64,000 nucleotides of DNA from Strigamia acuminata (lineage: Eukaryota; Arthropoda; Chilopoda; Geophilomorpha; Linotaeniidae): the NCBI GenBank assembly GCA_949358305.1, contig OX442323.1:8432001-8496000 (forward strand). The letters are read 5' to 3'. A model generated the notes under the pieces. The model made no database searches, was not told where the DNA came from, and saw nothing but the letters and a program-made list of their open reading frames with translations. Both the position numbers and the translations under genes were made by a program. This document shows, in pieces, positions 1 through 64,000 of the stretch. Within the stretch, counting starts at the first letter, position 1. The number at the start of each line of letters is the position of its first letter.

Positions 1-80
1 AAGAAGTTGTAATCAACTGTTTTCCCATTGTACTATAAATTCAAATCAAAAGTTAAAAATGTCACATTTAAATCAGTTTA

Positions 81-1562
81 CTATACACTTACAACGCATT
101 TTTTAACTGTCTCAAAATGATTTCTAATGCATTTCCACTCATGCACATAGTCACCAAACACATATATGTACCTGTTGCTGTCTATTGGATTGGCAAATTT
201 ATTTATTACAGCATTAATCTTTACGTTGATACCCAATTCTTTCCATGCTTTTTTATTAGTTGAAGCACCATCACAAGTTATCCCCATTACTCGGGCAGAA
301 GAATTTTCTAATTCGAGAATCACACTTAAAATTAACTTTGCTAAAATTGTTCCTGAAGTTGCCCCTTGAGCAGCAAAACAAGCAACAGGCTGTACCCAAT
401 TTTCCAGAAATGGCACAAACATGAAGACTAGTGCATGATCTGCTAGTTGTGTTTTCTTCTCCTCTGGTGTAAATTCACCCAAATTCACAAATCCATTGAA
501 GCTCATTTGGCTTTTGTCAAAATCAACAGTCTCACGTAATTTAACTTCATCAAAGATGAGAACTCCACATCGCTGATTAGCAGCTTTTTCTTCAAAGTTG
601 TTAGCTATTGCAAGTAATGAATTTGCATTGATTCCATAACTGCATTTCAATCCACGTACCAATTGTTCTAGTCTTCTGGGTGAGGGAAGGGGTAAAAGTT
701 CATGTTTCAAGCAGTGCATGTATCCCTTTGGCGATTTTATACGAAGTAAAGCACTTTCTAGCAAAAAATGATCACTGTATCTCATTCCATTTGTCCCCTT
801 CTTTGATTGAAAACATTTTGACTTCTTCATCATCATCTCTAACACCATGCTGTATTTGTTGTGTATCACTGGATTAGTAGGTTTTGATTGTTGTTTATGA
901 ATTGTTTCCATTTTTCTGAGTTTCTGCTGTGACTCATTCCTTTGCTTTAAATATCTGGCTTTTAAGGTGTTGGAGCATTTGAGTCGTTGTTGCAATAATT
1001 CATTTCTTTTTTGCAATTCGGAAATCTTTTTCTCTATGTTAACCAATTGTTCCCTTAGCTCTTCTGTAAAAACATCTTCTTCATTCTGCATACTGGGTTC
1101 ATTTTCTGTAACTTCATTCTGCACACTGGGTTGAGTTTCCATGTCTTCACTTCTTGAACTTCTAAGTTTGGCTGCATCAACTCTTGTCCTAGGTGGTTTC
1201 CTTATTTTGATATTTTTGGTGAAACGGGGAGGAAGATTCAAAAATATAGATGGAATCGCATCATCCTGTAACTTCCACTTAATTCTTGGTATTCGCACTT
1301 CCTTCTCTAAAATAATAAAAATATCATCTTTTACTAAATAATTTTCAATAAAATGCTTATGGCAAACGCGGCTTGTTTTTTGTAGTTTCATATCCTTTCG
1401 AGGAATTGCATTTTCCCATTTTTTAAATTGCTCAGGATTTTTCGGAGGCTGGAAAAAATGATCTTTTTCATCTTTTTTGTTTTCATCTTTTTTTTTTTCA
1501 TCTTTTTTTTTCTTTTCTGATTTATAACCAGTTTTGCATTCCGGTACAAAACATGTAGGCAT
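81..1562 (-). CDS. THAP-domain P-element-like transposase, C-terminally incomplete
   Basis: The reading frame encodes 493 aa. The N-terminus is a THAP (C2CH zinc) domain: MPTCFVPEC, then after a lysine-rich low-complexity insert (residues ~14-34) FFQPP, a W in FKKWENAI, and RVCHKHF. A leucine-rich coiled segment follows (~170-225). The rest matches the central catalytic region of P-element/THAP9 transposases, with an acidic IFDEVKLRE motif and the second acidic motif ITCDGAS. By family knowledge it would be a DNA-binding transposase or a domesticated copy. The frame ends at a stop at 81-83, where family members normally continue for several hundred residues. The remainder may therefore lie in exons outside the window, or this copy is truncated. 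No terminal inverted repeats were seen around it. Confidence 0.8.
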   Translation of the reverse strand: MPTCFVPECKTGYKSEKKKKDEKKKDENKKDEKDHFFQPPKNPEQFKKWENAIPRKDMKLQKTSRVCHKHFIENYLVKDDIFIILEKEVRIPRIKWKLQDDAIPSIFLNLPPRFTKNIKIRKPPRTRVDAAKLRSSRSEDMETQPSVQNEVTENEPSMQNEEDVFTEELREQLVNIEKKISELQKRNELLQQRLKCSNTLKARYLKQRNESQQKLRKMETIHKQQSKPTNPVIHNKYSMVLEMMMKKSKCFQSKKGTNGMRYSDHFLLESALLRIKSPKGYMHCLKHELLPLPSPRRLEQLVRGLKCSYGINANSLLAIANNFEEKAANQRCGVLIFDEVKLRETVDFDKSQMSFNGFVNLGEFTPEEKKTQLADHALVFMFVPFLENWVQPVACFAAQGATSGTILAKLILSVILELENSSARVMGITCDGASTNKKAWKELGINVKINAVINKFANPIDSNRYIYVFGDYVHEWKCIRNHFETVKKCVVSV

Positions 1563-3347
1563 TGTTTCCTAAATAACAAAAGCAGCGTTAATAATTTAGT
1601 TTAATAGTATAGTATGTAACTTATGTACGGTATTGTTATTGTTTTTGTTTTTACTCAGGCCTAATTCAAGCTTAATTTAATTTAAACTACTGTTTTTTAA
1701 TTTGGTATAATTTATTTATTTATTTATTTACTATTATTATTATTATTATTATTATTTATTTTTATTTATTTATTTATTTATTTTATTTATTTAATTAATA
1801 AATTAATTTATTTATTTATTCTTGAATTTAATTCTCAGAGTAAAGAAATCACAATGACACAAATTAGTTCATACATTTTTTTTATTATTTTATTACTTAC
1901 AGCTTAAGATTACAACTTCAAATCAAATTATATAGGCAAACTTTAAAAAAGTAGGTGTAAAATCTGAAAAATCTGAAAAATCTGAAAAAACTGAAAAATC
2001 TATTTAAATATTTAAAAGATTTCAAAATTGATCAAATATAGTCAACAAACAGTGTTATAAAATCAAAATAAAATTATTATCTAAACGAATTAGGAAACTT
2101 TAAGCACAAGACCGGTAAAAAACTAATTTTTTACACGCGTGGCTTTAAAATTCAGCCCCAACTTGACAGCAGCGCCAAAACGCAACTTTTCACCACTCCA
2201 ACATCAACAGGATGTTGGTAACCAGCAAGGTGTTCGAGTTCAAACACACACAAGAAATTAAATACACAACTTTTAGCCTAACTTTTTATTTTTTATGAAC
2301 AATTGAATTCTTTTTTATGTCAATCTTTATTTATTTCAATTTAATTCCATCATGTGTGTTTACATTAAGACTTTTTTCAGTTCCATGTCATGAACTTGGA
2401 AAGGGGCGGAGCTTGAGAGTTTCGCTACTTCCCTTCTACTATTATGGTAGGACTCACTGTCTAACCGATATAATCATACGATAGTTTGGCTAGTATAGCC
2501 AGTTGTTTTCGCACTATACCCAAAACGAGGCCTGGACATTTAACAACCGTTATTAATTACAAAATGTCGCAATTGAATTTATATAATTTTCTTTTGAGTC
2601 AATAAACAAACAATGAATTTATTTAGACAAATTATTTGTAAAATAAAGTGGTATATATTTTTTTAAAAACATTTTTCTCGTTTTGGTTATTTTAAAACAA
2701 CGCCATCTGTTGACAAATTAAAAACTAAGGATTCTCAACTCAACACTATTTCTCTATTCTCTAGTAAAAAGATTTCGTCTATAGGGTTTGATCGATTTTT
2801 TCCAAGTTTTTGGTCGATTTTTTCCAGGATTTTGTTTAATTTTTTCCAACATTATACAGATGAATTATGTCGCGAGATGTTTTGGCTCGGACAGTGGCTC
2901 CGCCTGGTGGCGATAATCGCCAGTTGAATACATCTTTTGTGGTTCCACACTGACATAAGGGATATTTATTTTTATTTTATTTAGTTTTGTGGTTGTTTCA
3001 GGGGTGGATCTACATTTTTTGGGGCCCCAAAACGAGACTTTTGGTGGCGATTTTCGTGAAATCCGCGTGTTTTCACGCCAGAACGACATTTTTGGTGGTG
3101 ATATTCGTAAAAATCGCGTGTTTTCACGCCAGAACGAGACTTTTGGTGGTGATTTTGAGATTTTAATATTTGTTGGTTGAAAGTTGAGGGTCGAAGGTTG
3201 TGGGTTAAGGATTGAAGGCGGTCATTGGAATATTCCGCGCTCTGAAACCAATTTATTTCCACTGCACAACATTCAAAATTTTATTAATAAACACACATAC
3301 AAAAAACAACAAATAAAATCAAACAGAACTCTAAATTAAAATTCGAT
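1563..3347. other. AT-rich intergenic stretch
   Basis: No convincing gene is visible. It contains (TTTA)n/(TTA)n microsatellite runs around 1710-1825, and at 3031-3156 a short tandem repeat described separately. Around 2865-3020 there is a moderately GC-rich patch without an assignable function. Confidence 0.6.
3031..3156. repeat. 51-bp tandem repeat, about 2.5 copies
   Basis: Units start at 3031, 3082 and 3133 (AACGAGACTTTTGGTGG-type start). Each full unit is 51 bp and ends with TTTTCACGCCAG. The second unit differs from the first at several bases, so the duplication is not recent. Confidence 0.85.
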
Positions 3348-3979
3348 TCAATCGACATTTTGCAACAAACCAAACACATTTTGACTCGTTTTCTGCAACA
3401 TCGCCACCATATTCTGAGGCAAATCCAACTCCTGTCTCCCAATCCCACGCGCATAAACCGGAAATTCATAACTGAAACTGATATTGCCTCCATCGGTCGA
3501 AACCACATTGCGCGGATGCTGGAACGTGTTGATGTGACTCGCGGAAGACGACACGCACGCCGAACTCATCTCGTTCCCGGCTTGCATGAAGCCGAACGAT
3601 GGCCAATTGCGAGCGTCGGGATTCGCATTATACAGACCCCGAACTGCCGCCACGTCTTCGGCAATCCTTTCCCTCAAGTCGATGGGAACTGAGCTCGTCG
3701 ACTCATTCCCGTGGTAGTAATGCGCAGACCCGTAGCTTTGTTTCTACGCATGGAATTTGCTCCTGTTGGAGACTCGGTACGATTCGTTGACGGTCGGCGC
3801 TCGGTTGATCAAGCAGTTCTCGTAGGAGGAAGTTGCACGAGGATTCCAGTAGTTTCTTTCCAGTTTCTGCTCTAAAACGGGCCAATAATTCAACGTGTTG
3901 CGGGAATCTGGAGGGGGATGTTAAAGAAAATCGATTTTCTTGTAGAAATTTGAATATTTGACGAATAAATACCATTCAT
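3348..3979 (-). CDS. Unidentified two-exon gene with in-frame TAG at codon 57
   Basis: Exons (minus): 3973-3979 (ATGAATG, donor GTATTT) and 3348-3907 (acceptor CCTCCAG). The joined frame has 189 codons but contains a TAG at 3744-3746 (codon 57). Both sides of the stop look protein-like in the same frame: the N-terminal part has NYWPVLEQKLERNYWNPR, and the C-terminal part begins KQSYGSAHYYHGNES and ends GLLQNVD. I do not recognise the family and see no signal peptide or membrane segment. The stop may be a nonsense allele (pseudogene), translational readthrough, or a sequence error. A short intron around the stop is unlikely because no donor/acceptor pair of normal spacing keeps the frame. Confidence 0.5.
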
Positions 3980-4112
3980 TGAGAAAAGGAAGAAATAAAA
4001 TCAAGTCTTGTCTGAGTTCTTGTGTCTTTTGAACGTGCTCGAACAATATGCACGTGGTTTTTTATATTAAATTTTATGTGCATGTGTTTTTATACTTTTT
4101 ATTAGCTTAAAT

Positions 4113-4577
4113 ATGAATTTTTTGGGTAAAAACTGCGACGGCGACGAGTTAATCGTTTTGTCCAATTCGGTCAAATTGGTTGAAAAAGGGAACGAGTTTA
4201 CGCCGGGGTTTTTTAAATTCGGATCCACTGTATCGCCACCTGATTTTAGGTATTCCGGGTGTTTAAAAACGATTTTAAATTCAATTTTAATTTAATTTGG
4301 TTGCAGCAAAGCATTTCAATTGAGTAAAGCGGACACGTTTGTTCCTAAATTAAAACGAAGCAGCAAATCAGTCAAGTATGGAAAACTCAAAACCAAGTGA
4401 ATAAATTACGTATAATTTGCTGAATTAATTCGTAGGATTCACACTGGGTGTCTGCCGAATCGCCAAAAAGAGATGGATTTGATTAACGAACGAGCGGAAG
4501 TGATGCAACTCGAACGTTGGACTTCTTCACCTGGTTTGGTGACGTCAATCGAAAGAGAGAAAAAATCCAAAGAATAA
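4113..4577 (+). CDS. Small three-exon gene, 122 aa, unknown function
   Basis: Exons 4113-4249, 4307-4396 and 4436-4577 join in frame: the donors are AG|GTATTC and AA|GTGAAT, the acceptors TTGCAG and TCGTAG. The product begins MNFLGKNCDGDELIVLSNSV and ends with a charged tail (TSIEREKKSKE). It has no signal peptide or transmembrane segment and is rich in basic residues in the middle (FVPKLKRSSKSVKYGKLK). Consistent splice signals over introns of 57 and 39 nt and one continuous frame support a real gene. I do not recognise the family. It lies divergently from the gene at 3348-3979, with 134 bp between the start codons. Confidence 0.6.
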
Positions 4578-5373
4578 AAATAAAAAAATAAAAAAAATAA
4601 ACACAAAGAAAAGAAATTCCTTCACTTTGCGGGCGGGCGTTATGGCCACTCAAGGTCAGAACCGGTTAACGACCCATTTACTCAAGACACTCCTCTTCCT
4701 TTTCACCTCAAATAAAATAGAGAGTAAAAACAGAACTAGAACTCATGATTTCATCACGATGAATCACACAGGTTACACGGTAGCCTTGGATGAGTTGAAT
4801 ATTTATAACCGAGTTGTCAAAACACCTGTTGTTGAGACATACACAGATCGTGTTATTATGACAAAAGCGGAACGGAATCTTCATTCTCCCCTCCATTGAA
4901 AAACAGGTGTGCCGCCAACGTCACTTGTCAGACAACATTTCCTTCTCTCGTTTTTCTTTCGCGGAAACCAAAAACTAATATTTATTCCTCTCTCTCTCCA
5001 CTTACACAACACGCGATATTGAATAATTCCGATGACCTGGATGCACTCCAATCGTCCCATTCATTACATTTATTCAATTCATTTAACACACATCCTTTAA
5101 AAAAAAAAAATAAAAATAAATAAAAATAAAATTTTAATAAAAACCTATTTTTATCCAATTCATTTTTATTAGTTTTACTGCACCGCTGTAAATAGATTGT
5201 AAATAGATTGTGCAATCCAACCCAAAACCCCTCAACGGGGAAAACCAACGTGAAAATGACGTCAACAGCCCTGGCCCGCAGCGGACGTTGGAAGGCCACT
5301 TCCACTCAGCGCCCCGCTGAATGCACACGCATCGGAATCGCATTCCAGCGAGAGAGATCGAGTTGCAGGCGCG
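4578..5373. other. Intergenic region upstream of LRR gene
   Basis: No gene recognised. A/T-rich runs occur at 5098-5150. The last ~150 bp before the LRR start are markedly more GC-rich, like the coding region that follows, so part of this is probably the 5' UTR or promoter of the LRR gene. Confidence 0.4.
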
Positions 5374-6300
5374 ATGTTCGTCTTCCTAGCCCTCATTCTT
5401 CTGCCACTACTCGCCCTAGCCAAGGACTGTCCACCCCCGGTGCCCGCCAACTGCGAGTGCGGCGAAGAAGTCCATCACGGAGCCGTCGTCAAAGTCGTGC
5501 GATGCGCCGCGCTCAAGTCCGCCCAACTGAGCGCCCTACGCGAACTCCCGCCTCAAACCGAGCTGCTCGCGGTGAAAGACAGCGACCTTGAAGACGTAGA
5601 TGGACAAGGATTGAAATTCCACTCGCCTTCGCTCCGCATTTTGCACCTGGAACGCAACAACATCCACCAATTCGACCTCAAACTCTTCCTGTGCGCTCAC
5701 CCGAACCTCGAACGACTTTATTTGAGCGGAAACACGTTGATTTGGTTCACCATCGACCCCGGGTGCTCGGACAAGCTCAGGGTGCTCAGTTTGAAGCAGA
5801 ATCACGTGCACTTCTTGCCCAATGCGACCCTGAACGCGTTGGCGGAAATGGGCAACCTCGAGGTGGATTTGAGCGACAACACCTTCTCGTGCGATTGTAA
5901 TTTAGTGCCCACTGTGAAATGGTTGCAGGAGCAGAGCAGGGGTGTGCGTGGGGGGGCGTCGATCGTCGATCCGGATGTTTACACGTGCAGGGACGCGTTT
6001 CCCGAAGGATTTATGGGGCGGCGACTGGTGGATTTGGACGCGGATCTACTCAGATGTCAAGGCGATGCGATGGAGGAACAGGAGGATATGGAGTTTTATA
6101 ATTATCATTCGCACGTTTTGTATTTTATGTTGGGGTTTATGGGGTTTGTCGCGCTCGTGTTGGCGATTTTTACGATGTATTTGCATTTTCCGAATATCGC
6201 CGCGACGTTGAAGAGTTTGAGGGACGATGCGCATGCGCCGCGTGTTAGTAACCAGAAACGGTATACGTCGTTGGATAATGAGACAGAGACACAGGCGTAG
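5374..6300 (+). CDS. Single-pass leucine-rich-repeat membrane protein
   Basis: This is an intronless 308-aa frame. Residues 1-16 (MFVFLALILLPLLALA) are a signal peptide, followed by a Cys-rich N-cap (CPPPVPANCECG). LRRs with LxxLxLxxN cores run from ~85 to ~175 (ILHLERNNI, RLYLSGNTL, VLSLKQNHV, VDLSDNTF). An LRR C-terminal cap follows (CDCN plus two later cysteines, CRDAF and LLRCQ). A hydrophobic membrane helix (HVLYFMLGFMGFVALVLAIF) at ~245-265 precedes a short cytoplasmic tail of ~40 residues. The layout predicts a type I cell-surface protein with a small LRR ectodomain, probably in adhesion or receptor signalling. The exact family member cannot be named. Third-codon GC is much higher than in neighbouring genes. 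It converges with HDAC8 (stop codons 123 bp apart). Confidence 0.85.
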   Translation: MFVFLALILLPLLALAKDCPPPVPANCECGEEVHHGAVVKVVRCAALKSAQLSALRELPPQTELLAVKDSDLEDVDGQGLKFHSPSLRILHLERNNIHQFDLKLFLCAHPNLERLYLSGNTLIWFTIDPGCSDKLRVLSLKQNHVHFLPNATLNALAEMGNLEVDLSDNTFSCDCNLVPTVKWLQEQSRGVRGGASIVDPDVYTCRDAFPEGFMGRRLVDLDADLLRCQGDAMEEQEDMEFYNYHSHVLYFMLGFMGFVALVLAIFTMYLHFPNIAATLKSLRDDAHAPRVSNQKRYTSLDNETETQA

Positions 6301-6422
6301 TTTTCATGTTTTTCGTTAGTTTTATTTTAGAAAATCGTTTTTTTTTTGTTTATTTTTTATAAATAGAACGAGTAAAAACGTGTACAAATGAAAAATTAAT
6401 TAATAAATGTTTTTTTTTTCTT

Positions 6423-8089
6423 TTAATCTGCGAGGTTGGTTGATATGTTGTTTAATAACGCCGCGATGTTTTGTTTCGTGTTTTTGTTCGGTCGGTTGCC
6501 TGGTGACACGTTTATGGTGAAATCGGGTCCAAATCGCGTGAAATACTGCGAATTAAACAATATTTATTTATTTTTTTAACGAAAAATCACGAATTTGTAG
6601 CGATTTATTACGTGGTTATCGGGAATGTCATTCGATATGTTTTTACCAACGATTATCGACGTCAAATAAGTCCAACATCGAGCCGTGTTTGGGATATCGT
6701 AACCACCTGCCGATTGAAATTTAATTCTTTTCAACTATTTATCACGTTTTTGGGTAAATCGCTCGACCTCCTCCCAGAAATAAAATCGGCAAGCCGAAAT
6801 CGAGCAAATAACGAACACAATTGGCGAATGCGACGGGTGTTAAATTAAACGCCGTCATCGGATCGCCGGCCAATCCGTCCGCACCGCACTGACACACGAT
6901 CGCATCTGGCTCGAATTTGCGTCTCACTAACCCCATGACTCTGAAAAAAGAAACACAAATACAAATTGATGGATATTTTGCACCTGTTGGATCGATTTGA
7001 TACGTTTTACTTTGAGAAAATATCGAAATATTCAACGTCTCCGATTCCCTCCTTCAGTGGGACATTGACGGCGAAGTTTTTACCCGGACCGCAACCGGTC
7101 TCGTGCACATCTCCCGACCCTGAATTAAATTTAAAAATACTTTTAAAAAAATGTATTTTTTCAAGTTTGTTTTGATTACCGGGGAAAAAACCCGATTCGT
7201 GCATGTGGAACGACACAGTCATCACTTTATTCGTGTAGGAAAACGCGTCTTCGACTCCTAAAACGCATTAAACGCTTTAAAATGTCGTTTTAAATCGATT
7301 TTTAATAATTTGTCACCGTCGCCGTGATGGACATCGAGATCGACGTATAAAATTCTATAAAATTTTCGCCTCAAAACCAAAATTCCCAGCACTATGTCGT
7401 TGACGTAACAAAATCCGGATGCCTCGTCCCTTGTAAATAACAAACTCGATCACATTTCGATCGTTTAAGGTGTTTAAAGCGATTTTACTTCTTGGCGTGG
7501 TGCCATCCGCCGCACCAATTGATAGCGATCTGGAAATTGAATTCAGCGAGACATCGAGCTGCGGAAATGGTTCCTCCAGCGATGGTTGATGCGTATGAAA
7601 ACATGTTTGCAAGGACGGGGCAATCGTAACCTTGAAACGTCACGGAAATTAGACACGTGGGGTATTTTATCCGCGTGTTTTGAGCGATAACCTAAACCGT
7701 AGTCGGAGCAAACTTCGTCCATTTCGTTTTCTTCGCTTATTTTCTTCAGGTGTTGGATGTAATCGTCGGAATGAAATGATTTTAATTCGTCTTCCGTGGC
7801 GGGCCGAGGGGAAATGACTCTGAAATAAATTTTTAGGATTAAAAATTGTGGGATTTAGATGGAATTTCGGGAGTTTTTACGTGACTTGTTGCGTGATTAA
7901 TTCGTAGGCGCAAATAAGTGCGTGGGTCATCGATGCCTGTTTTTTTTTAAAAAAAATTTATTGTTGTAATCGTTTTTGTTTATTGGAAACAATTATACGT
8001 ACCCTATTTAGTACTTTAATGTTCCTATCGCATTCTTTTAAATATTGCTCACTCGCTGCGTACGCGATTTTTGTTGTTGTTGTTTGCAT
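6423..8089 (-). CDS. HDAC8: Histone deacetylase 8 (class I, zinc-dependent)
   Basis: Ten exons (minus): 8003-8089, 7881-7936, 7692-7819, 7489-7630, 7317-7429, 7180-7257, 7011-7119, 6768-6940, 6612-6706, 6423-6545. They join to 367 aa, close to the ~377 aa usual for HDAC8. Catalytic features are intact: [11 protein letters not shown] (tandem His), [11 protein letters not shown] (zinc-binding Asp/His), GADGLAGDP (zinc-binding Asp), and [15 protein letters not shown] with the catalytic Tyr, split across the 6768/6706 junction. Phrases such as [14 protein letters not shown] and FFPGSGDV place it with HDAC8 rather than HDAC1 or 3. By family knowledge it deacetylates cohesin SMC3 and other substrates in the nucleus. 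Introns are 51-66 nt. One acceptor (at 7429) is ACAAG rather than CAG/TAG. The start ATG (8087-8089) is followed by QTTTTK. Confidence 0.95.
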
Positions 8090-8870
8090 TTCGCATTTTC
8101 AACTTCGCGCCATCTTTGCCTTTGCTACCAGGAAGAGTCAATGCGGGATTCGTGTCGGCGCCATCTGTCGCGTAAACGTCTAACTTTTTTAAAAATGGAG
8201 AATGTTTTGAATACATTTTTGTTTATATTTCTACAACAAATGATGAAAAGAATTTAAAAAAAAACCAAATCTAAACAAATCTTTCTCAATTCGAATAATA
8301 AATAAAAGTAAAATTTTTATTTTAGACCAAATTGAAGCCTTAAGTATTTATTTTGAACATGAAAAAATTAATACAATAAAATCACGCTCAACTAAACACA
8401 TCCTTAGCAAACCACTCGCTAATAAAAATAAAAAATAACTGAATTTAATCTGTACAAAACATAATCCTTACCCTGAATATTTCTCAAAAAAAAAAATTTC
8501 CTGATTTTGATCGTAAAAAAATTTAAAAATTTAAAAATTTAAAAAATAAACCTAATCTACACCAAAAGCACCAATTCGAATATTTAAAAACAAAAACAAT
8601 GTGAACCTTTTAAAAAATAAACAAAAAAAAAAGTACAATAATTGTTTTGTATTAAATTTCAATTTTTATTCATTTATTTATTGAAATTTGAACATTAAAA
8701 AAATGCTGAACACAAATTCTCGTACTGTCGATGAATTAAATTTGTAATTTTCATTTATAAATTCGGTCGTTAAATTGGGATGGAAAACACAAAAGTGCAA
8801 AAAAAGAAAAGAAAAGTCGAAAAAATAAGAAATAAAAATAAAAATGCATCAATTTAACATCAATTTGATA
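8090..8870. other. AT-rich spacer between HDAC8 and WTAP
   Basis: It holds the HDAC8 5' flank (~8090-8200) and, further on, A-rich sequence that is probably the WTAP 3' UTR. No other gene was seen. Confidence 0.5.
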
Positions 8871-11804
8871 TTATACATCGTCGTCGCTGAGTGAACCGGA
8901 ACCATTGACCATTTTTTCGTCTCCCGTCTCGCTACTATCCCTTTTTTCCGACAAAGGAGACATGCACAATTTCTCGTCTTTCCCACCAGCTGTCACTCGC
9001 GGCGGAGTATACGAGCTTCCCACACTATCACAATCCTCCCTCGACTCCATGATCATGAGTTTCTCATCGTCCGACGAACGATTTCCCCGCGACACAACGT
9101 CGACTTGCGACCACTCGGCATCCACGTCCATTCGTTCGTCCAGCGGCTGCCGCGCCGGGGAATGTGCGCGCATTTTTGTCTTATCACATTTACTCTTATC
9201 TGAAACGCAATTCCCGCCATTTACAACCAACTCGGTTTCTTGTCTGTCTGAAACGATGGAACCGTTAATATTACCGTTCCGCTTCACGTAATTTAATACA
9301 ACTGAATTGTCCACGTCACGGGCGTCCGAGGACGAGGTGGATGTACTGTTTTTCGGCGACAATGTCTCAAACGTCGGCCGCGTTTGTTCTATTTGCACCC
9401 GGCGAATCTCGCACTGCAGACGCCCGATCTGCTCTTTCGATTCCTTTAACTGTTGTTGTAGATACAAAATCGTGCTCTGCATGCCTTCAACGTCCTCGTC
9501 CAACTCCAGCAAAAAATCGTCCAATTCTGAAAACATTCAACAAAAAAATCAATTAATCAGTAATAAAAATAACAAAAATCGATCAAAAACCAATGAAACA
9601 GTAATACAACTAACAAAAATCAATGAAAAAGTAGTTAAAAAGTACTAAAACCATCAAAAACCAATTAAAAACCAATGAAAAAGTAATAAAACTAACAAAA
9701 ATCAATTAAAAATCAATGAAAAAGTACTAAAATCAATTAAAAATCAATGAAAAAGTACTAAAATCAATTAAAAATCAATGAAAAAGTACTAAAATCAATT
9801 AAAAATCAATAAAAAAGTACTAAAATCAATTAAAAACCAATGAAAAAGTACTAAAATCAATTAAAAACCAATGAAAAAGTACTAAAATCAATTAAAAACC
9901 AATGAAAAAGTACTAAAATCAATTAAAAACCAATGAAAAAGTAGTAAAAGTTAATTTTATTTTATTAATTTTTATACCGGTTTGCGATTTCTTCATTTCC
10001 TCACTGAAATTCTTCTGCAGCGCCAAATCGCCCTCGAGTTTGGCCATCCGTCCGGACGAGATCATCTTGCCGAGCTCCTCGTTCTCTTGATACAGTAAAC
10101 GGCACTTAGCCATTAGTCGCTTGCCCGTGTTACTGTTGGAGAAAAGGAAACAAAAGAAGCAACACTCTAGCGCCATTACATTAATTTCCGTTTTAATGGT
10201 GCACGGGAAACATTCACCGCTTTCAACCTCGAAATCGTCATGAAAATTACCCAAAATTTCTCAATTCGATAAAAAAAAATAATTAATTTTTTGGAAAAAA
10301 TTTAAAAATTTAAATTCCATTTAAAATGACAAATTCGTTTTAGGTGTGAATGTTTTCTGCGCACATTTCCCTTCCATACCCAACCAAAATAAATAACCAT
10401 CGAAATAAACTCCTTGTTCCATTTTTAATCTGCAAATTGAAACGATTTTTTTTTTCTCTTTTTTAAAAAAATCATTAAAAATATATATATCAAAAAAAAA
10501 AAAAAAATCCTGTGACCCGATAATTGAATTTTGCTTTTAATTAATTAATTAATTAATTAATTCAAAAGGACACACATGCATTTCTACCTATTTTACCAGA
10601 AAAAAAATAAATATATATATATATCCTTAGAAATATATTGATTGATAATAAAAAATAAATAAATAAATAAATTAAAATAAAATAAAATACGGAGTCCATC
10701 TCGAAAAACACATCAATTAATTAATTAACCCACAAAAAAAAAATTAAAATAAAAATTAAAAATTAAATTTCGGTCTTATAGTTTTTGTTCTAGAAATTTC
10801 ATTTCTTCGTAATCCCTGTCGTTAAGTTTTTTAAAAAAAATTAATCAAGTCGAGTGCGAGAATAAGTTCAGGCAAGTCGTTTTGTCTGTTCCGAAAGAAA
10901 GAATCCTCTTGGTTTCTTTACAGAGGGGTGTGTGCGACAGGTGGAGGGCCGACGGGATTAACCCTCCGATGCATGCTCTACCGTCAACATGGAGTACTGT
11001 ACAGTATTTTCAGAGCAGCTGTGTAGTGTCGTGCAGGGACACGAACAATGTCGATGTCGCCTGCCTCGCTTGCTTGACTGACTCGCTCTACGGGAAAGCA
11101 AAGGCTGTGGGCAAAGTTCAGAAGGTGGCGCCACCTGTCAGGAGTGAATTTCCAGGCACTCAGTTCGTTCTGAGTCTCTTCTAGTTTTGCCTTGGTCGCC
11201 GACAGTTCTTTCTTCATGTTCTCAAACATTAAATTGACCGCGGGATCCAGCAGAGTCGACCGCAGCTGCGACGAACCCGGCGTTTGTGATTGTTTCAGCT
11301 CCTGGATTTGGCTCTAAATCAAATTAATCAAATTAATCAAATTAATTAATTAGTTTTGTAATTTTTTTTCATTTTTTTCTTACCGCATACTCCTGCATTT
11401 CTTGTTCTTTGGCCGCTAGACGCACAACCAAGAGGTTTTCTCTCCTTGTGGCTTCGAGTTGTTGTTGTCTTAGTTTGTCTTCGGATTCGCGAAGACTTAG
11501 AAGTTCTCCTGTGTGAGGAAATTCATGTTTTTTTAAATATTTTTTTAAAAATTTATTTTAATTTTTTACGGCTATCTTTTTGGCCTTCGTTGTTCCTCGT
11601 TTCGAGAATGTCTACATATTTATCTTGTTCTAACCAACGTTCGACAAGATCTTCTTTGGATAATTCTTCTAATTCTTTCCTCGTGAATTTTAACTGAAAA
11701 AAAAAATTTAAAAAATTAATATCAATTTGTATTTTTTTTTATTTTTATTTTTTTTTTACCCTTTTTAATGGCGGGGGATCCGATTCTGTCATTTTTTCAG
11801 TCAT
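8871..11804 (-). CDS. WTAP: Pre-mRNA-splicing regulator WTAP / Fl(2)d, m6A writer subunit
   Basis: Coding exons (minus): 11760-11804, 11570-11693, 11384-11508, 11135-11313, 9978-10132, 8871-9526. They join to 427 aa. The conserved WTAP coiled-coil core is complete: LLSLRESEDKLRQQQLEATR, RLAAKEQEMQEYASQIQ, NELSAWKFTPDSNTGKRLM, and DDFLLELDEDVEGMQSTI. A low-complexity Ser/Asp-rich tail follows (residues ~270-427). By family knowledge WTAP bridges METTL3/METTL14 to VIRMA in the nuclear m6A methyltransferase complex and influences alternative splicing. A 5' UTR intron ends just before the start (exon resumes at 11820, upstream donor at 12152|12151). A five-codon upstream ORF at 11801-11815 overlaps the start codon. 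The fourth coding intron (10133-11134) is ~1 kb, much longer than its neighbours. Confidence 0.95.
9655..9945. repeat. 31-bp tandem array in WTAP intron
   Basis: The unit is CCAATGAAAAAGTACTAAAA followed by TCAATTAAAAA, 31 bp; for example AGTACTA starts at 9723 and 9754. About nine copies with C/T variation (CCAATG or TCAATG) fill most of the intron between the two last coding exons. Confidence 0.9.
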
Positions 11805-11815
11805 TCGCGGATCAT
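11801..11815 (-). promoter_or_regulatory. Upstream ORF overlapping the WTAP start
   Basis: ATG ATC CGC GAA TGA begins five nt after a splice acceptor (TTTCTAG). Its TGA overlaps the WTAP start codon in an ATGA configuration, which would favour termination-reinitiation control. This is inferred from sequence only. Confidence 0.5.
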
Positions 11816-11820
11816 GTAAC

Positions 11821-12495
11821 CTAGAAAATCAAATAAAAATCGGAATTTATCACAAAAATAATCATTTCGATCGTGTTATGTTGAGTTTATCGGTTTTTTT
11901 TAAATTTTAACCAAAAAAAAAAACAAACAAACAGAAAATTATCACACGATCCACCTTTCTACCCGTTTTTTTATATATTTTTCTACGTAAAATTCAAAAT
12001 TCGTGTGAAGAAACGGGTGAAAAACCGGGCGAGAGAAGCAAATTCAAACAAAATGGGGAGCTTTGAAAATGGCGACTTAAAAATACTTCTTAAACGGCCA
12101 TAACCGATCAACAAAAACACAATTTCCGCGCGTCGAATAAAGCGAACTTACCTCAAATAACCAATACCGTTTTTACCGCATCAGAAGTCGATGCACATTA
12201 ATCAAACGGTAAAAAAATCCTCGCTACGAAATCGAGACAATGGCTAAACATGCTCTTGGACCAAGATAGCCGCCATTTGCACTGACGCACGGACGGAAGA
12301 TAGCGAACATTTTAAAAACAGAAAAAACAACTTAGAAACCCATTGTGCAATAAACAAATCTCGAATTTCAATCTATAATCATCCGGCGATAAATATTAAA
12401 TTTTTATAAATCGTTTATTCGCAAAGAATAAATTTCTTCGGCCATCTGGCGGCGACTCGAGCAACTTCCCACACATTTTCAATACATCAATCAAA
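11821..12495. promoter_or_regulatory. Divergent WTAP/SOD2 promoter region
   Basis: It lies between the head-to-head genes WTAP (-) and SOD2 (+). It includes the WTAP 5' UTR intron (11821-11..12151) with donor AG|GTAAGT and the short 5' flank of SOD2. No separate gene was seen. Confidence 0.5.
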
Positions 12496-13396
12496 ATGCT
12501 GCGCTGGTAAGCTAGAAAAACACGAATATAATCACGAAATAAACGCGTAAAATTAATTCCAGCATTCAGAAAGCCACGCCAAAATCAAAGGCTTTAACTC
12601 TAATCCGTTGGAAACACACTTTGCCGCCGTTGCCGTACGAAGCGAACGCATTAGAACCGGTGATTTCTGCAGAAATTATGCAAATTCATCACTCGAAACA
12701 TCACGCAACGTACGTGACCAACCTAAATGCCTCTTTGGACAAGCTCAAAGAGGCCCAAAGCAAAAGTGAGACACGAGAAAAGACAAAAAAATTAAAAAAA
12801 AATTTTATTTAAAAATGAATTTAAAGATGACGTGAGCGGAATCATCGCGATTCAACAAGCAATTCGATTTAATGGCGGAGGTCACTTAAATCACTCTATT
12901 TTCTGGCAAAACCTCACACCGAAAGGCGGGGGAACACCCACAGGTTGAAGAAAAGGATTGCCAAGATGGTTAACGTTGAAAAAAATTAATTTTTTGTTCG
13001 CATTTTGGCAGGCGATTTGGCGGAACACATAAACAGAGATTTCGGGAGTTTTGACAACATGAAAACTCAACTCACAAACGCTTCGGTTGGAATTCAAGGC
13101 TCCGGTTGGGGTTGGTTGGGTTACAACACCCAAAATAAAAAATTGCAGATTGCTACGTGCGCGAATCAGGACCCTTTACAAGCGACCACGGGTACGAAAT
13201 GGTAAAAATTTAAATCTGTCCATTTTAACCCGTTTTTGTGATTTTAGGCCTCGTCCCCTTGTTCGGCATTGACGTCTGGGAACACGCGTACTATTTACAG
13301 TACAAAAACGTCCGTCCCGACTACGTTAAAGCCATTTTTAACGTCGCGAATTGGGTGGACGTGAGCCAACGTTTCCAGCAAGCGAAAACCATGTAA
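12496..13396 (+). CDS. SOD2: Mitochondrial manganese superoxide dismutase
   Basis: Exons 12496-12506, 12563-12765, 12827-12943, 13012-13191 and 13248-13396 join to 219 aa, close to the family length (~222). An N-terminal basic presequence ([20 protein letters not shown]) precedes the mature start [16 protein letters not shown]. Mn ligands are present: [17 protein letters not shown] and [10 protein letters not shown] (Asp and His). It converts superoxide to peroxide and oxygen in the matrix. The first exon carries only 11 coding nt. All introns are 56-68 nt with phase bookkeeping that closes exactly. It converges with ATM (stop codons 130 bp apart). Confidence 0.97.
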
Positions 13397-13525
13397 AAAT
13401 GACAAGAAATCGATAAATTAAATAGACATAACTCAAGTTGTATAGATAAGTGAATTAAATCCAGTTATTATTACATTAAATTACAAATACTCGTTATTAT
13501 TACAGCATTAAATTACAGTTTTAAA

Positions 13526-16500
13526 TTACAAATATGGCTGCCAACCAACAAACAGTGCGCATAAATTCTTAGGACAAATGGCTTCCCTGATTAAATAATT
13601 CACTTGACCAATGACGCTCAAACTCGTGCCTCCTTCAATCCCCTGCAGTTTCTGCTGCAGATGCAGCAAAACACGTTCGGCGTGTTTGTTGATGTTCTCC
13701 CCTATTGATTGATTGATTGATTAATTAATTAATTAATTAATAATTAATTGAGACAAATAAAAACCTTCGTTCGCGTTGTTTGAATCGCCCGCCGCTCCGT
13801 TGGTTTTGCTTTTGCGGCCTCTTCCGCTCTTTTTCTCTTGTAAATTCGCCATTTTCTCCGGGGTCAACGTCCACGAATACAACGGATCGTAGAGCAACAC
13901 TTCGAGTAACGTCAGCACGATTTCCTGCGACTGGCGCAAAACTTGCAACGTTCTTTCGCACGATTTGCGGAAAACACCTTCGATGCCCGTGATTCCCATC
14001 CCGTCGACCACGTCGCGCGTGAGACGAAAAGGAACCTTCTCGGGGATCGGTAGGAGCTTCCCTTGCTCGAAAGCGACGCCTAAGTCGATGTGGATCACCT
14101 CGGCGGTCGACTTGTCGAGCAAAATGTTCGCCACGTGCCGATCTCCGAGCCCCAGGATGTAACCGACTGCAATTTCATTAAATTTAATCATATTTTTCTT
14201 CCATTTTCTTCCTAAATCAATTAAATACCGATGGAGCTTGTCGCGACGCTCTTGGTGTACGCTTGGATCCTCTCGAACCACACGACGGGCTCGAGGAAAT
14301 TTTCAAAGAAGAAATAATGCAACGCGGGATGAAAATTTGAGCAAATGTTTTCAAATACTTCAAATTTTTTCTCCAATTTCGCGTGGCCAACCATCTGGAA
14401 AAATTAAATCAAACATCACTCACTCGGAATTATTATTATTATTTGAATTACCGCTAATTTGTTTCGGCATTCGACAGTCGTCAATTCGTGCGGATGGTAG
14501 CGAGCATGCGCGGAAATGACGCAGTCGCCGAACGGTTGTGTTCCCGCGCACCACTGCACGATGCCGCTTCGCTGCGATAACGGAACGACCTGCAAAACGC
14601 GAAATTCCACTCAAAACTCGTCCATTTTGTGTCTGTTTTTTTTCTCCAATACTTTGTACGTCCGTATGTGCAGATTCTTTTTCTTGGTTTCCCCGTTTTG
14701 ATCCAACAACACATTGACCACTCCGAACACTTGTTGCATCACCGCGTCCTGACGGAGGTCGTCTTGACCCTTCAACAACTGGATCCGTTTTCGTCCGTCG
14801 GATCCCAAGCAATGTAGAACCTTGGGTAAGTTTATCCCTCCGCAGAGCTTGTAGTGCGGGTCGAACGACGTTATGTACGGCACGTTGTAATTCCCGGTTG
14901 GATTGATTGGAATGTCGTCAGTGGGAATCGCGACTCCCAATAGCAGCGGCAATCTGAGCAATGGCGTCTTCGGTGGGATTGGAATTGCAACTAAAAAAGA
15001 AAAATAAATTAAATAAATAATAATGAAATACACGAATAAATAAAATGAATTTTTGTTCGTATTAACCGTTTGGCTTCTTTTCCGTTCCGCTATAATTTGA
15101 AAAAGATATGTAAGCTTCGCAGAGCTTCTTTTGCTTATCAATAATGGCGCTCAGATGTTGTTTCCTTTCTAATTTATCGATAATTTGCATGGCGGCTGAA
15201 ACACGATCCTGAAATAGATTTAAACATCAAAAAACATCAAAAAAATATCAAAAAGAACAAAAAAACATTCAGAATTGCATCAAAGACATTCAAAAGTGGA
15301 TCAAAAACATCAAAAAAAGCATTAAAACAATCAAAAACATCAAAAAAGCATCAAAAACATAAAAAAAGCATCAAAAACATAAAAAAAGCATCAAAAACAT
15401 CTAAAGAGCATCAAAAACATAAAAAAAAGCATCAAAAACATCAAAAAAAGCATCAAAACATTCAAAAGTAGATCAAAAACATCAAAAAAAGCATTAAAAA
15501 ACATCAAAAGGGTATCAAAAACATCAAAAAAAGCATCAAAAACATTCAAAAGTGGATCAAAAACATCAAAAACATCAAAAGAGCATCAAAAACATCAAAA
15601 AAACATCAAAAAAGCATCAAAAACATCAAAAGAGCATCAAAAACATCAAAAAAGCATCAAAAACAATCAAAAACATCATTTAGCAAGCATGGGCGACGTA
15701 CTTTTTCGAACTGCAGTTGCCGCGGTTCTACATCCCCGTCTTCTCCTTTGTACGCATTACACAAAGCCAGAATAACGTACAAAGTGTGAGGATGATGATC
15801 CGAGCAAATCTTCTCAATTAGCTAGAAAATGAACGTAAAATTTATACAAATTACTTACAGGAATTGTAATTTTTGCACCTCGTTTAGCGTGTTTTGAAAA
15901 ACACTGTTTCTGCAGCTGATGCGCGCTGCCAGTTGATGTATGAGTGGGAGAAATTTGTGACTGCTGATCTCTCGAATGGCGCTCTGTAAATCGTCGAGAA
16001 GAGAAAATGATTGTAATAGATTGTTAGGAGGTGGTCGTGATGCGAGTGTGGTACGAGTATGAGTTTGTTGGCTTCCTCGTTGTTTTGATTTTTAAACCAC
16101 AGCGTAACGACGCGAAAAATGCGCAAATCTTGAGTGGCGCTGTTCTTCAAACATGCGAGGTAACCCTTTAATGCTTGTTTTAAATAAGCTTGCTGGTTTT
16201 CTCTCATGTCTTTCACTTCCTGCTCGTCCATCAGACTTTGTTTTTCCATAAGAACGACGCTCTTCTTTTGACTAAAACGTAAAAATTGATAAATAAATGG
16301 AAATAAATGAAAATAAATGGAAATAAATGGAAATAATTCGAAATAAATGCAAATAAATAGACTTAAATGCAAATAAATGGAATTAAATGCAAATAAATGG
16401 AAATAATTCGAAATAAATGCAAATAAATGGAATTAAATGCAAATAAATAGAATTAAATGCAAATAAATGGAATTAAATGCAAATAAATGGAATTAAATGC

Positions 16501-19500
16501 AAATAAATAAAAATAAACTGAAAAATAAACTGAAAAATCGGAAGAAAAAATCGGGGAAAAAATCGAGAAAAAAAATCGAAAAAAAATCGAAAAAAAATCA
16601 AAAAAAAAAATCGAGAGAAAATCGGGGAAAAAAATCGGGAGAAAAAATCGGAGGAAAAAATCGGAGAAAAAAATCGGAAAAAAAAATCGGGGGAAAAAAT
16701 CGGGAAAGAAAATCGGAGGAAAAAATCGGGAAAAAAAATCGGAGAAAAAAATCGAGGAAAAAAATCGGGGAAAAAATCGGGAAAGAAAATCGTAGAAAAA
16801 AATCGGGAAAAAAAATCGGAGAAAAAAATGGAGGAAAAAAATCGGGAAAAAAAATGGAGGGAAAAAAATAGAGGAAAAAATCGGAGAAAATATCGAGGGA
16901 AAAAATCGGAGGAAAAAATAGAAGGAAAAAATCGGGAAAAAAACTCGGAAAAAAAAATCGGAAGAAAAAATCGAGGAAAAAATCGGGAGAAAAAATCGGG
17001 GAAAAAAATCGGAGGAAAAAATCGGGAAAAAATCATGGAAAAAAATCGAGGAAAAAAATCGGAGGAAAAAATCGGAAAAAAAATTGAGAGAAAATCGGGA
17101 AAAAAAATCGGGAAAAAATCGGGCAAAAAAATCGAGGAAAAAAATCGGAAAAAAAAATCGAAAAAAAAATCGAAAAAAAAAATCAAGAGAAAATCGGGGA
17201 AAAAAATCGGGAGAAAAAATCGGAGGAAAAAATCGGAAAAAAAATCGAGAGAAAATCGGGGAAAAAAATCGGGAAAAAAACTCGAAAAAAAAAATCGGAT
17301 GAAAGAATCGGGAAAAAAAATCGAGGGAAAAAAATGGAGGAAAAAATCGGAGAAAATATCGAGGGAAAAAATCGGAGGAAAAAATAGAAGGAAAAAATCG
17401 GGAAAAAAAATCGGAAGAAAGAATCGGGGAAAAAATCGGGGAAAAAATCGGGGGAAAAAAATCGGGAAAAAAATCGGGAAAAAATCGGGCAAAAAAATCG
17501 AGGAAAAAAATCGGAAAAAAAAATCGAAAAAAAAATCGAAAAAAAAAATCAAGAGAAAATCGGGGAAAAAAATCGGGAGAAAAAATCGGAGGAAAAAATC
17601 GGAAAAAAAATCAAAGAGAAAATCGGGGAAATAAATCGGGAAAAAAACTCGAAAAAAAAAATCGGATGAAAGAATCGGAGAAAAAATCGGGGAAAAAATC
17701 GGGAGAAAAAATCGGGAAAGAAAATCGGAGGAAAAAATCGGGAAAAAAAATCGGAGAAAAAAATCGAAGAAAAAAATCGAGGAAAAAATCGGGAAAGAAA
17801 ATCGTAGAAAAAAATCGGGAAAAAATCGGAGAAAAAAATCGAGGAAAAAAATCGGAGGAAAAAATCAAAAAAAAAATCAAGAGAAAATCGGGGAAAAAAA
17901 TCGGGAAAAAAACGCGAAAAAAAAAATCGGAAGAAAGAATCGGGGAAAAAATCGGGGAAAAAATCGGGAGAAAAAATCGGGGGAAAAAATCGGGGGAAAA
18001 AATCGGGAAAAAAAATCGGAGGAAAAAATCGGAAGAAAGAATCGGGGAAAAAATCGGGGAAAAAATCGGGGGAAAAAAATCGGGAAAAAAATCGGGAAAA
18101 AATCGGGCAAAAAAATCGAGGAAAAAAATCGGAAAAAAAAATCGAAAAAAAAATCGAAAAAAAAAATCAAGAGAAAATCGGGGAAAAAAATCGGGAGAAA
18201 AAATCGGAGGAAAAAATCGGAAAAAAAATCAAAGAGAAAATCGGAGAAAAAAATCGGGAAAAAAAATCGTAGAAAAAAATCGGGAAAAAATCGGAGAAAA
18301 AAATCGAGGAAAAAAATCGGAGGAAAAAATCAAAAAAAAAATCAAGAGAAAATCGGGGAAAAAAATCGGGAAAGAAAATCGTAGAAAAAAATCGAGAAAA
18401 AAAATCGGAGAAAAAAATCGGAGAAAAAAATCGGGAAAAAAAATCGGGAAAAAAAATCGGGGGAAAAAATCGGGAAAGAAAATCGGAGGAAAAAATCGGA
18501 AAAAAAAATCGGAGAAAAAAATCGAGAAAAAAAATCGGAGAAAAAAATCGAGGAAAAAAATCGGAAAAAAAAATCGAGGGAAAAAAATGGAGGAAAAAAT
18601 CGGAGAAAATATCGAGGGAAAAAATCGGGGAAAAAAATCGGAGGAAAAAATCGGGAAAAAATCATGGAAAAAAATCGAGAAAAAAAATCGGAGGAAAAAA
18701 TCGGAAAAAAAATCGAGAGAAAATCGGGGAAAAAAATTGGGAAAAAAACTCGGAAAAAAAAATCGGAAGAAAGAATTGGGGAAAAAATCGGGGAAAAAAT
18801 CGGGGGAAAAAAATCGGGAAAAAAATCGGGAAAAAATCGGGCAAAAAAACCGAGGAAAAAAATCGGAAAAAAAAATCGAAAAAAAAATCGAAAAAAAAAA
18901 TTGAGAGAAAATCGGGGAAAAAAATCGGGAGAAAAAATCGGAGGAAAAAATCGGAGAAAAAAATCGGGAAAAAAAATCGGGGGAAAAAATCGGGAAAGAA
19001 AATCGGAGGAAAAAATCGGGAAAAAAAATCGAAGAAAAAAATCGAGGAAAAAATCGGGGAAAAAATCGGGAAAGAAAATCGTAGAAAAAAATCGGAAAAA
19101 AAAATCGGAGAAAAAAATCGAGGAAAATATCGAGGGAAAAAATCGGAGGAAAAAATAGAAGGAAAAAATCGAGAAAAAAACTCGAAAAAAAAAATCGGAA
19201 GAAAAAATCGGGGAAAAAATCGGGGGAAAAAATCGGGGAAAAAAATCGGAGGAAAAAATCGGGAAAAAATCGGGGAAAAAAATCGATAAAAAAAATCGGA
19301 GGAAAAAATCGGAAAAAAAATCGAGAGAAAATCGGGGAAAAAAATCGGGAAAAAAACTCGGAAAAAAAAATCGGATGAAAGAATCGGGGAAAAAATCGAG
19401 GAAAAAATCGGGAGAAAAAATCGGGAAAGAAAATCGGAGAAAAAAATCGGGAAAAAAAATCGGAGAAAAAAATCGAGGAAAAAAATCGGGGAAAAAATCG

Positions 19501-22500
19501 GGAAAGAAAATCGTAGAAAAAAATCGGGAAAAAAAATCGGAGAAAAAAATCGAGGAAAAAAATCGGGAAAAAAAATCGGGAAAAAAAATCGGGGGAAAAA
19601 ATCGGAGGAAAAAATCGAGGGAAAAAATCTGGGGAAAAAATCGGGAGAGAAAATCGGAGGAAAAAATCGGAGGAAAAAAATGGGAATAAAATGGAAATAA
19701 AATAAGAATAAAATAGAAATAAAATTGGAATAAAATGGAAATAAAATGGAAATAAAATGGAAATAAAATGAAAATAAAATGGAAATAAAATGGAAATAAA
19801 ATGGAAATAAAATGGAACTAAACAGCAGAAAAACTTACTCTCGATTCAGTGCTTGCTTTTTGAGTTGAAACGCTTCGTCTTTCGATTTGTTGATGAGGTT
19901 TACTTTCGATTCGAATTCAGCCGACTCCATGTGAACCGTGATCTGCTGATAATTCGAATCCGAATAGCGTCCGATGGCCAAATACGCATCAGTCATGTCC
20001 GAATTCTCTTCAATTTGCGTACTCAAAGTGATTGCCTGTAACGACGCAAATTATTTAACGGTCTACGTCCAAATTAAGCCTATCGTACGTCGTTCAGGTG
20101 CTGCATAATCGTGTTGGGAATTTCGGATTTAGTTTCGATCAACCATTTACTGATCAGACCGAGTGCTTGGGAATGCAAACCGGAACTGCCGCCATTACTT
20201 TCGTCCTTAAAAAAATAATAAAAATAAAAAAATACGAAAATAATCAATTTAAACATTTTTTTCCCTTCTTACTCGATCGAAACTCGACAATAATTTCCGA
20301 ATTTTCTGAATTGCATTTGTGCTTTCCTTCCGCTCCCAATAAATCCTCGCTTCTTCCATCTCGCAATTCCAAATCAACTTTTGATTCAAATTGTGCAAAC
20401 CTTTCGCCCGCACGACGGTCGAAGCGGCCATCTTGGCAAAACAAAACAAAACAAAACAAATTTTCACTTTTTTTCACTTTCCGAGCATCAAATTCGCATC
20501 TCACGTCTAAATATCTCGCTTCCCGCGCTAATTTCGACTTGCGCAACAACCGTTCGCCCAAAATCTGCGTATCCGTCGCCGAACATTGATTGATTTGCGA
20601 AAGAACCACCTGACTGGTTATCCCCGGCTCCAGAAACGAGAAATTCGAGCAAGTAAACCGATCGTTCGACGTCCATTTCCTATTGATCGTGTCCAAAACT
20701 TCGTCGGATCTAGAAAACTCAAAAACAAAATCCATTTAGAAACCAAACGGCGGCCATTTCGCGCATTTGTTTACTCGTTTTTCGCGTTCTTGTAATCTTC
20801 GAGCTGAATCAACATTTGCGATTGCGTCAACGCGGAGTAAACCGACAAAGTGTTCTCCAAATTGATCCCGGACAAATTGCGGACGACGCAAGCGTACGCG
20901 CTCCGTATGTCGCTCGTAAACCTCGACTCCTCGTCTTGAACCAAGTCGGTCACGACGTTGTAAACCGCTTTATTGAACTGCGTTTCGGCAGCACCGACTC
21001 TGGGTAACGTCCACTCACCGAGTCTCCACATACACTCGTATTCGAACTCGATAAACTCTTCGTTATCCGTCATTTCGCTTCGATTAATCCCGTTTAAATA
21101 CGTTTTCAACACGTGCGTGTTGCCCAACATCTGCAACGACTGAAAAAAAGATAAATAATCATTAAAATAACGAATTAAAATGTTGAAAAGTATTAAAATA
21201 ACGAATTAAAATGTTGAAAAGTATTAAAATAACGAATTAAAATGTTGAAAAGTATTAAAATAACGAATTAAAATGTTGAAAAGTATTAAAATAACGAATT
21301 AAAATGTTGAAAAGTATTAAAATAACGAATTAAAATGTTGAAAAGTATTAAAATAACGAATTAAAATGTTGAAAAGTATTAAAATAACGAATTAAAATGT
21401 TGAAAAGTATTAAAATAACGAATTAAAATGTTGAAAAGTATAAATTTTGTATTTTATACTTTCAAAACGCCCATCCGATAGCTCGGCTCGGCGTCGGCTT
21501 TAAGCGAATACGCCGCCAAGGCTTCGTTCCACTTTAATTCGTACTCGTATTCGTGGATCTGTTTCATCGGGAGATCGATTTCGCCTATTTGGAAACCGTA
21601 ACATCCATCAGCATCACCTGGAATGATAATAAATTATTATTATTTTAAATCCCGCATTTTGATTCGATTTTTACCGATGTTTCGATACGTTTTCAAAATC
21701 AATTCGTAGACCTCGGAACTGGACGGAACTTCGGATAAAACGTGCGCGAAGTTGTACGTTTTGGCGTATTCTTTGCTTTTGTCACCTCGTCTGAATTTAA
21801 TCGTAAATTCGTTAATTTCGATTCGTTTAATCGCTGTCGAGTTATTTTACTTAATCAAATCGTCGGACCAAATCTGGAGGAACATCAGGGCACTGAAATT
21901 GGCGTTGCAGTATTCGGCAGCTCTCGCGACGTTCAAATAATTCAAATCCAGCCAGAAATTCTGATCCCATTGACAAGTTGTGCTAAATAAAATAAAAAAA
22001 AAATTAATTAAACACGAAAATGTGCACAAATTCGCAGAAATTTCACGTTTTAATCGGTTTTTCTTGCAAGCGCAAGTAATTGATCATCGATAACATCGTT
22101 TTAATCGCTTCTTTACACGGCGCGGTCGTGTTGCTCGTCATGCGCTCACATTGGGCTTCGAAAAACTCGTTTATTTTCCGCGAAAGCAAAACTTGAACCG
22201 CTTCGTCGCCTTCATTTAAAATCGAATACATCACGAAAGGAAACGTGACTTGACAAAACGCGAGCTAAAAAATAAAAATTTAAAAACCAAAACCATTCTT
22301 TCGTCAAATATTCGTTTTACTTGATGTTTCGCAACCGGTACGACAGAATGAAAAATTTCGTCCGACGTTGCGCCGTCGATTAAATCGCAAACCAAACGTG
22401 AAATCCATTTATCGTACTCCAGCGCACTATTAGGACACCACTCCACCTGCGTCAGTGTGTTTAAAACGGATTCTTCCGTCACTTCACCCGCCGCCACGAA

Positions 22501-25500
22501 ATTCGTTTCACTTTTAAACGGGACTAACATCAGAAACAAGTCGTCGTCGTGTTTCTTGTTTTCGTACTGCGAAACAAAACTACGACCGCTCTTGGTCGCC
22601 AGAAACGTTTTAATCACCAAACTCGTCGTTTCAACAAGTTGGGCACTAAAAAAAACAAATAAAAACAATTAATTATTTAATACACTTCCGCCTTTACAAC
22701 TTACTCCTTATTAAACAGATTTTCGCTCAACAATTTCAACAGGATCGCATTCCGCTGACCGGTGGAATCGTTCTGAAAAAACTGCACGTCTTGTTTGTAT
22801 ATTTGAGCCCCGTCGTCAACTCGCAGAACCAAACTGTACAGATCGATCGGACCGATTTCACCGAGGCATCGTGCGGCCTCCATCGCAACCTACGATGCAA
22901 TTCGTTGAGTTTTAGACTTTTAGACAATCGATAGACATTTACTTCCGCATCCGGACTCGAACTCGAGCGAATTAATTCCGCTATCAACTGATGAATCACC
23001 GAGCGCTGGCAATCTTCGGAGAATTTCGGCATTTCTGTGACGAAAAAATGGAAATAATCGATAAATTGTCGATTTTTTTATTGATTTACTAACCGGAAAG
23101 TGTCTGTACGATGTTAAAGAGTGCGCTTTTCTGTTCACCGAGCTCTTTTTTCAGAAATCTCAAACCTTCCAAGCGACTCGATGTCGTCTTGCCGGTGTCG
23201 CTGCGACAGTTTTCAAGAAAACAATTAATTTCGTCCGTCAACGTTAAATCGCCTTTCGCGTATTTCAAGCGTCGTTGAACGTCGTTTATTTCGGATAACT
23301 CGGGAATGTTTGGAAACGGGTCCAACGCTCGGATGAAATCGCATAGTTTGTTCACGTTTTTCACGAGCAGCATGTCGAAAAGCAAAATAACCTGAATTTT
23401 GACGAATAAAATTAAACTTTGTATCGATTTAAACGTTCGAATCGTTTAGCACGAACCTCCGGTTTTAAATCGTCGACAAACAGCAACGGTAAAAGCGAAT
23501 TGACGATGAACGACAGCAAATTTCCCAAGTTTTGAGGCGATATTTGCAAGATGCATTCGCACACTTCGCACAAAAATCGAATTGCACCGATCGCAAACTC
23601 GTTCTCCCCGCTGCAAAACCTAACAAAATAAAATTATCACAAATAATAATATCTTTCCACTTATTAACTCACGGATATTCCAAAATAAAATAAATCAACG
23701 TGTGCACGACGTCTCCGATTAAAAAGAACTTCAATTTTCCAAGATAATCAAGTTCTTCGAACACCCACTGCACGAAAAGCTTGTAAGCAGCGAACGTTTG
23801 GATTCGTTCGTGAGTTCGAAGCGCGGAACAATTTAATCTCAATGATAATAATATACTTTGTATACTGTAACCCTAAAAAATAAAATTAAAAATTATTTTG
23901 ACAAAAAAATCGCATAATTTGCAATATTTTGACAAAAAAATCGCATAATTTGCAATATTTTGACAAAAAAATCGCATAATTTGCAATATTTTGACAAAAA
24001 AATCGCATAATTTGCAATATTTTGACAAAAAATCGCATAATTTGCAATATTTTGACAAAAAAATCGCACAATTTGCAATATTTTGACAAAAAAATTGCAT
24101 AATTTGCAATACTTTGGCCAAGAGAACAATTATAGATGTTTGAACGGGGCTGGGATCGATCTGCTTCTTAATATATTGACAACTCCGCTGTATAATCGAT
24201 TTAGAATAACTCGGTGGATTGTTCGGAGTCGATACCGAATCGATTTTTGCTTCTATTTGCAACGTGGATAACAATTTCACGATAATTTCGTTGAGTGACT
24301 TCTCGAGTAGAACTTTGAATCCCTAAAACAACACCGAAATTAAATTAAGTTCGATTAAATTATCACAATTCGTGATACCTCGGCAGTTAATTGCCGTTCA
24401 ACATATTCGTAGCAATTAATCGCCTGTTCCTGAGTAAGAAAAGCGTTTAATTCGTCTTTGACACACATGAAGGGAATTGTAAGCACGGCGATGCTCGGAA
24501 AACATTCTGTGATCAAACTTTTGACGTCTCGGTGCAATAAATCCGCAATTTCTAGCGTCGTTGATTGATTGCCGGTGGCTAAGGACCACGGAACTAAAGC
24601 GGGATAAAACTCCCTGAAAAAAGTGACAAAATAGAATTAAAAACAAAAATTAAAGGATTTTCGAATCTTACTCGGCGAAAATCGTTGGTGAAATGCAACC
24701 CACGAGTTGGAATGGAAAAGTGAAAATGCCGCGTTCGCTTTTCAGCCAATTAAATAACAAACATTCGAAATGAGTTTGCAAGTAACATTTAACGCTCGGA
24801 TATCCCAAACCGGCAGAAATCCTTCCGAGCGCCTTATTAACAACATCCAACGGAACCTTGTCGTCCAAAATGGCGACCAAAAGAGTGAAAATCGCCTTCT
24901 TCTCGCAAAACGAATTCACCGCCGCGACATTCGTCAACGCAGTCACGAAAACACACTGATCGTTAAGCGACGCTTCCGTGCGCGCCAGATTTCTCTCAAC
25001 CGCCGCAAAATTCTATAAAATAAAAATTATAAAATAAAATAAAATAAAATAAAATAAAATAAAATAAAATAAAATAAAATAAAATAAAATAAAATAAAAT
25101 AAAATAAAATAAAATCTCTTAACCGATTTCCACGTTTCTTTTACGGCGCAAACTTTATTGAATATCACATTGTGCCACTCGCCGACGTGCGTAGCTAACT
25201 CGCAAATTTGCGGTTTAACTCGAACTAAATTGGCGACCGAAGCCGCAGCGTTCAACTGAACAATGTACATATTGTGCGACTCCATCATATCGATCAAATG
25301 AATGCTAATAGGAACAGTATCGAGGGATCCTTCCACGGGCCAACGAGCCCACTGATTGACCGGATCGACCTTTACTACCGCGTTAACGCACTCGATGAAT
25401 GATAACATGGCGTGTGCACCCATAGGACGCTTCTTGTGCCGTTTCCTGAAGGAAATAAACCGAAATCAATAAATAAATACAATTTTCTAAGTGGATTTTA

Positions 25501-28500
25501 CCAAAACGAGTGCAGCAAGTTGGAAATATTGTCCTTCACGTCCGGAGAAGCCCGCAGCAAGTGAGGCGCCAATAAGACGATTAAATCGAAAATATTTGCC
25601 GTAACTTCCATTTGTTTGTAGTAAATTTTACTCATGTTTCTGAAAAACCATTTAATTATTTATTTATTTATTTGTCTTTAATTTGTCACCTTAGAAGGGA
25701 ATTCGCTCGCGAGAGGACGTCGCCGTCGAAGAAGGATTTTGAGCTGAAGATGTCGCGCGTTGTGTTCATCACCAATTGCAAGTTGGACGGAATGTTGACG
25801 TCGAAATTGTCGTCTAAAAATAATGCGAGCAGCTTCGATTTCATGTTGTTGTCGGGATTGTTAGCAATTCGGTCGTTAACGTTGACACAAGTGAAGGCAC
25901 AAAGACATTTGGCGCATAAATTACACGCGTCGTTCGTCACGGGTGAGTTGGGATCCGTGTTGAAACTTTGCGAGTGGCCCGGCGACTCCTCCGTGAAGCT
26001 GGAGCGCGTTTCGAACTCGTTTTCATCATCTACGTGGGGGAAAAAATCCTCCATCTCGGACGCTTTGTTTCTCTCTTTCGAATTTTCATTCAAAACCTAA
26101 AAAAATCAAAAATTATAAATTAAATTTTGGAAATTTTTTTTTTTTTTAGAAAAAATATTCAATATCGACCTCGGTTTGTAAAAATGAAAATAAAAAGCGA
26201 ACGAGTCGATCCGGGATTAAACTGCGAACGAATACTTCATCGTTGCGATGCAAAACGTCAGTGCATAAGACGTGGAGGTTCTCCATAATGATCTGTTTAT
26301 TGCCCTGAATCGAAATCGTCTCGATGGAATCCGTTAAAGCAGCAAAAAGCTCCTGGAAATTAAGGATTTATGTAATAAAAACATTTAATTTAAATAAACA
26401 ACAAACCTTTATCTTGTCGTACACTTCGAGGGCAATGATTTCAACCGCTGTAAGCACTTTGAGTTGGAGTACCAATCGGATGATGCATAGCACCAAGCAA
26501 CAATATTTACACATGATCTGGATGTTGTACATCTGAAAAATTAAATTTTTCTTGAATATCTTTTAGAAAAATTCGATTTTTCTTGAATATCTTTTTGAAC
26601 ATTCAATTTTTCTTAAACATCTTTTTGAAAAATTCAATTTTTTAGTGAAAAATTTAATTTTTTAGTGAAAAATTTAATTTTTTAGTGAAAAATTCAATTT
26701 TTTAGTGAAAAATTCAATTTTTTAGTGAAAAATTCAATTTTTTAGTGAAAAATTTAATTTTTTAGTGAAAAATTTAATTTTTTAGTGAAAAATTTAATTT
26801 TTTAGTGAAAAATTTAATTTTTTAGTGAAAAATTCAATTTTTTAGTGAAAAATTCAATTATTTAGTGAAAAATTCAATTTTTTGAAATTTCTAATGAAAA
26901 ATTCAATATTTTTGAAATTTTCTAATAAAATATCCAATTTTTTTGAAATATTTTGCATTTTTTTAAAATTTTTCTAATGAAAAATCCAATTTTTTGAAAT
27001 TTTTTGCAAGTATTTTGAATTTTTACTTCCGGTTTCTTGTGGTTGACCAAAATTCGGACATCTCGGAGAAGAATTTCAAACAATTTATCCGTCAAAACGG
27101 GCGAGGAGCTCACGTTGACATTTTCTCTTTCAATTGTCCTTTCCTCCTCGCGTTCAAACGGTGTATTGAACGTCGATTTCAAATAAAACGTTTCTAAAAA
27201 CGCCAATTCTTTCCTTTCGTTCGCATTCATCCAATACGGCTCGAAGTGCTTGGACAGTCGGAAATCCAGAGAACTGCATAAACAAAGCGTGACCAAAATT
27301 TGCGATAATAAATTGAAATCCACCGAACTGAAATGCGATTGCAGTCTCTCCTCGTCAATCAGCGGACGCAAAACAAAATGCATCAAGTACAAACGATACG
27401 ACGAATTGCAATCGTCCGTGAAAAACTGTTCGTCCGTTTCCGGCGGCAAAATCTTCCGCGGATTCTGCTTCGGCATTTCATTGTGTTGCAAGTACAGAGC
27501 CAAAATCTGCAACAACTGGTCGGATAACGTCCGTTTGGACGTGAAAAGGCACCATAATCCCACGTCTGCTTTCACCAATTTCTTCAAAATGAGCAGTTTC
27601 AGCAACTTCAAACACTCATCTTTCGCTTGGTTTAGCGTGAACAGCCTAGAAAATATCAATTAGAACGTAAAAATCCGTTGGGAAATTGAAAAATCACCTC
27701 AAACTCGTGTCGTAAATGAGTTTCCACGTCTTTTTTAAATAATCCACGTCTTCGTTCGACGGTTTTTCACTCGATTCGACGCTTTCCTGACATTCCACGC
27801 AAGTACAACAAATTATCAACAAATGTTGGGATATAAGACTCCTAAAAATACCAGAAATTATCAATAAAACGTTAAAATTTTAAATTTTAACACACTTTTT
27901 GCATTTAATTAGAAATTGGTGTAGTTCCGTTAACACGGTTTTTAATAAACTCGTGTCTAGACTGTCCGGAAACATCGCGAGGTAATGCGCTAAGATTTGT
28001 AACCTGGAGAAATAAAATTGAATTAATGATTTTTAGAGCAATAAAAACGTGTTACCAAACGATAGACGTTTCCGTTTCGACATTTTGTTGGATTTCGTCT
28101 AAAATGTCGTTCACGGGACCGCTCTTTTTCTGACGTTTGGAGGCACTTTCGTCAGGCACTCTCGCGTAAGGCATCAGACGGCACGTTTGAGCAATCAAAT
28201 TGAGGTAGCACGAAGGCAACTGACTAGCTTTACTAAAAAAAATAAATATTATTAATTATAAAACGATACAAAATTTAAAAATAATTTTTTTTTACCTCGG
28301 AACATATTTATTTCGAATTGCATAGTTCCGTACATCACTCAGAAGAAATGCGTACATTTTTTGCAAACAATTCTGAAGTAGATTTTAAAAATTGTTAATA
28401 AAAATCAATTTCGTGTGGAATTTAGTTTGTTTTACTTTCCAAACGACTTCATCGTCGGCGTAAATTCCTTTTTCAGGTGTTAACATGCCGTTGGGATGAT

Positions 28501-29700
28501 GAATCGACACTTGGAGCTCCAAAAAGCGTACTAGCGATATCTGTTTGACGAAAAGCGATAATTATTAATTAAAATTGATTATGTTGTTGGTTTTTTTCTC
28601 ACTTTTAAACCTTCGGAAAGTTTACTCTCCCACCAATCAACGACGATTGAAAATACGCTTTCCCCCAAGTGGCACATTTGTAGACGATATTCGGTCGCAA
28701 ATGCGTAGAAAAATACGTTAGCGGCCGACATGAAGCCGTCGAGGTGAGTTGGGCTTTTTTCTGTCCTAATAAAATTTAATAAAATCAAAATCAAAATCAA
28801 AATGATATTTTATTTCGTCACCTCAATGAATTAAATCCGATTTCAAAAAACTTTATCAGTTGAAATGGGTCGAAATTCGTTTGTTTCGAGCCGTATAAAA
28901 TTATATTTTCAATAATTTTTATTAAAATAACCCGATCAAAACCTTCATTATATTTCCGACAACCTAAATCCAGTAATTCTAAAAAAAATAAAAATAAAAA
29001 TAAAAATTAACAAATTTTTTTTTTCTTTTTTAGAAAAACCAACAAACCTTGCCACAACGATTGTGAAATGTCGCACCGCATTTGCGGAACCGATAAAACA
29101 TCCTTGGAAAGAACACTGTAATAATCCACACCGAATAACTTGGATGATTTATCAAGCATTTCAAAAATATGCTTCAAAACATCTCGACATTTGAGTTTGG
29201 TCCCTCCTACACACAGAAAACAAATCAAACATTTTTACAACCAAAAAACGAACAAATCTTTACTGGAATTTGCTTTTCGAACGAAATGTTTAAATAAATT
29301 CGAGGCGCGCTTTGCCTTTATACTCGACGGTTTGTTCGGTGTTCGCTTCGCAGATTTCATTAAATAATCGTATTCCTAAGTAAAAAAAAATCACTTAATT
29401 TGATATTTCGTATTTTTCCGAGCCACGCACTTGGTTGACATATTCTGCAACAGATACAAACACTTTTTCCCACGTTAATCCTTTATTTTCTAGCGAGCAT
29501 TTGTCGAGAGCCGCGATGCACTTTTGCTGATCGATTAACGCACGAAACGCTTCGGCTTGTCTCTATAAAATTAAATTAAACACGAGTTAAGTTCCTAATA
29601 GATAATTGAACATATTTCGCGTGACAACCTTTCTTTCGGTGACTTTATCGCTGCGCAATCCGCTGCAACACGAGTTTAAATCTCCCAAAATGACGTCCAT
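13526..29700 (-). CDS. ATM: ATM serine/threonine kinase (PIKK), many exons
   Basis: The first exon (29629-29700) encodes [20 protein letters not shown], the N-terminal TAN-type segment of ATM. It continues through helical-repeat (HEAT) and FAT exons over ~14 kb. The kinase runs from ~15.0 kb down: LCGGINLPK and [16 protein letters not shown] (14.7-14.9 kb), then the exon 13765-14166 with [15 protein letters not shown] (catalytic loop) and [11 protein letters not shown] (Mg-binding loop), as expected for ATM. The last exon (13526-13701) is a complete FATC domain ending GWQPYL. ATM phosphorylates SQ/TQ targets after double-strand breaks. Exons are separated mostly by ~50-70-nt introns, except several swollen by tandem arrays (15.2-15.7, 16.3-19.8, 21.15-21.44, 23.89-24.12, 25.02-25.11, 26.64-26.89 kb). 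I did not resolve every exon junction in the middle. No disabling stop was noticed in the kinase exons. Confidence 0.93.
15215..15685. repeat. Irregular CATCAAAAA(C) tandem array in ATM intron
   Basis: Repeated blocks of ACATCAAAAAAGCATCAAAA with frequent insertions or variants (CATTCAAAAGTGGATCAAAA recurs) fill this intron. The array lies between coding exons of ATM. Confidence 0.8.
16290..16530. repeat. 20-bp tandem array in ATM intron
   Basis: The unit AAATAAATGGAATTAAATGC (20 bp) and variants adjoin the large array that follows, in the same intron. Confidence 0.8.
16530..19820. repeat. Giant ~3.2-kb A-tract/TCG array in an ATM intron
   Basis: There are hundreds of units of the form TCGGGGAAAAAA / TCGGAGGAAAAAA, mostly 12-13 bp, continuing into an (AATAAAATGG)n tail at ~19680-19820. 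Because the unit contains no stop codon in several frames, long open frames (up to 412 aa on + and 359 aa on -) appear here. They are low-complexity artefacts (Lys/Gly/Arg or Phe/Ser/Pro repeats), not genes. The ATM pre-mRNA would carry this as CCGA plus U-tract sequence. Higher-order duplications of several hundred bp are visible; for example the block at ~17100-17300 recurs near ~17490-17650 and ~18080-18240. Confidence 0.95.
21150..21440. repeat. 31-bp tandem array in ATM intron
   Basis: The unit is ATTAAAATAACGAATTAAAA plus TGTTGAAAAGT, 31 bp (starts at 21161, 21192 and so on). There are about nine nearly identical copies, suggesting recent expansion. Confidence 0.95.
23890..24118. repeat. 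31-bp tandem array in ATM intron
   Basis: The unit is TTTTGACAAAAAAATCGCAT plus AATTTGCAATA, 31 bp (starts at 23896 and 23927). There are about seven copies. Apparent minus-strand frames through it (QNIANYAIF repeats) are artefacts of the repeat. Confidence 0.95.
25020..25115. repeat. (AAAAT)n microsatellite in ATM intron
   Basis: An uninterrupted AAAAT pentanucleotide run of about 17 units follows an ATM exon boundary. Confidence 0.95.
26640..26890. repeat. 20-bp tandem array in ATM intron
   Basis: The unit TTTTTTAGTGAAAAATTYAA has an exact 20-bp period. There are about twelve copies with a C/T alternation at one site. Confidence 0.95.
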
Positions 29701-30056
29701 TTTGATCTTCGGCGACCGATCTAGAAAAAAATCGACTTTTTATTACCCGGATGACTAAAAAATTGGAGATGATTTAGAAACACAACGGATTCCTTACTTT
29801 TTGTCACATCAAGTGCGTTTTGAGACGGAAGAAAGCATTTAATGCGATTTATTGACTTCTTGAATTCGCCGGAAGTGGCACGCCAATCTTGCCGCCTTAA
29901 ACTCGAGTCGTCATTGGCTGGGTTGGAAACCACCGCTAGATGGCATCGACAATTACGTCATTTAAAATGGCCGTTTACTGTCCGGCAGAATAAATGTGAT
30001 TTTTAATAGTAAATTGGCGATTTGAGAACAGTTTGTTTTGCTTAAAAAGACCACGA
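29701..30056. promoter_or_regulatory. Bidirectional ATM / DNAJC8 promoter region
   Basis: This is a 356-bp gap between divergent start codons. No TATA box was found on either side, as is usual for broadly expressed genes. Confidence 0.5.
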
Positions 30057-31739
30057 ATGGCTAATTTCGCTTCCACGTCGCGCGATCGAGACAAGGAACC
30101 TACCGTGGACGGAGAAGTTGCGTTTCAGCATTTTTATACCGAGGTAACAGCCGCAAAAGCAACAAAAAGTTGAATAAAACAAACAAAAAAATTCGTTTGT
30201 TTCCCGTTTGTTTCCTCCAGGTGAAAGAAATAGAAGAAAGGGATTCGGTTTTGACGCCCAAACAACAAATTGAACGTCTCCTCAGACCCGGCTCGACATA
30301 TTTCAACCTCAACCCATTCGAGGTAGGTCACCCAGCACAAATTCTTGTCTTAAAAAAAAAGAAAAAGTTGTTTTCCGAGCACAAAAATCCTTTTCTCTCT
30401 GTGGCAACAGGAAACAGATTACAGAGAAACGTGTAAGTATCGTCTGTGTAATTGGGCAAATTTATAATTTCAGATGGAACCGAGCGAAGCGACCAACTCA
30501 GAGTCAGAATGTTTGTTAAAAACACACCAATTTTCAGCTAAAATTTTAGACCGCGACGTTCACTTCCACATCCTGCAACTCAAAGACAGTTTCTTCTTGT
30601 GGATTGGCGCCGCACCGGTGTTGTCTGAGTTATCTGTAGCGATGCCGTGTCCGTTCGATGTGGTTAGCACGAAATTGATAGGAGCTAACGCCGAGTCGGC
30701 ATCGAATGTGATCGCCACTCGCCTCGCTAAGCGCACGGCCAAACAAGTGTTTGTTAGTTATTCTTTGGACGCGCAAGACAAATTGCTGCTCAGTCACGTC
30801 GACAAGGCTCTGGCTGACGAGCTCGGGCGGAATTTTCATAAATTTTAGTTTGTGTATTGGTTTAATTACCTGTAATTTGACGAAATAAACAGTGATGACA
30901 CGAATTATTTGCATTTTAATAATTAAATTAATTTTTTTGTGCCTTTTTTCCTCGTTTTTCATTGGTTTTTCGCTTTTTTGCAGGTGCTGCGAGTGGATCC
31001 GGAGACGCCGATCGAAGATGTTAAAAAGCAATATAGGAAACTTTCGATTTTGGTTCATCCGGATAAAAATCAAGACGATCCTGACAGAGCCGAGAGAGCT
31101 TTTGAAAGTATTTTTGTTTTTTTGGGATCGTTTAAATAGTTTTTTTTAATTTTTTTTTGTTTTTTAGTTTTGAATAAAGCGTATAAAAGCCTGGAAAATG
31201 AATTGGTGCGGCAACGATGTTTGGATATCATCGAGGAAGCAAAAGCGCGCACGGAAATGATGATTCAGGAGAAAAAGAAAAAGTTACGAAAGGATGGCAA
31301 GCCGGCGAACGTCGAGGAAGACGATCCGGATAAGAGGAAACACTCGGAATACGTCATGACTATGAAGTTGTTCGCGGACAACGAGCGGAAGAGACGGGAA
31401 CAGGAACAGAGAGATTTACAAGAAAGGTTTCAGATCAAATTATAAAAATTATAAAAATTATAAAAATTTAAAATTAAAATTGGTTTTAGAAAGCGCAAAC
31501 GCGAAGACGAAATCGAAACGGAAGAGAAAAGCAAATTAGCGACTGAATGGCAGAAAAATTTCGAGGTTTGTTGGATTTTTGGCGTTTTTAGGTCGAAATT
31601 ATTGACATTTATTTATCAGGAGAGTCGGGAAGGTCGAGTTAATAAATGGAAAGACTTCCAGAAAGGATCGAAGAGCAAGAAATCTAAATTTAGCAAAACA
31701 GGATTCAAACCGCCCAAGCACAAGGCGGAGACGCGGTGA
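30057..31739 (+). CDS. DNAJC8: DnaJ homolog subfamily C member 8
   Basis: Exons 30057-30143, 30221-30322, 30984-31107, 31168-31426, 31490-31565 and 31620-31739 join to 255 aa (human ~253). The N-terminal part (QHFYTEVKEIEERDSVLTPK, ERLLRPGSTYFNLNPFE) matches the DNAJC8 signature. The J domain follows with the HPD motif (SILVHPDKNQDDPDRAERAF), then a long charged helix (EEAKARTEMMIQEKKKKLRK) and a basic C-terminus (GSKSKKSKFSKTGFKPPKH). DNAJC8 is a nuclear HSP70 co-chaperone linked to SR-protein kinase and splicing. The second intron (30323-30983) is unusually long for this locus and contains PSMG4. Confidence 0.95.
30474..30848 (+). CDS. PSMG4: Proteasome assembly chaperone 4, nested in DNAJC8 intron
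   Basis: The single coding exon gives 124 aa, matching PSMG4 length (~123). Family-like stretches include FSAKILDRDVHFHILQLKDS, FFLWIGAAP, LSELSVAMP and VFVSYSL. By family knowledge PSMG4 pairs with PSMG3 and supports alpha-ring assembly of the 20S proteasome. It lies entirely in the second intron of DNAJC8 on the same strand. A splice acceptor (AATTTCAG) ends immediately before the ATG, and a donor CGT|GTAAGT occurs 41 nt upstream. A non-coding 5' exon (to ~30432) is therefore likely, and the gene probably has its own promoter in the host intron. Confidence 0.88.
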   Translation: MEPSEATNSESECLLKTHQFSAKILDRDVHFHILQLKDSFFLWIGAAPVLSELSVAMPCPFDVVSTKLIGANAESASNVIATRLAKRTAKQVFVSYSLDAQDKLLLSHVDKALADELGRNFHKF

Positions 31740-31994
31740 AGCGAATTTTTGTGAATCTATAACACATGTACATTATTTTTTTCTGTTTTGTTTGGTTCAA
31801 TTTTTGTGTATTAATTAATTAATATCGATTCCTGGCATTAAAAAGGGAATTAATTGGTTTGTAATAAACATTCAGTCTCAAGTTTATACATAAAAGAAAA
31901 GAACGTTTTATTTTGAAAGTTTGGGAAACGAGAAACGGAACAAGAAAGTTAATTTTTTTTTTAGTTTTTAGTTTGGAAGTGAAAACAAAGTTGA

Positions 31995-33107
31995 TTAAAT
32001 GTAGTTCTGGAAAAATGCACACCTGTTACAATAAACGATCGGACTCGTTTGCGTCGATGTTTCCCTAGATTGGCGTTCCTTTTCGTGACTTTGCTTGACT
32101 ATTGCGTCTTCGGCAACTTCGCGGACTGCTTCTTGCTGGATGTTAATTGTGAAATTGTTGTAATTGATGAGCTGAAAGTTGTTTTTGTTCTTGCAAGAGT
32201 CGATTTTCGGTGTCTGCAATTGAAAAAAGTTGAAAAATAAATCAAAATTTGTACAAAATCTCGGGGATTCACCGAATCCGATCCGTTTTCGTCTCTCTTT
32301 TCGACTAAATTCGACATTTGACGGTTGTTTCGTGGATCCAGACACAAGGTGGGTACATTTATTTTGTTTCTGCAAGTTAAAAAAATGTTTATTAAATAAA
32401 TCGCAGGATTTTAAACGGATTATACTCGATTTCTGCGTCGGATTTCTTGAAATCGTTGGTCTTGCAAGTGTCCATTATCGGGTCCTCTCCGTCTTCCGGC
32501 GTGCCAATCTTATTTGTACTCGTTTTTTCGCATCTTTTTTTGACAGATTTTAATGATTTTTGCTTTTCTTGACGTTTATTCGACGTCTCGTGTTTGTTTC
32601 TGCAAATTAAACACATATTTTCATTAAAAAATCGTCAATTTTGTGAGGAATTGCACTTAAATTACTTGATTAAGGCGTCAGGTGTCTTTAGTTCGTTCAA
32701 TGGCTGGCGAAAATAGTTAGTGCGAGGTGTGAATTGATGTGGAGTATTTCTGGTTTGATTTCTGCTTTTATTTTGGCTGGAATTAATTCCTTCTTGAAAT
32801 GGAGTGCTCGGTAGTGGTGAATAGAAGTTCTGAAAATCCTCACTCGACGATGGGTGAAATTGATGATAATCCGAGTCGAATAAATTGGAAGTTAGCCCGG
32901 AAAATGACTGATTTTGATAAAAATTGTCATCGAGAGGACGTGAAAATGGTCGGAACTGGTCGTCGGTGAATTCTGGAAATTAAATCCGCACAAAAATTAT
33001 TTTTGTCATTTTTTAAAATTAGATTTTAACGCGATAAATCATACGTAGCGGGGAATCAACCGGATTATACATCATCGGGTCACTCCTAAGTTACATAATA
33101 ATAAAAA

Positions 33108-33141
<34 letters not shown>

Positions 33142-33880
33142 TTTTCAAATTTACCGCGTCGACGAAGCTGGAGTTTCAAAAAAAGAATGAAACTCGTCAG
33201 TCGTTTGCTGAATTGATGGCGTTGTATTAACGTCTCCCGAATCAAATTCAGTCGAATATTTGGTCGTATTTTGACTATTTTCTTTGTTACGGCGCTTTGA
33301 ATGACTGTCACGGGTTTCGTGCATTTGTGGATTAAAACAGAAGCATTTATTCTGCAATAAAAAAATTAATATTCAAAAAAATAAAATATAAAATAAGAAT
33401 TAAACCTACACCGTGTAATTTTGATTTTGTCTCTGCACCTTGAAAATCTAATTTGGAGGCCTTGGAAAAGGGAGACATTGGCAATTCTGCTTGTCGCTTT
33501 TTCGTGTCGAATATAGTTTGAGTTTTCTCAGCTAAATCGATTTGTCGGACTTTGGGTTCTGCAAATTCAATGTTTAATCAATTGTGTATTGGATTTATTC
33601 ATTGGTCTTACCACACGGTCGTTCCAGGTCGTTTTCGCAGCAATCTTTGATGATTTGTAAGCGAATTAAGTCTTGGCTGAGTCTTGGTGTGTTTTTTTGA
33701 CCGTCTTTTCCTAGTTTTTGCGCTCGTTTCTTGTCGAAAAATTCCTACGGAAGATGGGAAACATTAGAATATCAAATAGAAATAATGGATTGCAGTTTGT
33801 GTTTGAATTTTTCTTACAGTTTGTTTCTTTTTCTCTTGTTTCATTTTAATTCTGCTGCGCGCACCACCGACCCAATTCAT
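31995..33880 (-). CDS. REDIC1/C12orf40-like protein (putative meiotic crossover factor)
   Basis: Nine exons (minus): 33818-33880, 33612-33744, 33410-33558, 33155-33351, 33045-33085, 32666-32972, 32417-32599, 32273-32369, 31995-32213. They join without stops to 462 aa. The N-terminus MNWVGGARSRIKMKQEKKKQ resembles what I remember of vertebrate C12orf40/REDIC1 (MNWVGG start with a basic helix). The C-terminus has STQTSPIVYCNRC, reminiscent of a VQT/CxxC-like end there. The centre is low-complexity, rich in Ser, Asn, Phe and Gln, and predicted disordered. In mammals REDIC1 stabilises class I crossover intermediates. Transfer of that role here is inference. The identification rests on short terminal motifs. 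One junction uses donor CC|GTTTAA, a weak but in-frame site. Confidence 0.55.
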
Positions 33881-34671
33881 CTTCTAAAATAAAATTACAA
33901 CAATATATTAAAAAAAAACATGGTTTAAGATGGATTGTTATGAGTTTGAATAGTTGACTGACTAATTAATTTTAATTATGAACGATAAACACGTGGTAAT
34001 TCGAGTAATTCATCGCTAAAGTTGTACAATAACGGTTTAAAGAGCGTACACGGGAAGCCACCATTACGGAAAACACTAAAACCAGAAGACAGAATTATTT
34101 TAAAAAACCCAAATTCACATTAAATTCCGTTAACATTTTAAAACATATTTATGAACCACGATCCAGTCAAGGAAAAATTCAATTAAAAATGAATTTTTAA
34201 ACAATGGAAAAAACTAATTTCAAATTTCAGTTCCGTTTCAAATTTAAGCAAAAATAAAAATGCGTGAATAGCAAATTTTCGTTTTGTGCACCCTCTGATT
34301 TATTTATTAATTCGTACCTAAACATTCGTGTAAAGTTTATTGATGATAACCAGGTACCAGTAGGCGTCGGCTCTAATCTTACTGAACACCATTCCACGAG
34401 TTTGAATTCACGTGCATCACTTCCGACACGCAAACTTCAATAAAATTCAATTCCATTATTCTTATTTATCTTCGAAAAATCACGCAAAATAAATCCCCTT
34501 TTGATTTCCTCACGCTAAACAATTTTTTCGCATCCCAATTTTGAATAACAAAAATAAATTTCCATTTTTCTGTATGAAACTCCTCGATTAAATTATTCAT
34601 TATTCAACACAATAAAACATTTCGTAGATAAGCCACTCTTTGCAGCAAGAGCCTCAGATTCTAACCTAACC
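33881..34671. other. Spacer upstream of first secreted-gene copy
   Basis: No gene was seen. From ~34340 (CAGTAGGCGTCGGCTCTAAT) onward it is homologous to the 5' flanks of the other array members (38446, 54080, 57430, 59540), so it is the start of the duplicated unit. The core promoter here is degraded relative to paralogues: TAGATAA in place of TATATAA near 34625, and TCAGAT in place of TCAGTC. Confidence 0.6.
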
Positions 34672-35855
34672 ATGAAATCCTGCTTTGTAGTTCTCGTGGC
34701 CGTCATCTGTGTTACAGTAGCAGAAGCAGTAAGTATAAACTTAGAGACAGTTAGCCAGTGGTTGAACTGTTCTTATCTTGCCCCTAACATACAATATTAG
34801 TTTCCAAATGTGTCAATGTGTTGCATAATTGCTAACCAATAAGATTTCTTTTAATCTAGCAAAACTGCTTCAAGGAGGGTGAGTTGAAAAAGGTGAGAAA
34901 TTTAAACGAGTATTTATGACGAATTTAGCTTGTTGTGTAAACTATCCGATTTCTAATACAGCAAGAAGATGAGCGTAGGGCTAAGATGTTTGGCCCATTG
35001 ATTAAGAAATGCAAGGAAGAAAAGAAAGATGTGGTAAACTCGTAGATTTTGTTTTTACCGCCATAAAAAACTAAGAAAATAATATTTATTTTAACAGGAT
35101 GATCCCGATTGTAAGAAATATATTAAAGAGAAGGTAATCTTTGGTTAGTGGTGTTTTACTTAAACTCTAATTGACAATTTGAATTAAATATCAGAGGAAA
35201 GAAGCGATGAAAGACTGTAAATCAGAATCAGTACCGGTAAGTTGTATTGTTTAGTTTTATTGAAATAATGATAATTATCTGATGAAAACAAAACAAGAAT
35301 ATGAAGCGGGAATGTGCTAACAAGAAATTGGGAATCGTAAGTCAAATGGTTTGCATTATCATTTCGTGTGTTCACAACTGGTTTCATACAAAATAGGAGC
35401 ACAAAAAAGGGAACTTTTCAATAACAGACTACAAGAAAAAAATGTGTGATTTAGCACTACCTGAAGTATGTTGCATTCTTAATGAAAGAAAAACAAAAAA
35501 TTGAAATTTTGAGGTTAACAAAGTGAATGTCAACAGAAAAAGGCGGCAGTTGAAAAAGCATTTACTGACTGTGAAAAGGAGGAGGACAAAGTAAGTGGCA
35601 TTTAAATAAGAAAAATAAACCAAAATTAATTTTATTATTATTATTATTATTATTATAACAGAAAGGCAAGATGTGTGCGTGGAAAAAATTGGCAGACGTA
35701 AGTTATATAATTTTCCATAGTGAATGCAATCAATGCAATGTTAATTTTTTAAGATTTGTCCCGAAATGTGTAAACATGGTAAAGGAGGAAAAAGAGGAAA
35801 AGGAGAAAAAGGAGGAAAAGGAGGAAAAGGAAAAAAAGACGAAGATGAAGACTAA
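34672..35855 (+). CDS. Secreted mini-exon protein, copy A (179 aa)
   Basis: Exons: 34672-34728, 34860-34892, 34962-35033, 35098-35133, 35195-35236, 35298-35336, 35397-35465, 35537-35590, 35662-35697, 35754-35855. Every exon is a multiple of three and every intron is phase 0. Exon 1 is exactly the signal peptide (MKSCFVVLVAVICVTVAEA). The mature protein starts QNCFKEGELKK and is highly charged and Lys-rich, with 10 cysteines distributed about one per exon (KKCKEEKKDV, DDPDCKKY, KDCKSES, RECANKK, and others). The last exon has a Gly-Lys-rich tail (GKGGKRGKGEKGGKGGKGKK). I do not recognise the family. It is a secreted, probably disulphide-bonded, helical small protein. The exon 6 acceptor has moved 6 nt relative to copy B. 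The TATA and initiator elements are degraded, so expression may be weak. A polyadenylation signal AATAAA is at ~35902. Confidence 0.8.
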
Positions 35856-36588
35856 TAAATTAATTTCATATTAATTTTGGAGTTTGTAAAGGTTATAGAA
35901 AAAATAAAATTATGATCACACATTTACTGTTATTTGTCAAGTTCGTCGCTGCATCAAACTCTCAATGTTGGAAAAATCAAACCCTAAATGTATGTAGTTT
36001 TAGTCCATAAAACAAGGAGAAATAATCAGTCTGAAACAAGTGCTTGAAATTCAAAGATGCGTTGAACAAAAAAACAAGGAAATGGAATCATTTCCTGTAA
36101 TTCCTCTTGTGTAATAAACATTTATTTAGGTATTTAAGCTGTATAAATACAATAAAATAAAAATTGATAACAAAAACCTGCCAATGTGACCATTTTGAAA
36201 AACAGTACAGCAAAACACTCAAAACCGCATTGCACGTATGCAAATGGCAAATTCTGTGGTGCCCTATACGCACTTGCTTATTTTCCTTATTGCTGATTAT
36301 AACATGGACACATATTCACATGTTCAATTCGTTTCGCCACTGATGGCGCCAGATAATGTATAGCCACACTCACACTGTATTCTGGGATGACAACAGATAA
36401 CAAACACACTTACGAGTTAGTTGGCAAGCAATGCATGACACATGATTGCTGTCATCCAATCATCGCACAAAACAGCGAATCAATAGAAAATAACACATGG
36501 ATACGTATCCTTGTTATCCTTGGTTCACAGAGGCGTAGCAAGACATCAATGGGCCCGTGAGCAAGTTGGAAGATGGACCCTTATGCTA
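35856..36588. other. 3' flank of copy A, duplicated with copy B
   Basis: This stretch is nearly collinear with 39934-40805 downstream of copy B. It contains no gene. Confidence 0.6.
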
Positions 36589-36592
36589 TGAT

Positions 36593-37254
36593 TGTGACCG
36601 TCAGGCCACCTGGGTGACCTGCGGCACTGCCACACACCACCGTCCGGACAGGGCCCCCAATTGTGACTGGTATGGTCTCGCCAATGTGATCAGGGGACTA
36701 ATAACACTGGGTAGGGACGCATACTTCACGTAATAATAACAAAGATTCCCACAATATTGGTTGGTTGGCCTTTATTGTCGTTGTCTAGGGGTATGGGGAA
36801 TCCCGTTACCCGTTGCAGGGGCGCCACGAAGGCGCGCCGCACCGGCAACCGACCCGTCACACACTGGGCAGAAGTCCAATGTGTGACGTGGTCGGTTCGA
36901 CTTAACATTCATGTCGCGCTTACCTGCGACCCGCGTATCCGCTCATGGAGGCTGCACTACGGACTCCACCATAGTACTGAGGATCAACGTGGTGAATGGT
37001 GAGGAGTGTGGGGTTCAACCTGGGACACTTCTCGTCCCTCTCGATGACTACTTCTCCTCTCTGGGAACTGTTGCAGACACGTCCTTCTCCGGCCGTGTCC
37101 AACACTCAACTCTCTCACTCCACTCCCTCCTCACCACACCACTCCACTCCCTCCTCCCCGAGCTAGGTCAATCACCCACAGAGGGGTTGACCTTTGGGGC
37201 CGTATGGTGGTGTGTGGCAGTGCCGCAGGTCACCCAGGTGGCCTGACGGTCACA
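36593..37254 (-). mobile_element. Aberrant solo LTR: LTR + primer-binding site + inverted U3 end
   Basis: Read on the minus strand, 37254 down to 36662 is an LTR (TGTGACCG...CCAGTCACA, 593 bp), homologous to the element at 37799-38441. It is followed at 36641-36661 by 21 nt containing TGGGGGCCCTGTCCGGAC, a tRNA-Pro-type primer-binding site. Then 36593-36640 is a perfect 48-bp inverted copy of the LTR's first 48 bp (37207-37254). The whole is flanked by a 4-bp duplication TGAT (36589-36592 and 37255-37258). The paralogous segment at ~40800 (TTTTGCTAAGATTTTCATCC) is the empty site. Confidence 0.85.
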
Positions 37255-37258
37255 TGAT

Positions 37259-37794
37259 TTTCATCCTCTAAACACCTTAAAACCTAAAAAAGTCCATATT
37301 CAATCTCCATGGACCCCCTAGGCTCGTGGGTCTTCGTCCACACTCGCGCTACACCCCCGATTACCACGACTCTGTCGGTTCCTGATCCAACCCTAAGTGC
37401 ATCCCCGGTTAGGACGCCCCTGTCCGACGGTTACTTACTAGAAAATGTTATTTCAAATTTCTGTTTCGTTTACAATAAAAATAAAAATAAAAGAACGAAT
37501 ATAAAACTGAAAGCTATTTCCACCAATATCGGTGAAAATAGACGCATGGGATATTTCCACCGATTTCAGTTTGCTGACAGCTGATTGGTTAAATGAAAGA
37601 AAACTTTGTTAACTAAATAATACTCGTTTCATTAAATTAAAAAAAATATATACAGTATACAATATATTTTCTTTTGGAATAAGGAACAATCATTTCAGTA
37701 GCAATTGAAATAAATCAGTGAAAATAGCCCATGCAGCGATTTCATACAAATCTTTGCACATAGGTGATTATGCAGTATGATAACAACACTAGTT
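37259..37794. other. Duplicated flank between two LTR insertions
   Basis: Collinear with ~40807-41067. No gene. It ends at the insertion site shared with the Gypsy element. Confidence 0.6.
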
Positions 37795-37798
37795 AGTT

Positions 37799-38441
37799 TG
37801 TGACCGCTTGGCCACCCAGGGTGACCTGCGTCACTGCCACACACCACCTTATGGCCCCAAGGTCATCCCCTCTGTGGGTGAGTGAACCTAGCCTGGGGGA
37901 GGAGGGAGCTGAGTGGTGTGGTGAGGAGAGATTCGAGTGTGAGACGTGAGAGAGAGAGGTTGTGACTCTGGCTGTCTCTGTCTGTCACCGGTCGTGCTAG
38001 AGAGAAGTGAGTCTCTCTCCGACTGTGAGAAAAGAGGAGCTGTGACCATCGAGGGGACAAGACGTGTCCCGGGCTGTCGTGGACTCTGCACTCCTCGCCA
38101 TTCACCACAGCGAAGCTCAGTACTATGGCGGTCTCCATAGTGCGCCCTCCATGAGTGGCTGCATGGATCGTAGGTGAGTACGACATGAATGTTATGTTGA
38201 ACCAACCACGTCACCCATGGGGCTCATGCCCTGCGTGTGACGGGTCGGTTGCCGGTGTGGTGTGCCGTGTGCCTAACTGGCACCCCCGCAACGAGTGACG
38301 GGATTCCCCATACCCCTAGACAACAATTATTAAAGGCCAACAACCAATAATAGGGAGTCTTTGTCATTTATTCGTGAGTATGCGTCCCACACCAGGATAA
38401 CCAGTCCCCGGGTTAACTTGGCGAAGACCATACCAGTCACA
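37799..38441 (+). mobile_element. Solo LTR (643 bp)
   Basis: It starts TGTGACCGCTTGG, ends ACCAGTCACA, and has a 4-bp target duplication AGTT (37795-37798, 38442-38445). It matches the LTR part of the element at 36593-37254 in opposite orientation. The internal TTATTAAAGGCCAACAACC segment near 38328 corresponds to an AATAAAGGCCAACC-type polyadenylation region in the other copy. It has no coding capacity. The internal element is absent from this window. Confidence 0.8.
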
Positions 38442-38707
38442 AGTTGTAGGCGTTGTAGTGCTAGTAATGGCCATCATTGCACGAGTTTGAATTCACGTTC
38501 AAAGAAGAGCTTCATTTCCGACACGCAAAGATCAAATAATTTTTTTATTTTTGAAAGATCACGCAAAAGAGATCCCCTTTTGATCTCCCCATGCTATTCG
38601 CGTGACCAAATGTATTTTTTGCATCACAATTTTGAATAACAAAAATAAATTTCCATTTTTCCATATGAAACCCTCGATTAAATTATTCAACACAATAAAA
38701 CATTTCG

Positions 38708-38745
38708 TATATAAGCCACTCTGTTTGCAGCAAGAGCCTCAGTCA
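38708..38745 (+). promoter_or_regulatory. TATA + initiator core promoter, copy B
   Basis: TATATAAG at 38708, with TCAGTC (A+1 at 38741) 33 nt downstream. The same layout occurs before copies C (54354/54387), F (59821/59854) and, with TATAAATA, G (61867/61892). The predicted 5' UTR is only ~24 nt. Confidence 0.75.
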
Positions 38746-38764
38746 CAGACATTCCAACCTAACC

Positions 38765-39933
38765 ATGAAATCCTGCTTTGTAGTTCTCTTGGTCGTCATC
38801 TGCGTTGCAGTAGCAGAAGCAGTAAGTATAAACTTAAAGGCAGTTAGCCAGTGGACTAACCAATAAGATTTCTTTTAATTTAGCAAAACTGCTTCAAGGA
38901 CGGTGAATTGAAAAAGGTGAGAAAATAAAACGAGTATTTATGACGAATTTAGCTTGTTGTGTAAACTATCCGATTTCTAATACAGCAAGAAGATGAGCGT
39001 AGAGCTAAGATGTTTGGCCCATTGATTAAGAAATGCAAGGAAGAAAAGAAAGATGTGGTAAGCTCATAGATTTTGTTTTTACCACCATAAAATACTAAGA
39101 AAATAATTTTTATTTTAACAGGATGATCCCAATTGTGAAAAATATATTAAAGAGAAGGTAATCTTTGGTTTTGGTGGTGTTTTACTTAAAATCTAATTGA
39201 CAATTTGAATTACATATCAGAGAGAAGAAGCAAAGAAAGCCTGTGAATCAGAATCAGTAAGTTGCATTGTTTAGTTCTATTGAAATAATGATAATTACCT
39301 GATGAAAACAGGACAAGAAAAAGCAGTGGGAATGTGCTAGTAAAAAATTGGGAATCGTAAGTCAAATTGTTTGCAATATCATTTCGTGTGTACACAACTG
39401 GTTTCATACGAAATAGGAACACAAAAAAGGGGACTTTAAAATTGAAGACTGCAAGAAAAAAATGAGTGATATTGCACTACCTGAAGTATGTTGCATTCTT
39501 AATGAAAGAAAAACAAAAATATTGAAATTTTGAGGTTAAAAATGTGAATTTCAACAGAAAAAGACGACAGTTGAAAAAGCATTTACTGACTGTGAAAAGG
39601 AGGACAAAGTAAGTGGCATTTAAATATGAAAAATAAACCAAAATTAATTTTATTATTATTATTATTATTATTATTATAACAGAAAGGCATGTTTATGTGT
39701 TCGATGAAAAAGTTGCATGAAGTAAGTTATATAATTTTCCATAGTGAATGCAATCAATGCAATGTTATTTTTTTAAGCTTTGCCCCGACCTCAAAGAAAT
39801 GTGGAAGAATAAAGGAAAAGGAGGAAAAAGAGAAAAAAGAGAAAAGAAGGAAAAGAAGGAAAAGAAGGAAAAAAAGGAAAAGAAGGAAAAGAAGGAAAAG
39901 AAAGGAAAAGGAGGAAAAGGAAAAGAAGACTAA
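38765..39933 (+). CDS. Secreted mini-exon protein, copy B (197 aa)
   Basis: Exons: 38765-38821, 38884-38916, 38986-39057, 39122-39157, 39221-39256, 39312-39356, 39417-39485, 39558-39608, 39683-39721, 39778-39933. All are multiples of three with phase-0 introns. The signal peptide is MKSCFVVLLVVICVAVAEA. The mature core includes QNCFKDGELKK, PLIKKCKEEKKDV, DDPNCEKYIKEK, WECASKKLGI and EDCKKKMSDIALPE (9 cysteines in all). The last exon is expanded by a GGAAAAGAA-type purine microsatellite into a Lys/Glu tail (KEKKEKKEKKEKKEKK), longer than in copy A and absent from C, F and G. The core promoter is intact. It is the closest relative of copy A: introns and 3' flank are near-identical, and the whole ~3-kb unit is duplicated. 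Confidence 0.85.
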
Positions 39934-41067
39934 TAAATTAATTTCATATTAATTTTGGAGTTTGTAAAGATTATAGAAAAAATAAAATTATGATCACACA
40001 TTAACTGTTATTTGTCAAATAATATTTCGTCGCTGCATCAAACTCAGTATATTTTGGAAGAATCAAACCCCAAATGATATTCGAAAAACAAGGAGAAATA
40101 ATCAGTCTGAAACAAGTGCTTAAAATTCAAAGATGCTTTGAACCAAAAAACAAGAAAATGGAATCATTTCATGTAATTTCTCTTGTGAAATAAAGATTTA
40201 TTTAGGTATTTAAACTGTATTAATACAATAAAATAAAAATTGATAACAAAAACCATGCCAATGTGGCCATTTTAAAAAACATGTAGGCAATAATGCATGG
40301 GTATTTCGTCCACACTGTACAATTTCACTATCGATTAGAGTCGCCCTCGATTATAAGTTACGGCAAAAAGTTGATTTTGCCAAAGAAATACGGTAACATG
40401 ATGTAAACAACTCAAAAGTAAATAAAGATGTAAACAATCCCAAACACTGCCACAAGTCGCACAGTACAGCAAAACACTCAAAATCGCAATGCGCATATGC
40501 AAATGGGAAATTCTGCGGTTCCCTCCGCACATGCTAATTTTTCTTATTCGTTAATCCAACCATGAACCAAGGATAACACATATCCACATGTTCAATGCGT
40601 TTTGTCACCGATGGCGCCACATAATACATAGCCGCACTGTATTCTGGGATGAGAACAGGTAACAAACACACTTAGTTGGCATTGGCAAGCAACGCGTGAC
40701 ACGTGATTGCTGTCATCCAATCAGCGCACAAAATATCGAATCAATAGATATGACCATGCTATCCTTGGTTCACAGAGGCGTAGGAAGACATCAATGGGCC
40801 CTTTTGCTAAGATTTTCATCCTCTAAACACCTAAAAACCTAAAAAAAATAAAATAGAAAGATGTCCCCATTCAACCTCCATGGGCCCCTTTACTGAAAAA
40901 TGTTATTTCAAATTTCCGTTTTGTTTACAATAAAAATAAAAATAAAAGAACAGAAATAAAAACATGCGTGCAGCAAATTATAGTTTATGGATTTGTCTGA
41001 TTTATATGTTGATTCATTCATACATATCTTTGCATATAGGTTTAAGATGATTATGCAGTGTGATGAC
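39934..41067. other. 3' flank of copy B up to the Gypsy insertion
   Basis: This is the paralogue of 35856-37794 lacking the solo LTR. No gene was seen. Confidence 0.6.
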
Positions 41068-41071
41068 AACA

Positions 41072-42233
41072 TGTGGTGACCTCAAATATTCCTATTTGAG
41101 TGCGCACCATATTTCCAAATTGTCTTATAAATATATTCAACAAGCTTATATGTTTTGTTTCAATGTAAATTGAAATAAAACATACATTAATAAAATATAA
41201 AACAAGACACAATATTGCCCAAATAATATTGTGTTTTGCAGCAAGTTTTGGCCCAGCAACAGCGTCAACCAATCGCGCTGCAGCATGCATTGCTTTGATG
41301 ATGCTGCTAGGCGTGTGCCTGGGCGGAGCATCCCTTCCCCTCGCGCGTGCCCGGCTCAATTGTTGCACACGACCCGAAGGCGGCTGTGTGTGATCTTTGT
41401 GCAACTCGTCATCTGCGCAGCTTTTCTGAGCAGATTTAGAAGTGAGCCAAACGGTTTTGGCCCACTCTTCCCGCATTCTTGATTCTGCTTCCAAACCATT
41501 CACATCTGTGTCAAACTTATGCCAAACCCTGCTAAGTGTGATCTGTGATATCTGGAAGAGTTGAGATTCATTGCTGGTCCGTGCCAACTGTACGGAATAG
41601 CGCCCTTCTGCTTGAATTACTACGCGTAATTTAAGCCATTTCTGTGTGTGAATTGACATTGAGCTTGCTCTGTCAATTTGTAGTTCTTTGTGTCGAGCTT
41701 GCTCCACAAAGAAAACTGTGTGAAACTAACATCGAGTTCACTCTGTTGGTTTGAAGGCTTTGTGTTGAGTTTAACTCCACAAAGCGAGTTGTGTAAAGAC
41801 CGATTGTTACGTCGAGCTTGCTCCGTAATAATCGAACTGCTGTGTGCGAGACGTGTTCTCGTGTCGAGCGTGCTCCACGAGGATTTTAGTACATTTTAGC
41901 AAAGTATTTTAGCGTCGAGTTTACTCCGCTAAAATCCCGCGCTCACACGACGCCGTCGACGCCATTTTGGAGCCAACGGACAACTGTGAGTGTCCAAGTA
42001 CAAAGAGAAGCCAGATCGACCCAGTCATTACATTATTATTATTATTTTCCCTTTGCATATATCGAGTGTATTTAGAACGATTAAAACAATCTAATTTTTC
42101 CTTTTACTCTCCGTGTAAAAATCATTCCCCTAGACAACCATTTAGCCACAGAGTAGAAGTCCTGTACGGCATCTCACCGACGATTGCTTGTTAAATTTGT
42201 ATAATTTAATAAGTAAAAACCCGGATCGCCGCA
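41072..42233 (+). repeat. 5' LTR
   Basis: 1162 bp, TG...CA. TATAAATA is at 41126-41133, with AATAAA at 41174 and 41189. This places a short R near 41156-41215 and a long (~1 kb) U5 that becomes the RNA leader. It contains the hairpin array at 41651-41935. Offset to the 3' LTR is 11840 bp. Confidence 0.95.
41651..41935 (+). other. Array of seven phased hairpins in the LTR leader
   Basis: Hairpins: 41651-41678, 41685-41712, 41723-41752, 41757-41785, 41801-41834, 41856-41883, 41906-41935. Each has self-complementary arms of 8-11 bp with unrelated sequence, such as AATTGACA/TGTCAATT, CGATTGTTACG/CGTAATAATCG and ATTTTAGCG/CGCTAAAAT. The arms enclose T[C/T]-GAG[C/T]-NN-[G/A]CTC. The fourth pair of the inner stem covaries (C-G in hairpins 1, 2, 5, 6; T-A in 3, 4, 7). 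Hairpins 3, 5 and 6 contain G-T wobble pairs in the arms. The predicted RNA fold is outer stem, 2-nt left bulge, 4-bp GAGC/GCUC stem and a UU loop (CUUG-type tetraloop). Confidence 0.85.
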
Positions 42234-42235
42234 CT

Positions 42236-42253
42236 TGGGGGCCCGTCCGGGAT
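42236..42253 (+). other. Primer-binding site, tRNA-Pro type
   Basis: TGGGGGCCCGTCCGGGAT begins two nt after the LTR. It matches the known proline-tRNA PBS with one mismatch. Confidence 0.75.
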
Positions 42254-42325
42254 TGTTTTGATTGTTAAAATCCGATTTTTGCAAAAAGATCCTTTATTTC
42301 CATTGTTCTTTTTCAATTTGACAAA

Positions 42326-45220
42326 ATGGCGACGCCAATGCAAATTGTAAAACGACAGCGAGGTCGACCAAGCACTCAGAAACGAGCAGCGACGGTTTTG
42401 CCGGCTCTCGAGCCTGAAATGCTTATGGAGAAAATTATTTCCGAGGAAATAACACCAGTTCCAGATCCGAAACAACTTAAGGATGCTGAAAATGAAGTTG
42501 CTAGAGCATTAAGCGCTTCAAGTGCGAGTTCTAACGACCAAGAACTCCCGCCACTTCCACTGGAGGAAGTGGAAAATACGTTACGTGAAATGGAAAGTGA
42601 ATCGTCTCACGAATCACCTCCTCGCATGACCATGTTGGATGCTTTGAGAAATCAAGCACGCCAAGATGGCGCCCAAATAACGGACGACATGACGGTGGAA
42701 GAGATTCATCGCGCCATGATACGACTTCACACTGACCGAGCCGTTTCAAATTTAAAATTTGAAATGGAACGGAAAGAAGCAGAGCTTCAACAACAAAAAG
42801 CTGAGGTTGAGCTTCAACACATGGAACTCAATCGACAAAATGAGGAATTTCTAGCCCAAAAAGCTAGAGAATACCGATTAAAAGGTGAAGTGGAAGATCT
42901 TTCTAAAATGAACGCTAGAAATGAACTTTCAATTCACTCACACCAAGAGGCGCGAAGACAGCTCGAGCTTACCAAAAGTAAGCTGGAGCAGAAAAATAAA
43001 GAACTGATTGATTTGGCAGACCACTACCAACGCAATCATAATCAACTAGTGAGATATGCTGCTGAATTAGACACACGTGCTAAAACACAGCGTACTCGCG
43101 AAAGCAAAATAGCTAAGCGTGAAGACGAGATTTTCCACTCGCTGGATCAACCCAGTACGAGCGGACAAGTCAAGTCTAGCGACCCTGCTAAGCGATTACA
43201 ACCAGAAAAATCGCAAAATGAAATAAATGAGAATGAAATTCTCCGAGCTGATTTGTTGCGCGCTCAAGAAGAGCTTGCAGAAATGAAAGATCGTTTGCAA
43301 GCAAGAAATTATACTGACCAATTGGTGCAACCAGAAATGGCTGCGCCAACTGTTCCTATTTTGACTCCCGAAACAATAACAATTTCTGTTGTTTCAGAGT
43401 TAAGTAGCCAATCTGGATTATCGAGTGATGACGACCAACGTTCGCGTCGCCGCCATCGCTCAAAAAGAAAACGTCCTTCAGATTCTGAGGAACGGAGAGC
43501 TGATCGCAATCCGCTCCCTGGTAATCGAAACCCTATTTTTCACAATAGTGACCGACTGTTGGGAATGGTAGACGATCGAAACAGACGACATGAAACAGGT
43601 ATTCACGTTGCCCGAACGATACCACTGGCTCAGCAGCAAGATTCGTCGAAAAGAAGTCGACGAGACACGAATCCAGCACGCGAACCACCCGACGGACATG
43701 AAAGCCCGCCAGGTGGGGGACAGTATCGGAGAAATCCACCAGATGGAGGGAATCCAGACGGACATGGAGATGGACCGCCTGGAGGTGGACGTCGACCGCC
43801 AGATGATGACGGCGACCCACCCGACCCACCTGAAACGCCACATTTCAACACGCCTTCGAATTCACAATCTGATTCAAGGTCGGATTCTGATGCGAATGCG
43901 CAACAAGAACGCGATAATCGACATCGATCTCATCGACGTCGACATCGAGGCCACTCTTCTCGGCGTAATACTCATTATTACACTGCTGAGGAAATTGATC
44001 GATTATTAGCTGATCGTCGATCTTCCGATCGATCTGACGCTACTGCCGATAATGCTGACATTGCATTACGACAAAAAATTGCACAATACACTGCCAACAA
44101 CTGGACTCACGATCTAGTTGATGAAAGAACTATTAGATGGGATCACATCAAACCCGCTTTATTCGACGGAGAATGGGAAGCTGGATCCACTCTTTTAGAT
44201 GAAGTTTTACGAATTTCAAGGTTGAATGGCATTGCATGTCACACTGCTTTGAAAAGAGTAGTACCAAAAGCTCTTATAGACCGAGCTGAAAAATGGTTTT
44301 ATTCAAAACAATTTCAAAATTGGAATCACTTTGTAGAGGAATTCATGACTGAATATGGAGAGTCAAGTGAAGACTTACTACAAATGTGGGATAATCTTTC
44401 TCAAAATAAAGGCGAAAGTCTTCGCTCTTATTTAAGAAGGACTGAGGATTTATTGGTCACTCTCCCTTATACGATGGGAGACGCAGCCATTGATCGTCAA
44501 TTCCGTCGTGGATTGACAGATTATTCGAAGAATGTTCTACTTTCAGTACGAGCACCTTATCCGGGTGGTTTCGCTGAATTAGCCAAATTTATGCGAGCTA
44601 ACCAGATAAGAATTGATGAAAATTATAAAGCTTATCTACCAGCTGATGAAAAAGTTGCGTACGCTAAGCGACAGCAAAGGAGAAAAGAATTGGCAAAAGA
44701 CACACGTTTTGCTAATACCCCTCTTTTGCAACCCCCAAAACGAGGAGATTTTTTGGCAGAGACTGCTAAGGAATCTAGAAAGGGATCGGATGGGAAAAAT
44801 CCACATCCAACCCCTAAAGCTCACTTAGCCGAAGTGACAGATATGGAAGCTGCTTCTGAACCAGAGAAATCTGACTCGGAACCAGAAAGCGAGGCTGCAG
44901 CTGCTTTATTAGCCCGTAATAACGCAGTAGCTCGAAAATTTGGACCAAAAATGGCGCCTAAAAACGTTACTTTTGGTTCACCAAAGACAGACGCGCTCAG
45001 TAGATCGAAGTCGCCGACCCCGAAAAAGGACGAAGCCAAACGCTCAAGTTCGCCTTCGCCAAAAGTCGCAAAATCACCTGCTACTGACCCGTGTAACATT
45101 TGCAAAAAATTAGGACATTGGGCTAAAGAATGTCCTGATAGGAAAACGAGCAAAGACAAGATTATTGAGGAGTTCGAAAAATCGATGAAATCAATCGGCG
45201 AACTGCTAAAAAACTTGTAA
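42326..45220 (+). CDS. gag: Gag polyprotein of the Gypsy element (964 aa)
   Basis: The N-terminal third is a long charged coiled coil (~residues 135-265). It is followed by a low-complexity, Arg/Asp/Pro/Gly-rich stretch (~430-545). The retrotransposon Gag (capsid-like) domain spans ~580-760 (DHIKPALFDGEWEAGS, WFYSKQFQNWNHFVEEF, LRSYLRRTEDLL). A single CCHC zinc knuckle, CNICKKLGHWAKEC, lies at residues 923-936. Gag packages the element RNA into particles. At 964 aa it is long for the family, owing to the N-terminal coiled coil. The stop (45218-45220) is only two codons beyond a slippery heptamer. Confidence 0.9.
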   Translation: MATPMQIVKRQRGRPSTQKRAATVLPALEPEMLMEKIISEEITPVPDPKQLKDAENEVARALSASSASSNDQELPPLPLEEVENTLREMESESSHESPPRMTMLDALRNQARQDGAQITDDMTVEEIHRAMIRLHTDRAVSNLKFEMERKEAELQQQKAEVELQHMELNRQNEEFLAQKAREYRLKGEVEDLSKMNARNELSIHSHQEARRQLELTKSKLEQKNKELIDLADHYQRNHNQLVRYAAELDTRAKTQRTRESKIAKREDEIFHSLDQPSTSGQVKSSDPAKRLQPEKSQNEINENEILRADLLRAQEELAEMKDRLQARNYTDQLVQPEMAAPTVPILTPETITISVVSELSSQSGLSSDDDQRSRRRHRSKRKRPSDSEERRADRNPLPGNRNPIFHNSDRLLGMVDDRNRRHETGIHVARTIPLAQQQDSSKRSRRDTNPAREPPDGHESPPGGGQYRRNPPDGGNPDGHGDGPPGGGRRPPDDDGDPPDPPETPHFNTPSNSQSDSRSDSDANAQQERDNRHRSHRRRHRGHSSRRNTHYYTAEEIDRLLADRRSSDRSDATADNADIALRQKIAQYTANNWTHDLVDERTIRWDHIKPALFDGEWEAGSTLLDEVLRISRLNGIACHTALKRVVPKALIDRAEKWFYSKQFQNWNHFVEEFMTEYGESSEDLLQMWDNLSQNKGESLRSYLRRTEDLLVTLPYTMGDAAIDRQFRRGLTDYSKNVLLSVRAPYPGGFAELAKFMRANQIRIDENYKAYLPADEKVAYAKRQQRRKELAKDTRFANTPLLQPPKRGDFLAETAKESRKGSDGKNPHPTPKAHLAEVTDMEAASEPEKSDSEPESEAAAALLARNNAVARKFGPKMAPKNVTFGSPKTDALSRSKSPTPKKDEAKRSSSPSPKVAKSPATDPCNICKKLGHWAKECPDRKTSKDKIIEEFEKSMKSIGELLKNL
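45208..45214 (+). promoter_or_regulatory. Putative -1 ribosomal frameshift site A AAA AAC
   Basis: The heptamer is in register with gag codons CTA AAA AAC. Pol is open in the -1 frame through this point and beyond, with no ATG near its beginning. Gag terminates two codons later. Confidence 0.8.
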
Positions 45221-45240
45221 GCGCGCATCCCGACGGTCTA

Positions 45241-48200
45241 GTGGATGCGACGCCTACCGCCTCGGAAGATGAACTAACACCATCTCAAATTTTAGATGAT
45301 TTTTTAAATAATCAGATTAAATTAGAATTAGAAAATAATTTAGTATTTCCAAAAATTGATGTTTCCAGTTTAAGGCTTGTGCTGCAAAATGAAAACATCA
45401 CTGAGGAATTTTTTAAAGAAAAAGTTCAACAAATAAAAGTTGATTGGGAATCTAAAATAAAAGATGCTGTTACTTTACTAGATGAAAAAACTAGGCCAAC
45501 ACCTGAAATCATTGAAAGGTCAGATAAAATTGATTTACCTGGTCTTGATGAATGTATTGAAAAATTAATGGCTACAACGCTAGTCACTAATGATTTATTG
45601 GACGAATTACCATTGGATCCGCCGATAGAAATTAAGCCACCGCGACGTTTTAAATGCAAGTACGCGGACATACCAAACAGCAATGATTTGCCGACGATTC
45701 GATTGCAGACGGCAAACGGTATGATAACAGGGATGTTAGACTCTGGAGCTAATCGAAGCTTCATGGCCTACTCCGTAGTAATTTCGCTGAAACTGGAAGA
45801 TGAAATTCGACCAATTGGACCGGATGTGAGAGTTACGACTGCTTCAGAAGATGTAGTCCCTGAAGGAACTCTCCTACTTTCTTTTGCGTGGACTCACGGG
45901 ATGTTAAGTCATCCATTTATAATTTTAAGAAATAAATATCCTATTGTTCTATTAGGATGTGATTTCATGAATCGACTCAACATACAACCAAATCCTAAGA
46001 CAATGTCTTGGAATTTTGTCAAGTCTTTGAAAGAAGATTTACCTTTTGTTCCTCAAGCGATTCTTGATCGTTATCAAGAGTTCCTTGATCCACCCGAAGA
46101 AATCATGAGACGCGACTTTATTAAAGCAAATCACATGAAAGCTGGCTCTGCCACTGCGTGTCAAGCTAAAGTTGCAAATGAAGAAAATATAGTACAAAGA
46201 CTTGTTAGCGACGCTAATTTGTCAATGGAAAATAATTTAATGCTTGAAAAGGTATTAAAGAAACATGAAAAGATTTTATCACGCCGACCAGGAAGAACAC
46301 ACCTCGTTAGGCATGAAATTAAACTGGACACTAAAATTCCTATTAGAGTTCCGTTTAAAAGCGTAAATCCACAGAAACGTGAAATTATCCGTCAGATTTG
46401 TCAAGATATGCTGGATAATGGATACGTTGAACAAGCCACTGAAGACTATGGAATGCGAATAGTTCTAGTGATGCGTCCGGATTGTGATCCGAGACTCTGC
46501 ATTGATTTTAGACCACTCAATGCACATACATTATACGACCCTCCTCAAATGCCGAGCATTGAGGAAATCTTGCGAGAACTCGGAAGGTTTGAATGGGTCA
46601 CAACAATAGATTTGTCAAAAGGCTATTGGCAGATAGAGGTTCATCCGAACGACCGTGCGAAAACTGCGTTTTGGAGCCCTTTGGGTCGACTACAATTTCG
46701 AGTCATGCCCTTTGGCCTCGTAAATGCGCCGTCAACTTTCCAAAAGTTGATAGAAAAAATTTTGGGGGACGCCTATCGAAAATTCGCATGGGCATACCTC
46801 GATGATATAATTATTATATCTAAAAATTTTGAAGAACACATGATTCATCTGGAAGAAATTCTGAGTAAACTTGAAAATGCAAATCTTCATGTTCATCCAG
46901 AAAAATCGAAATTTGGCAGAAAAGAATTAACTTTTCTTGGTTACAAGTTAAGTGTTCAAGGAGTTAGTGTCGACCCTAAAAAAGTCGCCGCCATTAAAGA
47001 AATGCCAGCTCCTTCAAATTTGAAAGAGTTGCAAAGATTTTTGGGAATGGTGAACTTTTTTCACCGATTACTTAAAAATCTTGCAGTAATGACAGAACCT
47101 CTACGTCCTTTACTCAAAAAGGATGTGGAATTTATTTGGTCAGAAATTCATCAAGAAGCTTTTGATCAAATAAAAGATGCTTTAACGAATGCAGAAACAA
47201 TGGCCATGCCCGATTTGACAGAACCATTCATTGTGCATACTGACGCTAGTCGAAAAGGATTAGGCGCCGCGCTTATGCAAATGAGGGAAATCGATGATCA
47301 AAATATCGAAGTGCCTTGTGTTTATGCCAGCAGAAGTTTGCAACCTGCTGAGATAAATTACAGCGCCACAGAATTGGAGTGCCTAGCGGTAATCTGGGCA
47401 TTACGTAAATTTCGACATTATTTGGAATTTACTACATTCATAGTTAGGACTGACCATCAAGCACTAAAATGGTTGATGCAGTTAGACGAACCTGCCGGAA
47501 GGTTGGCACGTTGGCAAATGGAGCTGATGCGCTATTCTTTCGAAATACAATACATTAAAGGTCCACTAAATGTTTTAGCGGATGCTTTATCGAGATCACC
47601 GATTGATAAACCGGAAAATCCTGAAGATGATGGAGATAATGATGAATTATTATCTTACTGTCCATCACCTCAACGAAATTGGAAAATGGGAAAATTTCAT
47701 GAACTTCCTGTCTCCACACTGGAGGAAAAGGAAGATCATGAATTCGTCAACTATTGGACTAAAATCTATGACCCCTCTGAGGAATCAGATGACGTCATAA
47801 GAGCGCAAATTTCAAGGAAATTCCAAGTTCCTTCGTCAAATGTTTTAATAAAAGCATTTGTCGCCAAAATTGTAGAGCGTCTTGATTGTGAACCCCCCAC
47901 AAGGGAAGACATAATCAAGGCCCAAAAAGAAGATAAAGTTTGCCAATTGATGCGTAATTTTTTAAATTGTAATCAATTTCCGCCCGACGTCACAACGCGA
48001 CTCCAGAGGAAACAATATAGAAAACACGCAACCACCTTCTTAATCGAAGATGACTTATTAATGCAATTTCATCCCACAATGTCTGATGAATTGGGGGAGG
48101 ATGGGAGAGCACTCAAAGTTTTTGTACCTCAGACATTGAAGTATAAAATTATTTGGCTAATGCATGGCCACCCACTTTCTGGCCACCCAGGAATTGCAAG

Positions 48201-49689
48201 GACTCTTTATCGAGCACGCCGAATTTATACCTGGAAAGGCATGAAATCGGACATTACGAGATTCATTCGACATTGCGAGCGTTGTCAAGCTTGCAAACCT
48301 CGAACAAAAGGACAAATTGAAGCAGCGCAAATGGGTCCTTACAGCCCATTTGACTGTCTAAGTGTTGATTTGACCGGCCCGAAACCTCGGACGCGCAAAA
48401 ACAACACACATATTTTAGTCATACTTGACGTGGCAACTCATTGGCCAGAATTATATCCAATGTGTAACCCCACTGCTGGAAAAGTAGCAAATTGCATTTA
48501 TCACCTTTCCATGAGCATGGGATTCCCTCGTAAAATTATTTCTGACAACGGCCCGCAATTTCGTGCCCAGGTCTTTAAAAAATTTTGTGAAAAGTTCAAG
48601 ATGGTTCCAACACCAACTTCAACGTATCACCCACAAGCTAACCCGGTTGAAAGGGTTAACCGTGACATCAAATATTTGGTTGCAATTTATTCATCTGTTC
48701 ATTCCAAATGGGACGAATATTTGCGTGAATTTGCATTTAGTTTGAGAACTACGGTGACGAGAGGAAGAGACTTCTCTCCCGCATTTCTTAACTTTTTTCG
48801 CGAACTCAGAGTACCTTGGGATCCAAGAATACCTGAAGGAATTTTGGTCGTAGATCCAAAAAACCCACATTTATACGTGCAAAAATTAGAAGCCGTTATC
48901 GCCGAAACATATCAGCACATGATGTCACACGTGTTAGATTTGCGTAGACGAGTTAATCTTAAAAAAGAAGGTGAGAAGTTCTCCAATTTTAAATTAAACG
49001 ATTTAGTTTGGAGAGATTCTCATGTTTTGTCGAGCGCTGCCCGCGGCATTGCAGCTGGCATCGCTGATAAAAGAACAGGACCATATGTAATAACCAAAGT
49101 ATTACAGGGAGGATCCGTAGAATTGAGAAAGCTAGAAAATAACGAAATATTTCCAGCTGTCCATTCGTCTGAATTAACTCCGTATTTCCCGAGTTTCGAT
49201 CAGGAAGTATGGTTAGAAGGCGAACAAGTCGGTCAAAAGACTGAAAATATAATTAATACGTTAGATGACGATGAATTAAAGAAAATACCTGTCGATAATT
49301 CATCCAAACCACAAATGGAGTCAGACCTCGTGAATAACGACGTTGAGCTTCGTGACAGTTTCAAAAAACTTGAAATTGCTAAAAAATTAAAAAAAAAGGT
49401 GTTTTTAGAAAAGAAACAAAAAACATCTGAAATAAAAGACTCATCTGACTCAGTCTCCGATGACAATGAAGACGGCGATTTAAATACAATAAATCCCTCG
49501 CCGACAAAGAGATATAATCTTCGGACTCGTAAACCGAGAGGAAAAAACAACATGTGTCTTCTCCCCTCGCTAACCTCGAGATCCAGGGATCAGCCGTATG
49601 ACGTAAGGAGCAATTCCTCAAGCCATACTCAAACCAATCAAACAGTAAGATTGGATGACGTCACTAACAGCGACGTTACCCAAACGTAA
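45241..49689 (+). CDS. pol: Pol polyprotein: protease, RT, RNase H, integrase (~1482+ aa)
   Basis: The frame is open upstream into gag and is probably made as Gag-Pol by -1 frameshifting; the first codon here is GTG, not a true start. Domains in residues from 45241 are as follows. The aspartic protease has MLDSGANRSF at ~165. Reverse transcriptase has PFGLVNAPSTFQ and the catalytic YLDD at 519-522. RNase H contains VHTDASRKGLGAAL and VRTDHQALKW. Integrase has an HHCC finger (HGHPLSGHPGIARTLY, HCERCQAC) and a catalytic triad at D1043 (SVDLTGP), D1102 (SDNGPQF) and E1137 (NPVERVNR), with 34 residues between the second Asp and the Glu. The C-terminal ~200 residues are charged. No internal stop is present. 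Confidence 0.95.
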   Translation: MDATPTASEDELTPSQILDDFLNNQIKLELENNLVFPKIDVSSLRLVLQNENITEEFFKEKVQQIKVDWESKIKDAVTLLDEKTRPTPEIIERSDKIDLPGLDECIEKLMATTLVTNDLLDELPLDPPIEIKPPRRFKCKYADIPNSNDLPTIRLQTANGMITGMLDSGANRSFMAYSVVISLKLEDEIRPIGPDVRVTTASEDVVPEGTLLLSFAWTHGMLSHPFIILRNKYPIVLLGCDFMNRLNIQPNPKTMSWNFVKSLKEDLPFVPQAILDRYQEFLDPPEEIMRRDFIKANHMKAGSATACQAKVANEENIVQRLVSDANLSMENNLMLEKVLKKHEKILSRRPGRTHLVRHEIKLDTKIPIRVPFKSVNPQKREIIRQICQDMLDNGYVEQATEDYGMRIVLVMRPDCDPRLCIDFRPLNAHTLYDPPQMPSIEEILRELGRFEWVTTIDLSKGYWQIEVHPNDRAKTAFWSPLGRLQFRVMPFGLVNAPSTFQKLIEKILGDAYRKFAWAYLDDIIIISKNFEEHMIHLEEILSKLENANLHVHPEKSKFGRKELTFLGYKLSVQGVSVDPKKVAAIKEMPAPSNLKELQRFLGMVNFFHRLLKNLAVMTEPLRPLLKKDVEFIWSEIHQEAFDQIKDALTNAETMAMPDLTEPFIVHTDASRKGLGAALMQMREIDDQNIEVPCVYASRSLQPAEINYSATELECLAVIWALRKFRHYLEFTTFIVRTDHQALKWLMQLDEPAGRLARWQMELMRYSFEIQYIKGPLNVLADALSRSPIDKPENPEDDGDNDELLSYCPSPQRNWKMGKFHELPVSTLEEKEDHEFVNYWTKIYDPSEESDDVIRAQISRKFQVPSSNVLIKAFVAKIVERLDCEPPTREDIIKAQKEDKVCQLMRNFLNCNQFPPDVTTRLQRKQYRKHATTFLIEDDLLMQFHPTMSDELGEDGRALKVFVPQTLKYKIIWLMHGHPLSGHPGIARTLYRARRIYTWKGMKSDITRFIRHCERCQACKPRTKGQIEAAQMGPYSPFDCLSVDLTGPKPRTRKNNTHILVILDVATHWPELYPMCNPTAGKVANCIYHLSMSMGFPRKIISDNGPQFRAQVFKKFCEKFKMVPTPTSTYHPQANPVERVNRDIKYLVAIYSSVHSKWDEYLREFAFSLRTTVTRGRDFSPAFLNFFRELRVPWDPRIPEGILVVDPKNPHLYVQKLEAVIAETYQHMMSHVLDLRRRVNLKKEGEKFSNFKLNDLVWRDSHVLSSAARGIAAGIADKRTGPYVITKVLQGGSVELRKLENNEIFPAVHSSELTPYFPSFDQEVWLEGEQVGQKTENIINTLDDDELKKIPVDNSSKPQMESDLVNNDVELRDSFKKLEIAKKLKKKVFLEKKQKTSEIKDSSDSVSDDNEDGDLNTINPSPTKRYNLRTRKPRGKNNMCLLPSLTSRSRDQPYDVRSNSSSHTQTNQTVRLDDVTNSDVTQT

Positions 49690-49897
49690 CTTCCGGTATT
49701 TGAACTGATCACTTCGCGTCTGAGTTCACTTCGATCTCACACGTGTGCTAAGTGCTCATCTCTGAAAAACCAAAAGCGAAACAACTGGATAAATTCTCCC
49801 GAATCTTCAATTGTAAGTAGTTTTTTCTTTGGAATTTTCCAAAGAAAAACTAATAAATTAATTTTCGTTTTTCTTTCCATTTGGATTAGTCGTTCAA

Positions 49898-52737
49898 ATG
49901 GAAGGAGAGGAACCGAAGGAAGGAAGCGAAGCCGGCGCCAACAGCCTCGAATTAGAAACAAATTCGACGCTGCTTGGTTCCGCAAATACTTCGAATACAT
50001 CCGTGGATGTCACCGAAGAGTCCGCCGAAGCGTCCGCCGAAGCTCAAGCCGCTCTGGCCGACGCTGCTGCCCGTTTGCCAGTCACGCCGCCCCGACCACA
50101 ACTTCGAGGAGGCCTATTCGCCGATCCAAACGGCGAAACTCGTGCACAGAGACACGACCGGGTAAATAAATTAAAATAAAATTACCTTTCAGTCATGAAA
50201 AGTAATTAAAAGTGCATTTTCACTCCGAAAAAGCGAAAAGTTCGTTGGTAACGCCTTCGCAAGAAGACGCCGCCATTATTATCATCAGATGGCGCTGTGT
50301 CTCGTTTTTGAGGCGTTGCTACGGTAACGCTCCAAACACTGAAACATAGCCGTCGGAAACAACGTTTTTTTTTTACAATTTTTCAAATATTTTGAAAGAT
50401 TTAATGAATCTAAACTGTCGAATGAAATCTCACCCGTGATTTTATTCACTGAAAATTCGGAAATAATTATTTTACACGAAAAAATGGATTTTAATTATTT
50501 CTTCAAATATTTTACAGATCATCCAGCTTCGGGAAACACATCTCGAATTGCATCCCGACGTTCCAACCGCTCCTGGTGTCTGGCGACACGCATTGCCGCC
50601 AGAGATCATAAAGTCGAAGGGACGACTGACGTTTTGGGCGGCCCGACACAAGTTCTCCAAGGCCTTAAACAAGCGATGGGGAACGAAGTTTCGGATCGCC
50701 TATTTAATCGATGGATTCGGTCATCGCGACGCCCTCGAGTGGGCAATGAAACGCGATACCTTCGGACCACTGCGAAACGTGTTGCTTGACTTCGCCTTCA
50801 CAGTGATCGCTCAAGAAACGCGAGACCATCGCCGCTATTTCAACGCTCCTGCGTGGGAGCGTCGACAGATTTTGGAGGACATTTTCCAACGCTTGGACCA
50901 AACCAAAGCCGAGGTTGTACGCCTCTACAACGAATCTTTCCGTGTAACAACGGACGGAAAGAAACGTTGGGTGCCGACATGCCAGTCGGAAATGCATCAA
51001 CTAGCCATGGGCGGATGTTTCCATGCTGATTTCGTGCCAAACCCGTATCCAGAGCCTGAGCCCCGGATACAGGTCGCTTCCACCATCCACGTGGTGCCAC
51101 CGCGCTCCACGTCGAGGTCACGATCATCGAGGTCGCCCTACAGTGGTCGTCGCTCCTCCCCAACTCAGTCGTCGGGGGAAGGCGCCATTGGGGGATTACC
51201 TCAACTTGAAAAGACTCGTCATCGCTCACATCACCGACGCGAGTTGACGCCGCCAAAAAGACATTCGAAGTCCGTGTCGAGACCCACATCCCGAAGCCGA
51301 CCTCGAGTGCAATCGCGCCAATCTTCCACGAGGAGTTCACTCTCGTCGCGTGAAGAAAAATCCAGCGCTTCACAGCTTAGCGCTCCCTCCTCCGGCCGGA
51401 TTGACTGGTCGGACGAGATAGCAAAAGAAGATCGACGCATCGCCGCATTGCAAGCCGGTCATGGAGACGTCAACACCTCCTTGCCGTTCGCTTGCCGTCC
51501 AGTCACCAGCGACATGCGACCAGACCTATCGGTGCCCGTGCCACAAGTGACATCGGTCATTCGTTTTGAGGGATACGTCTCTCAAGAACCATTTCCCGCA
51601 CAGGAGTGCGCTGATCTCTGGAGGCGATTCTCATCGTTTCCCGAGACAGCACAAGCAATGTACCTCGCGCATCTGGACGAATACCAACTCGCTCAGATAC
51701 GCGAAGGTGAGAAAGAGTGGCAATGGCTTGCGCGAGAACTTGCGTCGTGCAAGTCCGACAAGCAACTGCAACGGACGCTGCAGAGGATGAACAGGAAGTT
51801 GTTGGAGGGACTTCTTCGAATCCTGTTCCAAGGAGTCTTTCCCGACCCACAGATTGCTCTGGCGGCCGCCACTCGATTGTGGACCGTGCCGTTAGGGCTT
51901 CCACGAGCCTTGCTGGACGATTGGGAGTCAGTTCGCCCCGACCCTCCAACGATGCTCGCCGAATTGACGCAACAAGCCGAGGCGACTGGCGAAACTCCGG
52001 CTGGATCCGCCATTCGACTACGGCAGGAATGGGCTACGCTGAAACAGCGACGCGCAACGGAACGAGCTACCGCCCGTCCCGCTGGCGCACCACCGTCATC
52101 CGCAGCTCCACTCCACGCTGCCATCACGGCAACGTCGAGTGTTTCCCGTGCAACCGAGGCGCCGAGTTGCAACATCTCGTCTCCAATGGAGTGGCTCGAC
52201 AGCGACGATCGCGAGTTCGTCGTGCCTGTGGCCTGCGGTGCCAGACCAAAGACGCGCACCCCGGCTTTGCGCAGATCCAGATCCCTCTCGATCTGCAAGA
52301 AGTCGCCACCACCGCCGCCTCCTCCAAAGGATTCGCCACCGAGAGATAGGGGATCGAGTATAGCCACCCACCTCACCGCCTATCAACGTTTGCGCTCTTT
52401 ATACGCTTTTTGCTACATAACGAGCGCAACGAAAACAATTCTCCAGAACAGCGAGGATTTATGCAACCGAGTCCTCGCGTGGCTGGAAAACCACATCAAG
52501 GAACAGCAGCCGTGGATCCTGCATCAACGCCTGGTGTTCGCTCGAATTACGCCTCAAGACCCGCAGGAGTATTTCGAGATGGGTTTTGGACGAAGGGATG
52601 GTGTGGACCGCATCAAGCAAGTGTGGCTCCACATCAACCCTGGCTTCCGGTCAGGACCAAACGCCGGCCGACCTTTGTGCACCGTCACCGAGCACAAAGA
52701 TCCAAACGATCATTCGACGGACATGTTGCCTAAATAA
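49898..52737 (+). CDS. Third ORF of the Gypsy element, spliced, ~827 aa, unknown
   Basis: Coding exons 49898-50161 and 50518-52737 join in phase 0 (donor CGG|GTAAAT, acceptor TTTTACAG). Upstream, a 77-nt intron 49813-49889 (ATT|GTAAGTAG...GGATTAG) lies in the leader just before the ATG. The product begins with an acidic/Ala-rich segment (MEGEEPKEGSEAGANSLELE). It continues with a globular region (RLTFWAARHKFSKALNKRWG, EWAMKRDTFGPLRNVLLDF), an Arg/Ser-rich middle (STSRSRSSRSPYSGRRSS), another helical region and a polyproline run. It has no signal peptide, membrane helix, zinc knuckle or envelope features. GC content and codon use are clearly higher than in gag/pol, suggesting separate origin. 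I cannot assign a function. Confidence 0.7.
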
Positions 52738-52897
52738 TTAGGGAACATACCCGTCCATTAAAAATAATTACTTTTTTATTTTTTATATTGTAATAAAAAT
52801 GAATAAATATATATCCTGTTCCATTTTACTTTGAAACCTTGTGTATTTATTCATATCCTTACTTGTCTCTTTTTGGAAAAGAATAAGATTCTTTCTT

Positions 52898-52911
52898 AAA
52901 AGGGGGGGAAG
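52898..52911 (+). other. Polypurine tract
   Basis: AAAAGGGGGGGAAG directly abuts the 3' LTR and would prime plus-strand synthesis. Confidence 0.9.
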
Positions 52912-54073
52912 TGTGGTGACCTCAAATATTCCTATTTGAGTGCGCACCATATTTCCAAATTGTCTTATAAATATATTCAACAAGCTTATATGTTTTGTTT
53001 CAATGTAAATTGAAATAAAACATACATTAATAAAATATAAAACAAGACACAATATTGCCCAAATAATATTGTGTTTTGCAGCAAGTTTTGGCCCAGCAAC
53101 AGCGTCAACCAATCGCGCTGCAGCATGCATTGCTTTGATGATGCTGCTAGGCGTGTGCCTGGGCGGAGCATCCCTTCCCCTCGCGCGTGCCCGGCTCAAT
53201 TGTTGCACACGACCCGAAGGCGGCTGTGTGTGATCTTTGTGCAACTCGTCATCTGCGCAGCTTTTCTGAGCAGATTTAGAAGTGAGCCAAACGGTTTTGG
53301 CCCACTCTTCCCGCATTCTTGATTCTGCTTCCAAACCATTCACATCTGTGTCAAACTTATGCCAAACCCTGCTAAGTGTGATCTGTGATATCTGGAAGAG
53401 TTGAGATTCATTGCTGGTCCGTGCCAACTGTACGGAATAGCGCCCTTCTGCTTGAATTACTACGCGTAATTTAAGCCATTTCTGTGTGTGAATTGACATT
53501 GAGCTTGCTCTGTCAATTTGTAGTTCTTTGTGTCGAGCTTGCTCCACAAAGAAAACTGTGTGAAACTAACATCGAGTTCACTCTGTTGGTTTGAAGGCTT
53601 TGTGTTGAGTTTAACTCCACAAAGCGAGTTGTGTAAAGACCGATTGTTACGTCGAGCTTGCTCCGTAATAATCGAACTGCTGTGTGCGAGACGTGTTCTC
53701 GTGTCGAGCGTGCTCCACGAGGATTTTAGTACATTTTAGCAAAGTATTTTAGCGTCGAGTTTACTCCGCTAAAATCCCGCGCTCACACGACGCCGTCGAC
53801 GCCATTTTGGAGCCAACGGACAACTGTGAGTGTCCAAGTACAAAGAGAAGCCAGATCGACCCAGTCATTACATTATTATTATTATTTTCCCTTTGCATAT
53901 ATCGAGTGTATTTAGAACGATTAAAACAATCTAATTTTTCCTTTTACTCTCCGTGTAAAAATCATTCCCCTAGACAACCATTTAGCCACAGAGTAGAAGT
54001 CCTGTACGGCATCTCACCGACGATTGCTTGTTAAATTTGTATAATTTAATAAGTAAAAACCCGGATCGCCGCA
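52912..54073 (+). repeat. 3' LTR
   Basis: 1162 bp, collinear with the 5' LTR at +11840. The hairpin array is at 53491-53775. The target duplication AACA follows at 54074-54077. Confidence 0.95.
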
Positions 54074-54410
54074 AACACTAGTTAGTTGTAAGCGTTGTAG
54101 TGCTATTAATGACCACCATTGCACGAATTTGAATTCACGTTCAAAGAAGAGCTTCACTTCCGACACGAAAAAGTTAAATAATTCTTTTATTTTCGAAAGA
54201 TTACGCAAAAAGATCCTCTTGTAATTTTCCCACATCCCACGCTAAGGATGTCAGCACGCTCATTTTATGCATACCTACTTTAAATAACAAAACATAATTT
54301 GAATTTTTCCACATGAAACTCGAATAAATTAATCAAAACAATAAAACATTTCGTATATAAACCACTCTGCTTGCAGCCTCAGCCTCAGTCACGGTACTTC
54401 TATCCTAACC

Positions 54411-55521
54411 ATGAAATCCTGCTTTGTAGTTCTCTTGGTCGTTGTCTGCGTTGCAGTAGCAGAAGCAGTAAGCATAACCTCTTTTTATTTTGTTCTCAAC
54501 ATACACATTGTTGAAAACTTGGTTTCGAAGTGTGATGAATATGTTTTATAATTGATAAGCAATCTGATTTATTTGTATGTAGCAAAACTGCTTCAAGGAT
54601 GGTGAAGTGGAAAAGGTGACAAAATAATATTTGATAAATTTTGCTCGATGTGAAAACTTATTTGATTTCTAATACAGCACAAAAAGGAGCACATGGCTAA
54701 AATGTTTGCCCCATTGATTAAGAAATGCAAGGAAGAAAAGAAAGATGTGGTAAATGCAGACATTTTTTTATAAAACCCGTTTCGGTAGATGTAATATTTA
54801 AAAAAATCTTATTTATTATTAACAGAATGATCCTGATTGTGGAAAATACATTCACGAGAAGGTAAACCTTGATCAGTGGTATGTTTTACTGGAAAATCTA
54901 ATTGACAGTTTTGAATTAATAACAGAAACAAGCTGCGAAGAAAGAGTGTGAACCTGAAGCTGGTAAAGTAAGTTGCACATAAATGTTTAGTTGTATTGAA
55001 ATAATCGTAATCAACAAATGAAAACAGGACAAGATGAAACTGTGGACGTGTATTTCCAAGAAAATAGAAATAGTAAGTCAATTTGTTTGCAATATCAATT
55101 AATGTGTACACAACTGGTTTTATATAAAATAGGTATACAATAAAGAGGACTTCGACCTTGAAGCCAACAAGAAACGAATGTTTGGAATAGTATTACCTGA
55201 CGTAAGTTTGATTTTTAGAGAAAATAAACAAAAAAATTAAATTTGTTCAATTTCAACAGAAAAAGAAGACAGTTGAAGATGCAATCGCTCCCTGTAAGGA
55301 GGATGGCTTTGTAAGTGGGATTAAAATAAGAAAAATAACCAAAATTAATTTTATTATGATTATTATAACAGAAAGCCATGATGTGTGCAATGAAAAAATT
55401 GGCAGAAGTAAGTTTAAAATTTTTCAAAGTAAACAGCAATTAATAAAATGTTTTTTTGAAGGTTTGTCCCGACATAAAAGCAATGATGAAGAAATGTCAC
55501 GGAGATGCTGAAGAAATGTAA
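54411..55521 (+). CDS. Secreted mini-exon protein, copy C (166 aa)
   Basis: Exons: 54411-54467, 54583-54615, 54678-54749, 54826-54861, 54926-54967, 55029-55073, 55133-55201, 55260-55310, 55372-55407, 55462-55521. All are symmetric with phase-0 introns. The signal peptide is MKSCFVVLLVVVCVAVAEA. The core contains QNCFKDGEVEK, PLIKKCKEEKKDV, NDPDCGKYIHEK, KKECEPEAGK, WTCISKKIEI, MMCAMKKLAE and a compact C-terminus CPDIKAMMKKCHGDAEEM (9 cysteines in the mature part). It lacks the Lys/Gly tail of A and B. TATATAA (54354) and TCAGTC (A at 54387) form an intact core promoter. The 5' end of this unit is now separated from copy B by the Gypsy insertion. Confidence 0.85.
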
Positions 55522-56094
55522 AGAAAATGAAGACAAACCATATGATTAATAAATTACTCTCTGATTAATTTTGACTCTGTAAGATGTTGGAAAAAATAAA
55601 ATTATGATCCTACATATACTGTATTTGCCAACTCTACAAGTTGCCGTTCCGATCCTACGCCTGGCAGAACCTCTCTATTGACCACCATTGTGTTGTTATA
55701 TGTTATTAGGTCAATCTGATGTTTATTGTCTCTGGTGTGATGCTAGAAAATGCAAATACAGTAGAGCCACCTAGTGGCAGCTTGTTAAACTAGTTAATAC
55801 ATAACACATTGGGCGGCTTTTAATTCATGTTCATAGAAGAGCTTCACTTCCGTCAAGCAAAGATTAAATAATTCTTTTATTTTCGAAAGATTAGCAAAAA
55901 AATCTTTTTGTAATTTTTCCCGCTAAGGATGTGAGCACGCCCATTTTATGCATCGCTACTTTGAATAACAAAGCATAATTTTCTTTGAGCCACATGAAAC
56001 CCTTGAATAAATAAATCGAAACCATAAAACATTTTTGTTTATGAACCACTCTGTTTGCAACAACAGCCTCAGTCAGAGTAATTCTAACCTAACC
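55522..56094. other. Spacer between copies C and D
   Basis: Contains the polyadenylation signal of C and a segment (55625-55830) shared with 61470-61700. No gene. Confidence 0.6.
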
Positions 56095-56643
56095 ATGAAA
56101 TCCTGCTTTGTAGTTGTCTTGGTTGTCGTCTGCGTTGCAGTGGCAGAAGCAGTGGGCATAACCAGTGTTGTATCGAATGCAAACTATTAGTTTGTGTTCT
56201 TCACTTTTAATGGTGAACGTGAATGAAGTGTGATGAATATGTTGTATAATTGATAAGCAATCTGATTTATTTTTACGTAGCAAAACTGCTTCAAAGATGG
56301 TGGGTTGGAAAAGGTGACAGAATAATATTTGATACTTTTTGCTCAATGTGAAAACTTATTTGATTTCTAATACAGCTCAATAAAGAGCGTATGGCTAAAT
56401 TGTATGCCCCATTGATTAAGAAATGCAAGGAAGAAAAGAAAGATGTGGTAAATGCATAGATTTTATTTTAAATCCCATTTTGGTAGATGCAATATTAAAA
56501 AAATCTTATTTATTATTAACAGAATGATCCTGATTGTGAAAAATACATTCACGAGAAGGTAAACCTTGATTAGTGGTATGTTTTACTTGAAGGCTTGTCC
56601 TGACTTCAAAAAGAAAACGAACGAAGATGAAGACAAACCATAA
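56095..56643 (+). pseudogene. Shortened mini-exon copy D (exons 5-9 deleted)
   Basis: Exons 1-4 are present (56095-56151, 56281-56313, 56376-56447, 56523-56558), followed directly by exon 10 (56593-56643). The deletion joins intron 4 to intron 9, and because all introns are phase 0 the frame would survive as an 82-aa protein (signal peptide MKSCFVVVLVVVCVAVAEA, then four cysteine-bearing pieces). Against function: the remaining last intron is only 34 nt, the intron 1 donor is GTGGGC rather than GTAAGC, and the TATA box is mutated (TTATGAA). Without splicing of the short intron it terminates after four extra codons. Confidence 0.7.
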
Positions 56644-57650
56644 GATTAATAAATTACTTTCTGATTAATTTTGTCTCTGTAAAGATGATGGAAAAAATAA
56701 AATTATGATTCTATAGTATGATTACTATATTTGTCAAATATCTCCATCAAATTCTCAGCAGATTTTCGAAAAATTTAAACGCCAAATGATATTCATACAT
56801 ACAGAGTGTATAAGAAAAATGTATTCACACGTCACAGCAAACAAAAAACTTGTATAATTTGTTAATACTTAGTTTATTCGGACATCAAAGGATGAATATA
56901 AGTTACCTTTGACCTCTACCATTAGCATACAACTTCGATTTAAGAAATATCCCCCATGAAAGTGTGCACACACATTTTCTTGGCACACCCTAATGATTAG
57001 TGCAAACAAACATAGCGACTTAGGACAAAAATTGATGAAAACCACAAATCTGTCAAAAAGGTTTCAGATTACACACAAATGATTCTCACAGAATTTCACC
57101 CACATTCAAAAAGCAATGCAAAGTTAAAAAATAATCTTGTTTTCATATTAATTATATAAACAAACTCTGTAATAAATTTACGGAAAAACTTTCTCAAGAC
57201 ACTGAGACAAACCATCCAAAATCGGACACACTGGTGGAAACGCACAGACACCTACCACAAGAGGCTTCACAATACCTACTTTCCACGTGCAAATAAAATC
57301 ATCACTGAGAAGTTTCAAACAAATTATAGTTTGTGCATTCTTTGATTTGATTCATACATATCTTCCTGTAGACGGTCATGCATTCCGTCTATTAAAGTTT
57401 TGGAAAGGTGGCAACATTGTGCACTTGTAGGCGTCGGCTCTGCTAGTATTAATGAACACTATTGCACAGCTCGGATTCACATTCGAGGAAGTGCATCACA
57501 TCCGACATACTAAGTTCAAAAAAATTCCTTTATTATTATAAATTTTGAAAAAAAATAACAAAAAATCCTCGTGTGTTCGATGAGGCAGTGCGCGTGACCA
57601 GCCTCACTTGTCAGTCACAGAGATTGTAATCTAACCAACCAAACCAAACC
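56644..57650. other. Spacer, duplicated at 63240-63694
   Basis: The segment from ~56740 to ~57165 recurs after copy G. No gene was seen. Confidence 0.6.
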
Positions 57651-57707
57651 ATAAAATCTTGCTTTGTAGTTCTCTTGGTCGTCGTCTGCATTTCAGTAGC
57701 AGAAACC
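57651..57707 (+). pseudogene. Relic copy E: exon 1 only, start codon lost
   Basis: 57 nt match the signal-peptide exon of the family, with ATA in place of ATG (IKSCFVVLLVVVCISVAET), followed by a good donor GTAAGT. No downstream exons could be found. A TIR element begins 200 bp further on. Confidence 0.8.
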
Positions 57708-57907
57708 GTAAGTGTGCACTATTAACCTTAGCAGTACCAACCTAAAAAAAATTCCTTAAACTCACCCAACCCGAACATTTTTTACCTAAAGCCAAAAAAC
57801 ATTTTCCAAAAATGTGTGAAAATGATTTTATTCTCCGAGTGTTTCATGTTTATGAAGAAATCTAAGCAATTCGGTATTTGTCATTAGAGAGTGACAAAAA
57901 TAATTGA

Positions 57908-59315
57908 CAATAGGTGCATTCAAAGTCAAATGAATTATTTGACTGAAATGACTGATTTGACTGAAATGACTTACAGTCACAGGAAATGATGCAATTTACA
58001 TCATCAGATGATAATCGAAATTTGACAAATCATAATCTGCTTATTTTCATGATTTTTTACAAGCTTTTCAAGACTTTTCACCCAGTTTTTGACGATTTTT
58101 GACGATTTTTGACGATTTTTACGCAGTTTTTGACGATTTTTACGGAAGCTTTCACGATTTTTACCCAGTTTGTCACAATTTTTACCCTTTTCACCCAGTT
58201 TTTCATGATTTTACACGATTTTTATCCTGTTTTTCATTATTTTACACCATATTTACCGAATTTTTCACAATTTTACACGATTTTTATCGTTAAATAAATT
58301 CAAAAATAAATTCAACAATTCAAATTAATCAAGAAAATCAAGAAAATCTAGAAAATGATGTTTTCAAGAAGTTGAAAGGTTTGTGAAGTCATCTGGTGCA
58401 CTTTACGTGCTTTTCCTTGAAAATCTGGTCCAAAATATCCATAATTCTACTGGTTGAAATATCCGAAACAATCCACACACTTCACGTGTATTTTTCTGGT
58501 CAAAATGTCCAAAATTCGCAATTTTCGCTGGTCTATGGTGTCCAAATCGATTCCCACACTTCACGTGTGTTTTCCTCTCGAAATTTGGGTCTTAAAAACG
58601 TCCAAAAACATGCAAAACGTTCAAAAAATGCCTCGCACGAATCCAAATGGTACAAATCGTCGTCTGGGCGCTTGTGAAGCACGTCCTTCGCGAACGTTTC
58701 GGCGACGTTCCTCGTTGTTTGCGAACGTCCGGGCGACGTTCCTCGTTGTCCGCGAATGTCCGTGCGACGTTCCTCGTCGATTAGCGGTCGACGCCGCGAA
58801 CGTGTCGGAAATGTGCGGCCCTGGAAATCGTATGATCGGCGTGCGCTCGAAAACATAAATTTGTGTTTAAAAATGTCAGCAATTACTAACCTTGCTTTTG
58901 CCTAAGTATGGCTGTTCAGCTAGGTAATGAGCACTGCTCATTTCTTGAGTCCTTGACCAGTTTCTTGCTGGATTCCTCTTTTCATGATAGACTGACTGGG
59001 GGCATCCATCTTGAATGACTTATTCCAGTGGCCAAATAAGTCATGTGCTCAGCCATGATTGGAGGAATTTTTCCATCAGCCACTTATTGATAAGTCATGA
59101 TTGGAGTGACTTATCAATAGGCCACTTATTGCAATTGAATTATCTTTTCAGTGATGTAAATTACATCATTTCCTGTGGCTGGTAAGATATTTCAGCCACA
59201 TCAGCCAAATAATTGTTCACTTTGTATGGAGTTTAACCAAATGACTTACATGAATTATTGATAATTCAGATTATGATAAGTCAAATTTGGATTTTAACTG
59301 TGAATGCACCTATTG
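57908..59315. mobile_element. ~1.4-kb terminal-inverted-repeat element, non-autonomous
   Basis: Perfect 15-bp inverted ends CAATAGGTGCATTCA (57908-57922 and complement of 59301-59315), with imperfect extension. Subterminal inverted segments are also present (AGGAAATGATGCAATTTACATC near 57982 against GATGTAAATTACATCATTTCCT near 59152). No transposase. No clear target duplication was found. The interior is a mosaic: GACGATTTTT repeats (58090-58160), a CACTTCACGTG-bearing repeat (58396-58575) and a GC-rich 31-bp repeat (58691-58783). Confidence 0.6.
58691..58783. repeat. 31-bp GC-rich tandem repeat, three copies
   Basis: Units start at 58691, 58722 and 58753 (CGAACGTTTCGGCGACGTTC type). The surrounding open frame (58454-58858, 134 codons) has no recognisable protein features. 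Confidence 0.85.
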
Positions 59316-59877
59316 TATTTAAACAAAGTGGGTAAACGAAGAAATTTTGTGAGTCCAAACTTAGTAGATTTTGTAAGTCGACGATTTTTATTCCAGAACG
59401 AGTGACGGGTTGCTAGACATTATCAGCCTAGCAACTTCAGATACAATGGCGTATAAAGTATTGTCTGATTTATACTATATTGATTCATTAATACATATCT
59501 TTGCATATAAGTTTAAGATGATTATGCAGTATGATGACTACACTAGTTAGTTGTAGCCGTTTTAGTGCTATTAATGACCACCATTGCACGAGTTTGGATT
59601 CACCTTCAAAGAAGAGCTTCACTTCCGACACGAAAAAGTTAAATAATTCTTTTATTTTCGAAAGATTACGCAAAAAGATCCTCTTGTAATTTTCCCACAT
59701 CCCACGCTAAGGATGTGAGCACGCACATTTTATGCATACCTACTTTGAATAACAAAACATAATTTGAATGTTTCCACATGAAATTCTCGAATACATTAAT
59801 CGAAACAATAAAACATTTCGTATATAAACCACTCTGTTTGCTGCCTCAGCCTCAGTCACGGTAATTCTATCCTAACC

Positions 59878-61007
59878 ATGAAATCCTGCTTTGTAGTTCT
59901 CTTGGTCGTTGTCTGCGTTGCAGTAGCAGAAGCAGTAAGCATAACCTCTTTTTATTTTGTTCCCAACATACACATTGTTGAAAACTTGGTTTCGAAGTGT
60001 GATGAATATGTTTTATAATTGATAAGCAATCTGATTTATTTGTATGTAGCAAAACTGCTTCAAGGATGGTGAAGTGGAAAAGGTGACAAAATAATATTTG
60101 ATAAATTTTGCTCGATGTGAAAACTTATTTGATTTCTAATACAGCACAAAAAGGAGCATATGGCTAAAATGTTTGCTCCATTGATTAAGAAATGCAAGGA
60201 AGAAAAGAAAGATGTGGTAAATGCAGAGATTTTGTTTAAAACTCATTTTGGTAGATGTAATATTAACAAAATCATACTTATTATTAACAGAATGATCCTG
60301 ATTGTGAAAAATACATTCACGAGAAGGTAAACCTTGATTAGTAGTATGTTTTACTGGAAAATCTAATTGACAATTTTGAATTAATAACAGAAACAAGCTG
60401 CGAAGAAAGAGTGTGAAGCTGAAGCTGGTAAAGTAAGTTGCACATAAACTGTTTAGTTGTATTGAAATAATCCTAATCAACAAATGAAAACAGGACAAGA
60501 TGAAACTGTGGACGTGTGTTTCCAAGAAACTAGAAACAGTAAGCCAAATTGTTTGCAATATCAATTCATGTGTAGACAACTGGTTTTATATAAATAGGTA
60601 TACAATAAAGAGGACTTTGACCTTGCAGTCCTCAAGAAACGAATGCTTGATGTCGTATTACCTGACGTAAGTTTGATTTTCAGAGAAAATGAGCAAAACA
60701 ATTTAAATTTGTTCAATTTCAACAGAAAAAGAAGACAGTTGAAGATGCAATCAATCCCTGTGAAAAGGAGGAGAGCTTTGTAAGTTAAAATAAGAAAAAA
60801 AACTAAAATTAATTTTATTATTATGATTATTATTATTATTATTATTATTATAACAGAAAGGCATCATGTGTGCAATGAAAAAATTGGGAGAAGTAAGTTT
60901 TATAATTTTTCAAAGTAAACAGCAATCAATAAAATGTTTTTTTGAAGGTTTGTCCCGACATCAAAGCAATGATGAAGAAATGTCACGGAGATGCTGAAGA
61001 AATGTAA
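59878..61007 (+). CDS. Secreted mini-exon protein, copy F (167 aa)
   Basis: Exons: 59878-59934, 60050-60082, 60145-60216, 60291-60326, 60391-60432, 60494-60538, 60598-60666, 60726-60779, 60857-60892, 60948-61007. All introns are phase 0. The signal peptide is identical to copy C, and the protein is its closest relative (WTCVSKKLET, EDFDLAVLKKRMLDVVLPD, CPDIKAMMKKCHGDAEEM). Differences from C cluster in exons 6-8. The core promoter is intact (TATATAA 59821, TCAGTC with A at 59854). Confidence 0.85.
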
Positions 61008-61915
61008 AGGAAATGAAGACAAACCATAAGATTAATAAATTACTCTGATTAATTTTATCTCTGTAAGATGATTGAAAAAATAAAGTTATGATCCTACATT
61101 TACTGTATTGTCAAATATCTCCATCAAATAAACATTTATTTAGATATTTAAGCTGTATAAATACAATAAAATAAAAATTGATAACAAAAACCATGCCAAT
61201 GTGACCATTTTGAAAAAAATGTAGGCAAAAATGCATGGGTATTTCGTACAAATTATATACAATTTCAATTAAGAGGGTTTGTAACCCCTAGTTCACGCCA
61301 ACTTTGAAATGTAGGTGGCGCGACTGTTTACCCATAGAAGCCCATGTTAATTCGTTTTTCCAGTTTTTCTCGCTTAAAAATGAGTCTCTTTTCTATTTGT
61401 TGTTTGCAACGTGTAATGGCGAGTCCAGACGTCGTTGGAGAACGTATAAAAACAACGACAACGGGTGGGCGGAGGTAACTCTACAAGTTGCCCTTCCGTT
61501 CCTACGCCTGGCAGAACCTCTCTATTGACCACCATTGTGTTGTTATATGTTATTAGGTCAACTGGCTTGTGTTGAGTGAGTAGCATCTGATGTTTATTGT
61601 CTCTGGTGTGAAGCTGTATAAATGTAAACACAGTAGAACCACCTAGTGGCAGCTTGTTAAACTAGTTAATACATAACACATTGGGCGGGTTTTACTTCAT
61701 GTTCATAGAAGAGCTTCACTTCCGTCAAACAAAGGTCAAATAATTCTTTTATTAGCGAAAGATCAGCAAAAAAATCTTTTTGTAACTTTTCCCCGCTAAG
61801 GATGCCCATTTTATGCAACAACAAAGCAACAAAGCATAATTTCCATTTTTACATACGAAACCCTTGTATAAATAAATCGAAACAGCCGCTCAGTCACAGC
61901 AATTCTAACATAACC
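61008..61915. other. Spacer between copies F and G
   Basis: The 61137-61270 segment recurs downstream of copies A and B. 61470-61700 recurs downstream of copy C. No gene was identified. Confidence 0.6.
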
Positions 61916-63175
61916 ATGAAATCCTGCTTTGTAGTTCTCTTGTTTGTCGTCTGCGTTGCAGTAGCAGAAGCCGTAAGCATAACCTGTTTTTATTTTGTTG
62001 CCGACATACTCAATAGAGAGTTTGTGGACATGCCTTTTTCCTTATAAAAATTGGTTCTTATGATCTAATAGTGTTATAACCTTATGAGGTAACGGACTTG
62101 GTTACGGAACGTGAATTTAAACACGTTCACATTTAAGTGAATGAGATACAACACTGAGCAAAAGCTGTTTTTATTTGTTCTATAATTGATAAGCAATCTG
62201 ATTTATTTTTACGTAGCAAAACTGCTTCAAGGATGGTGGATTGGAAAAGGTGACAGAATAATATTTGATAAATTTTGCTCGATGTGAAAACTTATTTGAT
62301 TTCTAATACAGCTCAATAAGGAGCGTATGGCTAAAATGTATGCCCCATTGATTAAGAAATGCAAGGAAGAAAAGAAAGATGTGGTAAATGCATAGATTTT
62401 GATTAAAACTCATTTTGGTAGATGTAATATTAAAAAAATCTTATCTATTATTAACAGAATGATCCTGATTGTGAAAAATACATTCACGAGAAGGTAAACC
62501 TTGATTAGTAGTATGTTTTACTGGAAAATCTAATTGACAATTTTGAATTAATAACAGAAACAAGCTGCGAAGAAAGAGTGTGAAGCTGAAGCTGGTAAAG
62601 TAAGTTGCACATAAACTGTTTAGTTGTATTGAAATAATCCTAATCAACGAATGAAAACAGGACGACAAGGACAAATTGTGGAAGTGTGTCTCCAAGAAAC
62701 TGGAAGAAGTAAGTCAAATTGTTTGCAATATCAATTCATACGTACACAACTGGTTTTATATAAAATAGGTTGATAACAAAGAAGACTTTGTATTGGCAAC
62801 CTTCAAGAATAAACTGCTTGATATAGTATTACCTGACGTAAGTTTGATTTTTATAGAAAATAAGCAAAAAAATTTAAATTGTTCAATTTCAACAGAAAAA
62901 GAAGTCAGTTGAAGATGCAATCACTTCCTGTGAAAAGGAGAAGAAGGAGGACTTTGTAAGTGGGATTAAAATAAGAAAAATAACCAATATTAATTTTATT
63001 ATGATTATTATTATTATTATTATTATAACAGAAAGACTTCTTATGTGCGTTTGAAAAGTTGGAAGAAGTAAGTTATATAATTTTTCAAAGTAAATGGTAA
63101 TCAATAACATGTTTTTTTTTAAAGGCTTGTCTTGACTTCAAAAAGAAAACTCACGAAGATGAAGACAAACCATAA
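61916..63175 (+). CDS. Secreted mini-exon protein, copy G (167 aa)
   Basis: Exons: 61916-61972, 62218-62250, 62312-62383, 62458-62493, 62558-62599, 62661-62708, 62769-62837, 62896-62955, 63032-63067, 63125-63175. All are symmetric and phase 0. The signal peptide is MKSCFVVLLFVVCVAVAEA. Exons 1-3 and the C-terminus (KKKTHEDEDKP) pair it with copy D, while exons 4-5 match copy F, so it may be a gene-conversion mosaic. It has 8 cysteines in the mature part. Exon 6 has an extra codon and exon 8 two extra codons, both in frame. Intron 1 is longer (245 nt) than in other copies. Promoter: TATAAATA at 61867 and TCAGTC with A at 61892. Confidence 0.85.
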
Positions 63176-64000
63176 GATTAATAAATTACTCTCTGATTAA
63201 TTTTGTCTCTGTAAAGATGATGGAAAAAATAAAATTATGATCTTATATTTACTGTATTTGTCAAATATCTCCATCAAATTCTCAGCAGATTTTCGAAAAA
63301 ATTAAACGCCAAATGATATTCATACATACAGAGTGTATAAGAAAAATGAATTCACACGCAAACAAAAAAATTCACGCAAACAAAAAACTTGTATAATTTG
63401 TTAATACTTAATTTATTCGACATCAAAAGATGAATACAAGTTACCTTTGACCTCTACCATTAGCATACAACTTCGACTTAAGAGATATCCCCCATGAAAG
63501 TGTGCACACACATTTTCTTGGCACACCCTAATGATTAGTGCAAACAAACATGGCGAGTTGGGACAAAAATTGATGAAAAGCACAAATCTGTCAAAAAGGT
63601 TTCAGATTACACACAAATGATTCTCACAGAATTTCACCCACATTCACAATGCAATACAAAGTTAAAAAATAATCTTGTTTTCATATTAATTATACAGGGT
63701 GAATGAAAAGTCTGTCACTTCACAAAATATTTCCAAAAGTGCTGACAATGCATCTAATCTAATGATGGCAAAGTACTAAAGTTGGGTGGGGCAATCTTTT
63801 GGTGATCCTTAATTTGACCTTCGGATGTTCCTTCAAGCTCATTTGAAAATTATCTCGGAAACCATTAGAGATAGACAGAAATTTCCAATTGTAAACTTGT
63901 AGAGCAACATTTATTTAGTCTAAAAATGACTACTCCTCAAATCTTTTGTACCAAAAAATTTTAAGAAAATCCTAATTTTCAAAGTAGACACAAGTCAAAG
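63176..64000. other. 3' flank of copy G; probable mobile-element edge at 63695
   Basis: It is collinear with 56690-57165 until ATTAATTATA. There, instead of TAAACAAACTC, the sequence continues CAGGGTGAATGAAAAGTCTG to the window end. This break after TA and the CAGGGTG start suggest a mariner/Tc1-type insertion whose other end is outside the window. Confidence 0.4.

Follow-up and report, generated by a model that had tools for sequence, protein, structure and literature searches.

A tandem array of seven small hairpins lies in the long terminal repeat (LTR) of a Ty3/Gypsy retrotransposon of Strigamia acuminata, and the hairpins are almost certainly under selection as RNA structures. This claim of the preliminary description is strongly supported by shuffled partners, slid partners, and pairs that switch on both sides. 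The core common to the hairpins resembles those of HIV TAR and 7SK, and we tentatively read the array as a set of docking sites for an arginine-rich protein.

The two LTRs of the element are 1,162 bp each and 100% identical by blastn within the window (the whole 64,000-nucleotide stretch of DNA analyzed here), and AACA flanks both outer LTR ends. The element is a Ty3/Gypsy retrotransposon: gag is followed by reverse transcriptase (RT), RNase H, and integrase, and LTRs and a primer site are present. No protease family was reported for the element by the Pfam scan. Its main features are as follows.

41072..42233, + strand: 5′ LTR (TGTGG...CGCA), from blastn within the window
42236..42253, + strand: primer binding site, two bases 3′ of the 5′ LTR, which we take to be of the tRNA-Pro type
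42326..45220, + strand: gag open reading frame (ORF), with Retrotrans_gag and zinc knuckle matches
45241..49689, + strand: pol ORF, with RT, RNase H, and integrase family matches
50548..52737, + strand: ORF3, without known domain, kept across the clade, second candidate partner of the array
52912..54073, + strand: 3′ LTR, from blastn within the window, with the same seven hairpins at 53490-53775

When the 237.5-Mb genome was searched, 85 of the 90 RT matches scored (two partial), among 3989 candidates, were 97-100% identical, and the element family appears to have been very active recently. Elsewhere in the window, a minus-strand ORF at 81-1562 matches THAP and TNP-like RNase H domains and represents a transposase-type gene, and long lysine-rich (or Phe-rich) repeat ORFs occupy both strands at 16473-18904; the latter are of low complexity and probably not genes. 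The LRR gene at 5374 gave no homolog at E 0.001.

The hairpins of this copy, all located in the 5′ LTR, are listed below.

41610..41636, + strand: H0, a separate 11-bp hairpin without the TAR-like core
41650..41679, + strand: H1, bulge TT, core at 41659, 12 contiguous pairs
41684..41713, + strand: H2, bulge TC, core at 41693, 9 contiguous pairs
41723..41752, + strand: H3, bulge TC, core at 41732, 9 contiguous pairs
41757..41785, + strand: H4, bulge TT, 5-nt loop region, core at 41765, 8 contiguous pairs
41801..41834, + strand: H5, bulge TC, core at 41812, 11 contiguous pairs
41855..41884, + strand: H6, bulge TC, core at 41864, 9 contiguous pairs
41906..41935, + strand: H7, bulge TC, core at 41915, 9 contiguous pairs

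All seven hairpins of the preliminary description are present (41650-41935) and are repeated in the 3′ LTR. In each of H1-H7 the 5′ side carries a bulge of two nt, T[C/T], with GAG-loop-CTC above it, and in this copy the form is 5′-RYR-U[C/U]-GAG-YNNR-CUC-YRY-3′ on a longer co-varying stem, the three arm positions adjoining the bulge on the 5′ side being purine-pyrimidine-purine in seven of seven. The loop pattern that had been claimed for every hairpin fits six of them; H4 has one additional base, giving a 5-nt loop region (TTTAA). The arms had been described as mostly unrelated, and this statement needs correction: H1H2 aligns with H3H4 at the matching place of other copies and is therefore a tandem duplicate of it, and H2 and H4 have CTTTGTG in common. 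Folding of 41640-41950, a check suggested at the outset, gave a minimum-energy structure of the plus strand that holds all seven hairpins (-103.6 kcal/mol, z = -4.2), and the minus-strand fold of the array region reached -88.5 kcal/mol (z = -4.0). When the minus-strand forms were folded singly, those of H1, H3, H5, and H6 were weaker than the plus forms, those of H2 and H4 were equal, and that of H7 was slightly stronger. Over the 544 nt of the predicted R region, pair probabilities averaged 0.895-0.984 per hairpin, the weakest single pair (0.353) being in H2. The strict core pattern had no match on either strand of the window beyond the two LTRs. A covariance model (E up to 1) gave 14 matches in the window, all within the two LTRs, as is expected by construction of a model built from the seven hairpins themselves. 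No Rfam family matched 40000-54500 at E up to 1.

Arrays of this kind are repeated across the genome, and all genome counts of array copies are lower bounds. A relaxed search that accepted any two bulge bases and at least six pairs found at least two hairpins in 59 of 98 fetched loci, some of which overlap in place; five hairpins were found in 32, seven in 20, and other numbers in 7. In a DNA search with 40 of 269 candidates scored, 26 matched the whole query and 14 matched positions 77-311 only. The core pattern occurred at 721 places genome-wide, compared to 270 for a reversed control. Twenty-one loci with the core pattern (of 30 returned) were scanned with the covariance model; 11 had matches, which always came in groups of two or more, whereas the other 10 had none. 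The covariance model (E up to 5) detected no array in 3,001 bases each of two relatives, L099 (RT 74%) and L100 (RT 78%). Other hairpins are present in both just after the proposed transcription start, and, judged by eye, hairpins occupy a place about collinear with H0; a structured leader may be a general feature of the clade. Several of the hairpins of L099 and L100 appear by eye to have a T × C mismatch beside a G-C pair. All 67 stretches of viral contigs with two cores at the array spacing were scanned by the model, which yielded 8 matches with E no higher than 5, the best at E 0.12. A possible viral array in L122 consisted of two neighboring weak matches only (E 2.5 and 3.3) and was attributed to chance.

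Covariation was assessed both within the seven hairpins and among copies of the array. Within the seven, 98.8% of 85 cells are paired, compared to 74.8% (sd 3.3) with shuffled partners, and none of 500 partner shuffles reached the observed pairing percentage, the number of two-sided cells, or the covariation score. Eight of 13 pairs are changed on both sides, a number reached in 14 of the 500 shuffles, and the number of pair types was reached in 52. For the comparison among copies we aligned 31 distinct arrays (H3-H7) drawn from 58 loci, which include the window's own and some that overlap in place; one locus with two hairpins only (L032) and the 39 of 98 loci without a match were left out. 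Pairing over the 31 arrays was 99.1% of 1853 cells, a count that leaves out the loop pair, and fell to 38.5-49.2% when the partners were slid by 1-3 columns; two-sided cells numbered 42, versus 1-4 with slid partners. Five pairs switch between Watson-Crick types: in H3, 41728/41747 (A-T in 19 arrays, G-C in 12), 41726/41749 (C-G in 20, T-A in 11), and the loop pair 41737/41740 (T-A in 19, C-G in 11, T-G in 1); in H7, 41914/41927 (G-C in 24, A-T in 7) and 41911/41930 (A-T in 21, G-C in 10). On a tree built without the stem columns each of these pairs changed 2-3 times, the changes on the two sides being equal in four of the five pairs and 3 and 2 in the loop pair; the tree derives from a short segment, and these counts could be too high if copies have exchanged sequence. 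The 11th, outermost pair of H5 is kept in just 10 of the 31 arrays; it was left out of the 1853 cells and of the following G-T and A-C counts. G-T cells number 94, at 17 pair positions, and A-C cells number 8, at 8 positions, with 8 other mismatches. Because G-U is allowed only in plus-strand RNA, this excess of G-T over A-C favors RNA; the preliminary description had left the choice between RNA and cruciform DNA open, and of the two RNA fits better and the cruciform is disfavored. Damaged copies also occur: L094 lacks part of H6, L095 has mismatches in H7, and L096 and L097 have several.

The region ahead of gag has the properties of a leader. No ATG occurs in the 805 nt before gag (41521-42325), compared to a mean of 12.8 in shuffles, none of which reached zero in 2000 trials; the opposite strand of the same 805 nt has 13 ATGs versus 10.0 in shuffles. 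The gag ATG is the first ATG after 41519, and the leaders ahead of the gag ATG in L099 and L100 are free of ATG for ∼910 and ∼810 nt, respectively. Such an ATG-free stretch is as expected of a leader scanned by ribosomes, which places the start of transcription after 41519; it speaks for scanning rather than for the IRES named among the possible roles in the preliminary description. An ATG does occur inside the array in 5 of 39 array-bearing loci (L032, L041, L089, L090, and L091), which represent fewer than five places because some are one place or near twins. Two short features delimit the proposed R region.

41558..41571, + strand: GAGTTGAGATTCAT block, collinear in L100, with a proposed transcription start at ∼41570
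42080..42085, + strand: ATTAAA, proposed poly(A) signal ending R

The GAGTTGAGATTCAT block is presumably Inr-like. Its 14 nt are identical and collinear in L100 (E 0.035, weak by itself), and the best match near the corresponding place agreed in 10-14 of 14 letters in 39 of 39 loci. L099 and L100 have AATAAA at about the place of the ATTAAA, followed by a CCCCTAGA block that is common to all three elements. In this LTR, AATAAA is confined to 41174 and 41189, two sites that precede the proposed start and follow a TATA at 41126, and the placement of R thus leans on ATTAAA. These features suggest a start near 41570 and an R region that extends to ∼42100, with the array at about +80 to +370. The array very likely lies within the transcribed leader and probably within R; if in R, it would be present near both ends of the RNA. 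The earlier placement in the genomic RNA leader agrees with the ATG-free stretch, with the revision that the array is probably in R. The start had been put ∼500 nt before the array, perhaps on the basis of the TATA at 41126, and this distance is probably too long; the ATG-free leader and GAGTTGAGATTCAT point to one of probably ∼80 nt. A promoter at that TATA with a short R was considered and set aside as less likely, as it would add five upstream ATGs (41163 to 41519). Directly after the array, GTGAGT at 41986 is the only donor-like site of the GTRAG/GTATGT type in 41567-42700, and in the local fold prediction it base-pairs with CTCACA upstream of it. The putative exon from 41570 to this site, which would offer a plain splice route to ORF3, contains no ATG.

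HIV TAR is located in R near the transcript start. The positions of the array hairpins that vary least were compared with those that matter in TAR and in 7SK. The first bulge T shows no variation across the 31 arrays (one gap). Mean pairwise difference among these arrays was 0.017 for GAG, 0.009 for CTC, 0.083 for the arms, 0.136 for the spacers, 0.077 for the loop NN, and 0.389 for the second bulge base. GAG and CTC are invariant in seven of seven hairpins of this copy. Among 48 distinct hairpins, T is first in the bulge and a purine lies directly below it on the 5′ side in all 48, and the bulge is TC or TT in 47 and TA in one; GAG/CTC and at least six pairs were demanded for this count, which is hence no test of GAG/CTC, and array copies and duplicated hairpins have common ancestry. 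In HIV TAR, U23 joins A27-U38 in a triple that lies between G26-C39 and G28-C37; U23C and U23A abolish Tat binding, as does swapping G26-C39 or G28-C37, a 2-nt bulge, natural in HIV-2 TAR, works, and G21 is a third guanine read by Tat, according to the account in PMC11885821. In the arginine sandwich described in PMC6189040, a bulge pyrimidine serves as the cap and the paired base before the bulge as the base, and 7SK has the same secondary structure, with a triple of U40 and A43-U66. The array hairpins likewise have a pyrimidine bulge that starts with U and spans at least 2 nt, with G-C, A-U, and G-C pairs above it. The invariant positions of the array match those essential for TAR recognition by Tat, and the freer second bulge base matches the kind of change that appears to be tolerated there; its C/T variation could be partly CpG decay. 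HIV TAR proper is not matched, because a YNNR-type loop replaces the hexaloop and a pyrimidine occupies the place of G21 in seven of seven; the pair below the bulge is G-C in five of the seven. The likeness to TAR was noticed after the data had been seen, and by our own estimate four such core features would coincide by chance about 1 time in 256 for an arbitrary core. On this analogy, the chances that the hairpin core forms an arginine fork appear evenly balanced.

Two products of the element are candidate ligands, ORF3 (listed above) and the following segment of Gag.

43439..43474, + strand: arginine-rich stretch RSRRRHRSKRKR of Gag, residues 372-383, candidate ligand

The Gag N-terminus (42326-42400) also has a basic motif, KRQRGRPSTQKR, which we take to be AT-hook-like; the corresponding motifs are KRPRGRPAKRR in L099 and KRPRGRPAKKR in L100. 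The open frame of ORF3 extends over 50467-52737 (756 aa), with many scattered RS and SR pairs in its middle and no 12-residue run having seven or more Arg/Lys. Its first 60 residues contain no in-frame ATG and an acceptor-like site, TTTTACAG, lies upstream at 50510-50517, so that a spliced mRNA is likely and ORF3 is probably expressed by splicing. Comparison of ORF3 with Pfam (E up to 5), with PDB, and with outside proteins (E 0.001; 7,996 candidates scored) gave no match. A search of this genome with its first 251 residues gave 151 matches (150 of 572 candidates scored); among the matches listed, at least 84, counting that of the window itself, are 90-100% identical over 242 or more residues, and at least 47 are 33-38% identical, many with open frames near 760 residues. 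Three elements with RT 74-78%, distinct from the L099 and L100 scanned for the array, have an ORF3 match downstream.

Among the roles listed in the preliminary description, protein binding is the candidate that fits best, and packaging keeps a place. The reading we tentatively favor, and rate somewhat short of an even chance, is that the array is a tandem set of arginine forks that docks an arginine-rich protein, most likely one encoded by the element, and marks the genomic RNA. Five to seven tandem hairpins would lie near the 5′ end of the transcript and, given their probable location in R, near its 3′ end as well; a U·A-U triple between two G-C pairs (an arginine fork or sandwich) is predicted in each core, and side chains of the protein would dock there. 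The ligand would most likely be the arginine-rich stretch of Gag or the ORF3 product. Bound in several molecules along the array, it would single out unspliced genomic RNA for export from the nucleus, for packaging, or for both, in the manner of Rev, Rex, and Rec at their response elements. The specific proposal that an element-encoded ligand marks the genomic RNA is held with greater reserve. An element with both spliced and unspliced RNA must export the latter, and a multivalent docking array is therefore favored. Of the features of a response element, structured LTR RNA is present here, its presence on unspliced RNA is suggested by the ATG-free leader, and the Gag basic stretch and ORF3 are candidates for the arginine-rich export protein. 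Counting against the docking array, it was not found in L099 and L100 although both share a similar basic Gag N-terminus.

Other explanations were weighed against the same observations. Chance hairpins, or a by-product of duplication without selection, could draw on the tandem duplication of H3H4 as H1H2, but the five pairs that change on both sides, each 2-3 times on a tree built without stem columns, and the collapse of pairing with slid partners render this explanation practically negligible. A function at the level of DNA, with palindromic binding sites or cruciforms in the LTR, has a precedent in Drosophila gypsy, which carries an insulator of tandem binding sites in its 5′ UTR, and the minus strand folds nearly as significantly as the plus strand. 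We nevertheless regard it as very improbable given that arm sequence is not conserved, that G-T cells outnumber A-C cells 94 to 8, and that H1, H3, H5, and H6 fold less stably in their minus-strand forms.

Three further alternatives accept the RNA structure and differ in what reads it. The hairpins might be bound by a host protein involved in restricting or translating the element, or they might only regulate scanning, as the scanning ribosomes implied by the ATG-free leader would allow; this is rather unlikely, since the constraint at the bulge U and GAG/CTC beyond pairing exceeds the needs of a plain barrier, and an element would hardly keep sites for a restrictor. The array could instead be a packaging or dimerization signal for the Gag zinc knuckle or a general basic surface, without an arginine fork, in which case the core would serve loop or bulge recognition of another kind. 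The array lies ahead of the primer site and of gag, a zinc knuckle is present in Gag, and the NC domain of Ty3 Gag is required to package genomic RNA (PMC4974528); we still consider a signal of this type unlikely, because the bulge U and GAG/CTC are the most constrained positions and the loop NN is about as variable as the arms. Finally, in a transactivation of the Tat/TAR type, nascent hairpins would enhance elongation by recruiting a factor or by displacing HEXIM from 7SK. The identity of the core with TAR and 7SK ASM3 and the location, roughly 80 to 370 nt downstream of the proposed start, are in its favor, but it appears quite improbable: the loops are not TAR-like, and G-C lies below the bulge in five of seven hairpins, a change that in 7SK abolishes HEXIM binding and weakens Tat binding five-fold (PMC6189040). 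No Tat-like protein was found in the element by Pfam scans.

A broader extension of the docking reading, which we put forward as speculative and on balance improbable, is that a Ty3/Gypsy element independently evolved a multivalent platform of the TAR/7SK type in R, read by its own arginine-rich protein; control of the Tat/TAR and Rev/RRE kind would then not be confined to retroviruses, and the core may let nascent RNA compete with host 7SK for the proteins that bind it. The means by which Ty3/Gypsy elements tag genomic RNA for export and packaging are poorly defined. According to a review, the packaging determinants of Ty1 and Ty3 lack a precise definition (PMC4974528), and for Cer1, in which the protein is known, contacts between CERV and RNA were left for future tests in the account cited here (PMC10309623). 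The array hairpin is compact, repeated, and sequence-defined and comes with a structural hypothesis, and it can thus be tested directly with short RNAs and peptides.

Several known systems resemble the array in part. Response elements of retroviruses are also structured RNAs in the LTR and are bound by a protein of the element for export: the arginine-rich Rex of HTLV-1 acts on an RxRE in U3/R, the RxRE of HTLV-2 lies in R/U5 (PMC3434621), and Rec of HERV-K acts on the RcRE, located in U3 (PMC11379458). The RxRE is a 255-nt structure with four stem loops (PMC3434621), whereas the array consists of uniform hairpins and its response protein is only a candidate. In the LTR retrotransposon Cer1 of C. 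elegans the spliced CERV protein is needed for export of genomic RNA (PMC10309623); CERV is an extra spliced protein, and the element described here has an extra 3′ ORF without an early ATG. For ORF3, no outside homolog was found at E 0.001 among the 7,996 candidates scored. The absence of a described element with this arrangement, claimed earlier, is not contradicted, as we found no prior description of a TAR-like hairpin array in an LTR retrotransposon in titles and abstract openings of mostly non-subscription literature; the single hairpin, in contrast, has close counterparts in HIV TAR and 7SK. The array differs from HIV TAR in its five to seven tandem copies, YNNR loop, pyrimidine at the place of G21, and other lower stem, and in belonging to a Ty3/Gypsy element, for which no Tat is known. 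It shares with HIV-1 and HIV-2 TAR a hairpin near the transcript start with a U-first pyrimidine bulge followed by G-C, A-U, and G-C, and with HIV-2 TAR the 2-nt bulge (PMC11885821). 7SK is a host snRNA with its motifs in one stem, whereas the array has separate hairpins with mostly G-C below the bulge; stem-loop 1 of 7SK nevertheless has a 2-nt bulge (U40U41) and a U·A-U triple, as predicted for the array, and several of its motifs are read by one basic protein stretch (PMC6189040). An arginine fork in the array, if confirmed, would represent convergence with lentiviral TAR and host 7SK.
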